Below are positions 1-64,000 of a stretch of DNA of 64,000 bases, piece after piece. The stretch comes from Arthrobacter nitrophenolicus (GTDB taxonomy: Bacteria; Actinomycetota; Actinomycetes; Actinomycetales; Micrococcaceae): the NCBI RefSeq assembly GCF_000332815.1, contig NZ_AOFD01000014.1, positions 1 through 64,000 of the forward strand, in the 5' to 3' direction. The position numbers and the translations under genes are program-made. The stretch's first letter is position 1, and every line of letters starts with the position of its first letter. The notes below the pieces were generated by a model. That model searched no databases, had not been told where the DNA came from, and was given only the letters and a program-made list of their open reading frames with translations.

Positions 1-863
1 CGGCCATCCAGGGGCAGGGCGCCGCGGCGGAGGCCCCGCGGCCAGGCCCGGCTGCATCCCGTCGTGTGGGTATTCGTCATAGCCGTCATGGGCTTCTCGC
101 TCATCCCGTTCTACTGGCTGGTCAACACGTCGCTCAAGAAGGGCGCCAGCCTCTCCCAGGGTGAACTCTTCCCCAGCCAGCCGACCTTCGAGAACTACCA
201 GGCCGTGTTCCAGAGCGCCGAGTTCCTGCTGGCCCTGCGCAACTCGGTGATTATCGCCGTCGTCACCACCACGGTCGCGCTGGTGTTCGCCTCCTTCGCC
301 GCCTACGCGCTGGCCCGGCTCAAAATGCGCCGCAAAGCCTGATCCTGACCCTCATCCTGTCGGTCACCACCTTTCCGGCCATTGCCATTGCTGCCCCGCT
401 GTTCTCGATCTGGCGCGAGATCGGCCTGTACGACACACTCCTTGGCCTGATTATCCCGAAACTGACGTTCGCGTTGCCCCTGGCCATCTACACGCTGACC
501 TCCTTCTTTAGGGAGATCCCGCGTGAGCTGGAGGAATCGGCCTACATGGACGGCGCGACGCCATTTACCGCCTTCCGCAAAGTCATCCTGCCCCTGGCGG
601 TCCCGGGCCTTGCCACGACGGCGATCCTCGTGTTCATCTCGGTATGGAATGAATTCCTGCTTGCCGTCACCCTCACCACTTCCCCCGAGGCCCGTCCGGT
701 CCCGGTGGCGATTGCGTTCTTCAGCGGGACCAGCGAGTTTGACCAGCCGCTCGGCACCATCAGCGCGGCCTCGGTGGTCATCACGATCCCGCTCGTCATC
801 CTGGTGCTCCTGTGCCAGAAACGCATCGTCTCCGGCATGACCGCCGGCGCCGTCAAGGGCTAG
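1..863 (+). CDS. Carbohydrate ABC transporter permease, MalG/UgpE type (5' partial, frameshifted)
   Basis: Inner-membrane permease of a sugar ABC importer. The reading frame is open from the left edge, so the true start is probably outside the window or just before GTG at 64. Hydrophobic helices begin with VFVIAVMGFSLIPFYWLVN. The C-terminal half carries the EAA loop that contacts the ATPase (EESAYMDGATPFTAFRKVIL, about 525-590). The frame is broken at about 340: the first part ends in a stop right after LKMRRKA, and the continuation LILTLILSVTT is found after adding one base. Domain order is otherwise intact, so a sequencing deletion is more likely than a pseudogene. It is followed by a sugar-type dehydrogenase and a ThuA-like gene, which suggests uptake of a sugar or polyol. 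The substrate cannot be told. Confidence 0.85.
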
Positions 864-900
864 AACCCCACATCCACAACCACAAGAAGAAGGAAAACCC

Positions 901-2034
901 GTGAGCAACGAGCAGTCCCCCGGCCAGCAGGCATCCGCCCTGCCAGAACCAGACACCAAGGAACTGAGGGTGGGCGTGGTCGGCATCGGCTGGGCCGGGC
1001 AGCAGCACCTGATGGCCTACAACGCCCTGGAAGGCGTCCGCATCGTGGCGCTGGCAGGAATGGAACAGGAGCTCCGCGACTCGCTGCAGGCTGAGTACTC
1101 CATTCCGAATGCCTTTGCCGACTGGAAAGAGATGCTGGAGCACGGCGGCCTGGATGCCATCAGCGTGGCAGTGCCCACCTTCCTGCACGCACCCATTGCC
1201 ATCGCCGCCCTGGAACGCGGGATCCATGTGCTGAGCGAAAAGCCCATCGCACGCAACGCCATCGAAGGCCAGGCCATGGTGGATGCCGCGCGCAAGGCGG
1301 GCCGCGTCCTGGATGTTGCCTTCAACCACCGCCGCCGCGGTGACATCGGCGCACTCAAGGAGGTCATTGACGACGGCGGCCTGGGCCGCCCCTACTACGC
1401 CAAGGCCTCGTGGCTGCGCCGTTCCGGCATCCCCACCCTGGGCAGCTGGTTCACCAACCCCGAACTCGCCGGCGGCGGACCGCTGGCCGATATCGGTGTC
1501 CACGCCCTGGACTACGCCCTGCACCTGCTCGGCGAACCGAAGGTGCTGGCAGTGTCCGCCGCCACCCATTCGGAGCTGGGTCCCCAAGGGCGGGGCGGCG
1601 GCAGCAGGTACTCCGCCCAGGCCACCAGCCACGCGTTCGAGGTGGAAGACTTCGCGTCCGCCTTCCTCCGGCTTGAGGGCGGCGGAACGCTCCTCATCGA
1701 GGCCAGCTGGGCCACGTACCGGGAAACCGACGACCTGCTGGACTTCACCGTCTACGGAACCGACGGCGGTGCCGAGCTCAAGGTGCAGGGCGCGCCCTTC
1801 CCGCCTGTCGGCCAGCTCCGGGTGTTCACCGACAAGGACGGCGAATCCGCGGATTATGTCCCGCCCGTCCTTCCGGGCCGGGCGCACGATGCGGTGGTGG
1901 AGGATTTCGTGACAGCCGTCCGCGGCGGCCCCGAGGCCTGGCGCGGGCATGACGGTTCGCTGGCGCTCTACCGCGCACAGATCATCGACGCGTGCTACCA
2001 GTCCGCACGGGAGCAGAGGGAGGTTCGTCTCTAA
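901..2034 (+). CDS. Gfo/Idh/MocA family oxidoreductase
   Basis: NAD(P)-dependent dehydrogenase of the Gfo/Idh/MocA family, 377 residues, a normal length. The Rossmann fold holds GIGWAG at residues 28-33. The catalytic-lysine motif EKP is at 113-115. The C-terminal domain carries the conserved GGPLADIGVHALD segment at about 192-204, whose Asp and His line the sugar site in this family. GTG start with the Shine-Dalgarno AGAAGGA about 8 bases upstream. It lies 37 bases after the ABC permease and overlaps the ThuA-like gene by one base (TAATG), so the three are probably one transcript for use of an unidentified sugar. The substrate is not inferable from sequence alone. Confidence 0.9.
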   Translation: MSNEQSPGQQASALPEPDTKELRVGVVGIGWAGQQHLMAYNALEGVRIVALAGMEQELRDSLQAEYSIPNAFADWKEMLEHGGLDAISVAVPTFLHAPIAIAALERGIHVLSEKPIARNAIEGQAMVDAARKAGRVLDVAFNHRRRGDIGALKEVIDDGGLGRPYYAKASWLRRSGIPTLGSWFTNPELAGGGPLADIGVHALDYALHLLGEPKVLAVSAATHSELGPQGRGGGSRYSAQATSHAFEVEDFASAFLRLEGGGTLLIEASWATYRETDDLLDFTVYGTDGGAELKVQGAPFPPVGQLRVFTDKDGESADYVPPVLPGRAHDAVVEDFVTAVRGGPEAWRGHDGSLALYRAQIIDACYQSAREQREVRL

Positions 2035-2780
2035 TGGGTGAAAAACTGAGGATCCTGGTCTGGAACGAAGGCGTCCACGAGGCCAACAACGAGCCGGCCC
2101 ACATCGGGGAAATCTACCCGGACGGCATCCACGGCGCCATCGCAGCAGGGCTGCGCTCCTTCTACCCGGAGTCGGAGATTACGACGGCGGTCCTCGCCGA
2201 CGACCAGCACGGGCTCAGCGAGGAGGTGCTCGCCGAGACGGACGTCCTCCTCTGGTGGGGCCACATCGCCCATGACCAGGTGGGCGACGCCGTCGTCGAC
2301 CGTGTCCAGCGCCATGTACTGGGCGGGATGGGACTGATCGTGCTCCACTCGGGGCACTTCGCAAAGATCTTCACCCGGCTGCTGGGCACCAGCTGCTCGC
2401 TGGCCTGGCGGAACGACGGCGAGCGCGAGCTCGTCTGGACCGTGAAGCCGTCACACCCCATTGCCGAAGGAGTGGACAGCCCCATCGTCATCCCCGAGCA
2501 GGAGATGTACGGCGAGCTGTTCGATATTCCAGACCCAGACGACCTGATCTTCATCAGCTCGTTCGCCGGCGGCGAGGTGTTCCGGTCCGGCGTCACGTTC
2601 ACCCGGGGCAAGGGACGCATCTTCTACTTCAGCCCCGGCGACCAGGAATACCCGGTGTACCACCACCCGCAGATCCAGCGTGTCCTGGCGAACGGCGTCC
2701 GCTGGGCTGCCCAGCCCGGACTGGACCGTTCGGCGCCCGCCGTGACGAATCCCGCGCGGGACTGGTTCGCGGAGCGGTAG
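2034..2780 (+). CDS. ThuA domain-containing protein (trehalose-utilisation type)
   Basis: 248-residue ThuA-like protein of the glutamine-amidotransferase-like fold. Visible hallmarks are the strand after the start (LRILVWNEGVHE), VLLWWGHIAHDQV at about 80-92, GLIVLHSGHFAKIFTRLLGT at about 103-122 and the C-terminal GRIFYFSPGDQEYP. ThuA proteins accompany sugar ABC transporters and Gfo/Idh dehydrogenases; the rhizobial ThuAB pair acts on trehalose-type disaccharides. The same pairing here supports a sugar-modifying role. The ATG overlaps the upstream stop codon, chosen because longer in-frame starts would lie inside the previous gene. The last codons and stop (FAER*) are followed by a near-exact 15-base tandem copy of themselves. 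Confidence 0.85.
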   Translation: MGEKLRILVWNEGVHEANNEPAHIGEIYPDGIHGAIAAGLRSFYPESEITTAVLADDQHGLSEEVLAETDVLLWWGHIAHDQVGDAVVDRVQRHVLGGMGLIVLHSGHFAKIFTRLLGTSCSLAWRNDGERELVWTVKPSHPIAEGVDSPIVIPEQEMYGELFDIPDPDDLIFISSFAGGEVFRSGVTFTRGKGRIFYFSPGDQEYPVYHHPQIQRVLANGVRWAAQPGLDRSAPAVTNPARDWFAER

Positions 2781-2854
2781 TTCGCGGAGCGGTGGGAAGA
2801 CAAGTTGCGGGTTTCCCCATAGCCGCCCCGCGCCCCAGCGGGTACAACTGAGAG

Positions 2855-4540
2855 ATGACTTCCTCAGCTCTGGTGCTAGGGCCCATGATGCGGTTCGTGG
2901 ATGAGACGACGGCGAGCGTCTGGGTGGAAACCCGCGATTTTTCCCAGGTGTCCGTGCACGCCGGCGGCAGGGAGTGGACTGCTTCAACGTTCGCCGTGCA
3001 CGGGCACCATTACGCCCTGGTTGACCTGCACGGGCTTGAGCCCGGGACGGTGACTCCGTATTCCGTGGAAGTCGACGGCAGCAAGGTCTGGCCGGAACCG
3101 GAGCACGGGTTCCCGCCTCCGGTGGTCGCCACGCTCAAGCCCGGAAAACCGTTGCGGCTGGCCTACGGGTCCTGCCGGACCAGCGTCCCGCACGACGCCT
3201 CCGGCAACCGTACCCACGGCGTGGACGCGTTGCGGGCCTATGCCCTGAAGATGGTCTCCGGGACGGATGAGCGGTGGCCGGACCTGGTGGTGTTCCTCGG
3301 CGACCAGGTGTATGCAGACCTCACCAGTGAGCAGATGCAGGAGTTCATCAAATCCCGCCGGGACATCAGCGAACCTCCCGGCGAGGAGCTCCAGGACTAC
3401 GAGGAGTACGCCCACCTTTACTACCTGGCGTGGTCCGATCCCGCCAACCGGTGGCTGCTCTCCACGCTGCCGAGCGCCATGATCTTCGATGACCACGATA
3501 TCCGGGACGACTGGAACGCCTCACGGACGTGGCGTGAGGAGATGCAGCAGAAGCCGTGGTGGCACCAGCGGATCGTTGCCGGACTGGCCTCCTACTGGGT
3601 GTACCAGCACCTGGGGAACCTCTCCCCGCAGGACCGTGCCGCCGACCCGGTCTGGCAGGTCATTGCCGGGCATCACGGGGACGGCGAGCCCGATGTGAGC
3701 CGGGAACTGGACAGCCTGGCCGAGCGCGCGGACCGCGAGCCGGAATCCTACCGCTGGAGCTTCTGCCGCGATTTCGGCGACACCCGGCTCATCGTGGTGG
3801 ATTCCCGTGCCGCACGCAACCTGGCGTCGGACCGCCGCGCCCTGCTGGACGACGTCGAAATGGCCTGGCTGGATGACCGGATGCAGGGCGGTTTCCGGCA
3901 CCTGCTGGTGGGCACATCCCTGCCGTTCCTGCTCCCCATGGGCCTGCACCACCTCGAGTCCTGGGACGAGGCCATCTCCGAGGGCGCCTGGGGCAGGTTC
4001 GCGGCCCGCGCAGGGGAAAAGCTGCGGCAGACTTTCGACCTGGAGCACTGGGGTGCCTTTGAAAAGAGCTTCCGGCGGGTGGCGGCGATGGCCGGGGAGG
4101 TGGCGGATGGCCGGCGCGGCCCGGCACCGGAAACGGTGGCGTTCCTCTCCGGCGATGTCCACTTCTCCTACGTCTCGGAGGTGGAACGCAGCTCCGGCAG
4201 CAGGATCATCCAGGCGGTCTGCTCTCCCATCCGCAACCCCCTGCCCCGGCTGCTGCGGTCCTTCGGCGCCCTTATGTCCTACGGCCTGGCCACTCCCCTT
4301 GGCGCGCTGGCCGCCCGCTCGGCCAAGGTTCCGGACCCGGGACTGCACTGGTCCACGGTCAAGGGTCCGTGGTTCGACAACAACCTGGCCTGCCTAGAAA
4401 TTGCCCCCGAGGGGCTGAAGCTGTGGTGGCAGCGGGGCGTGGTCCGTGACGGCGACAACGCCCGCCCGCAGCTGGAACGCGTCGCGGACGTCACCATTGC
4501 TCCGCGCAAGGCCGGCGAACCGGCAAGGGAGCCCGGCTAG
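2855..4540 (+). CDS. PhoD-like phosphatase / alkaline phosphatase D family protein
   Basis: 561-residue metallophosphatase of the PhoD family. Metal-site blocks are GSCRTS at 105-110, FLGDQVYADL at 147-156, FDDHDIRDDWN at about 211-221 and FLSGDVHFSYVSE at about 429-441. The N-terminal 90 residues form the beta-sandwich common in these proteins. I see no signal peptide or Tat motif, so this is probably a cytoplasmic member rather than the secreted Bacillus enzyme; the substrate is unknown. It stands alone after the sugar genes. Its stop codon overlaps the stop of the convergent membrane-protein gene by 4 bases. Confidence 0.85.
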   Translation: MTSSALVLGPMMRFVDETTASVWVETRDFSQVSVHAGGREWTASTFAVHGHHYALVDLHGLEPGTVTPYSVEVDGSKVWPEPEHGFPPPVVATLKPGKPLRLAYGSCRTSVPHDASGNRTHGVDALRAYALKMVSGTDERWPDLVVFLGDQVYADLTSEQMQEFIKSRRDISEPPGEELQDYEEYAHLYYLAWSDPANRWLLSTLPSAMIFDDHDIRDDWNASRTWREEMQQKPWWHQRIVAGLASYWVYQHLGNLSPQDRAADPVWQVIAGHHGDGEPDVSRELDSLAERADREPESYRWSFCRDFGDTRLIVVDSRAARNLASDRRALLDDVEMAWLDDRMQGGFRHLLVGTSLPFLLPMGLHHLESWDEAISEGAWGRFAARAGEKLRQTFDLEHWGAFEKSFRRVAAMAGEVADGRRGPAPETVAFLSGDVHFSYVSEVERSSGSRIIQAVCSPIRNPLPRLLRSFGALMSYGLATPLGALAARSAKVPDPGLHWSTVKGPWFDNNLACLEIAPEGLKLWWQRGVVRDGDNARPQLERVADVTIAPRKAGEPAREPG

Positions 4541-4971
4541 CCCACATCCCCTGCCTGCCGCCGCAAGCGTGCCACCAGCGTGGCGGCGAGCAACGCCGTC
4601 GCCAGCTCCAGCCCAATGACCAGCAGCAGCTGGCTGCTGCCCGTCACCTCCGCAGCGAACGACGGCGGCCCGCCACCATGGGCGTGTCCCCCGCCGCCCG
4701 TGCCCAGCAGCAGGACCGCATGCAGGACCGCCATCGCCACGGCGGCGGCGGCCACCCGGTGGAGTGCCCCCACTTTGCCGTGGCGCCAGATGTGGACGGT
4801 GCAGGGGACGCAGACGGCGGCGAGCGCCACCATCAGGAGCCCGAGCCAGACGCCGTGCCCGCCGGTGGCCGCCACCCACACATGCACCAGGCAGGACGCC
4901 GCGGTGACCAGCGCGCACAGCCGGGAATGAAACCCCGGGCTAGTGGCAGGAGCCAGCATTGCTGCCGTCAC
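4537..4971 (-). CDS. Small hydrophobic membrane protein, function unknown
   Basis: 144-residue protein with about four predicted membrane helices: residues about 18-36 ([19 protein letters not shown]), 40-60, 72-92, and 112-133 ([20 protein letters not shown]). A histidine/glycine-rich loop ([11 protein letters not shown]) lies between helices three and four. I do not recognise a family. The start overlaps the end of the copper amine oxidase gene by 32 bases, so the two are probably co-transcribed; the His-rich loop next to a copper enzyme hints at metal handling, but that is only an inference. Confidence 0.6.
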
Positions 4972-6890
4972 TGCTGCCCCCGCTGTGGCACGCCGATGCC
5001 GCGTTGACGTTGGCGGGCACGTCCAGGACCGGGCTGCGGTCGAAGAACCCTTCGGGGCGGAGCTTGAAGCCCACGGTGTCCACGGGCATGATGGGCCAGT
5101 CCTCCACCCGGGGGAAGTGCGTCAGGCCAAAGGTATGCCAGACCACGATGTCCTGGCCGTCGATGTCCCGGTCCTGGGCCACGTAGCCGGGCAGGCCGGC
5201 GCCGCCGGGGTGCTGGTTGACGAAGTCCCCCGTGGGGTACCGCTCCTCCTCGGCGTAGCGGGTGACCCAGAGGTCCTTGGTGGCGAACGCCGCGCGGCGG
5301 GCAATCGAGGACTCAGGTCGGCAAGCAGGGTGGGCTGGTTGTGGGAGTGGAGCTTGTAGCCCACCGGCTCGCCCAGGCGGTTGCGGGACTCGGGATTGGA
5401 GATGATCCAGGTGCGGCCGGCGCGGGCGTCGGCCTCGCGGACGGCGTCGGATTCGCGGGCCAGGACGGTGCGCCTGCGGGAGAAGGCGTTGCCGCGTTCG
5501 TTGCCCGGGCCCATGGCCTGGCGGACCACGTCTTCTTCCTCCACCCGGTTGGTGAACCCGTCGATGGCCATGTCCAGCCGGGCACTGAAGAGGTGCTGGT
5601 GGAACGGGGCGCCCAGGCCCGGGGCGAGCTGGGAGATATTGTCCGAGCCGCCCTCCGGGAAGGCGGAGGTGAAGACGACGCCGGTGGCCTTGGCCTCGAA
5701 CTCGATGGTGCCGTCCAGGTAGAGGTACCAGTAGAAGCCGTAGTCGTAGTTGCCGATGGTGGTGTAGAAGGAGATCACCAGGCGGCGGTTGCGCCGGGTG
5801 TATTTGACGCCGGACCACAGGTCGGAGTGTTTGGAGAGAATGCCCCAGTCCTCCTCGTGCATGCAGATGCCATTGCGGATCTCGCGCGGGTTGCCGAAGG
5901 CGTCGCTGATGACCGGGCTGAGGTAGGTGATGTCGCCCAGGCAGTCGCAGCCCAGCTCCAGCGAGTTGGCGTACTGGCCCACCAGGTACTCGCCTGTGTC
6001 GAAGTAGTTCTGCCAGGACCGGATGGGCGACGGGTCGCCGTACGGGACCACCATTTCGGCGATGGAGGCGCGGTTGATGATGGGCCGCAGCCGGTCGCCG
6101 TCGCGGAACGCCAGGTTGTGCAGGACCACGCCCTCCCGGACGTCGAAGCCCACGTCCACGCTCCACTTTTCCCACTCCACGTGGTTGCCGCCGGTGACGG
6201 TGAAGCTGGGGCCTTCGGGCTGGGTGATGTTGATGGGCTTCTGGGTGGTGCGCAGCGGCCCGGTCAGCTCAGGGTCCGTGTAGTTGCCGTGTTCCGCGGG
6301 TATGGGCATGGCGCCCAGGTCGATCACCTGTGTGACCTCCTTGTTCACCACGTCCACGTAGGCCACCAGCCGTCCACCGGGTGCGCCCACGCACTGTCCT
6401 CCGGGAAGTCCTGGACGAAGGCCAGGCCCCGCAGGATCCGTCGGCCCTTCTCCCCGGCATATTCAAAGACGCCCGCCGAGAGCGGGGCCACCCGCACTTT
6501 GGTTACGTCCAGGCCCCGGTCCGCCAGCGCCTTCAGCCAGCGTGAGTCGGTGGCAAGGAGGGACTCCACCAGCTCGAACTCCTCTTCCAGCACCGGCAGT
6601 TCGCCGGTCGCCGCGGTATCGAGTTCGACGGCGGACAGCACCTCCTGCTGCGTGACCGAGACGATGACGTCCCGCGGCGCCGCGCCGGAGACGTCGTGGA
6701 CAAAGACGCGGAAGCGCCGGTCCGCGTCATCCGCGGCAGTTCCGCGGGGCGGCTCCAGGAGGCCCAGGTAGGCAATCCGGTGCTGCGGTTCCAGCAGGCC
6801 TGCCGCCTGCAGGATGGAGCGTACTTCGAGGATTTCCGGCGCCGTTGCCAGGCTGAAGGCGGATGCGGTGTGCGTTGGTGCAAGAGTCAT
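4940..6890 (-). CDS. Copper-containing primary-amine oxidase, phenylethylamine oxidase type (two frameshifts)
   Basis: Oxidises primary amines (in A. globiformis phenylethylamine or tyramine) to aldehyde, ammonia and hydrogen peroxide, using copper and a self-made topaquinone. About 650 residues once two single-base deletions are restored (near 6370 and 5315). Key residues: the topaquinone motif Asn-Tyr-Asp-Tyr at 5740-5751, the catalytic-base segment [12 protein letters not shown] near 6000, the copper ligands His-Gln-His at 5593-5601, and the third His in [13 protein letters not shown] near 5116. Long stretches match what I recall of A. globiformis AGAO. ATG chosen at 6890 ([12 protein letters not shown]), as in that enzyme. 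It is divergent from a TetR gene, with a strong inverted repeat between them. The frame breaks lie in conserved blocks and look like sequence errors. Confidence 0.92.
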
Positions 6891-6928
6891 GGTGAAACCT
6901 TCGTCCGGGCCGTTGCCGGCCGCTGGTG

Positions 6929-6958
6929 GTTTATTTTCTATAGTTGTAGAGAATAAAC
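6929..6958. promoter_or_regulatory. Inverted repeat, probable TetR operator between amine oxidase and tetR
   Basis: Arms gtttattttcta and tagagaataaac are complementary at 11 of 12 positions around the spacer tagttg. This AT-rich dyad stands out in GC-rich DNA and lies 39 bases upstream of the amine oxidase start and 47 upstream of the TetR start. Size and position fit an operator serving both divergent genes. Confidence 0.65.
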
Positions 6959-7004
6959 GTCCGTAACATGGCTCACAAGAGTCTGAGCGAAATATTTCCC
7001 GGGA

Positions 7005-7603
7005 GTGCCAGCGGTGCCGAAGATAGTTGACCATGACGAGCGCCGGCTGGAGCTCGTGGACGCCACGTGGCGGATCATCGCGCGGCAGGGCCTCGAGGGG
7101 GCCACCATGCGGGAGATCGCCCTGGAGGCCGGATTCGCCAACGGCGCTCTGAAGCCCTACTTCCCCACCAAGGACACACTCCTGGAATTCGCCTTCGGCC
7201 ACGTGTTCAACCGGACCAACCAGCGGATTGCAGAGGTGACCGCGGGCAAGAACGGGATGGCAGCGTTGCGGGCCTTCTGCCTGGAGGTTTTGCCCCTGGA
7301 CGACGAGCGCGTGAACGAAGCGCGGATCGTGATCCCCTTCTGGCAGAAGGCCGTCAATGACGCCCAGAAAGCGCAGATCCACCAGCAGTCCATGGCCGCA
7401 TGGCTGGACACCATCCGGCAATTCCTGGCAGAGGCGCGCGAAGCCGGGGACGTCCGTGCCGCCGTCGACGATTCCATCCTGCCGGCCAGCTCCTCAACAT
7501 GCTGCTCGGCGCCCAGATCGAAGCGGCGCTATCCCCGGAAAGCGGGACCGACTTCGGCCACGCCGCGCAGCTTGACGGCTACCTCACGCTGCTCGCCGCA
7601 TGA
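7005..7603 (+). CDS. TetR/AcrR family transcriptional regulator (frameshifted)
   Basis: About 200 residues after repair of one missing base near 7480. The N-terminal helix-turn-helix is clear ([20 protein letters not shown], about residues 29-48), followed by the usual [20 protein letters not shown]. Before the break the frame reads VDDSIL; the natural continuation [20 protein letters not shown] is in the next frame and ends at 7603. GTG at 7005 or 7014 may start it. The stop overlaps the ATG of the D-threonine-aldolase-like gene (ATGA), so the two are translationally coupled. It is divergent from the copper amine oxidase and probably represses it and itself through the dyad at 6929-6958; the ligand is likely an amine or aldehyde (inferred). 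Confidence 0.85.
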
Positions 7604-8706
7604 CGGCGCAGATGATCCCCGCGGACGTGGAGACGCCGGACATCCTGGTCGACCTGGACGTGCTTGACCGGAACATCACACGCATGGCGGACACCGTCCG
7701 GGCCAAGGGACTGGCCCTTCGGCCGCATGCCAAGACGCACAAGATCCCGGAGATTGCCGCCCGCCAGCTTGCCGCCGGCGCCACCGGACTGACCGTTGCC
7801 ACCATCGGCGAGGCGGAGGTGTTCGCCGGCGCCGGGGTGGACGACCTTTTCATCGCCTATCCCCTCTGGCTGTCGGACCGGAAGGCCGGCCGGCTTCGGG
7901 ACCTCGCTCGAAAGGCAAAGCTCACCATCGGCGTGGATTCGGCCGAAGGCGCCGCCCGGCTTGGCCAGGGCCTGGGGACGGCGGCGGGAAGCGTCAGGGT
8001 GCTGGTGGAGGTGGACAGCGGCCATCACCGCAGCGGCGTCCGCCCGCACTCCGCAGCCGACGTTGCGCGGGCAGCTTCCGACGCCGGCCTGGACGTTGCG
8101 GGCGTGTTCACCTTTCCAGGCCACAGCTACGCTCCGGGCATGCCGGTCGCGGCGGCCGCGCAGGAACAGGAGGCGCTGCGGCTCGCGGCGGAAGCCCTGG
8201 CGGCAGCCGGGTTCACGACAGGGGTGCGGAGCGGAGGATCCACGCCCACCGCGCTGCTCACTGGAGATTCCGCCGCCACGGAAGTCCGCCCGGGGGTCTA
8301 CGTGTTCGGCGACGCCCAGCAGCTTGAGCTGGGCCGCTGCGCCCCGGAGGACATTGCACTCACCGTGGCCGCCACTGTGGTGAGCCACCATGCAGTGGAA
8401 CCCGGGACACCGCCACGCTTCATCATCGACGCCGGCAGCAAGATCCTCGGCAGCGACAAGCCCGCCTGGGCAACCGGCTACGGGCGGCTGCTTGACCATC
8501 CGGACGCAAGGATCACGGCACTCTCGGAACACCACGCCACCGTGGAGTGGCACAGCCCCGAAGGTCCGCCTGCGCTGGGCGAACGGCTTCGCGCCATCCC
8601 CAACCACGTTTGCCTGGCCATGAACCTGGTGGACGATGTGGCCGTCGTCAGTAACGGAAGCCTGGTGGAGCGCTGGCGCGTGGCCGCCCGCGGCAAGAAC
8701 TCCTAA
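7600..8706 (+). CDS. D-threonine aldolase / D-serine dehydratase-like PLP enzyme (alanine racemase fold)
   Basis: 368 residues of the fold-type III PLP family. The N-terminal barrel begins ETPDILVDLDVLDRNI and carries LRPHAKTHKIPEIA (about residues 44-57), in which the lysine before THK is the family's PLP-binding lysine. The C-terminal domain has the metal-site pattern with NHVCLAMNLVDDV at about 342-354. Relatives cleave D-threonine-type beta-hydroxy amino acids or dehydrate D-serine; the exact substrate cannot be told. It overlaps the tetR stop by 4 bases and sits in an amine/amino-acid catabolic block. An AT-rich inverted repeat (tcttttttc...gaaaaaaga) after the stop at 8723-8750 may act as a terminator. 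Confidence 0.85.
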   Translation: MTAQMIPADVETPDILVDLDVLDRNITRMADTVRAKGLALRPHAKTHKIPEIAARQLAAGATGLTVATIGEAEVFAGAGVDDLFIAYPLWLSDRKAGRLRDLARKAKLTIGVDSAEGAARLGQGLGTAAGSVRVLVEVDSGHHRSGVRPHSAADVARAASDAGLDVAGVFTFPGHSYAPGMPVAAAAQEQEALRLAAEALAAAGFTTGVRSGGSTPTALLTGDSAATEVRPGVYVFGDAQQLELGRCAPEDIALTVAATVVSHHAVEPGTPPRFIIDAGSKILGSDKPAWATGYGRLLDHPDARITALSEHHATVEWHSPEGPPALGERLRAIPNHVCLAMNLVDDVAVVSNGSLVERWRVAARGKNS

Positions 8707-8728
8707 TCCTTCGTCAGGAAGGTCTTTT

Positions 8729-8795
8729 TTCGCCAATCGTTGAAAAAAGATTCGCCAAGCCTTAACCTGAGTGGACTGTGTTCCATGACACAGTC
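8729..8795. promoter_or_regulatory. Putative AraC-type control region: direct repeat and dyad
   Basis: The octamer ttcgccaa occurs at 8729-8736 and 8751-8758, exactly 22 bases apart (two helical turns), the spacing typical of AraC-family direct-repeat sites. Just downstream is a perfect dyad gactgtgt-N6-acacagtc at 8774-8795. Both lie upstream of the AraC-type gene starting at 8840. Confidence 0.45.
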
Positions 8796-8839
8796 CCGGG
8801 GGAACGTCAGATGGCCGTCCGTCGTCGTCAGGATTATCC

Positions 8840-9799
8840 ATGCCAGTACACAGCCCGTCCCGGCCCGCCGGGCAGCAGCTTATGTCCCGCACCGCCGCAT
8901 CCTTTGACCACTGGAAGCACCTGGTGGCCGAGTCCTTCGTGCCGCTGGCCGCCAGGACCGCGGACGTGGACGGCTTCCGCGGACAGCTGCGCTCCCGCGT
9001 GCTGGACCGCATGTCCATCGTGGAAATCACCGCCACGTCGCACGAGGTGCACCGCACGCCGGCGCTGATCGCCCAGGCCGGCGAGCGCTACTTCAAGCTC
9101 AACCTCCAGCTGGAGGGCACCGGCCTGCTGATCCAGGACAACCGCGAGGCAGTCCTCCAGCCGGGCGACCTTGCCATCTACGACACCAACCGCCCCTACA
9201 CCCTCACGTTCGAACAGCAGGCACGGATGATGGTGGTGATGTTCCCCTGCGACGCACTGTCCCTGCCCCCGGATTACGTGGGGCAGCTCTCCGCCGTCCG
9301 CATGGACGCCACCGGCCTCAGCGGCATCGTGGGGCAGTTCATCCGCCAGCTCTCGGAGAACCTGGAGGTGCTGAACGGCCCCAGCGGCTCCCGCCTGGCA
9401 ACCAACGCCCTGGACCTGGTCTCCACCATGCTGCACGCCGAGATGGACATGACCCCGGACCGGATGAAACCGCAGGCACTGCTCGCGGTGTCCATCCGGG
9501 AGTACATCGAGGCGAACCTGTCGGATCCGACGCTGTCACCGGCCAGCATCGCGGCGGCGCACTTCATCTCCACGCGGCACCTGCACAACGTCTTCCACGA
9601 ATCCGGCACCACGGTGGCCAGCTGGATCCGGAGCCAGCGGCTGGACGGCGCACGCCGCGACCTGCGGGACCCCCTGCATGCGGGAAAGCCGGTGGGCGCC
9701 ATCGCCGCCCGGTGGGGAATCCTGGATGCCGCGCACTTCAGCCGGACCTTCCGCGATGCCTTCGGCGTCTCCCCCAGCGACTGGCGGCGCGGCGGCTAG
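8840..9799 (+). CDS. AraC family transcriptional regulator, FeaR-like architecture
   Basis: 319 residues: an N-terminal AraC-type ligand-binding domain (about 40-190; note GTGLLIQDNREAVLQPGDLAIYD) and a C-terminal pair of helix-turn-helix motifs (about 217-315) ending RWGILDAAHFSRTFRDAFGVSPSDWR. This arrangement is shared with E. coli FeaR, which activates phenylethylamine oxidation genes; the nearby copper phenylethylamine oxidase makes a similar role plausible but unproven. ATG at 8840 is preceded by AGGA about 7 bases upstream, which decides the start over the internal ATG at 8882. Transcribed alone; the glutamate dehydrogenase gene converges on it from the right. Confidence 0.85.
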   Translation: MPVHSPSRPAGQQLMSRTAASFDHWKHLVAESFVPLAARTADVDGFRGQLRSRVLDRMSIVEITATSHEVHRTPALIAQAGERYFKLNLQLEGTGLLIQDNREAVLQPGDLAIYDTNRPYTLTFEQQARMMVVMFPCDALSLPPDYVGQLSAVRMDATGLSGIVGQFIRQLSENLEVLNGPSGSRLATNALDLVSTMLHAEMDMTPDRMKPQALLAVSIREYIEANLSDPTLSPASIAAAHFISTRHLHNVFHESGTTVASWIRSQRLDGARRDLRDPLHAGKPVGAIAARWGILDAAHFSRTFRDAFGVSPSDWRRGG

Positions 9800-9816
9800 G
9801 GCTTACGCCATGCCTG

Positions 9817-11153
<1,337 letters not shown>

Positions 11154-11214
11154 GAACTGCTTCCTTGCCTGTTCTCCGGGGCACCGGCGGCACCGGCGGC
11201 ACCGGCGCGAATAA

Positions 11215-11232
11215 AAGTTGATACTTCAACTT
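11215..11232. promoter_or_regulatory. Dyad operator candidate between gdhA and amiS
   Basis: Perfect inverted repeat aagttga-tact-tcaactt in the 204-base divergent gap, next to an AT-rich stretch (cttataagatta). Three tandem copies of the 9-mer caccggcgg (the last partial) lie just before it at 11182-11207. Which regulator binds is not evident. Confidence 0.4.
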
Positions 11233-11357
11233 ATAAGATTATGACCGGCGGCCTGTAGCCGGCGATCCGGATTCCAGCCTAGTATCCACAGTGTGACATT
11301 CCAATTCCGCTTTATGAAAAGGTTCGGGACCTGCGCCGACGCCCGGATGGCCAACTG

Positions 11358-11990
11358 ATGGCCCATATCTGCCTGCTGCTCTCCGGGGCGGCGCTCCTCA
11401 TCAATGGCCTGGGAACACTGGGGTTCCTTCCGCGCCGGGACGCCGGGGTGTTCAGCCTCCTGGTGGGCTGTACCCAACTGGCGCTCGGCATCGCCTGCCT
11501 GGCGGTGGGCGGCACTGCGCCGCTGACTGCCGCAGGGATGTTCCTGTTCGGCACCACCTACGCCTATGTGGGCCTGGATGTCCTGCTGGGTCTTGGATCG
11601 AAGGGCCTGGGCTGGTTCTGCGGGATGGTGGCCGCCGTCGGGCTGGTCCTCGCCGGAGCCTGGCTGGGCTCCGACCCGCTGCTGGCTGTCCTGTGGCTGT
11701 GCTGGTCCGCGCTCTGGGGCCTGCTTTTTGGCTCCGCGGCCCTGGGCGTTACGCGGCTGGATCCGCTGGCCGGCTGGAGCCTGGTGCTGTCCAGCCAGGT
11801 CACGGCAACGGTTCCGGCACTCCTGGGGCTGGCCGGGCTGTGGCCTTCCGGGGGCGGCGCGGCGGGGGTTGCGGCGGTGCTGCTCGCGGGGGTTTTTGTG
11901 CTGGCACAGAGACTGGCCCGCCGGGGAGCTGCTGCTCCCCCGGGGGCCAGTGAAAAGGTGGCTCCCGGTCCTGCCGGCAGGGCGTCCTAG
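11358..11990 (+). CDS. AmiS/UreI family transporter (urea/amide channel)
   Basis: 210-residue membrane protein with six to seven hydrophobic helices, starting HICLLLSGAALLINGLGTLG and including LAVLWLCWSALWGLLFGSAAL, the pattern of the AmiS/UreI family of urea and short-chain amide channels. The last 25 residues are a hydrophilic Ala/Pro-rich tail. No amidase or urease genes are visible here. It is divergent from gdhA, and its end overlaps the convergent APC permease by 4 bases. It may admit amides or urea as nitrogen sources, in keeping with neighbouring nitrogen genes. The start is the first ATG of the hydrophobic protein; the ribosome-binding site is weak. Confidence 0.75.
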   Translation: MAHICLLLSGAALLINGLGTLGFLPRRDAGVFSLLVGCTQLALGIACLAVGGTAPLTAAGMFLFGTTYAYVGLDVLLGLGSKGLGWFCGMVAAVGLVLAGAWLGSDPLLAVLWLCWSALWGLLFGSAALGVTRLDPLAGWSLVLSSQVTATVPALLGLAGLWPSGGGAAGVAAVLLAGVFVLAQRLARRGAAAPPGASEKVAPGPAGRAS

Positions 11991-13462
11991 GGCCGGCGTG
12001 TTCCCAGGTCCGCGGCTGCCTGCCGGCGCTGCACCTGTCCCTCCACCAGCACGCCGGCAACGTAGACGGCGGGGACAGCCGCCAGGAGGGCCACCGCCGT
12101 TTCGGTGCTGCCGCCGATCAGCGCGGTGAAGTTGCTGACCACCAGGAACAGGATCCATGCCAGCAGGACGGCGGCGAGCGCCGGAGCCGCCAGGGTCTGC
12201 CACGGCTGGCCGGTGATGCGCTCCCGGCGGAAGAACCCGACGACGGCCACCGAGCAGAGGATGTACAGCACCAGCAGTGCCGCAACGGCCAGCCCGCTGA
12301 ACCAGGAGAAGAGGCTCAGCACGGGGTCGAGGCCCAGGAGCGCGAAGGGGGCAACGAGCGCGACGGCGGCGCCGGTCTGGATCCAGGCGGCCACGGCCGG
12401 GGCGCGGTGCCGGTTGGTCCTGGCGACTGCTGCGGGCATGGAGCCGTTCAGGGCCAGGGAGTGCAGGTACCGGTTGATGCCGTTGTGGAAGGCGATGATG
12501 CCGGCCAGCAGCGAGGTGACCAGCAGGACCCCGGTCACCACCCCGGCCCACGGGCCGAAGAGTTCCACCATGGGCCCCAGGACGAAGACGGTGGCGTCCC
12601 CTGATTCGAGGGCCGCCCCGGCGGCATCCATGACCTGGGAGGGGCCGTAGTAGCTGACCAGCATCCACGAGATGAACGAGAAGAAGACCGCGATGACGCC
12701 GACGGAAAGGTAGGTGGCACGGGCAACGGTGCGGTGTGGGTCCTTGGCTTCGGCCGAATAGATGGCGGTTGATTCGAAACCGAACATGGACGCCACGGCA
12801 AACATGATGGCCACGCCGGGAGCCCCGGCACCGATTGCCGCGGGCGAGAAGGACGCAGCAAGGTCCAGGCCCTCCGGCCCCCCGCCGCGGAACAGCACGG
12901 TGAAGCCGAACAGCAGCAGCACGGCAACCTCCAGGCCCACCAGCAGGGCAAGGACCCGGGCACCGAGCTCGATGTTCAGCGAGCCGAGGACCTGCACACC
13001 CGCCATGGTGGCCAGGGCCAGCAGCCACCACGGAACCTCCAGCCCCATTGAGGCCAGCAACCCGGAGAACACGGCCCCGTAGAGCCCATACATCGCGGCC
13101 TGGACGGTGTTGTAGGCCAGCAGCGCCAACCACGCGGCGCCGGCCCCAATCCGCCTGCCGAACGCCGCGGTGATGTAGGCGTAGAAAGCGCCGTTGGCCT
13201 GGATCCTGCGGCTCATGGCCACGAAGCCCACCGCGAAGACGACGATCACGATGCCCACGATCAGGTAGGCGCCCGGGGCGCCGGCACCGTTGCCGAGCGC
13301 TGCGGCGAGCGGCGAGGCGCCCACGATGCCGGTCAGGGGCGCCTGCGCCGAAAGAACGAAGAAAAGGATGCCCAGCACGCCGATGCTGCCGGCGCGGAGG
13401 GCAGTGGAATGCTCCTTGGCCGGAGCGTCAGTGGTCCGGGACTCGGAATTGGAAATACTCAT
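11987..13462 (-). CDS. APC family amino acid / amine permease
   Basis: 491-residue transporter of the amino acid-polyamine-organocation superfamily with about 12 membrane helices. The first helix has the substrate-site signature (GILFFVLSAQAPLTGIVGAS), and the sixth-helix region reads GVAIMFAVASMFGFESTAIYSAEAKDP. ATG at 13462 (MSISNSES) is chosen over 13483 because of the good ribosome-binding site AGAGGGA just upstream. It lies upstream-oriented in the same direction as the flavin amine oxidase and cupin, 91 bases after the oxidase stop, so it probably imports an amine or amino acid for that enzyme. Substrate unproven. Confidence 0.88.
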   Translation of the reverse strand: MSISNSESRTTDAPAKEHSTALRAGSIGVLGILFFVLSAQAPLTGIVGASPLAAALGNGAGAPGAYLIVGIVIVVFAVGFVAMSRRIQANGAFYAYITAAFGRRIGAGAAWLALLAYNTVQAAMYGLYGAVFSGLLASMGLEVPWWLLALATMAGVQVLGSLNIELGARVLALLVGLEVAVLLLFGFTVLFRGGGPEGLDLAASFSPAAIGAGAPGVAIMFAVASMFGFESTAIYSAEAKDPHRTVARATYLSVGVIAVFFSFISWMLVSYYGPSQVMDAAGAALESGDATVFVLGPMVELFGPWAGVVTGVLLVTSLLAGIIAFHNGINRYLHSLALNGSMPAAVARTNRHRAPAVAAWIQTGAAVALVAPFALLGLDPVLSLFSWFSGLAVAALLVLYILCSVAVVGFFRRERITGQPWQTLAAPALAAVLLAWILFLVVSNFTALIGGSTETAVALLAAVPAVYVAGVLVEGQVQRRQAAADLGTRRP

Positions 13463-13553
13463 TGGATCCCTCTTAGCGGTCATGAGTTGGGGGGGAAATG
13501 GCTATGGAATTCAGCTTGGCAAAGGACGTCCGCGGCGCTTTGTCCTGCAGCGA

Positions 13554-14880
13554 TCAGTTGTTGTCGGTCAGCGCAGCGCCGCGCGGAGCGGCCAGCAGGG
13601 AAGCAGCCTGGAGTGCGGCCTCCATGCCGCTTTCGATGGCGCCGTCAATGAAGCCGCCCCACCCGTTGGCGATGTCCGAGCCGGCGAAGAGCACATTGCC
13701 GTGCGGTGCCTGCAGCCAGCCAGGGAGGTGGCGAGGAAGCCGGTGCGGTGCATGGGCCACGTTTCACCCGCGAGCGGGTCAGCCACCCAGTCGTGCGTCG
13801 CGACGTCGACGACCTCCAGGCCAGGGCACAGGCGTTCCAGCTGTGCCTGGACGGACGCCGGGTGGCCGGCGTCGATCCTGGCGGCGTCGGGACCGAAACC
13901 GACGGCGATTGTGTCGCCGTCGAGCGCGTACTCGACCTGGAAGAAATTCAGCGGCCAGTCGGCGTTCCCCAGTGCCACAAACGGCGCGTGCTCACCGCGC
14001 AGCCGGATCCAGACCTTGACGCCCTTCGAGACCTGGCCGCGTGCGGCGCCGTCCGCCTTGGCGGACGGCAGTGGCGGCTCGAATGCCACCGCCGGTATGG
14101 CATGCAGGGGAACGGTGACGACGGCGGCCTTGGCACCGATGGTGCGGCCGTCGGCACTGCGGACGGTGACGGATCCGCCGCCGTCCGTGATGCCCGCCAC
14201 CTGGAAGCCGTAGTGGATGGGCGCGCCGGAATCCCGCAGGATCGCTTCGGCGAGGGCAGCCGTGCCGCCGTCGATCTTGTACGTGGCACAGGCCTCGAAG
14301 TTGACGGCCCAGTCGCCGTTGGTGAGTGCAACCCAGCGCAGGGCCTGGGTGAGCGCCGCGTCATCCAGCGGACCGTTGAAATTCAGGGTCCAGAAGGATT
14401 CCAGGATGTCCCGGGCGGACCCGGGCGGGAACTGCTCCCGGATGCGGTCCCGGACGGAGACGTCGTCGATCTCCTTGAACGAGTCCTTCGCCAGGGGCTG
14501 GAACGGCTGGGGGAAGTAGGTCCGGGCCTCCTTGACGAAGTGGCTGTTGTGGCGGCCAATCAACTCCAGCAAGGTGGCGGGTGAGCCTTCGTGGCGGCCG
14601 CCGTCGGCCCACCAGTAGGCGCGCTGGGGCTCGGGACTGGGCACCGTGCCGATCCCGTAGCGCTTCAGTTCGGCCCAGACGTACGGCTGCGTCCAGTGCA
14701 CCCAGGTGCCGCCGATCTCCAGGTCGCGGCCAAGGCGGCTGTCCAGCCAGGTCCTGCCGCCGATCCGGTCCCGGGCTTCCACGATCTGGACGGCGAAGCC
14801 TGCCGGGTGAGTTCCCGCGCCGCCGTGAGACCCGCGAAGCCGGCGCCCACCACTATGACGTCCACGTTTGCGTGCTCCAT
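13554..14880 (-). CDS. FAD-dependent monoamine/polyamine oxidase (two frameshifts)
   Basis: Flavin amine oxidase, about 442 residues after restoring single bases near 14804 and 13720. The N-terminal dinucleotide fold reads VDVIVVGAGFAGLTAARELT, followed by VEARDRIGGRTW. The C-terminal flavin site reads NVLFAGSDIANGWGGFIDGA. The three reading-frame pieces join without loss of conserved residues, so sequencing error is likelier than decay. It would oxidise an amine to aldehyde, ammonia and peroxide; the family includes putrescine oxidase and tyramine oxidase of Micrococcaceae. Eight bases separate it from the upstream cupin gene, and an APC permease follows, forming a likely uptake-and-oxidation operon under the TetR at 15391. 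Confidence 0.87.
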
Positions 14881-14888
14881 GGCCGTTC

Positions 14889-15233
14889 CTACGAGTAGAC
14901 GAAGAACTCGACGGTGGGCGCCAGCACTGACCAGCGGGTCCTGGCGCCCTTGTTGAAGGAGGCCGAACTGCCGGCGGTGAGGTCATAGGCCTCGCCGCCC
15001 TCCACCTCGATCCGCAGGTGCCCCTCGATGATGTGGATGGTTTCGTCGGCCTCCATCAGGAGGTCGAAGGGTTCCGGCGCTTCGGCCGGGGTGACGTGCC
15101 AGTAGCCGCAGGCCAGGGCGGGGCGGTCCCCCTCGCCGAAACGGCGCACCCACTGGACTTGGCCGAGTTCGAAGGGCTCGTTCTTGGCGGGATCCAGGGT
15201 GGATGAAGTGGTGAAGGCAGGTGACAGTGACAT
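14889..15233 (-). CDS. Cupin domain protein
   Basis: 114-residue single-domain cupin. The two cupin motifs are visible in degenerate form around residues 62-75 (ADETIHIIEGHLRIEVEGGE) and the later strand SFNKGARTRWSVLAPTVEFF. Such small cupins accompany ethanolamine and other amine catabolism genes and are often of unknown catalytic status. First gene of the operon with the flavin amine oxidase (8-base gap) and divergent from a TetR gene. A perfect 16-base palindrome lies in the shared promoter region. Confidence 0.75.
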   Translation of the reverse strand: MSLSPAFTTSSTLDPAKNEPFELGQVQWVRRFGEGDRPALACGYWHVTPAEAPEPFDLLMEADETIHIIEGHLRIEVEGGEAYDLTAGSSASFNKGARTRWSVLAPTVEFFVYS

Positions 15234-15321
15234 GGATGCTCCGGAAATGATGGGGGCGGGCTCGCCGCCGGAAGAGTGGAAAAGGCGGTGCGCTTGTGAC
15301 CGGCATCACCGCTGCAGCAAT

Positions 15322-15337
15322 CTAAGCAATTGCTTAG
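15322..15337. promoter_or_regulatory. Perfect 16-bp palindrome, probable TetR operator
   Basis: ctaagcaattgcttag is fully self-complementary and sits in the 157-base gap between the divergent cupin (start 15233) and tetR (start 15391) genes. Size, symmetry and place fit the operator of the adjacent TetR repressor. Confidence 0.7.
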
Positions 15338-15390
15338 TTTTAAGTCAATAGCCCCGCGGGCCTGCGGATGGGCTGGCTAGAATCGAGGGC

Positions 15391-15996
15391 ATGGCCTCTT
15401 CACCCTCGCGCGCTGCCGCTTCCTCCAGATACGGCACCGGACGCGAGGCCCTGCTCCGTGCCGCAGTGCACGTGGTGGCGCACAAGGGCCTCCGGGGCAT
15501 GACGTACCGGGCGGTGGCGGAGGAGGCAGGGGTCAACAACAGCCTGGTGGCCCACCACTTCGGATCACGGGACGCGCTGATCGCGGCGGCCCTGGGCTGG
15601 GCTTCGGAGCAGTCCATTGCCGCCTCCCGTTTGCAGGAGGCCGCGCAGCAGGAGGACACCCTCACGGAGGCCCTGATGGCGCTGCTGCTCGCGGAGCCCG
15701 AACTGCAGGTCTTCCAGTACGAGATGATCCTGGAGGCGCGGCGGCGCCCTGAGCTGGCGGGGCCGGTATCCGAGCTCTATGAGCGCTACGTCAGCGCCCT
15801 GGCGGAGGGGCTGGAAGCGTTCGGGGTGGGTGGATCGGTGCGGGTGGTGGCCAGGGCGCTTTTCGCGGCCCTGGATGGCTTGGTCCTCCAGTTCCTGGCC
15901 GGCGTTGACCGGGAAGAGATCGCAGCCGCCCTGGAGGAAGTGCACCGGGTGATCATCCTCCGCCGGGACAGGCCGGCGGGGAGCGCCGGCTTTTAA
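15391..15996 (+). CDS. TetR/AcrR family transcriptional regulator
   Basis: 201 residues. The N-terminal DNA-binding domain includes GLRGMTYRAVAEEAGVNNSLVAHHFGSRDALI (about 31-62). The ligand domain is typical in length and shows no recognisable substrate signature. Divergent from the cupin-amine oxidase-permease genes and the likely repressor of that operon through the palindrome at 15322-15337. Its transcript ends at a very strong hairpin directly downstream. Confidence 0.88.
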   Translation: MASSPSRAAASSRYGTGREALLRAAVHVVAHKGLRGMTYRAVAEEAGVNNSLVAHHFGSRDALIAAALGWASEQSIAASRLQEAAQQEDTLTEALMALLLAEPELQVFQYEMILEARRRPELAGPVSELYERYVSALAEGLEAFGVGGSVRVVARALFAALDGLVLQFLAGVDREEIAAALEEVHRVIILRRDRPAGSAGF

Positions 15997-16001
15997 CGCA
16001 C

Positions 16002-16043
16002 AATGCCCCTGCCGGGCGCCAGTTGGCGCCCGGCAGGGGCATT
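16002..16043. terminator. Strong hairpin terminator between tetR and purU
   Basis: Two perfectly complementary 20-base arms (16002-16021 and 16024-16043) with a two-base loop, followed on the plus strand by agcagttttt. It lies between convergent genes and probably terminates tetR, and possibly the sox-purU operon from the other side. Confidence 0.85.
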
Positions 16044-16070
16044 AGCAGTTTTTCTGGACGGGCGGTCCGG

Positions 16071-16967
16071 CTAGCGGAGCACCACGGTCCTGTTCCCCTG
16101 CAGGATGACCCGTCCTTCGCAGTGCCAGCGGACGGCGTTGGACAGGGCCTTGCATTCAGTGTCGCGGCCCGCGGCCACCAGGTCTTCGGGACCGTAGGTG
16201 TGGTCCACGTCCACCACCTGCTGGGAGATGATGGGTCCCTCGTCCAGTTCCGCGTTGACGTAGTGTGCGGTGGCGCCCACGGTCTTGACCCCGCGTGCGT
16301 AGGCCTGGTGGTACGGCTTGGCACCCTTGAAGCTGGGCAGGAACGAGTGGTGGATGTTGATGGCCCTGCCGTCCAGCTTGCGGGTCAGGTCGTCGCTGAG
16401 GACCTGCATGTAGCGGGCCAGCACCACCAGCTCCACGTCCAGCCCGTCCACCAGCTCCATCAGCCGGGCTTCGGCGTCAGGCTTGGTGTCGGCCGTAACG
16501 GGGATGTGGTGGAACGGGATGCCGTGCCACTCCACCAGGTCCTGGTGGTCCCGGTGGTTGGAGACTACGGCCACCACGTCCACCGGCAGTTCACCGATTC
16601 GTGCCCGGAACAGCAGGTCGTTCAGGCAGTGGCCGAACTTGGACACCATGATCAGCACCCTGCGCTTGGAGCCGTGGCGCTCCAGCTGCCACCGCATGCC
16701 GAACTTTTCGGCCACGGGGGCGAACGAGTCCCGCAGGGCCTGCAGTGTGGAGTCGTCCCCCTCGGAGGCGAAATGCACGCGCATGAAGAAGTGGCCTTCC
16801 GACCGCTCCCCGAACTGGTTGTTGTCGATGATGTCGCAGCCGTGTTCCAGCAGGAAGCCGGAGACGGCGTGGACGATGCCCGGGCCTTCGGGGCAGTCCA
16901 GGGTGAGGACGTGCTCCACGGTGGTGGGCGCCTTCGGGGCGGGCAGGTGGGTTTCAGTGGCAGTCAT
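16071..16967 (-). CDS. purU: Formyltetrahydrofolate deformylase
   Basis: Hydrolyses 10-formyl-THF to formate and THF. 298 residues: an N-terminal ACT domain (about 20-100, LTLDCPEGPGIVHAVSGFLL) and a C-terminal formyltransferase-like domain with the catalytic blocks INIHHSFLPSFKGAKPYHQA and VKTVGATAHYVNAELDEGPI. Last gene of the sox operon, three bases after sdaA. In this setting it recycles THF loaded with one-carbon units by sarcosine oxidase. Ends just before the hairpin at 16002-16043. Confidence 0.95.
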   Translation of the reverse strand: MTATETHLPAPKAPTTVEHVLTLDCPEGPGIVHAVSGFLLEHGCDIIDNNQFGERSEGHFFMRVHFASEGDDSTLQALRDSFAPVAEKFGMRWQLERHGSKRRVLIMVSKFGHCLNDLLFRARIGELPVDVVAVVSNHRDHQDLVEWHGIPFHHIPVTADTKPDAEARLMELVDGLDVELVVLARYMQVLSDDLTRKLDGRAINIHHSFLPSFKGAKPYHQAYARGVKTVGATAHYVNAELDEGPIISQQVVDVDHTYGPEDLVAAGRDTECKALSNAVRWHCEGRVILQGNRTVVLR

Positions 16968-16970
16968 GGC

Positions 16971-18386
16971 TCAGCACTCGATCACATTCACGGCAAGGCC
17001 TCCGCGGGAGGTTTCCTTGTACTTGGTTTTCATGTCAGCTCCTGTGTCACGCATTGTCTTGATGGCCTTGTCCAGGGAGACCTTGTGGCTGCCGTCCCCG
17101 TGCAGGGCCAGCCGGGCCGCGTTGATGGCCTTGACGCTGGCGATGGCGTTCCGCTCGATGCACGGGATCTGCACCAGGCCGCCCACGGGATCGCAGGTCA
17201 GGCCCAGGTTGTGCTCGATCCCCACCTCGGCGGCGTTTTCCACCTGGGCGGGCGTTCCGCCCAGCACCTCGCAGAGGCCGGCGGCGGCCATGGAGCAGGC
17301 CGAGCCCACCTCGCCCTGGCAGCCGACCTCGGCGCCGGAGATGGAGGCGTTCGTCTTGAAGAGGATGCCGACGGCGGCCGCCGCCAGCAGGAAGCGGACC
17401 ACGCCGTCGTCGTCGGCGCCCGGAACAAACTTCACGTAGTAGTGCAGCACTGCGGGCACGATTCCGGCCGCACCGTTGGTGGGGGCGGTGACGATCCGCC
17501 CGCCTGCGGCGTTCTCCTCATTCACGGCGAGGGCGAACAGGTTCACCCACTCCATGGCCAGCAGCGGGTCGGCCGGCGCCTGGACGGGCGACGGCGTTGC
17601 TGCCGCGGCTTCCGCGCTGGCCGCGGATGCCGTCAGGGTGCGGAACAGGGCGGGCGCGCGGCGGGGCACTTTCAGCCCGCCGGGCAGGATGCCCTCGGCG
17701 TTGCAGCCGTTCTCCACGCATTCGCGCATGACGGCCCACAGCCCCAGCAGCTTTTCCCGAAGCTCGGCCTCGGTGTGCCAGGTCAGCTCGTTGGCGAGCA
17801 TGACGTCGGAGATGGACATGTTCTCGCGGCTGCAGATCTCCAGCAGTTCGTCAGCGGTGCTGAACTGGTAGGGCAGGACGGTGTCGTCCGCCACCACCTT
17901 GTCCGCCCCGGCGGCGTCGCCGTCGACGACGAAGCCGCCCCCAATTGAATAGAAGCTCCGCTCGCTGAGCACCGACCCGGTGTGGTCAAGGGCCCGGAAC
18001 GTCATGCCGTTGGGGTGTGCGGGAAGGGACTTGCGCCGGTGCAGCACCACGTCCTCGTCCCAGTTGAAGTCCACCCGGTGGGTGCCGGCAACGTGGAGCT
18101 CAGCGTCCAGGGCGGCCGCGGCCACCTGGTCGTTCGCCGTGAAGGTGTTCACGGTTTCCGGTTCCAGGCCCTGCAGCCCCAGGACAACGGCTTTATCGGA
18201 GCCGTGCCCGCGCCCGGTGGCGCCGAGCGAGCCGAACAGTTCCGACTGGACCCGGACGGTGGAGCTGAGCTGCCCGTCAGCCTTCAGGCCGTCGGCGAAC
18301 TGCTTGGCCGCCCGCATCGGGCCCACCGTGTGTGACGACGAGGGCCCGATGCCAACGGAAAACAGGTCCAGGACGCTGAGCGCCAT
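16971..18386 (-). CDS. sdaA: L-serine ammonia-lyase, iron-sulfur type
   Basis: Deaminates L-serine to pyruvate. 471 residues, the single-chain form. The beta domain starts [20 protein letters not shown]. The alpha domain has the cluster cysteines in [20 protein letters not shown] and [20 protein letters not shown]. Its ATG overlaps the soxG stop by one base. It completes the route sarcosine to glycine (SoxBDAG) to serine (GlyA) to pyruvate. Oxygen-sensitive [4Fe-4S] cofactor expected from the family. Confidence 0.95.
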
Positions 18387-19030
18387 CAGGGAACCTCAGG
18401 TGAGGCGTACTCCCGCATGCCGTCCAGGAGCCAGCGGCCCAGGAATTCGGCGAAGGACGCCCGGGGGAAGATCCGGAAGGACTCCTCACCCGTCTTCCAC
18501 AGGATGGTGGGGATGTTCCCGATCTCGGTGGAGTAGGCGGTCCCGGCCTTGAACTCCCGGGGGTGCAGGTCCAGCGAGCAGCCCTTCTCGAGGACGGCCC
18601 GCGCCCGGGGGCCGCTCAGCTCGAAGGTGGTCCGGTTGGCGGAGAGGTCCACCACCTGGCCCTGGCCGTCGGCCAGGGCATCCTGCAGGGCCTGAATCAG
18701 GTCGCCGCCCAGGGACTCGTGCGCCTCGGTGGGGGCAACCACCAGGAACTCGGCGGGTCCCAGCCAGAGGACCGAGACATCGCCCTTTTTCACGACCTCG
18801 CCGCACTTAGCGGGCAGGCCGCCTGTGACGGCGGCGAGCCGCTGGCCCGCTTCGGAGCCGGCGTCAGCCCGCAGGCCCACCAGGGTGAGGAAGGGCAGCT
18901 CGCCCAGTTCCACCGTGCCTGCCAGCGAGCCGGCCGTGAAGGCCTCCCGCAGCTGTGCTGCCGGGCTGATGCGGACGGAGAGGTTCTTTTCCGCGGAGCT
19001 CTGGGCGGGGGATGCTGCTGTTTCAGCCAT
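18386..19030 (-). CDS. soxG: Sarcosine oxidase gamma subunit
   Basis: 214 residues, typical of SoxG. Resembles the folate-binding GcvT fold, with [20 protein letters not shown] and [30 protein letters not shown]-type segments. ATG at 19030 (MAETAASP) is chosen; it overlaps the soxA stop by 8 bases, giving translational coupling. Part of the heterotetrameric sarcosine oxidase that oxidises sarcosine to glycine with transfer of the methyl carbon to THF. Confidence 0.93.
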
Positions 19031-21964
19031 CTTTACGGGTCCCTTCGGTGTCAAAAAGCACTGTTTCTGCAACAACCACGTCCACCAGCTGGTCGCCGGC
19101 GGCGGCCACCAGGGTTTCGCCGATGCGGTTGCGGCCGTTCTTGATCAGGGCCAGGCCGAACGACCGGCCCAGTGCTGCGCTGTGGTAGCTGGAGGTGACG
19201 AAGCCCTCCATGGGCACGGGCCCGTAGGCCGGGTTGGTGGAGCGGCCCTTTTCCACCAGCTGGGTGCCTTCGGGCAGCCGCAGCGTGCCGTCCACCGGCA
19301 GGACGCTGACCAGGTGCTTACGGTCTTCGCGCTGCTGGTCCACCCGGGAGTAGGAGCGCTTGCCGATGAAGTCCTTGGCCTTGGAGACGATCCATTCCAT
19401 GCCCGCGTCCTGCGGAGTGACGGTGCCGTCGGTGTCCTGCCCCACAATGGGGTAGCCCTTTTCGGCACGCAGCACGTGCATGGTCTCGGTGCCGTACGGG
19501 GTGATGTTGAACTCGGCACCCGCGGCGGCCACCGCTTCCCAGGTGTTGAGCCCGTACCAGGTGGGAACGTTGATTTCGTAGGCCAGTTCACCGGAGAAGG
19601 AGATCCGGCAGATCCGGGCACGGACGCCGGAAGCGAGGGTGGTTTCCCGGAAGGTCATGAACGGGAAGGCCTCGGTCTCCAGGCCGCCGTCGGCAGCGAG
19701 TTCCGGTGCCAGCTTCGCGATCACGGCGCGGGACTTGGGCCCGACGACGGCGATGGTGCTCCACTGTTCGGTCACCGAGGTGCAGTGCACGTCCAGTTCC
19801 GGCCATTCGGTCTGCAGCCATTCCTCCAGCCAGTCCAGCACCTTGGCGGCACCGCCCGTGGTGGTGGTCATGAAGTAGCGGTCCTCGTCGAGGCGGAGCG
19901 TGACGCCGTCGTCGAAGATCATGCCGTCCGGCGTGCACATGACGCCGTACCGTGCCGAACCCGGGGCCAGCTTCTTGAACGCGTTGGTGTAGACGCGGTT
20001 CAGGAACTCGCCCGCGTCCTTGCCGCGGATCTCGATCTTGCCCAGGGTGGTGGCATCCATGAAGCCCACGGACTCGCGGACGGCGGCGCACTCGCGCAGC
20101 ACGGCGGCGTCCATGTCCTCGCCGGCCTGCGGGTAGTACCAGGGCCGCTTCCACTGTCCCACGTCCTCGAAGAGGGCGCCTTGGCCACGTGCCACGGGTG
20201 GATGGACGTGATGCGGGCGGGGTCGAAGAGTTCGCCGCGCTGGCGTCCGGCCAGTGCCGCGAAGGCCACCGGGGTGAACGGTGCGCGGTACGTGGTGGTG
20301 CCGATGTCGCCGATGCCGCGGGATGCTTCGCCGGCCGTGCGCAGTGCCGCGGCGATGACGCCGATGGCGTTGACGCCGGAGGTCTTGCCCTGGTCGTTGG
20401 CGGTGCTGATGGAGGTGTAGCGCTTCACGTGCTCAACGGAGCGCATGCCGGCTCCGGTGGAGCGCAGGACGTCGGCCACGGACTGGTCGCGCTGGAAGTC
20501 CACGAAGTGGTGGTGCCAGTCGTCCGGGGTGCCGTTCTCGCCCGGGACCAGCCACAGCTGGCGGGTGGGCGCGGCGGCCTTCGGCTCGTCCAGCGGGGAC
20601 GGCTCGACGGCGGAGCTGAAGCCGGCGGCGATGGCTGCGGACGCGCCCGCGGAAATGCCCTCGGCGAGGCAGTCCCGGGTGGCGAAGGAGCCGCGGCCGG
20701 AGCCGATGGTCTGCTGGTTGGGGACCACGGTGCTCGGTACGAACGCGGCGAGGTCCTCGTCCCAGCGCAGCTTGCCCTGGCGCTGGGAGTGCAGGTGCAC
20801 CAGCGGGCTCCAGCCGCCGGACACGGCCAGCAGGTCGCAGGCCATCTGCTCGACGCCCGAGGTGAGCTCGCCGTCGTCGTTGATGCTGCGGATGGTGACG
20901 CCGTTGAGGCGGCCGTCCGCGTCTGCGGAGGTGTTGGCTACGGCGCTGCCGATCAGCACCCGGGTGCCTGCCTCGACGGCGGCGGCTGCCACCGGGGAGA
21001 TCTGCGGCCGGGCGTCCACGACGGCGGCGACCTTGACGCCGGCAGCCTGGAGGTCGGCGGCCAGGGCGTAGGCGCTGTCATTGGTGGTGCTGATGACCAC
21101 GCGCTGCCCGGCGGCCACTGCGTAGCGGTTCAGGTAGCTGCGGACTGCCGAGGCGAGCATGATGCCCGGGCGGTCGTTGTTCTCGAACACCAGCGGACGC
21201 TCGTGGGCCCCGGGGGCCAGGACAACCTGCTTGGCACGGATGTGCCAAATCCGCTGCCGGGACACGCCGGGAGCGGCGGGGCTGGAGAGGTGGTCGGTGC
21301 GGTTCTGCACGGCAATGACGTAGTTGGCGTCGTACGCGCCGAACGCCGTGGTGCGGTTCAGGACGGTGGATTCCGCGCCGGACACCAGCTCGGCTTCCAC
21401 GTCGGCCACCCATTCCAGTGCGGGCTTGCCCTCGATGGTCTCGGCAAGCTCAGCCGACGTGGAGCCGGAGAGCAGGGAGCCGCCCAGCTCGGGCTGGTCG
21501 TCCAGCAGCATGACGCGGGCGCCGGTGCGGACGGCTTCGCGGGCAGCGGCCAGGCCGGCGGGGCCGCCGCCGACCACCAGGACGTCGGTGTGGACATACT
21601 TCTTGTCGTACTCGGCGCGGTCCTCGTCGGGATCCAGCCGGCCCAGTCCGTTCAGCAGTTCTGCCTTCAGGCCGTCCACCAGGGACACGGTGGTGGCGGG
21701 CAGCATGGACTCGGCCACGTGGCCCGGGAAACGGGGAGCGATCTTGACCAGGGCGTTGGGTTCCTCCACGCCGGCCGCCAGGATGCCGCGGGGGCGGTCC
21801 TCGTAGAGGGAGCTGCCGACGGCGGCGCGGCCGTTGGCGAGCAGCGCCGAGGCGAGCGTGTCCCCGGGGTGGCCGGTGTATTCCTCACCGTCGACGGTGA
21901 AACGCCAGGAGATGGTGCGGTCGATGCGGCCGCCGGATGCGAGGCGGGCGTTCTGGGAAGTCAC
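19023..21964 (-). CDS. soxA: Sarcosine oxidase alpha subunit (frameshifted)
   Basis: About 980 residues after repair of one missing base near 20186. Domain order: an N-terminal 2Fe-2S-ferredoxin-like region ([20 protein letters not shown]), the dinucleotide fold [20 protein letters not shown] at about residue 130, a second oxidoreductase region, then a C-terminal GcvT-like THF-binding domain ([20 protein letters not shown]). The break falls in a linker between SIHPWHVA and [19 protein letters not shown], and both sides are well conserved. Overlaps soxD by 4 bases and soxG by 8. A sequencing deletion is the best explanation. Confidence 0.95.
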
Positions 21965-22370
21965 TGGGCTGCTCCTTCCGGGGCTGCGGGGGTGGCGGGG
22001 GAAATGCTTGTGCCTGAGATGTCGGGCGCGGCGGTCCCGGTGGTGGTGCTGTCCGCGGCGGTGCTGGCAGTGCCGAACTCCGCGGTCTGCCGTCCGGCCA
22101 GGTCCGGCCGGGGCGTGCCCATCGGTAGATGGCCTTGATGTCGTAGCTCACGGTGTCCCTGAGCATGTTGAACCACTGGCGGCAGCCGGTGCTGTGGACC
22201 CACCGCTCGGCGAAGGTGCCCTTGGGGTTCTCGCGGTAGAACAGGTACCGGGACCACTCCACGTCGTTCAGTTCGTTAGGGTTTTCGGGGTATGCCACGT
22301 GGGCCTGGCCGCCGTAGTGGAATTCGGTTTCATCCCGGGGGCCGCAGTTGGGGCATGAGATCAGCAGCAT
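21961..22370 (-). CDS. soxD: Sarcosine oxidase delta subunit (frameshifted near C-terminus)
   Basis: About 136 residues once a missing base near 22124 is restored. The zinc-binding start [19 protein letters not shown] and the conserved [24 protein letters not shown] are intact. After the break the tail is Thr/Ala/Pro-rich, longer than in most SoxD proteins, and overlaps soxA by 4 bases. Zinc-containing small subunit of the heterotetramer. 28 bases follow soxB. Confidence 0.93.
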
Positions 22371-22398
22371 GTGCGTTGTCTTTCTGTGGTGGCGGCGG

Positions 22399-23619
22399 CT
22401 AGTGGGCCACGGCGGCGGCGCCGTGTTCGTCGATGAGGGCGCCGGTTTCGAAGCGCTCCAGGGAGAACGGCTGGTTCAGCTTGTGCGGGGCGCCCGTGGC
22501 GATGGTGTGGGCGAAGGTCATTCCGGCGGCCGGAGTTCCCTTGAACCCGCCGGTGCCCCAGCCGCAGTTCACGAACATGTTGTCCACCGGCGTGGTGCCC
22601 ACGATCGGGGAGGCGTCCAGCGTGGTGTCCACGATCCCGCCCCAGGTCCGGAGCACGTGGGCCCGGGCAAAGATGGGGAAGAGTTCGACGGCGGCGGCCA
22701 TCTGCTGCTCGATCACGTGGAAGGAGCCGCGCTGGCCGTAGCCGTTGTAGGAGTCGATGCCGGCGCCCATGACCAGTTCGCCCTTGTGCGCCTGGGAGAC
22801 GTAGACGTGGACGTGGTTGGACATGACCACGGTGGGGTGGACCGGCTCGTGGAGTTCGGACACCAGGGCCTGCAGCGGGTGGGACTGGATGGGCAGCTGG
22901 AAGCCGGCCATTTCGGCCAGGACCGAGCTGTGCCCGGCGGCGCAGAGGCCCACCTTTTCGGTGTTGATGGTGCCGCGGGTGGTCTTGACGCCCACCACCT
23001 TGTTGCCGTCCTTCAGGAAGCCGGTGACTTCGCAGTTCTGGATGATGTCGACGCCCATTTCGTCGCACTTGCGGGCGAAGGCCCAGGCCACGTGGTCGTG
23101 CTTGGCGATGCCTGCTCGCGGCTGGTAGGTGGCGCCCATGACGGGGTAGCGGATGTCGTCGCTGATGTTCAGGATGGGGCAGAGTTCCTTGACCTGCTTC
23201 GGGTCCAGCCACTCCGCGTCCACGCCGTTGAGCTTGTTGGCGCCCACGCGGCGCATGCTTTCGCGCACGTCACCCAGGGTGTGGGCCAGGTTCATCACGC
23301 CGCGCTGGCTGAAGAGGAAGTCGTACTCCAGCTCCTCCGGCAGGATTTCCCACAGCTTGAGGGCGTGCTCGTAGATGGCTGCGCTCTCGTCCCAGAGGTA
23401 GTTGGACCGGATGATGGTGGTGTTCCGGGCCATGTTGCCGCCGGCCAGCCAGCCCTTTTCGAGGACGGCGATGTTGGTCATGCCGTGGTTCTTCGCCAGG
23501 AAGTATGCGGTGGCCAGGCCATGCCCGCCGCCGCCCACTACCACTGCGTCATAGGAGGACTTGGGCTCCGGGTTCCGCCAGAGGAAGTCCGGGTGCTCCG
23601 GAAGCTGGTGCGTGCTCAC
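22399..23619 (-). CDS. soxB: Sarcosine oxidase beta subunit
   Basis: 406 residues. The FAD fold [20 protein letters not shown] begins at about residue 26. The segment [20 protein letters not shown] follows; in this family the FMN is covalently attached to a histidine of this subunit. The C-terminal [20 protein letters not shown] is characteristic. Carries the sarcosine-oxidising site of the complex. Its start overlaps the glyA stop (ATGA). Confidence 0.95.
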
Positions 23620-24956
23620 TGGGCGGCTCCAATCAGGTCTGCCTCGGCGGCGGCCAGGGCGGCGTCGTCGTTGAGGTGCGGGTAGAGGGGGAACTTGTCG
23701 GCAAGGGCGGTGACGCGGCTGCGGAGTTCGCTGGCGGTGTCGTCGGCCAGGGTGCCGGCGCCGGCGGCGGCGATGAGCGCCGTGGCGATGATGTCCGCGA
23801 CTTCGGCGAACTCGGCGGCACCGAAGCCGCGGGCGGCAAGGGCCGGCGTGCCGATGCGCAGGCCGGAGGAAACCATCGGCGGGCGGGGGTCGAACGGGAC
23901 GGCGTTGCGGTTGACCGTGATGCCGATCCGGTGCAGCGCGTCCTCGCCCTGCTGGCCGTCGAGTTCGGAGTTGCGCAGGTCCACGAGGACCAGGTGGACA
24001 TCGGTACCGCCGTTGACCACGGAGATGCCGGCGGCCCCGACGTCGGACTGCAGCAGGCGCTCGGCGATCAGCTTGGCGCCGTGCAGGACGCGCTCCTGGC
24101 GTTCCTTGAATTCAGGGGCGGCGGCCAGCTTGAAGGCCACGGCCTTGGCGGCGATGACGTGCTCCAGGGGTCCGCCCTGCTGGCCGGGGAACACGGCGCT
24201 GTTGATCTTCTTGGCGTACTCCTCCTTGGCCATAATGACGCCGCCGCGGGGTCCGCCCAGGGTCTTGTGGGTAGTGGTGGTGACGACGTCCGCGAAGGGG
24301 ACGGGGTTGGGGTGCAGTCCTGCAGCCACCAGGCCGGCGAAGTGGGCCATGTCCACCATCAGGTAGGCACCCACGAGGTCGGCGATGCGGCGGAACTCGG
24401 CGAAGTCCAGCTGGCGGGAGTAGGCGGACCAGCCGGCCACGATCAGTTTGGGCTTGTGTTCCAGGGCCAGGCGCTCCACTTCGGCCATGTCCACGCGGAG
24501 GTCGGATTCGCGGACGTGGTACGGGACCACGTTGTAGAGCTTGCCGGAGAAGTTGATCTTCATGCCGTGGGTCAGGTGGCCGCCGTGGGCCAGGGAGAGT
24601 CCCAGGATGGTGTCGCCCGGGTTCAGCAGGGCGAACATGGCGGCGGCGTTGGCCTGCGCGCCGGAGTGCGGCTGCACGTTGGCGAATTCGGCACCGAACA
24701 GGGCCTTGACGCGGTCGATGGCGAGCTGCTCGATGACGTCCACGTGCTCGCAGCCGCCGTAGTAGCGCTTTCCGGGGTAGCCCTCGGCGTACTTGTTGGT
24801 CAGGACAGAGCCCTGGGCTTCCATCACGGCGGACGGAGCGAAGTTCTCCGAGGCGATCATCTCGAGGGTGGACTGCTGCCGCTCCAGCTCCTTTGCTACG
24901 GCGGCAGCAACATCGGCGTCGACCTGGGCCAGTGAGGCGTTCAGTACGTTCTGCAT
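23616..24956 (-). CDS. glyA: Serine hydroxymethyltransferase
   Basis: 446 residues, PLP enzyme converting glycine plus 5,10-methylene-THF to serine. Signature [16 protein letters not shown] with the PLP lysine (about residue 240), [18 protein letters not shown] near the N-terminus. ATG at 24956 (MQNVLNASL) fits family N-termini better than the longer frame. First gene of the seven-gene sox operon, so probably a dedicated catabolic copy rather than the housekeeping one. Divergent from a GntR gene. Confidence 0.95.
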
Positions 24957-24983
24957 GGTTCTCCTTGAAAAAGCCCTTGGGTT

Positions 24984-25011
24984 ACTGATCCACAACTGAT
25001 CTGTAACTGAT
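24984..25011. promoter_or_regulatory. Three actgat direct repeats at 11-base spacing
   Basis: The hexamer actgat occurs at 24984, 24995 and 25006, each 11 bases apart (one helical turn), in the AT-rich gap between glyA and the divergent gntR gene. It is followed by tatatta, a possible -10 element. It probably binds the adjacent GntR regulator or places RNA polymerase for the sox operon. Confidence 0.5.
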
Positions 25012-25082
25012 ATATTAGAACTAACGCAATAGTATGTTGCAGGTCACGAAGCAGTCAACAGCAACTTTTTGGAGAGTCCCTG

Positions 25083-25751
25083 ATGAGCCTGATGCTGGAG
25101 AACCACCTGGAGATCGAAGGCGATCTCTCGTTGGCCGAGCGTGCCTACCGGCATCTCCGGGACCGGCTGATCATGCTGGACATCCGGCCCGGTGACGCCA
25201 TCAACGACGGCAAGCTGGCCGCGGAGATGGGCATCGGACGCACTCCCGTCCGGGAAGCGCTGAAGCGGCTTGAAAGCGACCACCTGGTGATCTCCTACCC
25301 GCGGCGCGGCACCTTCGCCACCATCGTGGACATCACCGAGCTGGCCGACGTCTCGGAACTGCGGGAGTCACTGGAGCCGCTGGCCGCACGGCGCGCCGCC
25401 AAGCTGGCCACGCCGGCGATTCGCACGGAACTGCGCAATACTGCGGCCTCGATTGCGAAAATGGCCACCGCGGAGGATCCCTACGACCTCATGCGGTATG
25501 ACATCACGGTGCACCGCCTCATCTACCGCGCGGCTGGAAACGCCCATCTTGAAGATGTCCTGATCCGCTACGACAACCTCGCCACCCGGATCTGGTGCAT
25601 GGTTCTGGACAAGGGGCCGTCCGTGGCCGGTCACGTTTCCGAGCACGTGGAGCTGCTGGAGGCCATTGCCGACGGCGATGCGGAGCGGGCGGGCAAGCTC
25701 GCCCTGGAGCACGTGACCAGCTTCGAGCAGGCCATCCGCAGCGTGCTCTAG
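25083..25751 (+). CDS. GntR family regulator, FCD subfamily
   Basis: 222 residues. Winged helix at about 15-80 (KLAAEMGIGRTPVREALKRL), then an all-helical FCD effector domain with the metal-site pattern around DLMRYDITVHRLIYRAAGN and HVSEHVELLEAIADGD. Divergent from glyA-sox, so a likely regulator of sarcosine/glycine-betaine catabolism. The effector is not known. Confidence 0.9.
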   Translation: MSLMLENHLEIEGDLSLAERAYRHLRDRLIMLDIRPGDAINDGKLAAEMGIGRTPVREALKRLESDHLVISYPRRGTFATIVDITELADVSELRESLEPLAARRAAKLATPAIRTELRNTAASIAKMATAEDPYDLMRYDITVHRLIYRAAGNAHLEDVLIRYDNLATRIWCMVLDKGPSVAGHVSEHVELLEAIADGDAERAGKLALEHVTSFEQAIRSVL

Positions 25752-25761
25752 GCCAGCAGGC

Positions 25762-26145
25762 TTAGGAATCCAGGGGGTCGAGCCGCTTCCGCAGGAGGCA
25801 GAACTCGTTGCCCTCCGGGTCCTGCAGGACGTGCCACGGCTCGTCGCCGGCCTGCCCCACGTCGGCCGGCCGGGCGCCGAGGGCGAGCAGCCGCTCCAGC
25901 TCGGCGGCCTGGTCCCGGTCCACCGGGTTGACGTCGATGTGCAGCGGCAGCCTTCCGGTCCGCGGATTGCTGCTGGGGCTCAGGATGATGGTGGGCTGCA
26001 GGCCCCCGAACCCGGCGGCGGGACCGATTTCGATCGCCCCGTCCTCACGGTCGAGCTCCACGTAGCCCAGGACGTCGCACCAGAAGCGGGCGAGCACTTC
26101 GGGGTCGGCGCAGTTGAGGACCAGTTCGCTGATGCGGCATGACAT
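25762..26145 (-). CDS. VOC family (glyoxalase/bleomycin-resistance-like) protein
   Basis: 127 residues with one vicinal-oxygen-chelate domain: ELVLNCADPEVLARFWCDVLGY at the N-terminus and HVLQDPEGNEFCLLRK at the C-terminus, the form often called glyoxalase-like. Function unknown. It converges with gntR (10-base gap) and is divergent from amylosucrase. Confidence 0.8.
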   Translation of the reverse strand: MSCRISELVLNCADPEVLARFWCDVLGYVELDREDGAIEIGPAAGFGGLQPTIILSPSSNPRTGRLPLHIDVNPVDRDQAAELERLLALGARPADVGQAGDEPWHVLQDPEGNEFCLLRKRLDPLDS

Positions 26146-26229
26146 GGTGTCCAGTGTATTGGGTGTGACGTGGAATACTTCCGTAGAGGCAAGCCGGAAC
26201 CGCCGGCGGACGCAGGAAGGGCCACACGA

Positions 26230-28148
26230 ATGCAGGAAACCGCCAGGGTGGACGGAACGCCGCTGGAGCACGTGCTGGCAGCACTGTCCCGTGAACGGGG
26301 CAAGGGGCTGCTGCCGGACACGGCCTTCGACCGCCGCCTGGAGCGGACCCTGCCCCTGCTGGCGGATCTCTTCGGCTCCCTGTACAGCTCGCGGCCGGAC
26401 TGGCAGGACCAGCTCGCAGCCCTCATTGTCCAGGCCGCCCGGTCCTGGCAGGAGCGGCCGGCCGGGCTGAAGGACCTGGACGCAGAGCGCGAAGGCGACA
26501 GCGGCTGGTTCCAGTCCAACGCCATGCTGGGCGGTGTCTGCTACGTGGACCGCTATGCGGAAAGCCTGGAGGGCGTCCGCGCCCGGATCCCGTACTTCAA
26601 GGAGCTGGGCCTGACCTACCTGCACCTCATGCCGCTGTTCCTGGCCCCCGAGCCGCATTCCGACGGCGGCTACGCGGTGTCCAGCTACCGGGAGGTCAAC
26701 CCGAAACTGGGAACCATGGAGCAGCTGCGGTCCCTGGCGGCAGACCTGCGGAGCAACGGGATCAGCCTGGTGGTGGACTTTATCTTTAACCACACCTCGG
26801 ACGAGCACGAGTGGGCCCGCAAGGCGGCTGCCGGCGATCCCGAATACAGCGGCTACTACTGGATTTTCCCGGACCGGACCATGCCGGACGCCTTCGAGCA
26901 GAACGTGCGTGAGATCTTCCCGGAAAACCATCCCGGGTCCTTCATCCAGATGGCGGACGGCCGGTGGGTCTGGGCCACCTTCACACCTACCAGTGGGACC
27001 TGAACTACTCCAACCCGGACGTCTTCCGCGCCATGGCCGGGGAAATGCTGTTCCTGGCGAACCAGGGCGTGGACATCCTCCGGATGGATGCCGTGGCCTT
27101 CATCTGGAAGGAGCTGGGAACCTCCTGCGAGAGCCGGCCCGAGGCGCACACCCTGCTCCGCGCCTTCAATGCGGTGTGCCGGCTGGCGGCGCCGTCGCTG
27201 CTGTTCAAGTCCGAGGCCATCGTGCATCCGGACGAGGTGGCGCTCTACATCGACCCCGCCGAATGCCAGATTTCCTACAACCCGCTGCAGATGGCGCTGA
27301 TCTGGGAGTCCCTGGCCACGCGGGACGCCTCGCTGCTGGCCCAGGCCCTGGAGCGGCGGCACAACATCCCGGCAGGCACGTCCTGGGTCAACTACGTCCG
27401 CAGCCACGACGACATCGGCTGGACCTTCGCGGACGAGGACGCCGCGGAACTGGGCATCAACGGCTTCGACCACCGCCGTTTCCTGAATTCCTTCTACGTC
27501 AACCGGTTCCCCGGCAGCTTCGCCCGCGGCGTCCCCTTCCAGGACAACCCGCGCACCGGCGACTGCCGCATTTCGGGCACGACGGCGTCGCTGTGCGGCA
27601 TGGAGGTCAACCCCGCCGAGGCGGTGGAACGGATCCTCCTGGCCCACTCGGTTGCCTTCAGCACCGGCGGCATCCCGCTGCTGTACCTGGGCGACGAGGT
27701 GGCCCAGCTCAACGACTACGACTATGCGCAGGAGCCAGGCCACGGGGAGGACAGCCGCTGGGTGCACCGGCCGCACTACCCGGCCGCGCAGTATGCCCGC
27801 CGCAACGACCCCGCCACACCGGAAGGCGCTGTGTACGCGGGGCTGAAGCGGATGATCGAAGTCCGCGGCGCCGCCCCTGAACTGGCCGGAACCACGCTGC
27901 TCGATTTCAATACCCACAACCGCAGCGTCCTGGCGTACCAGCGGCCGGCAAGCGCGGCCGACGGCGGCCAGACGCGGGTCCTTGCCCTCGCCAACTTCGG
28001 CGACTCCACCCAGCAGCTGCCAGCGGAAACCTTCGGCGGATACCTGCCTGCCGCCGTCGATCTTCTCTCGGAAGCCACGCTGGACCTGGGCGAAGGCGTC
28101 ACGCTGCTCCCCCGCCAGTATCTCTGGCTGCGCGTCACGCCCGGCTAG
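26230..28148 (+). CDS. Amylosucrase, GH13 subfamily 4 (frameshifted)
   Basis: Transfers glucose from sucrose to an alpha-1,4-glucan and releases fructose. About 639 residues after restoring a base near 26981. Strong match to Neisseria amylosucrase: nucleophile Asp in ILRMDAVAFIWKELG (codon 27087-27089), acid/base Glu in LLFKSEAIVHPDE (27213-27215), and YVRSHDDIGWTFADEDAA (His at 27405). ATG at 26230 is preferred over GTG at 26170 because AGGAAGG lies 9 bases before it. The break joins ADGRWVWATF to HTYQWDLNYSNPD. It stands between unrelated genes; no glycogen genes are adjacent. Without a signal peptide it should be intracellular, acting on imported sucrose. Confidence 0.92.
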
Positions 28149-28199
28149 CACCGGCGCCCGTTTTCCCAACCGGGGGCGGGCCGTGAAACCATACGGATC

Positions 28200-29054
28200 A
28201 TGCCCCAGAAGATTGCGTACCAGGGTGAGCCCGGCGCCAACTCCAATATTGCCTGCCAGCAGATGTTCCCGGACATGGAAAGCGTGCCGTGCGCGAGCTT
28301 TGAGGACGCCTTCGAGCTGGTGGCCAGCGGCGAGGCCGACCTGGCCATGATCCCCATCGAGAACTCCATTGCCGGCCGGGTGGCGGACATCCACGTCCTG
28401 CTGCCGCAGTCCAACCTGCAGATCGTGGGCGAATACTTCCTGCCCATCCACTTCGACCTGCTGGGCATTCCGGGCAGCACCATCGAGGGGGCCACCGAGG
28501 TGCACAGCCACATCCACGCCCTGGGCCAGTGCCGGCGCCTGATCCGCGAGGCCAGCCTGCGCCCGGTCATCGCCGGCGACACCGCAGGATCCGCCCGGGA
28601 AGTGGCCGAGTGGAACGATCCCCGCAAGCTGTCCCTGGCTCCCCCGCTGGCCGCACAGATCTATGGCCTCGAGGTGCTGGCGTCCCGGGTGGAGGACGAT
28701 CCCTCCAACACCACCCGGTTCGTGGTCCTGGCACGGGAAAAGGAACTGCCGGCCCGGGACGAACTTCCCGGACCGGCAGTCACCAGCTTTGTGTTCCGCG
28801 TGCGCAACGTCCCGTCAGCGCTGTACAAAGCACTGGGCGGTTTCGCCACCAACGGCGTGAACATGACCCGGCTTGAGAGCTACATGGTGGGCAACGAGTT
28901 CGCCGCCACCATGTTCATGGCCGACGTCGAAGGCCACCCCGAGGACCTGCCACTGAAGCTGGCACTCGAGGAACTGGACTTCTTCACCACCGAGGTTCGG
29001 ATCCTGGGCGTCTACGCCGCGGCCGACTACCGCGCGGCGGCCGCCACGGCCTGA
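28200..29054 (+). CDS. pheA: Prephenate dehydratase
   Basis: 284 residues; converts prephenate to phenylpyruvate in phenylalanine synthesis. The catalytic domain starts KIAYQGEPGANSNIACQQMF and has EDDPSNTTRFVVLAR with the catalytic TRF triad at about 176-178. A C-terminal regulatory ACT domain (about 195-275) has GVNMTRLESYMVGNEFA, where many relatives have ESRP, so feedback binding may differ. 51 bases after amylosucrase. The 3' end overlaps the convergent monooxygenase by 28 bases. Confidence 0.93.
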   Translation: MPQKIAYQGEPGANSNIACQQMFPDMESVPCASFEDAFELVASGEADLAMIPIENSIAGRVADIHVLLPQSNLQIVGEYFLPIHFDLLGIPGSTIEGATEVHSHIHALGQCRRLIREASLRPVIAGDTAGSAREVAEWNDPRKLSLAPPLAAQIYGLEVLASRVEDDPSNTTRFVVLAREKELPARDELPGPAVTSFVFRVRNVPSALYKALGGFATNGVNMTRLESYMVGNEFAATMFMADVEGHPEDLPLKLALEELDFFTTEVRILGVYAAADYRAAAATA

Positions 29055-30946
29055 CGCGGCTGCTGCCCGGGCTTGAGGAACCGGGCGAAGAACGCGCCCA
29101 GTTCCGCGGTGGCGGTCAGCGGCAGGACGTTGGCCACGTACTGGTCCGGGCGGACCACCACCACGGCACCGTTGCGGTCCAGGCCCCGGAGGTCGAAGAT
29201 GTCCGCATTCGGGTCCGTGCCGTAGACCTTCTCGTAGTCGGTCAGCTTGAACGGGCCCACCTGCGGCTTGAATACCGCGGGAACCTTGTTGATGTCGACG
29301 GCGGTGTGCCCCTGCTGGTAGATGACCTTCAGGTCGAACCAGGCATCCGGGTCGCCGCCGGCCGGGGTGGCAGCCAAGGGTGATTCCGGCGAGCTGGCGA
29401 ACCATTCGGCCAGCAGGTCGGTGGCCGAACCGGTCCCCGGCTGTGCCGCGTCCGCAAACACGTAGATCCGCCAGCGGCCGTCCGCGGTGGCGTGGTGGCC
29501 CAGGTGGATCGGGTTGGTGTCCGCCACCCGGACCACGGGGGCGGACTTGAAGCGTTTACCCACGGGGAAACCGGTGGCCAGGTCCTGGTGGTCGTCGGTC
29601 CCGACAATCAGGGACGGGGCGTACTGGGTCATGAACCCGGCGGGGAATTCGGCGGTGCGGACGTAGAAGTCTTCCAGGTCCGAGGGGTGTTCGAAGTCCT
29701 CGGGCTTCTTGGCCATCATGGATGACCATTCCTTATCGAAGTCGATGAGGTTCTTCGCCACCACCTGGCGCTCTTCGGAGTAGGTAGAGAGCAGGCTCTC
29801 CGGGCTGCGGCCCTCCAGGACATGGCCCAGCTTCCACGCGATGTTGAAGCCGTCCTGCATGGACACGTTCATCCCCTGGCCCGCCTTGGCGCTGTGGGTG
29901 TGGCAGGCGTCGCCGGTGATGAAGACGCGCGGGGTGCGGGTGCCGCGGTCCTCCGGCAGGACGTCGTCGAACCGGTCGGTGAGGCGGTGGCCCACCTCGT
30001 AGACGCTGTGCCAGGCGACGTTGCGGACGTCCAGGGTGTAGGGGTGGAGAATCTCGTTCGCCTTGTGGATGATTTCGTCGATGCTGGTGTTCCGCACCGC
30101 ATGGTGGGTGGCGGGGTCCACCTCCCCCAAATCCACGTACATGCGGAACAGGTGTCCGCCTTCGCGCGGGATCAGCAGGATGCTGCCCTTTTCGCCCTGG
30201 ATGGCGCACTTGGTGCGGATATCCGGAAAATCGGTCACCGCGAGCGTGTCCATGACACCCCAGGCATGGTTGGCCTGGTCGCCGGCGAGGGTGCAGCCGA
30301 TGGCCTGGCGGACCTTGCTGCGTGCGCCGTCGGCACCCACCACGTACTTGGCGCGGACAACGCGCTCCTGCCCCTCGTTGGGCCCGGATGTGTGGAGCAG
30401 GGTAACCGTGACCGGGTACTCGCCGCTGTCCGCGACCTCCAGGCCCTGGAACTCGTAGCCGAAGTCCGGCTTCAGGCGTGACGGCGAGTTGGCGGCAAAT
30501 TCCGCGAAGTAGTCCAGGACGCGGGCCTGGTTGACGATGAGGTGCGGGAATTCGCTTATGCCCGTCTCGTCGTCGACGGCGCGGGCGGAGCGGACGATGT
30601 TCGCACGGTTGGCCGGGTCCGGCTTCCAGAAGGCCATCTCGGTAATCCGGTAGGCCTCGGCGGTGATCCGCTCGGCAAAACCGAAGGCCTGGAAGGTCTC
30701 CACGCTGCGGGCCTGGATGCCGTCGGCCTGGCCGATGGCCAGCCGTCCGGGGCGGCGCTCGATGATGCGCGTGGTGACGTCCGGGAACATCGAGAGCTGC
30801 GCGGCGGCAAGCATGCCGGCAGGGCCCGTGCCAACGATCAGCACATCCACTTCGTCCGGAAGTTCTTCGGGGCGGTTGATGCCGACGCCGGCGGCCGGCT
30901 GGACCCGCGGGTCACCGGATACGTAGCCGTGGTGGTGAAACTGCAC
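29027..30946 (-). CDS. FAD-dependent aromatic monooxygenase, phenol 2-monooxygenase / 3-hydroxybenzoate 4-hydroxylase type
   Basis: 639 residues, the size of 3-hydroxybenzoate 4-hydroxylase (MobA). FAD fold VDVLIVGTGPAGMLAAAQLS at about 34-53, the DG motif VVGADGARSKVRQAIG, and the FAD-ribityl motif RVFITGDACHTHSAKAGQGMN. The last 180 residues form the thioredoxin-like domain of phenol hydroxylases. GTG at 30946 is chosen because GAGGA lies 5 bases upstream. It is divergent from the homoprotocatechuate cluster and may hydroxylate a hydroxyphenylacetate or hydroxybenzoate that feeds it; the substrate is inferred from context only. Confidence 0.87.
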   Translation of the reverse strand: MQFHHHGYVSGDPRVQPAAGVGINRPEELPDEVDVLIVGTGPAGMLAAAQLSMFPDVTTRIIERRPGRLAIGQADGIQARSVETFQAFGFAERITAEAYRITEMAFWKPDPANRANIVRSARAVDDETGISEFPHLIVNQARVLDYFAEFAANSPSRLKPDFGYEFQGLEVADSGEYPVTVTLLHTSGPNEGQERVVRAKYVVGADGARSKVRQAIGCTLAGDQANHAWGVMDTLAVTDFPDIRTKCAIQGEKGSILLIPREGGHLFRMYVDLGEVDPATHHAVRNTSIDEIIHKANEILHPYTLDVRNVAWHSVYEVGHRLTDRFDDVLPEDRGTRTPRVFITGDACHTHSAKAGQGMNVSMQDGFNIAWKLGHVLEGRSPESLLSTYSEERQVVAKNLIDFDKEWSSMMAKKPEDFEHPSDLEDFYVRTAEFPAGFMTQYAPSLIVGTDDHQDLATGFPVGKRFKSAPVVRVADTNPIHLGHHATADGRWRIYVFADAAQPGTGSATDLLAEWFASSPESPLAATPAGGDPDAWFDLKVIYQQGHTAVDINKVPAVFKPQVGPFKLTDYEKVYGTDPNADIFDLRGLDRNGAVVVVRPDQYVANVLPLTATAELGAFFARFLKPGQQPRQAVAAAAR

Positions 30947-30978
30947 GGTATTCCTCACTTCTTTGTGGTGGCTGCTGT

Positions 30979-30993
30979 GTTCTATATCAGAAC
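30979..30993. promoter_or_regulatory. Inverted repeat upstream of the monooxygenase gene
   Basis: gttct-atatc-agaac, perfect 5-base arms with a 5-base spacer, 33 bases before the monooxygenase start. A further gttct-type half-site (atagaac) follows at 31016-31022. Candidate operator; the cognate regulator is unknown. Confidence 0.4.
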
Positions 30994-31101
30994 AAGTGAT
31001 TCGATAATGGAAACGATAGAACTTGGCATCCACTGTACGCCCGATGTGACGCGGGCGACAAGTGCCCCTCAATCACCGCGGAACCCCGCGGAAAAAGGGG
31101 G

Positions 31102-31143
31102 TTGACGAACGCCGGCTCAAGGTGAATAGTGATCGTATACGAT
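31102..31143 (+). promoter_or_regulatory. Promoter and GntR-type operator of the homoprotocatechuate cluster
   Basis: A -35 like TTGACG (31102-31107) and a -10 like AATAGT (31125-31130) are 17 bases apart. Directly after lies the perfect palindrome atcgtatacgat (31132-31143), which resembles the GTATAC-centred operators reported for FCD-type GntR repressors. Binding there would block transcription of the downstream genes, which include such a regulator at 32644. Confidence 0.65.
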
Positions 31144-31166
31144 TTCGTACCTGATGAGGAGAAGCT

Positions 31167-32651
31167 TTGGAGCAGGTCAACGAGGACACGCTGGCGTCAA
31201 CGCGCAAGGTGATCGCGGTGCACATCAACTACCCCAGCCGGGCGGCCCAGCGCGGCCGCACCCCCGCCCAGCCTTCCTACTTCCTCAAGCCCTCCAGCTC
31301 CCTGGCACTGACCGGCGGCACCGTGGAGCGGCCGGCGGGCTGTGAACTGCTTGGCTACGAGGGCGAGATCGCCCTGGTGATCGGCAAGGCGGCCCGCCGC
31401 GTCAGCATCGAGGACGCGTGGAGCCACGTTGCCGGCGTCACCGCCAGCAACGACCTAGGGGTGTACGACCTGCGCTGGGCGGACAAGGGATCCAACCTCC
31501 GGTCCAAGGGCGGGGACGGCTTCACCCCGGTGGGCCCGGCACTGATCCCGGCAGACGCCGTCGACCCCGCGCAGCTGCGGATCCGCACCTGGCACAACGG
31601 CCACCTGGTCCAGGACGACACCACGGAAGACCTCCTCTTCCCGTTCGCCCGGCTGGTAGCGGACCTGTCCCAGCTGCTCACCCTGGAGGAGGGGGACATC
31701 ATCCTGACCGGCACCCCGGCCGGCGCGTCCGTGGCCAAGCCCGGCGATGTGCTTGAGGTGGAGGTCTCCGCCAGCAACCTCACCACCGGCAACCTCACCA
31801 CGGGCCGGCTGGCCACCACCGTTGTGGAAGGCACGACGCCGTTCGCGGACTTTGGTGCCGGGCCCAAGGTCGATGAACTGCAGCGGGAGGAAGCGTACGG
31901 CTCGCGCGAAGCGGCCGGACTTCCCGCCGCTGACAGCGTGTTGACGCCGGAGCTGAAGGGCAAGCTGGAATCCGTGGCCACCGCCACTCTCTCCTCGCAG
32001 ATGCGCAAGCGCGGCCTGAACAACGTCAGCATCGATGGCCTGCAGGCCACCCGCCCGGACCGCCGCGTGGTGGGACTGGCCAGGACCCTGCGCTACGTGC
32101 CCAACCGCGAGGACCTCTTCAAGACCCACGGCGGTGGCTTCAATGCGCAGAAGAAGGCCATCGACTCGGTCAACGAGGGCGAAATCCTGGTGATGGAGGC
32201 CCGCGGCGAGAAGGGCACGGGCACTGTTGGTGACATCCTGGCCCTCCGCGCCCAGGTCCGCGGCGCCGCAGCCATCATCACCGACGGCGGCGTCCGCGAC
32301 TTCACCGCCGTGGCGGGCCTGGACATGCCCACGTGGTTCGCCAACCCGCACCCCGCGGTCCTCGGCCGCCGCCACATCCCCTGGGACACGGACATCACCA
32401 TCGCCTGCGGCGGTGCCACGGTCCAGCCCGGCGACATCATCGTGGCCGACGCTGACGGCATCCTGGTCATCCCGCCGCCCATCGCCGAAGAACTGGTGGA
32501 CGACTGCATCCAACAGGAGAAGGAAGAAGCCTTCATCTTCGAAATGGTCAAACAGGGCAACAGCGTGGACGGCCTCTACCCGATGAACGCCGAATGGCAG
32601 AGCAAGTACGCGGAGTGGGAACGAATGGAAGCAGGAAAAGCTGATGCCTGA
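31167..32651 (+). CDS. FAH-family hydrolase/isomerase fused to an RraA-like (aldolase/decarboxylase) domain
   Basis: 494 residues with two domains. Residues about 1-225 are fumarylacetoacetate-hydrolase-like, with metal-ligand block LLGYEGEIALVIGKAARRVS, SNDLGVYDLRWADKGSNLRS and ILTGTPAGASVAKPGD. Residues about 260-470 are RraA/HMG-aldolase-like, with LALRAQVRGAAAIITDGGVR and the DG loop. In classic HpaG two FAH domains decarboxylate OPET and isomerise HHDD. Here the RraA domain replaces one FAH half; RraA relatives include oxaloacetate decarboxylases, so one domain may be decarboxylase and the other isomerase (inferred). TTG start with GAGGAGA upstream. Its stop overlaps the next gene by 8 bases. 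Confidence 0.87.
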   Translation: MEQVNEDTLASTRKVIAVHINYPSRAAQRGRTPAQPSYFLKPSSSLALTGGTVERPAGCELLGYEGEIALVIGKAARRVSIEDAWSHVAGVTASNDLGVYDLRWADKGSNLRSKGGDGFTPVGPALIPADAVDPAQLRIRTWHNGHLVQDDTTEDLLFPFARLVADLSQLLTLEEGDIILTGTPAGASVAKPGDVLEVEVSASNLTTGNLTTGRLATTVVEGTTPFADFGAGPKVDELQREEAYGSREAAGLPAADSVLTPELKGKLESVATATLSSQMRKRGLNNVSIDGLQATRPDRRVVGLARTLRYVPNREDLFKTHGGGFNAQKKAIDSVNEGEILVMEARGEKGTGTVGDILALRAQVRGAAAIITDGGVRDFTAVAGLDMPTWFANPHPAVLGRRHIPWDTDITIACGGATVQPGDIIVADADGILVIPPPIAEELVDDCIQQEKEEAFIFEMVKQGNSVDGLYPMNAEWQSKYAEWERMEAGKADA

Positions 32652-33327
32652 AACGGCCGTCACCGACCTCCCCGCTGCCGCTCCCGGCAGCAAATCCGAA
32701 CAGGCGTACCAGGCCATTAAGGCGCGGATCGTCGAGGGCACCTACACCCCCGGGTACCGGCTGGTGCTGGGCACCATCGCCAAGGACCTCGGCTTCAGCG
32801 TGGTCCCGGTCCGCGAAGCCATCCGCCGGCTGGAGGCCGAAGGCCTGGTGAAGTTCGAACGCAATGTGGGCGCCACCGTAGCCGGCATCGACCCCACCGA
32901 ATACCTGTACACCATGCAGACGCTCAGCATCGTGGAAGGTGCGGCCACCGCACTGTCCGCCCCGCTGATCGATGCGGTAGCCATCGCACGCGCCCGCGCC
33001 GTGAACGAGGAAATGCGCGAATGCCTTGAACACTTCAACCCCGTCCGGTTCACCCAGCTGAACCAGGACTTCCACAGCGTCCTTTTCGAGCACTGCCCCA
33101 ACCCGCACATCCTGGACCTGGTCCACCGCGGCTGGAACCGGCTGGCCGCACTGCGGTCCTCCACGTTCCGCTTCGTCCCCGGCCGGGCCCGCGAATCGGT
33201 GGCGGAGCACGAAGGGCTGCTGCAGCTCATCGAATCCGGCGCCGACCCGGACACCATCGAAAAAGCCGCCCGCCAGCACCGGGCGGCCACCCTGGACGCA
33301 TACCTCGCCCAAGCAAAGCACCAGTAA
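32644..33327 (+). CDS. GntR family regulator, FCD subfamily (homoprotocatechuate cluster)
   Basis: 227 residues: winged helix at about 20-85 (TIAKDLGFSVVPVREAIRRL) and an FCD domain with NQDFHSVLFEHCPNPHILDL and the later SVAEHEGLLQLIESG. The ATG lies inside the last codons of the FAH-RraA gene, so the two are coupled. It sits within the operon it likely represses via the GTATAC palindrome at 31132-31143; the effector may be homoprotocatechuate or a ring-cleavage product. Confidence 0.9.
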   Translation: MPETAVTDLPAAAPGSKSEQAYQAIKARIVEGTYTPGYRLVLGTIAKDLGFSVVPVREAIRRLEAEGLVKFERNVGATVAGIDPTEYLYTMQTLSIVEGAATALSAPLIDAVAIARARAVNEEMRECLEHFNPVRFTQLNQDFHSVLFEHCPNPHILDLVHRGWNRLAALRSSTFRFVPGRARESVAEHEGLLQLIESGADPDTIEKAARQHRAATLDAYLAQAKHQ

Positions 33328-33338
33328 GGACATCAACG

Positions 33339-34850
33339 ATGACGACCTCAGTAGAAACCACCCAGCACTACGTCCCCAAGGACCTGCCCGCCCATATCCA
33401 GCATTACATCAACGGCGAGTTCGTTGACTCCGTGGGCGGCAAGACCTTCGACGTCCTGGACCCGGTTTCCAACCGCAACTACGCCACCGCCGCGGCCGGC
33501 CAGAAAGAGGACATCGACCTGGCCGTTGCCGCCGCCCGCGAAGCGTTCGTGAACGGCCCGTGGCCGAAGATGAAGCCCCGCGAGCGGGCCCGCGTCCTGA
33601 ACAAGATTGCCGACGCCGTCGAAGCCCAGGAAGCACGCCTGGCCGAGCTCGAAACCTTCGATACCGGCCTTCCGATCACCCAGGCCAAGGGCCAGGCGCT
33701 CCGCGCAGCCGAGAACTTCCGCTTCTTCGCGGACCTGATCGTGGCCCAGTTCGACGACGCCATGAAGGTCCCCGGCTCGCAGATCAACTACGTCAACCGC
33801 AAGCCGATCGGCGTCGCAGGCCTGATCACGCCGTGGAACACCCCGTTCATGCTGGAGTCCTGGAAGCTCGCCCCCGCGCTGGCCACCGGCAACACCGTGG
33901 TGCTGAAGCCGGCCGAGTTCACGCCGCTGTCCGCCTCGCTGTGGGCCACCATCTTCAAGGAAGCGGGCCTGCCCGACGGCGTCTTCAACCTGGTCAACGG
34001 ACTGGGCGAGGAAGCAGGTGACGCCCTGGTCAAGCACCCGGACGTTCCGCTGATCTCCTTCACCGGCGAGACCACCACCGGCCAGACAATTTTCCGGAAC
34101 GCGGCCGCCAACCTCAAGGGCCTGTCCATGGAACTCGGCGGCAAGTCCCCGTGCGTCGTGTTCGCCGACGCCGACCTGGACGCCGCGATCGATTCCGCCC
34201 TGTTCGGGGTCTTTTCCCTGAACGGCGAGCGCTGCACGGCCGGCTCCCGCATCCTGGTGGAGCGCGCGATCTACGACGAGTTCTGCGAGAAGTACGCCGC
34301 CCGGGCCAGGAACATCGTCGTCGGCGATCCCCACGACCCCAAAACCCAGGTGGGCGCCCTGGTCCACCCGGAGCACTACGAGAAAGTCGCATCCTACGTG
34401 GAGATCGGCAAGTCCGAGGGCCGGCTCCTCGCCGGCGGCGGCCGCCCCGACCACTTGCCCGAAGGCAACTACATCGCACCCACCGTGTTCGCCGACGTCG
34501 CCCCCGACGCCCGGATCTTCCAGGAGGAAATCTTCGGACCGGTGGTGGCCATCACCCCGTTCGAGAACGACGACGAGGCCCTCGCCCTGGCCAACAACAC
34601 CAAGTACGGCCTGGCCGCCTACATCTGGACCCAGAACCTCACCCGGGCCCACAACTTCTCGCAGAACGTGGAGGCCGGGATGGTGTGGCTGAACAGCCAC
34701 AACGTCCGCGACCTGCGCACCCCGTTCGGCGGCGTCAAGGCCTCCGGACTGGGCCACGAAGGCGGCTACCGCTCCATCGACTTCTACACCGACCAGCAGG
34801 CCGTGCACATCACCCTCGGCACCGTCCACACCCCCAAATTCGGCGCCTAA
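33339..34850 (+). CDS. hpaE: 5-Carboxymethyl-2-hydroxymuconate semialdehyde dehydrogenase
   Basis: 503-residue NAD-dependent aldehyde dehydrogenase. Catalytic Glu in MELGGKSPCVVFADADLDAA (about 265) and catalytic Cys in LNGERCTAGSRILVERAIYD (about 299). Closest in character to HpaE, which oxidises the ring-cleavage semialdehyde to 5-carboxymethyl-2-hydroxymuconate. 11 bases after the gntR gene and 33 before hpaD, in pathway order. Confidence 0.92.
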   Translation: MTTSVETTQHYVPKDLPAHIQHYINGEFVDSVGGKTFDVLDPVSNRNYATAAAGQKEDIDLAVAAAREAFVNGPWPKMKPRERARVLNKIADAVEAQEARLAELETFDTGLPITQAKGQALRAAENFRFFADLIVAQFDDAMKVPGSQINYVNRKPIGVAGLITPWNTPFMLESWKLAPALATGNTVVLKPAEFTPLSASLWATIFKEAGLPDGVFNLVNGLGEEAGDALVKHPDVPLISFTGETTTGQTIFRNAAANLKGLSMELGGKSPCVVFADADLDAAIDSALFGVFSLNGERCTAGSRILVERAIYDEFCEKYAARARNIVVGDPHDPKTQVGALVHPEHYEKVASYVEIGKSEGRLLAGGGRPDHLPEGNYIAPTVFADVAPDARIFQEEIFGPVVAITPFENDDEALALANNTKYGLAAYIWTQNLTRAHNFSQNVEAGMVWLNSHNVRDLRTPFGGVKASGLGHEGGYRSIDFYTDQQAVHITLGTVHTPKFGA

Positions 34851-34883
34851 CCAGCAAGCCCCTTTCAAAGAAGAGAGACCATC

Positions 34884-35969
34884 ATGACCAACTTCGTTCC
34901 CACCCCCACCGTCCCGGCACCGGACATCGTCCGCTGCGCCTACATGGAGATCGTGGTCACCGACCTCGCCAGGTCCCGCGAGTTCTACGTGGACGTCCTG
35001 GGCCTGCACGTCACCGAGGAAGACGGGAACGCGATCTACCTGCGGTCCCTGGAGGAGTTCATCCACCACAACCTGGTCCTCCGCAAGGGGCCGGTGGCCG
35101 CCGTCGCCGCCTTCGCCTACCGGGTGAAGTCCCCCGCCGAGGTGGACGCCGCCGAGGCCTACTACAGGGAACTCGGCTGCCGGGTGGAGCGCCGCAAGGA
35201 GGGCTTCACCAAGGGCGTGGGCGACTCCGTCCGCGTGGAGGACCCGCTGGGCTTCCCCTACGAGTTCTTCTACGACGTGGAGCACGTGGAGCGCCTCACC
35301 CAGCGCTACGACCTGTACTCCGCCGGTGAGCTGGTCCGCCTGGACCACTTCAACCAGGTCACCCCGGACGTCCCCCGCGGCCGCAAGTACCTGGAGGACC
35401 TGGGCTTCCGCGTCTCCGAGGACATCAAGGATTCCGACGGCGTCACGTACGCCGCGTGGATGCACCGCAAGCAGACCGTGCACGATACCGCCCTGACCGG
35501 CGGCAACGGCCCGCGCATGCACCACGTCGCGTTCGCCACGCACGAGAAGCACAACATCATCCAGATCTGCGACAAGATGGGCGCCCTGCGCATCAGCGAC
35601 CGGATCGAACGCGGGCCCGGCCGGCACGGCGTGTCCAACGCGTTCTACCTCTACATCCTGGACCCGGACGGCCACCGCATCGAGATCTACACCCAGGACT
35701 ACTACACCGGCGACCCGGACAACCCCACCATCACCTGGGACGTCCACGACAACCAGCGCCGTGACTGGTGGGGCAACCCCGTGGTCCCGTCCTGGTACAC
35801 CGAGGCCTCCCTGGTCCTGGACCTGGACGGCAACCCGCAGCCGGTCATCGAGCGCGAGGAAAAGTCCGAGATGGCAGTGACAGTGGGCGCCGACGGCTTC
35901 TCCTACACCCGCAAGGACGGCTCACCGGAAGGTGACCGGACGGGGTTCAAGCTGGGAGTGCAGGTCTGA
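34884..35969 (+). CDS. hpaD: 3,4-Dihydroxyphenylacetate (homoprotocatechuate) 2,3-dioxygenase
   Basis: 361-residue extradiol dioxygenase with two VOC domains; matches the A. globiformis MndD and Brevibacterium HPCD type. Metal ligands: His in VRLDHFNQVTPDVPRG (about 155), His in RMHHVAFATHEKHN (about 214) and Glu in GHRIEIYTQDYYTG (about 267). MndD uses Mn(II), its relative Fe(II); sequence does not settle which metal is used here. Opens the ring next to the catechol. Good Shine-Dalgarno (AAGAAGAGAG) before ATG 34884. Confidence 0.95.
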   Translation: MTNFVPTPTVPAPDIVRCAYMEIVVTDLARSREFYVDVLGLHVTEEDGNAIYLRSLEEFIHHNLVLRKGPVAAVAAFAYRVKSPAEVDAAEAYYRELGCRVERRKEGFTKGVGDSVRVEDPLGFPYEFFYDVEHVERLTQRYDLYSAGELVRLDHFNQVTPDVPRGRKYLEDLGFRVSEDIKDSDGVTYAAWMHRKQTVHDTALTGGNGPRMHHVAFATHEKHNIIQICDKMGALRISDRIERGPGRHGVSNAFYLYILDPDGHRIEIYTQDYYTGDPDNPTITWDVHDNQRRDWWGNPVVPSWYTEASLVLDLDGNPQPVIEREEKSEMAVTVGADGFSYTRKDGSPEGDRTGFKLGVQV

Positions 35970-35972
35970 CCC

Positions 35973-36757
35973 ATGCTGGAGCCGACGACGATTGAGGCCA
36001 TCGCGGACGAGCTGGTGGAAGCCGGCCGGACCCGCACCCCTGTTCCCCTCCTGACGGCCCGGTACCCGGGCATGACCGTGGAGGATTCCTACGCCGTGCA
36101 GCAGTTGTGGCGGCGCCGCAACGAGGAAGCCGGCAGGACCCTGGTGGGGCGCAAGATCGGCCTCACGTCCAAGGCCATGCAGGCCGCCACGGGCATCACC
36201 GAACCGGACTACGGCGCCATCTTCGATGACATGGTCCTGGACACCGGCTGCTCGGTCCAATGGGACCGCTACACGCACCCGCGGGTGGAGGTGGAGCTGG
36301 CGTTCGTCCTCAAGGACGGGCTCAAGGCCCCGGCGTCACCATCTTCGATGTCCTGAAAGCCACCGACTACGTGGTCCCGGCCCTCGAGATCCTGGACTCC
36401 CGGATCGAGATGGAGGGCCGGACCATCGTGGACACCATCTCGGACAACGCCGCGATGGGCGCCATGGTCATCGGCGGGAACCCGGTCAAGCCGGACGCGG
36501 TGGACCTGCGCTGGGTCTCCGCCATCCTCTACAAGAACCAGACCGTGGAGGAAACCGGCGTGGCCGCCGGCGTCCTGGACCACCCGGCCAACGGCGTCCA
36601 CTGGCTGGCCAACAAGATCGCAGCGCACGGCGACTCCTTGAAGGCCGGGGACATCATCCTGGCCGGCTCGTTCACCCGCCCCATGTGGGTCTACAAGGGC
36701 GACACCGTGCACGCCGACTACGGACCCCTGGGGAGTGTCACATGCCGCTTCGAATAG
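35973..36757 (+). CDS. hpaH: 2-Oxo-hept-4-ene-1,7-dioate hydratase (frameshifted)
   Basis: About 261 residues after restoring one base near 36328. Conserved blocks: [45 protein letters not shown] (metal ligands), then [11 protein letters not shown] and [20 protein letters not shown], all typical of HpaH/MhpD hydratases. Adds water to give 4-hydroxy-2-oxoheptanedioate for HpaI. Follows hpaD by 3 bases and overlaps hpaI by 16. Confidence 0.92.
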
Positions 36758-37572
36758 AGGACACGTTCCGGTCCGCTTTAGCCGCACAAAAAGGTAAAGC
36801 AGGCCGGCCGCTGGCCGGGATGTGGGTGTGCTCCGGCAGCCCGCTCATCGCGGAACTCTGCGCCGGGTCGGGCCTGGACTGGCTGCTGGTGGACGCCGAA
36901 CACTCCCCCAACGGGCTGGAGTCCATCCTCGCCCAGCTCCAGGCGATCCACGGCTACCCGGTCCACACCCTGGTCCGGCCGCCGGTGAACGACACCGTGG
37001 TGATCAAGCAGTACCTGGACCTCGGTGTACAGAACCTGCTCATCCCCATGGTTAACTCCGTGGCTGAAGCCGAGGCCGCCGTGGCCGCCACCCGCTACCC
37101 GCCCCACGGCGTCCGCGGTGTGGGGTCGGCCCTGGCCCGGGCCGCCCGCTGGAACCGGGTGCCGGACTACCTGGCCCGGGCCAGCGAGACCATCAGCGTC
37201 ACGGTCCAGATCGAATCCACCGCCGCCGTGGACGCGGTCGAGGACATCCTGAAAGTGGACGGCGTGGACGCCGTCTTCATCGGCCCGTCCGACCTCGCCG
37301 CCTCCATGGGCCTGCTGGGCCAGCAGGAACACCCCGAGGTGCGCGCCGCCGTCGAACACTGCCTCACGGCCGCGAAGACGGCCGGCAAGCCCGCCGGCGC
37401 GAACGCCTTCAACCCGGACACCGCGCGGCATTACCTGGACCACGGCGCGGATTTCATCCTGGTGGGCGCCGACGTCGCACTCCTCGCGCGCGGCTCCGAG
37501 GCCCTCGCCGCGCAGTACATCCCGCAGCCGGTGGTTGAGCCCGTCGAAACCAAGCCCCGCGCCAGCTACTAG
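36742..37572 (+). CDS. hpaI: 4-Hydroxy-2-oxoheptanedioate aldolase
   Basis: 276 residues; class II pyruvate aldolase giving pyruvate and succinic semialdehyde. Core blocks: GLDWLLVDAEHSPNGLES (catalytic His), LVRPPVND (Arg), VQIESTAAVDAV and DAVFIGPSDLAASMG (metal Glu and Asp). Start ATG at 36742 inside the hydratase 3' end. The final residues QPVVEPVETKPRASY are unusual: PVVEPVETK is read from a copy of the dispersed repeat at 37529-37551, so the native C-terminus has been replaced or extended by repeat sequence. Confidence 0.93.
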   Translation: MPLRIEDTFRSALAAQKGKAGRPLAGMWVCSGSPLIAELCAGSGLDWLLVDAEHSPNGLESILAQLQAIHGYPVHTLVRPPVNDTVVIKQYLDLGVQNLLIPMVNSVAEAEAAVAATRYPPHGVRGVGSALARAARWNRVPDYLARASETISVTVQIESTAAVDAVEDILKVDGVDAVFIGPSDLAASMGLLGQQEHPEVRAAVEHCLTAAKTAGKPAGANAFNPDTARHYLDHGADFILVGADVALLARGSEALAAQYIPQPVVEPVETKPRASY

Positions 37573-37647
37573 CCCGGTGGTTGAGCCTGTCTACTCACTC
37601 CGGTGGTTGAGCCTGTCGAAACCAGGTTTCGACAGGCTCAACCACCG
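37529..37647. repeat. Cluster of a dispersed palindromic repeat (four copies)
   Basis: Core ggtggttgagcctgtcgaaa. Copies at 37529-37551 (inside hpaI, one base changed), 37575-37591 (truncated), 37601-37623 and, inverted, 37625-37647. The last two form a perfect 23-base inverted repeat that can fold as a hairpin before the next gene. Another inverted pair is at 58672-58709. It behaves like a REP-type intergenic element and may end transcription after hpaI. Confidence 0.85.
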
Positions 37648-37678
37648 GTCCCCCCCACTTTCCTTCAAAGGAGCACCT

Positions 37679-39182
37679 ATGTCGCTTGCCCCTGCCTTGT
37701 CCCCTGCCGTCTCGCCGGAGCGCGAGGCCGCGCTGCTCACTTCCGTCCCGACCGGCCTGCTGATCAGCGGGGAGTGGGTGGACTCGTCCGATGGCGGCAC
37801 GTTCGACGTGCACGACCCCGCCACCGGGCAGGTCCTTGCCTCCCTCGCCTCCGCCACCAGCGACGACGCCATCGCCGCGCTTGACGCTGCCGACGCCGTC
37901 CAGGCGTCCTGGGCACGCACCGCACCCCGGGTGCGGGCCGAGATCCTCCGCCGCGCCTTCGACCTGGTCACCGAACGCGCCGAAGACTTTGCCCTGCTGA
38001 TGACCCTGGAAATGGGCAAACCCCTGCCCGAGGCCCGCGGCGAAGTCACCTACGGAGCAGAGTTCCTGCGCTGGTTCTCCGAAGAGACCGTCCGCGACTA
38101 CGGCCGCTACCTCACCACCCCCGAAGGCAAAAACAAAATCCTGGTCCACCACAAACCCGTCGGACCCTGCCTGCTCATCACCCCCTGGAACTTCCCCCTC
38201 GCGATGGCCACCCGCAAAGTCGCCCCCGCCGTCGCCGCGGGGTGCACCATGGTGTTGAAGCCCGCCAAGCTGACTCCTTTGACGGCGCAGTATTTCGCGC
38301 AGACCATGCTCGACGCCGGCCTGCCCGCCGGTGTGTTGAATGTTGTTTCCTCGTCGTCGGCGTCCGGGATTTCCGGGCCGCTCCTGAAAGACTCCCGGCT
38401 GCGGAAGGTCTCGTTCACCGGCTCCACGCCGGTCGGTAAACGGCTCATGGCCGATGCCGCCCAGAACGTCCTGCGCACCTCCATGGAACTCGGCGGCAAC
38501 GCCCCCTTCATCGTCTTCGAGGACGCCGACCTCGACAAAGCCGTCGAAGGGGCCATGGCAGCGAAGATGCGGAACATGGGCGAAGCCTGCACCGCCGCCA
38601 ACCGCTTCCTCGTCCACGAAACCGTCGCCCAGGAATTCACCCGCAAGTTCGCCGCGGCGATGGCCACCCTGGCCACCGGCCGCGGCACCGACCCCAACAC
38701 CCAGGTCGGCCCGCTCATCGACGCCGGCGCCCGCGACGACGTGCACGCCCTCGTGAGTGCCGCCGTCGACGCCGGTGCCGTCGCCGTCACCGGCGGGGCA
38801 CCCGTGGACGGGCCCGGCTACTTCTACCAGCACCGTCCTCGCCAACGTCCCCCACAACGCCGCCATCCTCAGCCAGGAAATCTTCGGCCCCGTCGCCCCC
38901 GTCACCACCTTCACCACCGAAGCCGAAGCAATCCGCCTGGCCAACGCCAGTGAGTACGGGCTCGCGTCCTACCTCTACAGCCGCGACTTCAACCGCCTGC
39001 TGAGGGTGGCGGAGCAGATCGAATTCGGCATGGTCGGGTTCAACGCCGGCGTCATCTCCAACGCCGCCGCCCCCTTCGGCGGCGTCAAACAATCCGGCCT
39101 CGGCCGCGAAGGCGGCACCGAAGGCATCACCGAATACACCACCACCCAATACATCGGCATCGCCGACCCCTACGCCGGCTGA
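37679..39182 (+). CDS. gabD: Succinate-semialdehyde dehydrogenase (frameshifted)
   Basis: About 501 residues with a break near 38831, where two bases seem missing (or one added): YFYQ continues as PTVLANVPHNAAILSQEIFG. Catalytic Glu in SMELGGNAPFIVFEDADLDK (about 272) and Cys in NMGEACTAANRFLVH (about 306), with the PWNFPLAMATRKVAPAVAAG block, typical of GabD. Would oxidise the succinic semialdehyde made by HpaI to succinate. ATG 37679 follows AAAGGAG; it directly follows the repeat hairpin, so it may have a separate promoter. Confidence 0.9.
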
Positions 39183-39244
39183 GTCCCCGTGGCGCGCGCC
39201 CCGGGGCTCTGGCGATCCCCGGGGTGTGCGGGCAGGATGGATGG

Positions 39245-40075
39245 ATGGCGCAGCACCTGGACATTCCGCCGTACTTTTACGGCGAGCTGATCAGGACCAC
39301 GGCCCGCGTGGTCACCTGGAACGTGTGGGGGCTGTACGGCCCCTGGCAGGAGCGGGAAGCGGCGATAACTTCCACGCTGCTGGAGGCAAGGCCTGATCTT
39401 CTTGTGCTGGCGGAGTCCTGGTCAAAGGGTGACGACAGCCAGTCCGCGAGGCTGGCCGGCCCCCTGGGGCTGCCGTACCACGCCTTCACCGGGGTTCCGG
39501 CGCAGGAGGACGAGTCAGCACTCTCGGGGGTTGCGGTCCTGTCCAGGTGGCCCGTGGCCGATGCAGCGGGCTTAAGCTTTGGTGCGTTGCGGGTGCAGTA
39601 CGTCCGTGTGGACGGCCCGCGTGGACCAATCCAGGTGTACGGAGTGGTGATGGACGCGTGGTGGCTTGACGAAAGCCAGGCACGGCAGGATGCGGTCCGC
39701 GGACTGATCGCCCACCTGCATGCGGCACAGGATGAGCGGACTCCCCTGGTCGTGTGCGGGGACTTTAACGCCGATCCCGACAGCGATGAAATGCGCCTCA
39801 TGACGGGCCGTGCGGCAGCGCCGGTTCCCGGTTTGTCCTTCTACGATGCCTGGGACGTGGCGGCACCGGGCATGACGGGCAGCACGTGGTCCAATGCCAA
39901 TCCAGGGGCAGCCCAGCTCTTGTGGCCGGACCGGCGGATCGACTATATCTTCACCGCCGCACCCCGGCGGGGCGGAGCCGGGCATCCGCGGGCAGCAGCC
40001 CTGCTCGGCACCACCCCGGTGGCCGGCATCTATCCGTCGGACCACTATGGGCTTCAGGCCGACATCCGGTACTAG
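39245..40075 (+). CDS. Endonuclease/exonuclease/phosphatase (EEP) family protein
   Basis: 276 residues. EEP motifs: RVVTWNVWGLYGPWQERE at the start, VVCGDFNADPDSDEM at about 167-181, RRIDYIFT at about 231-238 and SDHYGLQADI near the end. The metal-binding residues are intact, but no domain tells a nucleic acid from a phospholipid or phosphoester substrate. No signal peptide. ATG 39245 chosen by the nearby AGGA. It stands alone between catabolic clusters. Confidence 0.85.
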   Translation: MAQHLDIPPYFYGELIRTTARVVTWNVWGLYGPWQEREAAITSTLLEARPDLLVLAESWSKGDDSQSARLAGPLGLPYHAFTGVPAQEDESALSGVAVLSRWPVADAAGLSFGALRVQYVRVDGPRGPIQVYGVVMDAWWLDESQARQDAVRGLIAHLHAAQDERTPLVVCGDFNADPDSDEMRLMTGRAAAPVPGLSFYDAWDVAAPGMTGSTWSNANPGAAQLLWPDRRIDYIFTAAPRRGGAGHPRAAALLGTTPVAGIYPSDHYGLQADIRY

Positions 40076-40077
40076 AC

Positions 40078-40123
40078 GCTGAAATTTGTTCAGCATATTA
40101 GCCATCAGCCAGTATAGTGAACG
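40078..40123. promoter_or_regulatory. Putative IclR-linked control region upstream of the 2-hydroxyacid dehydrogenase
   Basis: Contains the dyad gctgaa-N5-ttcagc (40078-40094) and the 10-mer gttcagcata (40088-40097), which recurs unchanged before the MHS transporter at 42937-42946. A tgaac half-site (40118-40122) follows. Related half-sites form the dyad before iclR at 42014-42033. Confidence 0.45.
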
Positions 40124-40124
40124 A

Positions 40125-41177
40125 ATGACTTCCTCTCTTACAGTCGCGATCGCTGTACCCCTCGAAGCCGAGCTGGTGGAGCAGATCCGCGCCGTCGACC
40201 CTTCCGTTACTGTCCGCTACGAGCCGGACCTCCTCCCACCGGAGCGGTTCCCCGCCGACCACTCCGGCGACCCCGCGTTCAAGCGAACCCCCAACCAGGA
40301 AGAACGCTACTGGGCCATGCTCAACAGCGCGCAGGTGCTGTACGGCTTCCCCAACGAAAGTCCTGCCGGTCTTGCCCGCATCGCCCGCGAAAATCCCCAC
40401 CTGCAGTGGATCCACGCGATGGCAGCAGGCGCGGGCGGGGCCGTCAAGGCGTCAGGCCTGGACCAGGAGACCTTGCAGAAGTTCAGGATCACCACATCGG
40501 CAGGCGTCCATGCCCTGCCGCTCGCCGAATTCGCAGCGCTGGGGATCCTCAACGGCTTCAAGCGGAGCGCGGAACTGGCCCGGGACCAGGCCGCCAAGAT
40601 TTGGCCGGACCTCCGGATTCCCACCCGCCTCGTCAACGGCTCCACCCTGGTGGTCACGGGACTGGGCGAGATCGGACTGGAGACGGCACGGATTGCCAGG
40701 GCGCTGGGAATGAAGGTCAGCGGGACCAAACGCTCAGTGGAACCCATCGACGGCATCGACCATGTGGTGGACAACGCCGGCCTGCCGGGCCTCCTGGCCA
40801 CGGCCGATGCGGTGGTCAATACGCTGCCCGGCACGGCATTCACCGAGAAGCTCTTCAACCGGGAAGTCTTCGCCGCCATGAAGCCCGGGACGGTCTTCGT
40901 CAACGTGGGCCGCGGCACCGTCGTTGACGAGGAGGCACTGCTGGAAGCCCTGGACAACGGCCAGGTCAGTTACGCCTGCCTGGACGTTTTCGCCATCGAA
41001 CCCCTCCCCCAGGACAGCCCCCTGTGGGAGCACCCCAAGGTGATGGTTTCCCCGCATACCTCCGCCCTCAGCGCCGCGGAGAACCGCCTCATTACCGAAC
41101 GCTTCTGCAGCAACCTGCGGACCTTCCTCGACGGCGGCGACCTCCCCCACCTCGTGGACACGGTCCACTTCTACTAA
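40125..41177 (+). CDS. D-2-hydroxyacid dehydrogenase (NAD(P)-dependent)
   Basis: 350 residues. NAD fold LVVTGLGEIGLETARIARAL (about 180-199). Catalytic residues: Arg in VNVGRGTVVDEEALLEALDN, Glu in LDVFAIEPLPQDSPLW, His in VMVSPHTSALSAAE. Family members reduce 2-oxo acids such as hydroxypyruvate or oxidise 2-hydroxy acids. ATG 40125 is used instead of an upstream in-frame ATG at 40086 that lies inside the operator region. First of a run with the FAH-family gene (31-base gap) and iclR. Confidence 0.88.
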   Translation: MTSSLTVAIAVPLEAELVEQIRAVDPSVTVRYEPDLLPPERFPADHSGDPAFKRTPNQEERYWAMLNSAQVLYGFPNESPAGLARIARENPHLQWIHAMAAGAGGAVKASGLDQETLQKFRITTSAGVHALPLAEFAALGILNGFKRSAELARDQAAKIWPDLRIPTRLVNGSTLVVTGLGEIGLETARIARALGMKVSGTKRSVEPIDGIDHVVDNAGLPGLLATADAVVNTLPGTAFTEKLFNREVFAAMKPGTVFVNVGRGTVVDEEALLEALDNGQVSYACLDVFAIEPLPQDSPLWEHPKVMVSPHTSALSAAENRLITERFCSNLRTFLDGGDLPHLVDTVHFY

Positions 41178-41208
41178 ACCCGCCGGCCGAAGCACGATCA
41201 GGAGATCC

Positions 41209-41946
41209 ATGCGCATCGCACGCATCAAGACAGCAGAAGGCGCCCGGCATGCAGTGGAGCGGGACGGGACATGGCACCACATTGTTGACCCGTTCGCGGA
41301 GCCCCTCAGCTACACGGGGCACACCACCCCGCACGCCGACGCCGTATTCCTCGCCCCGGTCCGGCCCGCGGTGGTGCTTGGAATCGGGCACAACCGGACA
41401 CTGAACGACCATCCGCTGCCCATCCAGGCCTGGCATAAGTCCGTGCACACCCTCGCGGATCCCAACGATCCGGTCGTCGCGGCCCGGGACCGCGGCACGG
41501 TCAATGTGGAAGGCGAACTCGCGATGGTCATCGGGAAACAGGCGAAGGACCTGACGCCCGGCAACGCGCTGGAGCATGTCCTCGGCTATACCTGCGTCAA
41601 TGACGTGACCAACGCGGACCAGGGCCTGGTGGATGAACGGAATTTCCAGGGCAAGGCCGGCGTGAACTACACGCCCCTTGGCCCGTGGATAGAAACAGAC
41701 ATCCCGGATCCGGACAGCGTGGGCATCGATGTGATTGTCAACGGGACGGCACGGGCCAACTCCGGGACGCACAACCTGCCCTCCTCAGTGGTGGAGTGCC
41801 TTGTGTACGTCACGTCCTGGCTGACCCTGGAACCCGGCGACGTGCTCATGACAGGTGCTCCCGGGACGGCAGTGGCCGTTCAGCCGGGCGACCACGTGGA
41901 GATTATGGTGGAGCGGATCGGGATCCTGTCCAACAGGATCTCCTGA
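41209..41946 (+). CDS. Fumarylacetoacetate hydrolase (FAH) family protein
   Basis: 245 residues, one FAH domain. Signature blocks: PAVVLGIGHNRTLNDH, NVEGELAMVIGKQAKDLTPG (metal Glu residues), GYTCVNDVTNADQGLVDERN and LEPGDVLMTGAPGTAVAVQP. Such single-domain members act as acylpyruvases, oxaloacetate decarboxylases or sugar-acid dehydratases. Next to a D-2-hydroxyacid dehydrogenase and IclR it probably processes a 2-oxo or 2,4-dioxo acid; the substrate is unknown. Confidence 0.85.
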   Translation: MRIARIKTAEGARHAVERDGTWHHIVDPFAEPLSYTGHTTPHADAVFLAPVRPAVVLGIGHNRTLNDHPLPIQAWHKSVHTLADPNDPVVAARDRGTVNVEGELAMVIGKQAKDLTPGNALEHVLGYTCVNDVTNADQGLVDERNFQGKAGVNYTPLGPWIETDIPDPDSVGIDVIVNGTARANSGTHNLPSSVVECLVYVTSWLTLEPGDVLMTGAPGTAVAVQPGDHVEIMVERIGILSNRIS

Positions 41947-42013
41947 CCCTGCCTGCCGCCTTCGGGTTAATGCACGGCTTCGGCGCGATGAGAAGCGCCC
42001 TCTATGATGGATG

Positions 42014-42033
42014 GTGTTCAGTCACATGAACAC
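42014..42033. promoter_or_regulatory. Dyad upstream of iclR, probable autoregulatory operator
   Basis: Perfect inverted repeat gtgttca-N6-tgaacac, 34 bases before the iclR start codon and made of the same gttca/tgaac half-sites seen before the hydroxyacid dehydrogenase and the MHS transporter. Confidence 0.55.
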
Positions 42034-42067
42034 CGCTCGTCCTGCCGCGGCAACCCGAAGGAGAATC

Positions 42068-42865
42068 ATGGCCGATTCCCGCAACCCAGGTTCATCAGAC
42101 AACCAGGGCACCGCTTCCCCAGCCCCCGCCGTGACCCGGGCGGCTGCCGTCCTGGATGCGCTGGCCTCCTCCGCCACCGGCCGCCTCACGCTCAGCGACC
42201 TTTCGCGTGAAGTAGGCATTCCCAAGTCGTCGACGTCCAACCTGCTGCTGGCGCTGGAGGAAGCCAGGCTCATCAGCCGCCAGGGCAGCGAGTTCACCCT
42301 GGGCCGCAAGCTGGTTGAGCTTGGCGCGGCCTACCTTGGCCGCCTGGATGAGGTGCAGGAGTTCTACCGCTACTGCGAGCAGGCCCCCGTCCTCTCCGGC
42401 GAAACCGTTCGCATCGCCATGCTTGACGGTTTGAACGTCATCTACCTCGCCCGCTACGAGGGGCACCCCGCGGTGCGCCTGACGTCGAATATCGGCGACA
42501 AAATGCCCGTCTCGCTCTGCGCGGTGGGCAAGGCACTGATCGCGCGGCTGCACGACCATGACATCGAGGAGCTCTTCCCCGACGACGCCGAGCTGCCCGT
42601 GCTGACGCCTAAGTCGCTGCGCACGGGTGCGGAATTCAAGGCCCAGCTGCGGACCATCCGCGAACAGGGCTACGCCTTCGAGGACGAGGAGTCCACCACG
42701 GGCGTGGTCTGCCTTGCCGTTGCCGTCCCCACCCGGGGAGCCCACGGCCCCAGCCTTGGCCTGTCCGTGACGGCCCTCAAGGCCACCTACACCCCGGAGC
42801 AGGGCGCCCAGATGGTCAAGGAACTCCAGGAACTGGCCCACTCGCTGGGCAATCCCATGGGCTGA
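42068..42865 (+). CDS. IclR family transcriptional regulator
   Basis: 265 residues from ATG 42068, which has a clear AAGGAG upstream; a longer in-frame start at 42011 would run through the operator. Winged helix at about 20-85 (LTLSDLSREVGIPKSSTSNL) and the IclR effector domain (about 100-255, with VRLTSNIGDKMPVSLCAVGK and DEESTTGVVCLAVAVPTRG). Likely controls the flanking D-2-hydroxyacid dehydrogenase, FAH-family gene and transporter. Effector unknown. Confidence 0.9.
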   Translation: MADSRNPGSSDNQGTASPAPAVTRAAAVLDALASSATGRLTLSDLSREVGIPKSSTSNLLLALEEARLISRQGSEFTLGRKLVELGAAYLGRLDEVQEFYRYCEQAPVLSGETVRIAMLDGLNVIYLARYEGHPAVRLTSNIGDKMPVSLCAVGKALIARLHDHDIEELFPDDAELPVLTPKSLRTGAEFKAQLRTIREQGYAFEDEESTTGVVCLAVAVPTRGAHGPSLGLSVTALKATYTPEQGAQMVKELQELAHSLGNPMG

Positions 42866-42916
42866 TCCCGCCCGCCGCGGGGATTTTCCCGTCACAAAGT
42901 CCACACCCTTGCCGTT

Positions 42917-42950
42917 TGTTCAACTTGCTGTATTGTGTTCAGCATAGTGA
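42917..42950 (+). promoter_or_regulatory. Putative IclR sites before the MHS transporter
   Basis: tgttca half-sites at 42917-42922 and 42936-42941, 19 bases apart; the second is part of gttcagcata, identical to that at 40088-40097. They lie about 75-110 bases before the GTG start of the transporter. Confidence 0.45.
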
Positions 42951-43024
42951 TCGACGCAACAGGGTGTCGTTGCTATCCCACCACCAGGCCAACGTGGGCC
43001 TGGAGTGCGTTTAAGGGAGTTACT

Positions 43025-44374
43025 GTGACAACTCGTACTAAATCACCGCAGATTGAGGCGGGCGGCGCCGTCGTCGAACCGGAACAGCTGCGAAGGGCAA
43101 CTCTTGCCAGCTCCGTGGGGTCAGCCCTCGAATACTACGATTTCTACATCTACGGCCTGGCGTCAGCGCTGATCTTCGGCCCCCTGTTCTTCTCCCCCCT
43201 GGGTGAGAGCGGCGCCGTCATCGCCTCCTTCGCAACCTACGGCGTCGGCTTTGCCGCAAGGCCGTTCGGCGGCGTGGTTTTTGGCTACATCGGAGACCGT
43301 TTCGGCCGCAAGATGGTGCTGATCCTCACCATCGGCCTGATGGGCATGGCGAGCTTCGCCATTGGCCTCCTGCCCACGTTTGAACAGGCGGGAATGCTCG
43401 GTGCCGTCCTACTGGTGGCCCTGCGCATCCTCCAGGGCCTGGGAGCCGGCGCCGAGCAGGCGGGCGCCACCACGCTGATCTCCGAGGTGGCCCCGCCCCG
43501 CCGTCGTGGTTTCTTCGCTTCGCTGCCTTTCGTGGGCATCCAGCTCGGCACCCTGCTCGGTGCCGGCACGTTCGCCCTGATGGCCCTCGCGGACAAGGAG
43601 GTCCTGCAGGGCTGGCTCTGGCGGGTGCCGTTCCTGGCCAGCGTCATCCTGATCGTCATCGCCGTCTTCATCCGGCTGCGGCTCAAGGAAACCCCGGTGT
43701 TCCAGGAGCTTGAAAAGCACAAGGCCGTGGTCAAGAACCCTGTGGGCCAGATCTGGAAGCACTCCAAGAAGAACGTGCTTGTCGGCATCGGCCTGCGGAT
43801 GGGCGAGAACGGCAACTCATCGGTCTACTCGGCGTTGCTGGTCTCGTTCATCAGCCTTCCGGCAGGCGTCTTCCCGGGAGACAAGTTCATTGGTCCCACC
43901 GGCCTGCTGATCGCCGCCGGCTGCGCGGCCGTCATGGTGGTCGCTTTCGGTGCCCTGTCCGACCGGTTCGGCCGGGTGCCCGTCTACCGCTACGGCGCCC
44001 TCTTCCAGGCCCTCATTGCACTGCCGGCCTTCTACCTGGTCACGCTGGGCAACCCCGCCCTGGTATGGGCAGTCATGGTGGTGGGCATCGCCCTTGGCGT
44101 GCAGTCCATGCTCGGCCCGCAGTGCGCCATGCTGCCCGAGCTTTTCGGTTCCCAGCACCGGTTCACCGGCGTGGCCCTGAGCCGTGAACTTTCGGCGGTC
44201 CTGGCCGGCGGCTTCGCCCCGATGATCGGCGTTGCCCTGCTCGCCGCAACCAACCACTCCTGGTTGGTTCCCGCGCTGTACTCGCTGGTCCTGGCAACAA
44301 TCTCCTTCATCACCACGTTCTTCACACCCGAAACGAACGGGCGCGACCTGGTGGTGGTGGAGGACGCCAGGTAG
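43025..44374 (+). CDS. MFS transporter, metabolite:H+ symporter (MHS) family
   Basis: 449 residues with 12 predicted helices. Characteristic start ALEYYDFYIYGLASALIFGP and the loop 2-3 motif GDRFGRKMVLILTIGLMG, repeated after helix 8 as ALSDRFGRVPVYRYGALF. MHS members take up citrate, 2-oxoglutarate, shikimate, benzoates or similar organic acids. GTG start at 43025 with GGGAG before it. It shares an upstream decamer with the hydroxyacid dehydrogenase, suggesting common control by IclR, and ends at a strong hairpin. Confidence 0.9.
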   Translation: MTTRTKSPQIEAGGAVVEPEQLRRATLASSVGSALEYYDFYIYGLASALIFGPLFFSPLGESGAVIASFATYGVGFAARPFGGVVFGYIGDRFGRKMVLILTIGLMGMASFAIGLLPTFEQAGMLGAVLLVALRILQGLGAGAEQAGATTLISEVAPPRRRGFFASLPFVGIQLGTLLGAGTFALMALADKEVLQGWLWRVPFLASVILIVIAVFIRLRLKETPVFQELEKHKAVVKNPVGQIWKHSKKNVLVGIGLRMGENGNSSVYSALLVSFISLPAGVFPGDKFIGPTGLLIAAGCAAVMVVAFGALSDRFGRVPVYRYGALFQALIALPAFYLVTLGNPALVWAVMVVGIALGVQSMLGPQCAMLPELFGSQHRFTGVALSRELSAVLAGGFAPMIGVALLAATNHSWLVPALYSLVLATISFITTFFTPETNGRDLVVVEDAR

Positions 44375-44386
44375 CAGTCCCTGAAA

Positions 44387-44424
44387 CCCCTGGGGGCGGC
44401 CTCTGCGGGGGCCGCCCCCAGGGG
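44387..44424 (+). terminator. GC-rich hairpin terminator after the MHS transporter
   Basis: Perfect 15-base arms (44387-44401 and 44410-44424) with an 8-base loop directly after the stop codon. No long T run follows, which is common in high-GC actinobacteria. Confidence 0.7.
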
Positions 44425-44477
44425 TCGTCAGCAGCCCAAGCACTCCCCACATCCCACAGGTCACCAAAAGGTTGAAC

Positions 44478-45455
44478 ATGAAGCACGCCAGCACCTCCCC
44501 CGCTCCCCCTGCTCCTTCCGATCCTCCGCAGCGCGCAGGCTTCGTCGGGCTGGGGCTGATGGGCGCCCCGATGGCCGCGAACCTGCTCACAGCGGGGTGG
44601 GGCGTTACCGGATGGAACCGCTCGCCGTCGGCAGTTGAGGACCTCGTCCGCCTGGGTGGGTCCGCCGCCACAACAGTGGAAGACCTTCGAAACGAACCCG
44701 TCATCATCTTCATGCTCCCGGATCTTCCCCATATCGAAGAGGCTGCGGGCGGGCTCCTCGACGCGTGGCGGGCCTCACCGCCCGCACCGGGAACGCTTGT
44801 GGTGGTGATGAGCAGCGTTTCGCCCGTGGGCGTCCAGGCCTTCGGCCACGCCGTGCGCGAAGCAAGCGCCGGGAACGCCGCAGTGCTTGATGCCCCCGTC
44901 AGCGGCGGCACGCAGGGCGCGGAGCAGGGGACGCTGGCCATCATGGCCGGCGGTTCCGAGGAGGACTTTGCGCGGGCACTGCCCGCGCTGCAGGCCATGG
45001 GCACAACAGTGCGCCGGCTCGGCGGGCTGGGCGCCGGGTCCCTGGCGAAGGCATGCAACCAGCTGATCGTGGGCACCACGACGGCGGCCCTCGCCGAAGC
45101 GGCCGGGCTTGCGGAACGCTCCGGACTCGACGTCGAAGCACTCTTCGACGTCTTGTCCGGCGGGCTCGCAGCCAGCCGGGTGCTGGAGGTGGTGGGCCCG
45201 CGGCTGGCAGCGGAGGATTACACGCCAACCGGACCGGCCAAGTTCATGCACAAGGACCTGTCCTTCGTGCTGGAAAGTGCCCGCAGCGTTGGTGCCGCGG
45301 TACCGATGGCATCTGCCGGCGTCGAACTCTATGCCCACCTCATCAGGCAGGGCCTGGGAGACTTCGACCTGGCCGTAGTGCGGCAGGCCATTGCCAACCT
45401 CGGCACCGCTTCCCCGGGGAACGCTCCGGCGACTATCAAGGAGACTTTGTCATGA
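44478..45455 (+). CDS. NAD(P)-dependent beta-hydroxyacid dehydrogenase (3-hydroxyisobutyrate / tartronate-semialdehyde reductase family)
   Basis: 325 residues. NAD fold FVGLGLMGAPMAANLLTAGW at about 20-39, substrate loop DAPVSGGTQGAEQGTLAIMA (about 138-157), catalytic Lys in GSLAKACNQLIVGTTTAALA (about 189-208), and the C-terminal FMHKDLSFVLESA. ATG 44478 preferred over TTG 44472 (AAAGG upstream). Its stop overlaps the idnO-like ATG (ATGA). Likely handles a hydroxy acid from the sugar-acid pathway; substrate unproven. Confidence 0.85.
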   Translation: MKHASTSPAPPAPSDPPQRAGFVGLGLMGAPMAANLLTAGWGVTGWNRSPSAVEDLVRLGGSAATTVEDLRNEPVIIFMLPDLPHIEEAAGGLLDAWRASPPAPGTLVVVMSSVSPVGVQAFGHAVREASAGNAAVLDAPVSGGTQGAEQGTLAIMAGGSEEDFARALPALQAMGTTVRRLGGLGAGSLAKACNQLIVGTTTAALAEAAGLAERSGLDVEALFDVLSGGLAASRVLEVVGPRLAAEDYTPTGPAKFMHKDLSFVLESARSVGAAVPMASAGVELYAHLIRQGLGDFDLAVVRQAIANLGTASPGNAPATIKETLS

Positions 45456-46222
45456 CCGCCCTTTTCGACCTGACCGGACGTACAGCCCTGGTCACGGGAT
45501 CAAGCCGTGGAATCGGCAATGCCCTTGCCCGGGCCCTGGCGGACGCCGGCGCCACGGTGGTGCTGAACGGCGTCAACCCGGAACGGCTCAAGGCCGCCGA
45601 AGCCGCAATGGCCGCCGATTTCGCGCCGGGCCGGATCCACAGCTGCGCCTTCGACGTCACCAATGACACTGAAGTTGCTGACGCTATGGCGTGGGTGGAA
45701 GAAAATGTGGGTCCGCTGGAGATCCTGGTCAACAACGCCGGCATCCAGCACCGCGTGGCCATGCTTGACCTGGACGTCAAGGACTGGGAGCGGGTCATCA
45801 GCACCGACCTCACCAGCGCGTTCCTGGTGGGCAGGGCGGCGGCCCGCTTCATGATCCCCCGGGGCCGCGGCAAGATCATCAATATTTGTTCGGTCCAGAC
45901 GGACCTGGCCCGGCCCACCATCGCACCGTACATCGCCGCCAAGGGCGGGTTGCGGAACCTCACCCGCGCCATGACGGCGGAATGGGCGGCCGCCGGTTTG
46001 CAGATCAACGCGCTGGCACCCGGCTACATCCACACCGAGATGACCCAGAACCTGGTGGATGACGAGCAGTTCAACTCCTGGATCCTCGGGCGGACCCCTG
46101 CGCACCGCTGGGGCACGCCGGAGGACCTGGCCGGCCCGGCAGTCTGGCTGGCTTCCAGCGGTTCGGACTTCGTGAACGGCCAAACCATCTTCATCGACGG
46201 CGGAATGACGGTGGTGGTCTGA
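45452..46222 (+). CDS. idnO: Gluconate 5-dehydrogenase (SDR family)
   Basis: 256 residues. SDR motifs: LVTGSSRGIGNALA (about 13-26), LVNNAGIQHR (about 92-101), catalytic Ser in INICSVQTDL and Tyr-Lys in APYIAAKGGLRNLTR (about 155-165). Closely follows E. coli IdnO in the blocks NNAGIQ, PGYIHTEMTQNLVDDE, RTPAHRWGTPEDL and the C-terminal DFVNGQTIFIDGGMTVVV. Interconverts 5-ketogluconate and gluconate. Overlaps both neighbours by 4 and 1 bases. Confidence 0.9.
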   Translation: MTALFDLTGRTALVTGSSRGIGNALARALADAGATVVLNGVNPERLKAAEAAMAADFAPGRIHSCAFDVTNDTEVADAMAWVEENVGPLEILVNNAGIQHRVAMLDLDVKDWERVISTDLTSAFLVGRAAARFMIPRGRGKIINICSVQTDLARPTIAPYIAAKGGLRNLTRAMTAEWAAAGLQINALAPGYIHTEMTQNLVDDEQFNSWILGRTPAHRWGTPEDLAGPAVWLASSGSDFVNGQTIFIDGGMTVVV

Positions 46223-47292
46223 TGCGTACCGTGGCCGAACTTCCGGCGGCGGGTCCCGCCGTCGTCGCCCATGCTGCAGGCGACCTGCGCATTGAAAGCA
46301 TCCCGCTGCCGGCGGCCCGTCCCGACCAGGCAGTGGTGGAGATCGCCTACGGCGGCATCTGCGGCTCCGATCTGCACTACTGGCTGCACGGCGCGGCCGG
46401 GGAATCGGTCCTGAAGGCCCCGATGGTGCTGGGGCACGAGATCGTGGGGACGGTCATCCGTGCGGCAGCTGACGGATCCGGACCGGCGGAGGGCGCACCG
46501 GTCGCCGTGCACCCGGCCACGCCCGGGCCGGGAGACGGTCCTGCCTACGCCAGGTATCCGGACGACCGGCCCAACCTGTCCCCCGGCTGCACCTATCTTG
46601 GGAGTGCCGCGCGGTTCCCGCATACGGACGGGGCCTTCAGCAGGTACGCCACCTTGCCGTCGCGGATGCTGCGGGTCCTGCCGGCGGGACTGGACCTGAA
46701 GACGGCGGCGCTGGTCGAGCCGGCCAGCGTGGCCTGGCATGCCGTGGCCCGCGCCGGTGACGTCAGGGGCAAGACTGCCCTGGTGGTGGGCTGCGGCCCG
46801 ATCGGCACACTGACCGTTGCCGTCCTCAAGCGCGCGGGCGCGGCCCGGATCGTGGCGACGGACCTGCACCGGAAACCCCTGGAAATCGCCCGGGCAGTGG
46901 GTGCGGACGAGGTGCTGGAAGCAAGCGACGCTGAAGCACTGGCTGCGGTTGAGGCCGACGTCGTCATCGAGTCCTCCGGCTCCCACCACGGACTGGCGAC
47001 GGCCATCAAGGCAGCGGTCCGCGGCGGAAAGGTGGTGATGGTCGGCCTGCTGCCGTCCGGACCGCAGCCTGTCCTGATTTCACTGGCCATCACGCGGGAA
47101 CTGGAACTGCTGGGCTCGTTCAGGTTCAATGACGAGATCGACCAGGTCGTCACTGCGCTGGCCGACGGGTCCCTGTTCGTGGATCCGGTGGTCACCCACG
47201 TCTTCCCGCTGGAACGCGGCCTCGAAGCTTTCGAAACGGCCAGGAACTCGGCCGAGTCCGGGAAGGTCCTGCTCGACTTTGCCGGCGCGTAG
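46222..47292 (+). CDS. idnD: L-idonate 5-dehydrogenase-like zinc-family alcohol dehydrogenase
   Basis: 356 residues, MDR family. Catalytic-zinc residues Cys in YGGICGSDLHYWLHGAAGES and His-Glu in LGHEIVGTVI. NAD fold ALVVGCGPIGTLTVAVLKRA (about 181-200). GSAARFPHTDGAFSRYATLP and ELELLGSFRFNDEID match IdnD. The structural-zinc loop, which has four cysteines in E. coli IdnD, is replaced by a Gly/Pro-rich segment with only one Cys (about 92-120), so the structural zinc is probably absent. Would oxidise L-idonate to 5-ketogluconate for IdnO. Its start overlaps the idnO stop. Confidence 0.85.
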   Translation: MRTVAELPAAGPAVVAHAAGDLRIESIPLPAARPDQAVVEIAYGGICGSDLHYWLHGAAGESVLKAPMVLGHEIVGTVIRAAADGSGPAEGAPVAVHPATPGPGDGPAYARYPDDRPNLSPGCTYLGSAARFPHTDGAFSRYATLPSRMLRVLPAGLDLKTAALVEPASVAWHAVARAGDVRGKTALVVGCGPIGTLTVAVLKRAGAARIVATDLHRKPLEIARAVGADEVLEASDAEALAAVEADVVIESSGSHHGLATAIKAAVRGGKVVMVGLLPSGPQPVLISLAITRELELLGSFRFNDEIDQVVTALADGSLFVDPVVTHVFPLERGLEAFETARNSAESGKVLLDFAGA

Positions 47293-47320
47293 GGGTATCC
47301 CCTCGCTTGCGTGGAGGTTC

Positions 47321-48232
47321 TCAGGTCTCAGTGAAAGCGCCGTTGCGCTGAGCAAGGGTCCGGAAGATTCCTGTGTGGTCAAGGGCGCCGTCGCCCCGCT
47401 CGACCATATCCTCGAAAAGATCCTGGATTACCGAGCTCAGCGGTAGCTCCAGGTGTGCTGTTCTGGCCGCTCCGAGCACGAAGTTGAGGTCCTTCAGCTG
47501 GTTTCGGGCGCTGCCGCCACCTGTGAAGTCGCCGTCAATCCATCTGTGCCCTTTTTGGCGCAGTACTTCGGAGTCGGCCAGCCCACCCCGAAGCAGTTCA
47601 AGCATCACCGATGGATCCAGTCCCCCGCCGCGCGCGAGAAGCATAGCTTCGGAAACTGCCGTGACCGTGCCGGCGACCACGACCTGGTTGCAGGCCTTGG
47701 CCAGTGCGCCCGAACCCCCGGAACCCATGTGCCGGATGGTGCTGCCCACCAACTCGAACACCGGGACGACCGAGCTGAACGTGTCCGCGTCCCCGCCCAC
47801 CATGATGCTCAGGGTGCCGTTTTCGGCGCCCACGGTGCCGCCACTGACGGGGGCGTCAAGGACTCGGACCCCATGTTCGCGAAGCATCCGTTCGCCAAAT
47901 GCCGCCACTGCCCCCGGCGAGACTGTCCCGTGCACGACGAGTATGGGCCGGGAAATGCCCCTTGCTGTCCATCCGGCTATCAGGCCCTCTTCTCCCGGAA
48001 GCAGCGATTCGACGTGGTTTAGGTCCGGCAGCACGGTGAGAACTATGTCGGCAGCCGCCTCACGAGGTGAGGCCGCAACGCGGACGCCCAGGCCAACCAA
48101 GGCCTCCGCCTTTGAAGCTGTCCGGTTCCAGACTGTCAACTCGCCGTAGCCCTTCAGCAGCCGCCGCGCCATGGGTTCGCCCATCGGCCCTAGTCCCATC
48201 AGGGCAAGTGCTGGGCGGTCAGGTTCAGGCAT
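47321..48232 (-). CDS. NAD(P)-dependent beta-hydroxyacid dehydrogenase (second paralogue)
   Basis: 303 residues with the same layout as the gene at 44478: NAD fold LALMGLGPMGEPMARRLLKG, DAPVSGGTVGAENGTLSIMV, catalytic Lys in GALAKACNQVVVAGTVTAVS, and NQLKDLNFVLGAARTA. The two are related but clearly diverged, so not a recent duplication. Downstream of dctM by 43 bases, in the same direction, and probably the last gene of the TRAP operon; it converges with idnD. Confidence 0.87.
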   Translation of the reverse strand: MPEPDRPALALMGLGPMGEPMARRLLKGYGELTVWNRTASKAEALVGLGVRVAASPREAAADIVLTVLPDLNHVESLLPGEEGLIAGWTARGISRPILVVHGTVSPGAVAAFGERMLREHGVRVLDAPVSGGTVGAENGTLSIMVGGDADTFSSVVPVFELVGSTIRHMGSGGSGALAKACNQVVVAGTVTAVSEAMLLARGGGLDPSVMLELLRGGLADSEVLRQKGHRWIDGDFTGGGSARNQLKDLNFVLGAARTAHLELPLSSVIQDLFEDMVERGDGALDHTGIFRTLAQRNGAFTET

Positions 48233-48275
48233 TGGGATCCTTTAGTGAATGGGGTTAGCGAACTGAGGGAAGGCG

Positions 48276-49553
48276 TTACTGGTTGGCCAGGAGATTGGAT
48301 GGCCACAGGATAAGTTGCGGGAAGATGGCCAGCATGACGACGGCAACCACCATGACCACGTAGAGCGGCACCGCGGCCTTCACAATCTTTTCCATCGGCA
48401 GCCCGCTGACATAGGACGCCGCGAACAGGCAGACGCCGACAGGCGGCACGACCAGTCCGACGGCAAGGGCGGCAACGAGGAAGACGACGAAGTGGATGGG
48501 ATCCACACCGGAAGACACAGCCGCGGGCATGAGCACCGGTGTGCACAGCAGGATGGCTGCGACTTTGTCCATCACAGTTCCGATGATGATCAGGATCATG
48601 CCGATCAGCAGCATGACGATGGTGGGGTCAGTACTGACGCTCAACAGCCAGCTGCTGACCTTCGCCGGCAGCCCGTCAATGGTGAAGATGTAAGAGGCGA
48701 CGCCGGCGATCATGGCGATGAGCAGGATAGTGCCGGTGGTGAGGCCGGCGTCCACGATCATCTTGGGCATCTGGCGCCACTTCATGTCCCGGTAGACGTA
48801 GATGCCGACCAACAGGCTGTAGAAGACGGCGACGGCGGCCGCCTCCGTGGGGGTGACGAGCCCGCTGAACATGCCTACCAGGATGATCACTGGGCCGCCC
48901 ATGGCAGGGATTCCCTCGAGGACGATCCTAAGGCCCTTCTTGAAAGGCGTCCTTGAGACCTCGCCGTAACCGTGACGTGCTGACAGGAAGAAGTTCACAA
49001 GCATCAGGACGATGATCAGGACAACGGACGGGCCAAATCCTCCTGCCAGGGCGGCGCCTACCGAGACGTTCGCTGTGGAAGCGGCGATGATCATAAGGAT
49101 GCTCGGCGGTATCAGTGAGGACAGGGTGGCCGTGACCATGGTCATCGCTGCCGCGTAAGGCCTCGGGTATTTATGGTCAGTCATGGCTTTGATCTCGATC
49201 TTGCCAAGGCTGACGATGTCGGCGACTGAGGAACCGGAGATGCCGCCGAAGACCGCGCTCGATGCGATGTTCACCTGGCCAAGGCCGCCACGGAAGCGGC
49301 CGAAGATGACTTCGGCGCCACGGAAGATGCGATCCGAAATACCCCCTCCGGACATGAGGTTGCCGGCCAGGACGAACAAGGGGACAGCAACCAGCAGGAA
49401 GCTGTTCATGGAGCTCATCATGGACTGCGGCAACAGTTCGAGGGGAATATCGAAGATCAGCAGCGTGGCGATGACGCCGATGCCGAGTGAGACTGAGAGC
49501 GGAACGCCCAGCAGCAGCAGGAGGAGGAAAATCCCCAGCAGGGTCAGGCTCAT
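48276..49553 (-). CDS. dctM: TRAP transporter large permease (DctM type)
   Basis: 425 residues with about 12 helices; typical start SLTLLGIFLLLLLLGVPLSV and the conserved region IFGGISGSS-like (SSAVFGGISGSSVADIVSLG), then IPPSILMIIAASTANVSVGA. Forms the Na+-coupled channel with DctQ. Overlaps dctQ by 4 bases. TRAP systems take up organic and sugar acids. Confidence 0.95.
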   Translation of the reverse strand: MSLTLLGIFLLLLLLGVPLSVSLGIGVIATLLIFDIPLELLPQSMMSSMNSFLLVAVPLFVLAGNLMSGGGISDRIFRGAEVIFGRFRGGLGQVNIASSAVFGGISGSSVADIVSLGKIEIKAMTDHKYPRPYAAAMTMVTATLSSLIPPSILMIIAASTANVSVGAALAGGFGPSVVLIIVLMLVNFFLSARHGYGEVSRTPFKKGLRIVLEGIPAMGGPVIILVGMFSGLVTPTEAAAVAVFYSLLVGIYVYRDMKWRQMPKMIVDAGLTTGTILLIAMIAGVASYIFTIDGLPAKVSSWLLSVSTDPTIVMLLIGMILIIIGTVMDKVAAILLCTPVLMPAAVSSGVDPIHFVVFLVAALAVGLVVPPVGVCLFAASYVSGLPMEKIVKAAVPLYVVMVVAVVMLAIFPQLILWPSNLLANQ

Positions 49554-50164
49554 GATGCGATCATCTCTCCTTTGAGGATCCTCTTACGCATATACGGGGA
49601 GAAGTAGACGGTCGTGATGTGGGCGACGATGGCGAGTGCCGCGCTGATCACAAGGGGCAGGGTTACCAGGAACATCTTGAGTCCCAGGGCAGGACTGGAC
49701 TCTCCAGCGGAGTATTGCTGCAGCATCAGTTCCCACGTCTTGTAGATCAGGACACTGAAGAAGACGGTCCCGCAGACGGCGTAGAGATGCATGCTGACCT
49801 TTTTAAGCCAGGCTGGTCCCCACGCCACAACGAAGTTCACCCGCGGGTGCACGGCAGCCCGGAAGCCTGCTGCCATCCCCAGGAAGGTGGTGTCCATGAA
49901 CAGGAAACGGGTCAGTTCCTCGGTCCACGACAGCGAGGCTCCCATCTGCCGGCTGACCATTTGGGCAGCAAGGCTGAGCAGCATCGCGCAGATGCCGACG
50001 AAGAGGAGAGCATCCACGGCCTTCCAGATCAGACCATGAGGTTCCGAGACGTCGCTGACCGGAACCACCTGGATGCTATCTTCGGCCGCCTGGTGTTCGG
50101 CCCCCCGGACTGGGGTGGTCCCATCATCATGCACTGAACTTGTCTCCTGCACTGGACCCGTCAT
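49550..50164 (-). CDS. dctQ: TRAP transporter small permease (DctQ type)
   Basis: 204 residues. Four helices in the C-terminal 150 residues with the family motif SWTEELTRFLFMDTTFLGMA. The first 55 residues form an acidic hydrophilic extension (EAPHQ-rich), longer than usual. ATG 50164 taken because the dctP stop ends two bases upstream; an earlier start would lie within dctP. Confidence 0.92.
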   Translation of the reverse strand: MTGPVQETSSVHDDGTTPVRGAEHQAAEDSIQVVPVSDVSEPHGLIWKAVDALLFVGICAMLLSLAAQMVSRQMGASLSWTEELTRFLFMDTTFLGMAAGFRAAVHPRVNFVVAWGPAWLKKVSMHLYAVCGTVFFSVLIYKTWELMLQQYSAGESSPALGLKMFLVTLPLVISAALAIVAHITTVYFSPYMRKRILKGEMIAS

Positions 50165-50165
50165 C

Positions 50166-51188
50166 TTAACGTCCGAGGAATTCGAGGCTTGACTGGACGA
50201 ATTCCTTGCCAACCTTGCCCTCAAGCTCGGGGTAAACCTTCTGTGCCGCCGCCTGGAACTCTTCCCGTGCTTCGGGCGTCAGCTCGTTGATCTTCACGCC
50301 TTCGCCCTTCAGCTTGTCGAGGGTCTTGGTGGCTTCGTCGTTGTCGTACTTTGTCTTGAAATCAGCGGTCTCGTCTGCAGCTTCCTGCAGGACCTTCCGG
50401 GTGTCCTCATCGAAGGAGTCCCACTTTTTCTTGCTGAACCCGAGGACGAGCCCGTCGGAGATGTGGCCCGTCAAGGAGAGGTAGTCCTGGACTTCGAAGA
50501 ACTTGTTGTTGACTGGTACTTCCAGAGGGTTTTCCTGGCCGTCGATAGTGCCGAGCTGCAGGGCGGTGTAAACCTCTTTGAAGTCCATCGGCGTCGGGTT
50601 GGCGCCCAGTGAGCCAAAGAACTTAACCCAGAGGTCATTCTGCGGTACGCGGAGCTTCAGGTCCTTGAAGTCCTCGGGCTGGGTGATGGGGCGCATCGAG
50701 TTGGTGGTGTGCCGGGGGGTACGGGTCAGCATGGACACGCCCTTGATGCCCAGCTTGTCCAGTGAGCCCAGCAGTTCCTTGCCCGGCTCGCCTTCAAAGT
50801 ACTTGGTGACCTCCTCCGAGTCCTTGAAGAGATAGGGAAGGCTGACGGCGTTCATCTTCGGCTCGAAGGACGCGTACACCGAGGTCGACATGATGGTGGA
50901 GTCCAGCGTGCCGTTTCCAAGCAGGTTGACGGCGGCGTTCTGGTCTCCGCCGAAGAGGGTGCCGTCGGGGAACGTCTCGACCTTGACCTTGCCGTCGCTC
51001 AGCTCGGCAACCTTGTCGGCGAAGTGCTTTGCGCTCACGCCCATGGAAGAGGTTGCTGGGTCGCCGATGCCGAGGCGGATCGTGGTGCTGGCCGCGCCGG
51101 CACCCGGGGCCCCGCCGCAACCGGTGAGGGCAGTAGTAACGGTGAGTGCAACGGCCGCAGCTGCGGCGGCCAGGATGCGCTTTGGCAT
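50166..51188 (-). CDS. dctP: TRAP transporter solute-binding lipoprotein (DctP type)
   Basis: 340 residues. Lipoprotein signal peptide with lipobox LTGC (about 21-24), then a DctP domain: LKLRVPQNDLWVKFFGSLGANPTPM with the substrate-clamping Arg, and VYTALQLGTIDGQENPLEVP. Captures the substrate outside the membrane. First gene of the TRAP operon; the LacI-type operator A lies about 210 bases upstream. Substrate probably a sugar acid (inferred from idonate/gluconate genes nearby). Confidence 0.93.
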   Translation of the reverse strand: MPKRILAAAAAAVALTVTTALTGCGGAPGAGAASTTIRLGIGDPATSSMGVSAKHFADKVAELSDGKVKVETFPDGTLFGGDQNAAVNLLGNGTLDSTIMSTSVYASFEPKMNAVSLPYLFKDSEEVTKYFEGEPGKELLGSLDKLGIKGVSMLTRTPRHTTNSMRPITQPEDFKDLKLRVPQNDLWVKFFGSLGANPTPMDFKEVYTALQLGTIDGQENPLEVPVNNKFFEVQDYLSLTGHISDGLVLGFSKKKWDSFDEDTRKVLQEAADETADFKTKYDNDEATKTLDKLKGEGVKINELTPEAREEFQAAAQKVYPELEGKVGKEFVQSSLEFLGR

Positions 51189-51396
51189 CTGATTCTCCTT
51201 TGAATACTTGCTGGTTCCTGACCTAGGGGGACAGGGTACTGATGCTTTGACGGCGGTAATTGCGGCGTACTGGGCTGTGCAGATATGGCCGAGAACTGCT
51301 CTTGCTGCTCTCTCGTCCCGCGTGCCCAGCGCCTTCCAGATAGAAGTCAGGCGTGCAGGTGCACGCTTGCAGACCAGGATGGAAGATCGTGGTACC

Positions 51397-51415
51397 AGTG
51401 GAACCGGTACACTTT
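51397..51415. promoter_or_regulatory. LacI-type operator A (TRAP operon)
   Basis: agtggaaccggtacacttt, centred on the palindromic core accggt. The exact reverse complement of all 19 bases occurs at 52581-52599. It lies between the end of lacI and the start of dctP, in its 281-base promoter region. Confidence 0.8.
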
Positions 51416-51469
51416 TTTACCATAGGCCCGGCGCTGCTGTAAACCATTCAGGAGCGGATGCCCGTTTGG

Positions 51470-52498
51470 TTACTTCGATAACTGCAGCCGGGCAACGCTG
51501 GACCGCTCAACCAGTTCGGCGGCTACGCGGATGACGTTGCGTTTTTCCGACGTCTTGCCCTGCGTGTTGGACAACGCGAGCTGCACGGAATGACGGGCGA
51601 GCAGATCTATGGGCTGTTTGACGATCGTCAGGGCCGGGGTCATGAGTTCGGTCCAGGGTGAATCTTCGAAGACGATGACGGACAGCCTCCCGGGAATGTC
51701 GATCCCGGCATGGGAAAGGCGCCGCAGAACTTCGGTTACCTGGGCAGTGTTTGCCACCACCAAAGCGGTGGGCGGCTCTTCGATATTGAGCAGCGCCGAC
51801 GCGGCGTCTCCCCCGGCAGGGCCGCGGAACGCGGCATGCCGTATCAGGAGCTCATCCGGCTCCAAGCCGGCCGTCTCCAGGGCTTGCCGATAGCCGGCAA
51901 TCCGGTCCCTTCCGGTAGTGGAGGAAGCCGGCCCGGAGATGATTCCGATGCGCCGGTGGCCGTGGGCTGCAAGAAGGGCCGTTGCAGCCCGGGCGGATTC
52001 GAAGTTATCGATGCTGACAACGTCAACCTCGGGAAGCGAAGGAATTGACCGGTCGACAAAGACCACCTCAGTTCCCAGATCCTGGAGCTGCTTCCAGGTG
52101 GCAAGGTTGTTGCCGGTCGGGGTCGCAATAATCCCACTGACCCTGCGTTCGATTAATGTCGCCAGACGTTCTGACTCCAGCTGGTCATCCTCCTGCGTGG
52201 TCATCAGCAGCACCTGGATTCCGCGGGAGTGCGCCTCCTGCACCACCCGGTCGGCGAGCCGGGCAAAAAAGGGGTTGGAGACATCGGCGAGCAGCAGCCC
52301 CAGCGTTGTGGGCGGGCCGTACTTGAGCTCCCTGGCTGCCGTGCGGGGGTGATAACCAAGGTTCTTCATCACCTCGTTTACTCTCCCGCGCGTGGCCGCG
52401 GCGACCGGGCCCGAACCCGGATTCAGCACCCGGGAGACGACCGCAACGGACACCCCGGCCGCCTGGGCAACATCGCGGATGGTCGGTTGTTTCTGCAC
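51470..52498 (-). CDS. LacI family transcriptional regulator
   Basis: 342 residues. N-terminal LacI helix-turn-helix (TIRDVAQAAGVSVAVVSRVL, about 6-25) with hinge around NLGYHPRTAARELK, and a periplasmic-binding-like sugar domain (about 60-335; LLLADVSNPFFARLADRVVQ). Flanked on both sides by an identical operator, so it very likely controls the TRAP operon, itself, and the divergent SAF-type oxidoreductase operon. Similar architecture to GntR/IdnR regulators of gluconate and idonate genes. Confidence 0.92.
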   Translation of the reverse strand: MQKQPTIRDVAQAAGVSVAVVSRVLNPGSGPVAAATRGRVNEVMKNLGYHPRTAARELKYGPPTTLGLLLADVSNPFFARLADRVVQEAHSRGIQVLLMTTQEDDQLESERLATLIERRVSGIIATPTGNNLATWKQLQDLGTEVVFVDRSIPSLPEVDVVSIDNFESARAATALLAAHGHRRIGIISGPASSTTGRDRIAGYRQALETAGLEPDELLIRHAAFRGPAGGDAASALLNIEEPPTALVVANTAQVTEVLRRLSHAGIDIPGRLSVIVFEDSPWTELMTPALTIVKQPIDLLARHSVQLALSNTQGKTSEKRNVIRVAAELVERSSVARLQLSK

Positions 52499-52580
52499 GC
52501 CTACTCCTTGCCTGGCACTTCCTGGACACCTGGAACCTTTTCAGCCTAGGGCTTGACGGTGAGCCCGCGCCTGTGACATA

Positions 52581-52599
52581 AAAGTGTACCGGTTCCACT
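52581..52599. promoter_or_regulatory. LacI-type operator B (lacI / oxidoreductase operon)
   Basis: aaagtgtaccggttccact, identical as a reverse complement to operator A. Located between the divergent lacI (start 52498) and oxidoreductase (start 52754) genes. Confidence 0.8.
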
Positions 52600-52753
52600 T
52601 ATTTTACCTTAGTTCGGTCCCGCTTAGTTCTGCAGCCCATTACCCAATGGCGGCGAGGCGCAAGGTGAAAAGCAGAGCCCCCACAGCTGCGGTTGATCAC
52701 AGACCAGCCCGCATCCCTTCCGGAACAGCGCCGTATCCCTTGAAAGGCAACCC

Positions 52754-54109
52754 ATGAACCTGCACCACCTCCTGACCCAGCGCGAAGCCGACGGAGAGCC
52801 CATCCGGGTCGGCCTGATCGGCGCCGGACGCTACGGGACGATGTACCTGGCCCAGGCAAACAACATTCCGGGTATCCACGTCGTCGCCATCGCCGACATC
52901 AACGTCAAGCGCGCCGAAGGTGCTTTCGAACTCGTTGGATGGCCCAAAGACCAGATCGCCCCGGACATCGCAACCGCCCTCAGGGACCGCTCAACCGCGA
53001 TTGTGGCCAACGCCGACGAGCTTTTCGACGTCGACATCGACATCATCGTCGAAGCCACCGGTAACCCCATCGTTGGCGTCAAGCACGCGCTGCGCGCCAT
53101 CGACACGAAAAAGCACATCATCATGGTCACCGTCGAAGCCGACGCCCTGGCAGGGCCCGCACTTGCCAAGCGGGCAGAAGCAGCCGGCGTTGTCTACTCA
53201 ATGGCATACGGCGACCAGCCGGCGCTCATCATGGAACTCGTCGACTGGGCCCGCACCAGCGGATTCGACGTCGTCTGCGCCGGCAAGGGCGCCAAATTCC
53301 TCGAGCACTACCACGAGATGAACCCCGACAACGTCTGGGAAAACTGGGAATTCTCCAAGGAACTCACCGACTCCGGGCAGCTGAACCCCAACATGCACAC
53401 CTCCTTCCGCGACGGCACCAAGGCCGCCATCGAAATGGCCGCCGTCGCCAACGCGGCAGGACTGGTGCCCTCTGACACCGGCCTGACGTTCACACCAGGA
53501 GACGTTGAGGAAATTGCCACAATCTGCCGCCCCGCCGACGTCGGAGGAGCCCTCGCGCACGAAGGGACCGTCGACGTCATGTCCAGCGTCAACCGCGACG
53601 GCACCTGGATCCCCCACAACACCCAGGAAGGCGTCTTCGTCGTCGTGAAGGCAACGAACGCCTACGTCTCCGGCTGCTTCAACGAATACCCCTGGCACCC
53701 GGACCCCACCGGCCAGTACGCCGCCCTGTACCGCCCCTACCACTATGTCGGCCTGGAACTGAACGTATCAATAGCCAACGCCGTCCTCCGCGGGATCCCC
53801 ACGGGTTCGCCCACCGGCTTCTTCGGCGACGTTGTCGCCACCGCCAAGAAAGACCTCAAAGCCGGTGAATTCCTTGACGGCGAAGGCGGATACACCGTCT
53901 GGGGCCAACTCGTTTCCGCGAAGCACTCCGTCACCACCGGCGCCCTGCCGGTTGCGCTGGCCCACCACGTGGAACTTCGCAATGACGTACCCAAGGGCGG
54001 CATCGTCCGCTGGGAAGACGTCATCATGGACGACTCGCTCGCCCAGGCCCTCGAACTGCGTCGCGAAACCGAGGCCCTTGCCCTCGAGGAAAACCTCGCC
54101 CGCAGCTAA
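52754..54109 (+). CDS. Homoserine-dehydrogenase-like oxidoreductase with SAF domain
   Basis: 451 residues. Rossmann domain with VGLIGAGRYGTMYLAQANNI (about 19-38) and IDIIVEATGNPIVGVKHALR; a middle domain with GTKAAIEMAAVANAAGLVPS; a C-terminal SAF-type domain with GGYTVWGQLVSAKHSVTTGA. This is the COG4091-like group, which is only loosely related to homoserine dehydrogenase and whose members are mostly uncharacterised in catabolic loci. Governed by operator B, with an ABM protein, gluconokinase and aldehyde dehydrogenase downstream. Probably oxidises a sugar or sugar acid brought in by the TRAP system. Confidence 0.8.
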   Translation: MNLHHLLTQREADGEPIRVGLIGAGRYGTMYLAQANNIPGIHVVAIADINVKRAEGAFELVGWPKDQIAPDIATALRDRSTAIVANADELFDVDIDIIVEATGNPIVGVKHALRAIDTKKHIIMVTVEADALAGPALAKRAEAAGVVYSMAYGDQPALIMELVDWARTSGFDVVCAGKGAKFLEHYHEMNPDNVWENWEFSKELTDSGQLNPNMHTSFRDGTKAAIEMAAVANAAGLVPSDTGLTFTPGDVEEIATICRPADVGGALAHEGTVDVMSSVNRDGTWIPHNTQEGVFVVVKATNAYVSGCFNEYPWHPDPTGQYAALYRPYHYVGLELNVSIANAVLRGIPTGSPTGFFGDVVATAKKDLKAGEFLDGEGGYTVWGQLVSAKHSVTTGALPVALAHHVELRNDVPKGGIVRWEDVIMDDSLAQALELRRETEALALEENLARS

Positions 54110-54223
54110 GTCCGAAACACTCTGCAGACGTTCGGCGCGGACCCACGGACTTCAGCCGCCGGTCCGCGCCGCGTCCGCAAGCACCCTCCCGCGCCCACAC
54201 CCTCCTACTAGGAGACACCTCAT

Positions 54224-54535
54224 ATGACCATCGTCGTCACCGCTGCTTTCAGCCCGAAGGAAGGCGCCTTCGACCAGGTCGTCGCCGCCCTCTCTCCAGC
54301 AATCAGTGAAGTGCACCAGGAACCCGGCTGCCTGCTCTATGCGATACACGAAGCCCCAAACAACCAGATATTCATGATCGAAAAATGGGAATCAGCTGAG
54401 CTGCTCGACGCCCACGGCCAAGGTGAACCGGTCAAACGCCTGAACGCCTCCCTCGAAGGCCTGCTGGAAAAACCCGTCGTCGTGACCAGGCTCGTGCCAA
54501 TCCCCGCAGGAACAGCACAACAAGGAGCGCTGTAG
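54224..54535 (+). CDS. ABM-domain protein (putative quinol monooxygenase family)
   Basis: 103 residues; dimeric ferredoxin-like ABM fold, with TAAFSPKEGAFDQVVAALSP, EPGCLLYAIHEAPNNQIFMIEKWES and the closing strand. Relatives include YgiN and LsrG-type enzymes that act on small phosphosugar-like molecules, and others of unknown function. The stop overlaps the GTG of gluconokinase by one base. A hairpin (54134-54143 with 54161-54170) precedes it in the 114-base gap. Confidence 0.78.
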   Translation: MTIVVTAAFSPKEGAFDQVVAALSPAISEVHQEPGCLLYAIHEAPNNQIFMIEKWESAELLDAHGQGEPVKRLNASLEGLLEKPVVVTRLVPIPAGTAQQGAL

Positions 54536-55071
54536 TGAATAGCCCTATTGTTGTCATGGGCGTGTCGGGCGCGGGCAAGACTGAGGTAGGCACTGCCCTG
54601 GCAGCCCGGCTCGGGGCAACCTTCAAGGACGCTGACGACCTGCACCCCTTGCCGAACGTTCAAAAGATGGCAGCCGGCGTACCGCTCACCGATGAAGACA
54701 GATGGCCGTGGCTTCGCCTGGTCGGCGCAGAACTCGCGGGCGAACACGCTAACGGGATCGTGGTTGCCTGTTCGGCCCTCAAACGCGCCTACCGTGACGC
54801 TATCCGCGCAGCCGCCCCTTCCACCAGGTTCATCCTGTTAAAGGTCGAGCCTTCGGTATTGCAGCAGCGGTTGGTCCAGCGTCCAGGACACTTCATGCCT
54901 GCATCCCTTCTCACCTCACAGCTGGAGACACTTGAGGCCCTGGAAACGGCCGAAGCCGGAATGACCTTGATATCCGAAGGCGGCATTGAAGCGGTCACCG
55001 ATCAGATTCTCGCAAATCTCCGCCGAGGACATCTCGCAGTAAAGGCCGGTATCAATCAGAACGGAACATAA
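54535..55071 (+). CDS. gntK: Gluconokinase
   Basis: 178 residues. P-loop VMGVSGAGKTEVGTALA (about 7-23), FKDADDLHPLPNVQKMAAG (substrate loop), DEDRWPWLRLVGAEL and CSALKRAYRDAIRA, all hallmarks of GntK/IdnK. Phosphorylates gluconate to 6-phosphogluconate, the last step of the idonate route. GTG start overlapping the ABM gene stop. Confidence 0.93.
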   Translation: MNSPIVVMGVSGAGKTEVGTALAARLGATFKDADDLHPLPNVQKMAAGVPLTDEDRWPWLRLVGAELAGEHANGIVVACSALKRAYRDAIRAAAPSTRFILLKVEPSVLQQRLVQRPGHFMPASLLTSQLETLEALETAEAGMTLISEGGIEAVTDQILANLRRGHLAVKAGINQNGT

Positions 55072-55200
55072 GACCGTTCCTTCCACGCCAAGGGCCTTGC
55101 GCCAAAAGACAAGAGCGGAGCCGGGCCGCTACACCACACTGAGGGGTAACCCGCTACGCCGCCCGGCTGGCGTCCTTGCCTACTCGAAGTGGAGTAACCC

Positions 55201-56610
55201 TTGGAAACCTACGATGCGCTCCTCGAATCCATCACGCCCACGTCCGGACAAACCCGGACCATCCTGAACCCTGCCACGGGCGAAGCCGTGGGCGAGGCCC
55301 CCATCCATGACCTCGAATTCCTGGAGCACGCCGTCGCCACCGCCGTCGAAACCCAGCCCGCCTGGGCGGCGCTGGGCCACGAGGCAAGGTCCGCCGCGCT
55401 CCTGAAAGCCGCCGACGCCGTCGAACGCTCCGCCGAGGAACTCGCCCAGCTGCTCTCCCGCGAACAGGGCAAACCCCTCAACGGACCCAACGCCCGCTTT
55501 GAAGTGGGCGCCTGCGTGGCCTGGCTCCGCGCCACCGCCGGCCTGCCGCTGGAACCGGAAACGATCGTGGACGACGGCCAGACCCGCGCCGAACTGCACT
55601 ACAAGCCCATCGGCGTCGTCGCCGCCATCGGCCCCTGGAACTGGCCCATGATGATCGCCATCTGGCAGATCGCCCCTGCCCTGCGCATGGGCAACACCGT
55701 CGTCGTCAAACCCTCCGGCAACACCCCGCTCTCCGTCCTGGCCCTGGTCAAGGTCCTCAACGAGGAACTACCCGAAGGCATCCTCACCACAGTCTCCTGC
55801 GGCCGCGACGTCGGAGCCCGCCTCACCGACCACCCCGCGATCGGCAAAATCATGTTCACCGGCTCCACCGCCGCCGGCCGCGCCATCATCAAATCCTCCG
55901 CCGACACCGTCAAACGCCTCACCCTCGAACTCGGCGGCAACGACGCCGGCATCGTCCTGCCCGACGCCGACCCCAAAACCATCGCCGAAGACATCTTCTG
56001 GGGCGCCTTCCTCAACACCGGCCAGACCTGCGCCGCCCTCAAACGCCTCTACGTCCACGACGACATCTACGACGCCGTCTGCGACGAACTCACCACCGTC
56101 GCCAAAGCCATGCCCATGGGCAACGGCCTGGACGAAACCAACGTCCTGGGCCCACTGCAGAACAAAGCCCAATACGACGTCGTCGCCAACCTCGTCCAGG
56201 CAGCCAAAGACTCCGGCGCCCGCATCCTCCTCGGCGGCAACCCGGACCCCGACCAGCCCGGCTACTTCTACCCCACCACCCTGGTCGCCGACATCGACAA
56301 CAACAACCCGCTCGTCGCCGAAGAACAGTTCGGGCCGGCCCTGCCGATCATCCGCTACAGCACCATCGACGAAGCAGTGGAAAAAGCCAACGCCCTCGAC
56401 GTCGGCCTCGGCGCCTCCGTCTGGTCCTCCAACCCCGCCGCCGCCCGCGACGTCGCCACCCGCATCCAGGCCGGCACCGTCTGGATAAACCGGCACGGCG
56501 CCGTGGACCCCCGCATCCCGTTCGGCGGAGCCAAACAATCCGGCTACGGCCTCGAATTCGGCGTCGAAGGCCTCAAGCACCTCGGCGTCCCCCAGGTGAT
56601 CAACGGCTAG
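55201..56610 (+). CDS. NAD(P)-dependent aldehyde dehydrogenase
   Basis: 469 residues. Catalytic Glu in RLTLELGGNDAGIVLPDADP and Cys in LNTGQTCAALKRLYVHDDIY (about 280). PWNWPMMIAIWQIAPALRMG is the cofactor-binding motif. TTG start with GGAG 6 bases upstream. 129 bases after gntK, so it may be in the same transcript or have its own promoter; I see nothing distinctive in that gap. The substrate is probably an aldehyde from sugar-acid breakdown. Codon choice is strongly C-ending, more so than its neighbours. Confidence 0.9.
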   Translation: METYDALLESITPTSGQTRTILNPATGEAVGEAPIHDLEFLEHAVATAVETQPAWAALGHEARSAALLKAADAVERSAEELAQLLSREQGKPLNGPNARFEVGACVAWLRATAGLPLEPETIVDDGQTRAELHYKPIGVVAAIGPWNWPMMIAIWQIAPALRMGNTVVVKPSGNTPLSVLALVKVLNEELPEGILTTVSCGRDVGARLTDHPAIGKIMFTGSTAAGRAIIKSSADTVKRLTLELGGNDAGIVLPDADPKTIAEDIFWGAFLNTGQTCAALKRLYVHDDIYDAVCDELTTVAKAMPMGNGLDETNVLGPLQNKAQYDVVANLVQAAKDSGARILLGGNPDPDQPGYFYPTTLVADIDNNNPLVAEEQFGPALPIIRYSTIDEAVEKANALDVGLGASVWSSNPAAARDVATRIQAGTVWINRHGAVDPRIPFGGAKQSGYGLEFGVEGLKHLGVPQVING

Positions 56611-56624
56611 GAAAGCGTTGGAGA

Positions 56625-56662
56625 CGGGAGCCCCGCATGCCGGCCGGTGTGCGGGGCTCCCG
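56625..56662 (+). terminator. Hairpin terminator after the aldehyde dehydrogenase
   Basis: Perfect 13-base arms cgggagccccgca (56625-56637) and tgcggggctcccg (56650-56662), followed by ggctttt. Confidence 0.85.
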
Positions 56663-56680
56663 GGCTTTTGGGGGCTGCCG

Positions 56681-57079
56681 CTACCCCATGGCCGGGGCGG
56701 TGGAGGTGCGGCCGGCCAACTGCCGGCGGGCCCAGCGGGCCAGCTTCTTGCCCTTGCCCTTCCACCAGTTGTCCTCGTCCTTGTCATGGTGCAGCCGGAA
56801 GATGATGGCAACCAGGACGAACATGCCCATGACCACGTCAACCCAGGACGCCACCACCAGGGCGATCAGCACAGTGAGTCCGTTGGCGATGATGGACGGG
56901 ACGGCCAGTGTCCGGAACACGGTGCTGGCCACGTACCTCCGGTGCGACCGCGGAACGGACAAGGCACGCACCATGTCGAAGCACACGCAGACCACCACGA
57001 TGGTCTGCCCGATGGCCAGCAGGATCTGGCCGGGAACCGAGCCGCTGAACGCGGCCACGGACTCCATCCCCGGGCTCAT
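56681..57079 (-). CDS. Small membrane protein, function unknown
   Basis: 132 residues with three predicted helices (about 18-37 ILLAIGQTIVVVCVCFDMVR; 55-75; 77-95) and a strongly basic cytoplasmic tail (WWKGKGKKLARWARR). No recognised family. Convergent with the aldehyde dehydrogenase and separated from hspR by the large hairpin, so it has its own promoter. Confidence 0.65.
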   Translation of the reverse strand: MSPGMESVAAFSGSVPGQILLAIGQTIVVVCVCFDMVRALSVPRSHRRYVASTVFRTLAVPSIIANGLTVLIALVVASWVDVVMGMFVLVAIIFRLHHDKDEDNWWKGKGKKLARWARRQLAGRTSTAPAMG

Positions 57080-57114
57080 GGCCGGGCCTTATGCTGAGAA
57101 CCACACATCAAAAA

Positions 57115-57175
57115 CCCCCAGAAACTGATGGAACCACCGCTGATCCAGCGGTGGTTCCATTGAAGTTTCCGGGGG
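57115..57175 (-). terminator. Long bipartite hairpin, terminator of the dnaK operon
   Basis: Inner stem: 15-base arms 57128-57142 and 57146-57160. Outer stem: 57115-57126 with 57164-57175, 11 of 12 paired. On the minus strand it is followed by ttttt, giving a classic intrinsic terminator after hspR. Confidence 0.9.
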
Positions 57176-57232
57176 CGGACGGGGCACGAGTAGTGGGTAC
57201 TCGAATTTCCCGGGCCGCCTGAAGCCAGGTAC

Positions 57233-57658
57233 CTATTGCCCGATGGCCCTGGGCCGCCACAGCACCACGGCCTGCGATCGGGGCCGGGGGCGCTGGCCGC
57301 GGGCCAGGCTCACCACGTCGCCCGCCGCGCCGGCGGCGAAAATGCGGGAATCGAACGGCTGCGGTCGGCGGCCGAGTTCCTCGGTGAGTTCAGAGACGCG
57401 CCGCTGCAGGGCGGCCACCTGGTTTTCGAGCTCCAGGATGCGCTTGATCCCCTCCAGCGAAACGCCTTCCTGGGACAACCGCTGCACCTCCCGCAGCATG
57501 TTGACGTCCCGCTGCGAGTACCGGCGGGACTTCCCCGGCGCGCGGCTGGGCTTGACGATGCCCAGCCGGTCGTACTGCCGCAGGGTCTGCGGGTGCATGT
57601 CCGCCAGCTCGGCCGCCACCGAAATCACGAAGATGGGCTGGTCAGCGTTGATGTCCAC
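57233..57658 (-). CDS. hspR: Heat-shock repressor HspR (MerR family)
   Basis: 141 residues. MerR-type winged helix at about 10-75 (FVISVAAELADMHPQTLRQYDRLGIVKPSR), then a coiled coil (ELENQVAALQRRVSELTEEL, about 77-96) and a basic tail. Represses the dnaK operon by binding HAIR sites with DnaK as co-repressor in Streptomyces and Mycobacterium. Last gene of the operon, 15 bases after dnaJ. Confidence 0.95.
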   Translation of the reverse strand: MDINADQPIFVISVAAELADMHPQTLRQYDRLGIVKPSRAPGKSRRYSQRDVNMLREVQRLSQEGVSLEGIKRILELENQVAALQRRVSELTEELGRRPQPFDSRIFAAGAAGDVVSLARGQRPRPRSQAVVLWRPRAIGQ

Positions 57659-57673
57659 CGAACACCTCCGCTG

Positions 57674-58643
57674 CTAGAGCCGGGCCTTGGCGGCCAGGCC
57701 CTCACGGACGTCCGCACCGGCTGTGGCGTCGGCAAAGGCCTTGACCGCGGCTTCGGCTTCCTTGTTCAGATTCTTCGGAACCGCGACGTCGATGGTCACC
57801 AGCAGGTCGCCGGTCACCTTCGAGGTCTTCACGCCCTTGCCCTTCACCCGCAGGGTACGGCCCGACGGCGTCCCCGCCGGAACACGGACCGCACCTTGTC
57901 GCCGTCGATGGTGGGCACCTCGATGTCGGCACCCAGCGCAGCTTCCGGGAAGGTGACGGGGACATGGATCCGCAGGTTGTCGCCGTCGCGCGTGTAAAAC
58001 GGATGGGGCTGGACGGAGACGGACACCACCAGGTCGCCGTTGCCGGCGGGGCTTGGCTGGCCCTTGCCGCGGACGCGCACTTTCTGGCCGTCCTTGATGC
58101 CGGCCGGAACCCGGACGTCGATCACTTCACCGCTGGGTTCCCGCAGGCCGATGGTGGTGCCGCGGATGGAACCGGCAAAGGAAATGCTGGTGGAGGCGGT
58201 ACGGTCCGCGCCCTTCTGCGGGGCCCGCTGGAAGCCGGTCTGGCCGAAGCCGCCGCCGAACAGGTCGGCGAACTCGGGCGGGATCCCGCCCGCGGCTGGG
58301 TTGAACCCGCCCGCATGCCGGCCCGTATTGCCGGTGAAGAGGCCGCCGAACAGGTCCTCGAACCCGCCGTTGCCGGCGCGGCGCTGCCGGGGGCGAACCG
58401 GGCACCGCCACCCATGGCACGGATGGCGTCGTACTGCTGGCGTTCCTCGGGATCGGACAGCACCGAGTAGGCCTCGGAGATGTCCTTGAACTTCTTCTCG
58501 GAGGCAGTGTTTCCCGCGTTGGTATCAGGGTGGTGCTCGCGGGCCAGCTTCCGGTAAGCCTTCTTGATATCGGCGTCGGAAGCGTCCTTGGCAACACCAA
58601 GGATCTTATAAAAGTCCTTGTCCACCCAATCCTGGCTAGCCAA
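57674..58643 (-). CDS. dnaJ: DnaJ-family co-chaperone (two frameshifts)
   Basis: About 323 residues when single bases near 58376 and 57883 are restored. J domain at 1-75 with the HPD motif ([11 protein letters not shown]), a Gly/Phe-rich linker (about 88-140, [14 protein letters not shown]) and the C-terminal substrate domain ([20 protein letters not shown]). It lacks the CxxCxGxG zinc repeats, so it is the CbpA-like type often called DnaJ1 in actinobacteria. Stimulates DnaK ATPase. Essential-operon context makes real double inactivation unlikely. Confidence 0.93.
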
Positions 58644-58671
58644 TGGCGTTTCCTTTCAAAAGTTATGGGTC

Positions 58672-58723
58672 GGTGGTTGAGCCTCAGGGTTTCGACAGGC
58701 TCAACCACCGAGACTCAACCACC
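58672..58723. repeat. Dispersed repeat inside the dnaK operon
   Basis: ggtggttgagcct (58672-58684) and aggctcaaccacc (58697-58709) form a perfect 13-base stem with gtttcgac in the loop, the same element as at 37.5 kb. A further partial copy ctcaaccacc follows at 58714-58723. It lies in the 90-base gap between grpE and dnaJ, where it may tune their relative expression. Confidence 0.85.
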
Positions 58724-58733
58724 GAATGTAATG

Positions 58734-61410
<2,677 letters not shown>

Positions 61411-61479
61411 TCTTTGCTAGGCATCTCTCCGGCCTGAGGCTGCCTTCCCCGTGTTGGCGCGGATTCCGGGACACGGGAA

Positions 61480-61529
61480 AGCCCGACGGCGGCTCACCCT
61501 TTCGCTAGGGGTGAACCTGCCGCCGGGCT
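61480..61529 (-). terminator. Hairpin between the MMPL region and dnaK
   Basis: Imperfect long stem: 61480-61500 with 61507-61529 (agcccg-cggcgg paired with ccgccgggct). It follows the stop of the small acidic gene on the minus strand and separates that transcript from dnaK. Confidence 0.7.
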
Positions 61530-61545
61530 AATTCCGCCGTGGCGC

Positions 61546-61770
61546 CTACCGCTCAGCGTCCGGATCGCCGTGCAGCGGACCGCGCTCTTCGGAGGTGGTC
61601 ATGACCTGTCCGTCAGTCAGGCCTTCACGGACGGCATCCTCGTTCCGGAAGTCCTCGGCCGGGTTCTCAAGGTCGCCCTCGCCGTACTGGCCGCCTTCCC
61701 CTTCCAGCCCCGGCTCAGTGCTGCCCCGGCGGGCGTGCTCATCAAAGGCTGCTTCGTGGCTTTCGGTCAT
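61546..61770 (-). CDS. Small acidic protein, function unknown
   Basis: 74 residues, rich in Glu, Asp and Gly (GLEGEGGQYGEGDLENPAED). Read in one open frame with the MMPL C-terminus, but ATG 61770 has a near-ideal Shine-Dalgarno (AAGGAGG, 7 bases upstream), which points to a separate gene. No membrane segment or known domain. Probably co-transcribed with the MMPL gene. Confidence 0.55.
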   Translation of the reverse strand: MTESHEAAFDEHARRGSTEPGLEGEGGQYGEGDLENPAEDFRNEDAVREGLTDGQVMTTSEERGPLHGDPDAER

Positions 61771-61816
61771 GGCGGCACCTCCTTCGAGTCCGCGTCCGTG
61801 CGGGCACAGTGGAAGT

Positions 61817-64000
61817 CTACCCAGCAGGCGTTTTAGCCAACAGGGCTTCATCCGGTCCGGCCGTTCTTCAGCCTCCGGCCGGGAGAGCTTGCCGGGCCAC
61901 CAGATTTTCGGGCCGATGTCGTAAGCCAGCGCAGGCACCAGCAGCGAGCGCACCAGCACCGTGTCCAGCAGGACGCCGAACGCCACGATGAAGGCCAGCT
62001 GCACCAGGAACATGATGGGAATGACGCCCAGCGCCGCGAACGTGGCCGCGAGCACCACGCCCGCGGACGTGATCACCCCGCCGGTCACGCCCAGGCCGCG
62101 GAGGATGCCCGGGCGGGTGCCGTGCTTCAGGGACTCCTCCCGGACCCGGCTCATCAGGAAGATGTTGTAGTCCACGCCCAGGGCCACCAAGAACACGAAG
62201 CCGAACAGCGGCACGGTGGCGTCGGCACCCGGGAAGCCAAGGATGTTGTTGAACACCAGCGCGGACACACCCATGGCTGCAGCGTAGGAGAGCACCACGG
62301 AGAGCACCAGCAGGACCGGTGCCAGCACGGACCTCAGCAGCAGCATCAGGATAAAGAGGATCACCACCAAAACCACCGGGATGATGATCACCAGGTCACG
62401 CTGGGCCGTGGTGTTGGTGTCCAGCGCGGTGGCGGTGACGCCGCCCACCAGGCACCCGGGTCCACGGCCTTGACGTCCACGCGCAGGGCCTTGACAGCTT
62501 CTTCGGCCTCGAGGGAGTCCGCCGCGGAGTTCAGCGTGGCATTGATCAGGACCTTGCCCTCGCGGACGTCGGGCTCGCTGGGGGTCCCGGGGGCGCCGGT
62601 GATGGGCACGCTGCCTTCAGCCAGCAGGTACGCCTCGCCCACGCCGTCGGCCGCTTTCACGGCGTCCAGCACTTCCTGCGCCTTGCCTTCGTCCGCAACC
62701 ACGACGGCGGGACTGCCGCTGCCGGCGTCGAAGTGGCGGGCCAGCGCGTCCTGGCCGTCCACCGCATTGGACGCGGTGAGGATGACGTCGGTCTGCGGGA
62801 CACCGTTGGCCTTGAGTTGGAGGACGCCGGCGGAGGCCGCCACCAGCAGGAGGACGGAAGCGATCCAGATAGTCCGCGGACGCCGCCGCACCAGTTCACC
62901 GGTTGCCCGCCACAGCCCCTTTTGGCCCTCCAGCCCCGTGACCAGCTCGGGCTCGCGCTCGTCAGCGGGGGCCAGCTTTGGCCGGAACGGCCAGAAAGCG
63001 GTACGGCCCAGGAGGGCCATCAGGGCGGGCAGCAGTGTGAGTGCGGCGAACAGCGAGCAGATGATGCCTGCGGCCGCCACCGGCCCCAGCGCCTTGTTGG
63101 AGTTGAGGTCCGAGAAGAGCAGGCAGAGCAGGGCGATGATGACCGTGGCGCCAGACGCCAGGATGGGCTCGAACGAGGTCCGCCAGGCCGTCAGCGCCGC
63201 GGCCGTCCGGTTGGTGGTGTGGGTCAGCGCCTCACGGAAACGCGCCACGTAGAGCAGGGCGTAGTCGGTGGCCGCGCCGATCACCAGGATGGAGAGGATC
63301 CCCTGGCTCTGGCCATTCAACTGGATCCAGCCCGCCTGCGCCATGCCGAAGACCAGCAGGATGGCGGCACACAGGGCGAACACCGAGGTCAGGAGCACCA
63401 TGAAAGGCAGGAGCAGCGAGCGGTACACCACCAGCAGGATGACGAACACAGCGGCGAGCGCCACGAGCAGGAGGATGCCGTCAATCCCGGCGAAAGCGGC
63501 CACCAGGTCGGCCGCGAGGCCGGCGGGCCCGGTCACGAAGGTCCGCATCCCCTCAGGGGCAGCTTCAGCTACGAGGTCGCGGAGTTCCTTCACCGCCTCC
63601 TGCACTTCCACCTCGGACTCGCTGATGGGTGCGATGAACTGGACCGCCTTGCCGTCCTCCGACGGAATGGGCCCAATCACCGCGCTGCCCAGCTTCAGCT
63701 CTTCCAGGTCAGTCCGAAGGGCAGCCACTTCACCCAGCTGGGCGGGAGTGAACGGCTCATCGCTTTCGATGACGATGACGCCCGGCACCTCGTCGGAGTC
63801 CCGGAACTTGGCCTGCCAGTCCTGCGCGGCAGTGGCCTCGGCACTTGCCGGAAGGAAGGAGGCCTGGTCGTTGGAGGAAACCTCCTCCAGGCGCCCGAAG
63901 GTGGGGCCGCCCACGCCGGCGAGCGCCAGCCACGTGAGCACCAGGATGACGGGGACCAGCCAGCGCAGCCAGAACGGAACGCGCTCTCTGCTTACGGTTT
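61817..64000 (-). CDS. MMPL family (RND-type) transporter (3'-complete, 5' partial, frameshifted)
   Basis: N-terminus runs off the right edge (first visible residues TVSRERVPFWLRWLVPVILV). One base missing near 62451 separates KAVDPGA from LVGGVTATALDTNTTAQRDL. Membrane blocks include DGILLLVALAAVFVILLVVY and LVIIIPVVLVVILFILMLLL, plus GVDYNIFLMSRVREES typical of MMPL proteins, which export lipids or small hydrophobic molecules using the proton gradient. The end is uncertain: the frame is open into the small gene at 61546, but a further missing base near 61862 would give a stop at 61817. No MmpS or TetR partner is inside the window. Confidence 0.85.

Follow-up and report, generated by a model that had tools for sequence, protein, structure and literature searches.

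The window, meaning the whole 64-kb stretch of DNA that was analysed, contains between positions 44478 and 56610 every gene that the initial annotation had named there: two HIBADHs, IdnO, IdnD, a TRAP importer, a LacI regulator, an oxidoreductase, an ABM protein, GntK, and an aldehyde dehydrogenase. Instead of the one sugar-acid module that had been read from these genes, two units are distinguished here, U1 and U2, which are listed below together with two operator-like sites (L and G numbers denote related loci and genomes); the LacI, IclR, MFS, DctQ, and DctM products are named after their sequence and their homologues in annotated records, with no family call.

40128–41177, plus strand: D-2-hydroxyacid dehydrogenase (U1; PF02826); the U1 gene order is kept in L183 and L184
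41209–41946, plus strand: FAH-family hydrolase (U1; PF01557), also in L183 and L184
42011–42865, plus strand: IclR-type regulator (U1), named from sequence; 97–98% identical gene in L183 and L184
42935–44374, plus strand: MFS transporter (U1), named from sequence; 95–98% identical gene in L183 and L184
44478–45455, plus strand: HIBADH-1, HIBADH-type beta-hydroxyacid dehydrogenase (U1)
45434–46222, plus strand: IdnO-type SDR (U1), under equivalog cut-offs
46222–47292, plus strand: IdnD-type MDR (U1), under equivalog cut-off
47321–48232, minus strand: HIBADH-2, GarR/GlxR-like beta-hydroxyacid dehydrogenase (U2); TIGR01505 at 222.1 bits, missing the cut-off of 340.75
48276–51188, minus strand: TRAP system as a whole (U2; DctM, DctQ, DctP)
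48276–49553, minus strand: DctM, TRAP large permease, homologous to annotated TRAP large permeases in L008, L009, L151, and L154
49550–50164, minus strand: DctQ, TRAP small permease, start inferred; homologues annotated as TRAP small permeases
50166–51188, minus strand: DctP, TRAP solute-binding protein (phmmer to 7bbr, E 3.4e-56)
51398–51412, minus strand: operator-like site, copy 1, exact 15-mer upstream of dctP
51470–52498, minus strand: LacI-family regulator (U2), named from sequence
52584–52598, plus strand: operator-like site, copy 2, exact 15-mer between lacI and DLO
52754–54109, plus strand: DLO, DXR-II-like oxidoreductase (U2; PF21135 DRL_cat)
54224–54535, plus strand: ABM-fold protein, candidate ketol isomerase (U2; PF03992, 2.4e-13)
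54535–55071, plus strand: GntK-type kinase (U2; TIGR01313, cut-off passed)
55201–56610, plus strand: aldehyde dehydrogenase (U1), next to the IdnD gene in G021

U2 spans approximately 47302–55072 (7.77 kb) and comprises HIBADH-2, DctM, DctQ, DctP, LacI, DLO, ABM, and GntK. It aligns in one piece to locus L111 of the related genome G021 (90% over 7826 columns), and the flanks of the window (40088–47282 and 55071–56608) align to another locus of G021, in which they lie ~50 bp apart; the IdnD-like and aldehyde dehydrogenase genes of G021 adjoin, and its U2 block sits at a separate place. The stretch 47302–55072 is a discrete block whose position differs among related genomes and which carries a pair of operator-like sites of its own. 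The ~100 bp at one end of U2 share no exact repeat of 8 to 12 bases, direct or inverted, with those at the other end; hence, no mechanism of movement is proposed.

The operator-like 15-mer stands on both sides of lacI, has only these two exact copies in the 64-kb window, and recurs as the same pair in L111–L114. LacI would control two operons from it, dctP-dctQ-dctM-HIBADH-2 and DLO-ABM-gntK. The shared operator proposed earlier can be retained for these two gene sets, but lacks support for HIBADH-1/IdnO/IdnD and the aldehyde dehydrogenase, near which the window has no exact copy. Three of the sites with 3 mismatches lie inside U1 genes, namely at 41154–41168 (2-hydroxyacid dehydrogenase), 43073–43087 (MFS), and 55854–55868 (aldehyde dehydrogenase), with 1.83 matches expected by chance at up to 3 mismatches; in the U1 loci L183 and L184, the site is absent at up to one mismatch. 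A perfect 16-bp palindrome precedes DLO in 16 of the 34 upstream regions of relatives. A palindrome scan of the lacI-DLO gap of the window with up to 2 mismatches gave none, because the site of the window, at 15 bases, falls one short of the 16-mer of the relatives, which itself matched nothing in the window even with 3 mismatches allowed.

HIBADH-1, IdnO, IdnD, and the aldehyde dehydrogenase are assigned to U1 and not to U2. The HIBADH-1, SDR, and MDR genes occur together in all eight IdnD loci of relatives fetched at length (L183–L190), and the IdnD-type MDR has a homologue in 52 of the 61 genus genomes. With respect to the IdnD-IdnO-GntK idonate route that had been proposed, GntK scores above its cut-off (176.1 bits vs 113.75), whereas the IdnD-type MDR (231.6 bits vs the curated 469 of the L-idonate 5-DH model) and the IdnO-type SDR (292.9 bits vs 408 for gluconate 5-DH) fall short. 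Genes of the IdnD, IdnO, and GntK types, as in the L-idonate (idn) pathway, lie nearby, but IdnD and IdnO are in U1; DLO, ABM, TRAP, and HIBADH-2 are not known from that pathway. The single module dissolves into two units on comparison with relatives, since only one of the 20 same-genus DLO stretches has both IdnO and IdnD (at least 65% identity) near the U2 block, and G021 has the block elsewhere. The two units can be joined, because G004 (locus L115) carries LacI, HIBADH-2, IdnO-type, and IdnD-type genes in this order on one strand, the last two at 71–72% identity.

DLO and ABM are found in an identical set of 21 of the 61 genus genomes, which are an even draw from a larger group. LacI (at least 55%) and HIBADH-2 (at least 50%) accompany DLO in 20/20 same-genus stretches vs 0/20 control stretches, and GntK is present in 12 of the 20 and missing from 8, all of these counts being of non-independent events. 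One genome with GntK missing from its DLO stretch, G052, has it in an overlapping stretch (L191). GntK also occurs in the module loci L008 and L151. Rhizobiaceae and Limimaricola have DLO-ABM-HIBADH-DctPQM with a LysR regulator where LacI stands here, and DLO, ABM, HIBADH, and TRAP (with or without GntK) recur in rhizobia with a different DLO lineage and regulator. In Phaeobacter, HIBADH and DLO stand next to a DHAD, which has sugar-acid dehydratases as relatives, and to a gene annotated as SMP-30/gluconolactonase, and a sugar ABC importer, a ribokinase-type kinase, and a xylose-isomerase-like gene are neighbours of the alphaproteobacterial module. Transporters vary by genome, with two TRAP and two ABC types, and a TRAP ligand is therefore not to be assumed for all of them. 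The DLO and ABM genes make up a conserved module that is also found in the absence of IdnD/IdnO, and a substrate or branch outside the idonate route, as suggested earlier, is therefore likely; moreover, this recurrent partnership across two phyla provides DLO with partners and a likely substrate class.

The search for related loci kept the 80 best of at least 589 relatives, and the named Arthrobacter loci L011–L020 may stem from the same strains as some G-numbered genomes. Because a simple gene caller detected no more than 70 DLO genes in this GC-rich DNA (for L026–L089, in 41 of the 64 loci), ABM and HIBADH were counted by six-frame BLAST in a slightly larger set of 124 DLO/DRL genes. For 66 of these, neither ABM nor HIBADH lies within 7 kb, and 56 of the 66 belong to the 64 loci L026–L089; among the neighbours of these proteobacterial-type DLOs (41 of 64 loci with a called DLO gene), no family stood out, the largest being in 5 loci. 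DLO may therefore serve a wider role or another one.

The COG4091-like oxidoreductase had been labelled a SAF protein, a label that is replaced here by PF21135 DRL_cat (2.2e-54): the domain search reported no SAF domain for DLO, and a SAF search of the whole genome gave matches on two other contigs only. DLO matches Brucella 3upy at 1.5e-51, and its AF2 model (pLDDT 95.3) superposes on Brucella DXR-II 3upl with TM 0.89/0.92; by its DRL_cat domain and modelled whole-chain fold, it is classed in the DRL/DXR-II superfamily. The residues D154, D220, K223, E227, and N233 are invariant in 121/121 aligned DLO rows and 4/4 DXR-II-type rows, K178 (Brucella Lys191) is kept in 116/121 and 4/4, and from this conservation the invariant Asp/Lys/Glu/Asn set, common to DLO and Brucella abortus DXR-II (3upl, 3upy; 29% identical), is taken as catalytic. 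The two differ at Thr229, the substrate and fosmidomycin anchor of DXR-II, where Thr is found in all four DXR-II-type rows and Ser, Ala, Pro, or Ile in all 121 DLO rows, the window DLO having Ala (Ala224). In a tree of 94 of the 125 rows (14 same-genus loci of L112–L130 and 17 even-numbered loci of L056–L088 were left out), the window DLO falls in a 21-row DLO clade (support 100) and not with the DXR-II-type rows, and the module is carried by two DLO lineages; the root split is weak (73), the outgroup consists of four rows, two of them from species listed as DXR-II, and its join and several long branches are flagged as unsure. DLO differs from DXR-II as well in its catabolic gene neighbourhood and in a genus that also has DXR-I. 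The alanine and, within the weak root split, the tree placement speak against DXR-II proper.

In the passages of Carretero-Paulet 2013 (PMC3847144) drawn on here, DLO1 and DLO2 are DXR-II-like oxidoreductases for which MEP activity was not demonstrated, DLO2 includes Arthrobacter sp. FB24, and this branch of the superfamily is described as uncharacterised; four DLO sequences did not rescue a DXR mutant, from which it follows only that they did not produce MEP. These passages give no function, partner genes, or module for DLO1/DLO2, and no function for DLO was found in the openly licensed literature among the matches listed.

Among the partner proteins, the window ABM has Rv0793 (1y0h) as its first fold match and the phospho-AI-2 isomerase LsrG of E. 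coli (3qmq) at rank 3 (TM 0.80/0.84, 18% identical over the fold match); it matched no NCBIfam model, LsrG included, and a rhizobial module ABM reached 38.8 bits against the LsrG cut-off of 135. Neither ABM nor HIBADH-2 attains the cut-off of any functional model, DctP is nearest to 7bbr, and the U2 GntK is one of three GntK-type kinases in the genome.

U2 probably breaks down a sugar acid. We infer, with a probability of about 0.45, that it is a separately regulated unit for uptake, rearrangement, and reduction of such an acid. TRAP would import an unphosphorylated sugar acid; DLO would oxidise a C-branched acid and rearrange its skeleton by an alpha-ketol shift, as DXR does in reverse, to a 2-keto acid; ABM may relocate or epimerise the carbonyl in the manner of LsrG; HIBADH-2 would reduce the keto acid to an aldonate; and GntK would phosphorylate the aldonate for entry into the pentose phosphate pathway. 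The rearrangement is proposed by analogy with the DXR-II enzyme, and the exit as aldonate appears favoured by the linkage of GntK and by the DHAD and SMP-30/gluconolactonase of Phaeobacter. If the rearrangement is true, carbon-skeleton chemistry of isoprenoid synthesis has been reused in reverse for catabolism.

DLO might otherwise act as a simple NAD(P) dehydrogenase on a linear sugar acid, similar to homoserine dehydrogenase, on an ordinary redox route to GntK without rearrangement. The evidence on DLO consists of fold and conserved residues, its more distant structural neighbours include Gfo/Idh/MocA and homoserine dehydrogenases, and a dehydrogenase, a HIBADH, and a kinase could epimerise an aldonate via the keto acid; this reading deserves serious weight, although it is probably not the correct one. 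However, the solved-structure family members found for DLO are Brucella reductoisomerase entries only, whose invariant residues it keeps, and DXR-II-type relatives lie near 2-oxoacid-dehydrogenase E1 genes in 4/7 loci, as is expected for DXP-type products.

For the preferred rearrangement by DLO, 2-carboxy-D-arabinitol (hamamelonate) is a candidate substrate by chemical logic, because the rearranged product would be a 2-keto-hexonate with the C4/C5 configuration of gluconate. This compound is the dephosphorylated form of CA1P, the night-inhibitor of plant Rubisco. That soil or root bacteria consume it through DLO to the 2-keto-hexonate and through HIBADH and GntK to 6-phosphogluconate is rather unlikely; if true, DLO would represent a new class of sugar-acid oxidoisomerase. 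A search for bacterial catabolism of isosaccharinate, hamamelonate, 2-carboxyarabinitol, and methylerythritol gave nothing relevant in openly licensed literature among the matches listed. A D-apionate-type route for another branched acid (e.g., apionate or isosaccharinate) is unlikely. D-apionate oxidoisomerase (ApnO) catalyses the kind of reaction proposed for DLO, oxidising a branched sugar acid with migration of its hydroxymethyl group, and the ABC importer, kinase, and isomerase-like gene next to the alphaproteobacterial module would agree with such a route; yet its partner enzymes are others, the annotation of the plasmid stretches examined, which hold part of the annotated genes of those hosts, includes no RuBisCO-like protein, and GntK is better suited to a hexonate.

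A single extended idonate/gluconate operon with DLO and ABM as a side branch is unlikely: U1 and U2 adjoin in the window, GntK could serve both, and G004 has its one-strand row, but the exact operator-like sites are at the U2 block only, and the 1/20 linkage and the G021 arrangement point the other way. Finally, a backup DXR for isoprenoid synthesis, as the DXR-II family fold and the dxr of this assembly, read in two overlapping frames, might suggest, is highly improbable in view of the Ala at the Thr229 position, the dxr matched in 61/61 genus genomes (the 20 further genomes with DLO carry it at full length), and the linkage of the DLO gene to TRAP and GntK.

Every gene that the initial annotation had gathered into one sugar-acid module is found in the window, and these genes are split between two units rather than forming a single module:

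Unit 1: D-2-hydroxyacid dehydrogenase, FAH hydrolase, IclR, MFS, HIBADH-1, IdnO-type SDR, IdnD-type MDR; then, after a gap, aldehyde dehydrogenase
Unit 2, 47302-55072: HIBADH-2, DctM, DctQ, DctP, LacI, COG4091-like oxidoreductase (DLO; 52754-54109, +), ABM (54224-54535, +), GntK

In the relative G021, the counterparts of window 40088-47282 and 55071-56608 are aligned only about 50 bp apart (locus L184), so that the IdnD-type gene there adjoins the gene for aldehyde dehydrogenase; window 47302-55072 aligns as a single block (7826 columns, 90%) at a different place of that genome (L111). In G025, the gene order of unit 1 is unchanged, about 0.96 kb of other sequence occupies the site of the block (L183), and the block itself sits on a separate contig (L113). 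Insertion of unit 2 into unit 1 is the simplest account; alternatively, the arrangement may result from loss out of an older joint locus. A comparison of the two block ends for exact repeats of 8-12 bases gave none. In other relatives (L185, L186, L187), a GntK with 47-51% identity to the window's adjoins HIBADH-1/IdnO/IdnD, so that unit 1-type genes may there constitute a complete idonate-type route.

DLO (E <= 1e-40) and ABM (E <= 1e-20) are each carried by 21/61 genus genomes, the two sets being identical, and IdnD-type MDR by 52/61. Within this one genus, 20 DLO stretches of 19-20 kb were compared with 20 control stretches, the counts coming from related genomes and hence not from independent events. 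LacI (>=55%) and HIBADH-2 (>=50%) accompany DLO in 20/20 stretches, ABM in 18 (lying about 10 and 13 kb off in the remaining G052 and G020), DctP in 16 (15 at >=50%, 1 at 25%), GntK in 12 and additionally in G052 (L191), and IdnO with IdnD (>=65%) in one; HIBADH-1 and aldehyde dehydrogenase (both >=60%) occur in none, with weaker matches to an SDR in 4 in total and to aldehyde dehydrogenase in 2. None of the 20 controls holds DLO, ABM, DctP, GntK, LacI (>=55%) or HIBADH-2 (>=50%), and their weaker matches are LacI 3, HIBADH 1, SDR 2, MDR 1 and aldehyde dehydrogenase 2. The transporters of the module differ, namely TRAP (two types), RbsB-type ABC and SBP_bac_1-type ABC.

The 15-mer GTGTACCGGTTCCAC has two exact copies in the whole 64-kb window, both inside the block:

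51398-51412, - strand: operator-like copy 1, upstream of dctP
52584-52598, + strand: operator-like copy 2, lacI/DLO intergenic

At <=3 mismatches, 8 matches are obtained in 64 kb vs 1.83 expected. The pair is present as in the window in L111-L114; at <=1 mismatch it is not found in the unit 1 loci L183 and L184, and a one-mismatch site occurs in 1/20 control stretches (L146). In other relatives, GTGGAACCGGTTCCAC, a perfect 16-bp palindrome, lies upstream of DLO in 16/34 examined upstream regions. LacI presumably binds these sites and regulates the block.

DLO contains a DRL_cat domain (2.2e-54), and its closest solved chains are 3upy/3upl (1.5e-51); its AF2 model (pLDDT 95.3) has 3upl as the top fold match (TM 0.89/0.92, 29% identity), with the next entry far behind. 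Across 121 DLO rows and 4 DXR-II-type rows, D154, D220, K223, E227 and N233 are identical and K178 is nearly invariant. The position of Brucella Thr229, which according to PMC3847144 (section 6) anchors fosmidomycin together with Lys191 and Lys193, is Thr in 4/4 DXR-II-type rows and Ser/Ala/Pro/Ile in 121/121 DLO rows, and DLOs have one additional residue after the AGKG motif; because of these two alterations, the substrate has probably changed and is probably unphosphorylated. DXR itself is matched in 61/61 genus genomes and is full-length in the other 20 DLO genomes. The genome's own dxr (G000:C22:17646-18799) is read in two overlapping frames, perhaps an assembly error.

DLO may act on a sugar acid by rearranging its carbon skeleton. 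DXR makes a branched polyol from a straight-chain ketose. If the methyl group is replaced by a carboxylate and the reaction is reversed, chemical reasoning offers 2-carboxy-D-arabinitol as a candidate substrate, which would yield a 2-keto-hexonate carrying gluconate's C4/C5 configuration. A title in the reference list of PMC9833046 equates CA1P with D-hamamelonic acid phosphate, and a passage of that paper has CA formed from hamamelose in leaves.

We infer the roles of ABM, HIBADH and GntK. Among ABM fold matches, LsrG ranks third behind two Rv0793 chains, and a rhizobial ABM copy scores 38.8 bits against the LsrG model (cut-off 135); the models closest to HIBADH-2 are of tartronate semialdehyde reductase, with a score under cut-off, and besides the block's GntK the genome has two others. 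DctP is closest to 7bbr, an entry of CxaP, which binds sugar acids in Advenella. Ligands given for CxaP in PMC12076931 are xylonic, fuconic, galactonic and gluconic acids. In Phaeobacter, a DHAD with sugar-acid-dehydratase relatives sits between HIBADH and DLO, followed by an annotated SMP-30/gluconolactonase gene; both neighbours fit a module exit at an aldonate.

Outside the phylum, DLO-ABM-HIBADH-DctP-DctQ-DctM with a LysR gene is found on Pararhizobium, Agrobacterium, Sinorhizobium and Limimaricola plasmids, gluconokinase being present in 2/4; Mesorhizobium has DLO-ABM-HIBADH, and BLAST places the full set in two unannotated Sinorhizobium records (L163, L164). In a tree of 94 of 125 rows, with a weak root split and several long branches, the DLOs of alphaproteobacterial modules form their own clade (8 rows, support 100), which joins second Microbacteriaceae copies and other actinobacterial DLOs at 97. 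The window's clade has 21 rows (support 100), and its other 20 rows have ABM or HIBADH <=7 kb away in 20/20 and both in 15. Three Microbacteriaceae loci (L017, L022, L025) hold one cluster with two DLO copies of different lineages plus ABM, TRAP and HIBADH genes. A sugar ABC importer, a ribokinase-type kinase and a xylose-isomerase-like TIM-barrel gene adjoin the alphaproteobacterial module in L151, L153 and L154, and likewise the same-genus module in G052 (L116/L191) and G020 (L192). The small Paracoccus methylutens plasmid pMTH1 (L007) carries DLO with a GntR regulator twice under the same protein accessions, one copy adjoining HIBADH and aldehyde dehydrogenase.

Among 124 DLO/DRL genes, including four of DXR-II type, 37 have ABM as well as HIBADH at a distance of up to 7 kb, 14 HIBADH only, 7 ABM only and 66 neither, and these 66 count against the partnership as a universal rule; 56 of them lie in L026-L089, mostly proteobacterial by record titles, at 49-53% identity to the window's DLO.

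A DXR-II-type DRL lies <=9 kb from 2-oxoacid/acetoin-dehydrogenase-like E1 genes in 4/7 loci checked, namely those of A. tumefaciens CFBP7129 (plasmid; L160), S. fredii NGR234 (L159), Paracoccus versutus (L197) and Priestia (L162); within that distance, none were found in L158, L196 and L198. In L160, genes for a PfkB kinase and a sugar ABC importer are present as well. The E1-linked loci possibly serve 2-C-methyl-D-erythritol catabolism via MEP, in which DRL would run in reverse to DXP, whose cleavage would give acetyl-CoA and GAP. In L158 (Listeria innocua plasmid) and L198 (Ligilactobacillus salivarius), DRL lies next to a sugar-binding regulator and a PTS of the glucitol/sorbitol type with GutM, which suggests a catabolic role there too.
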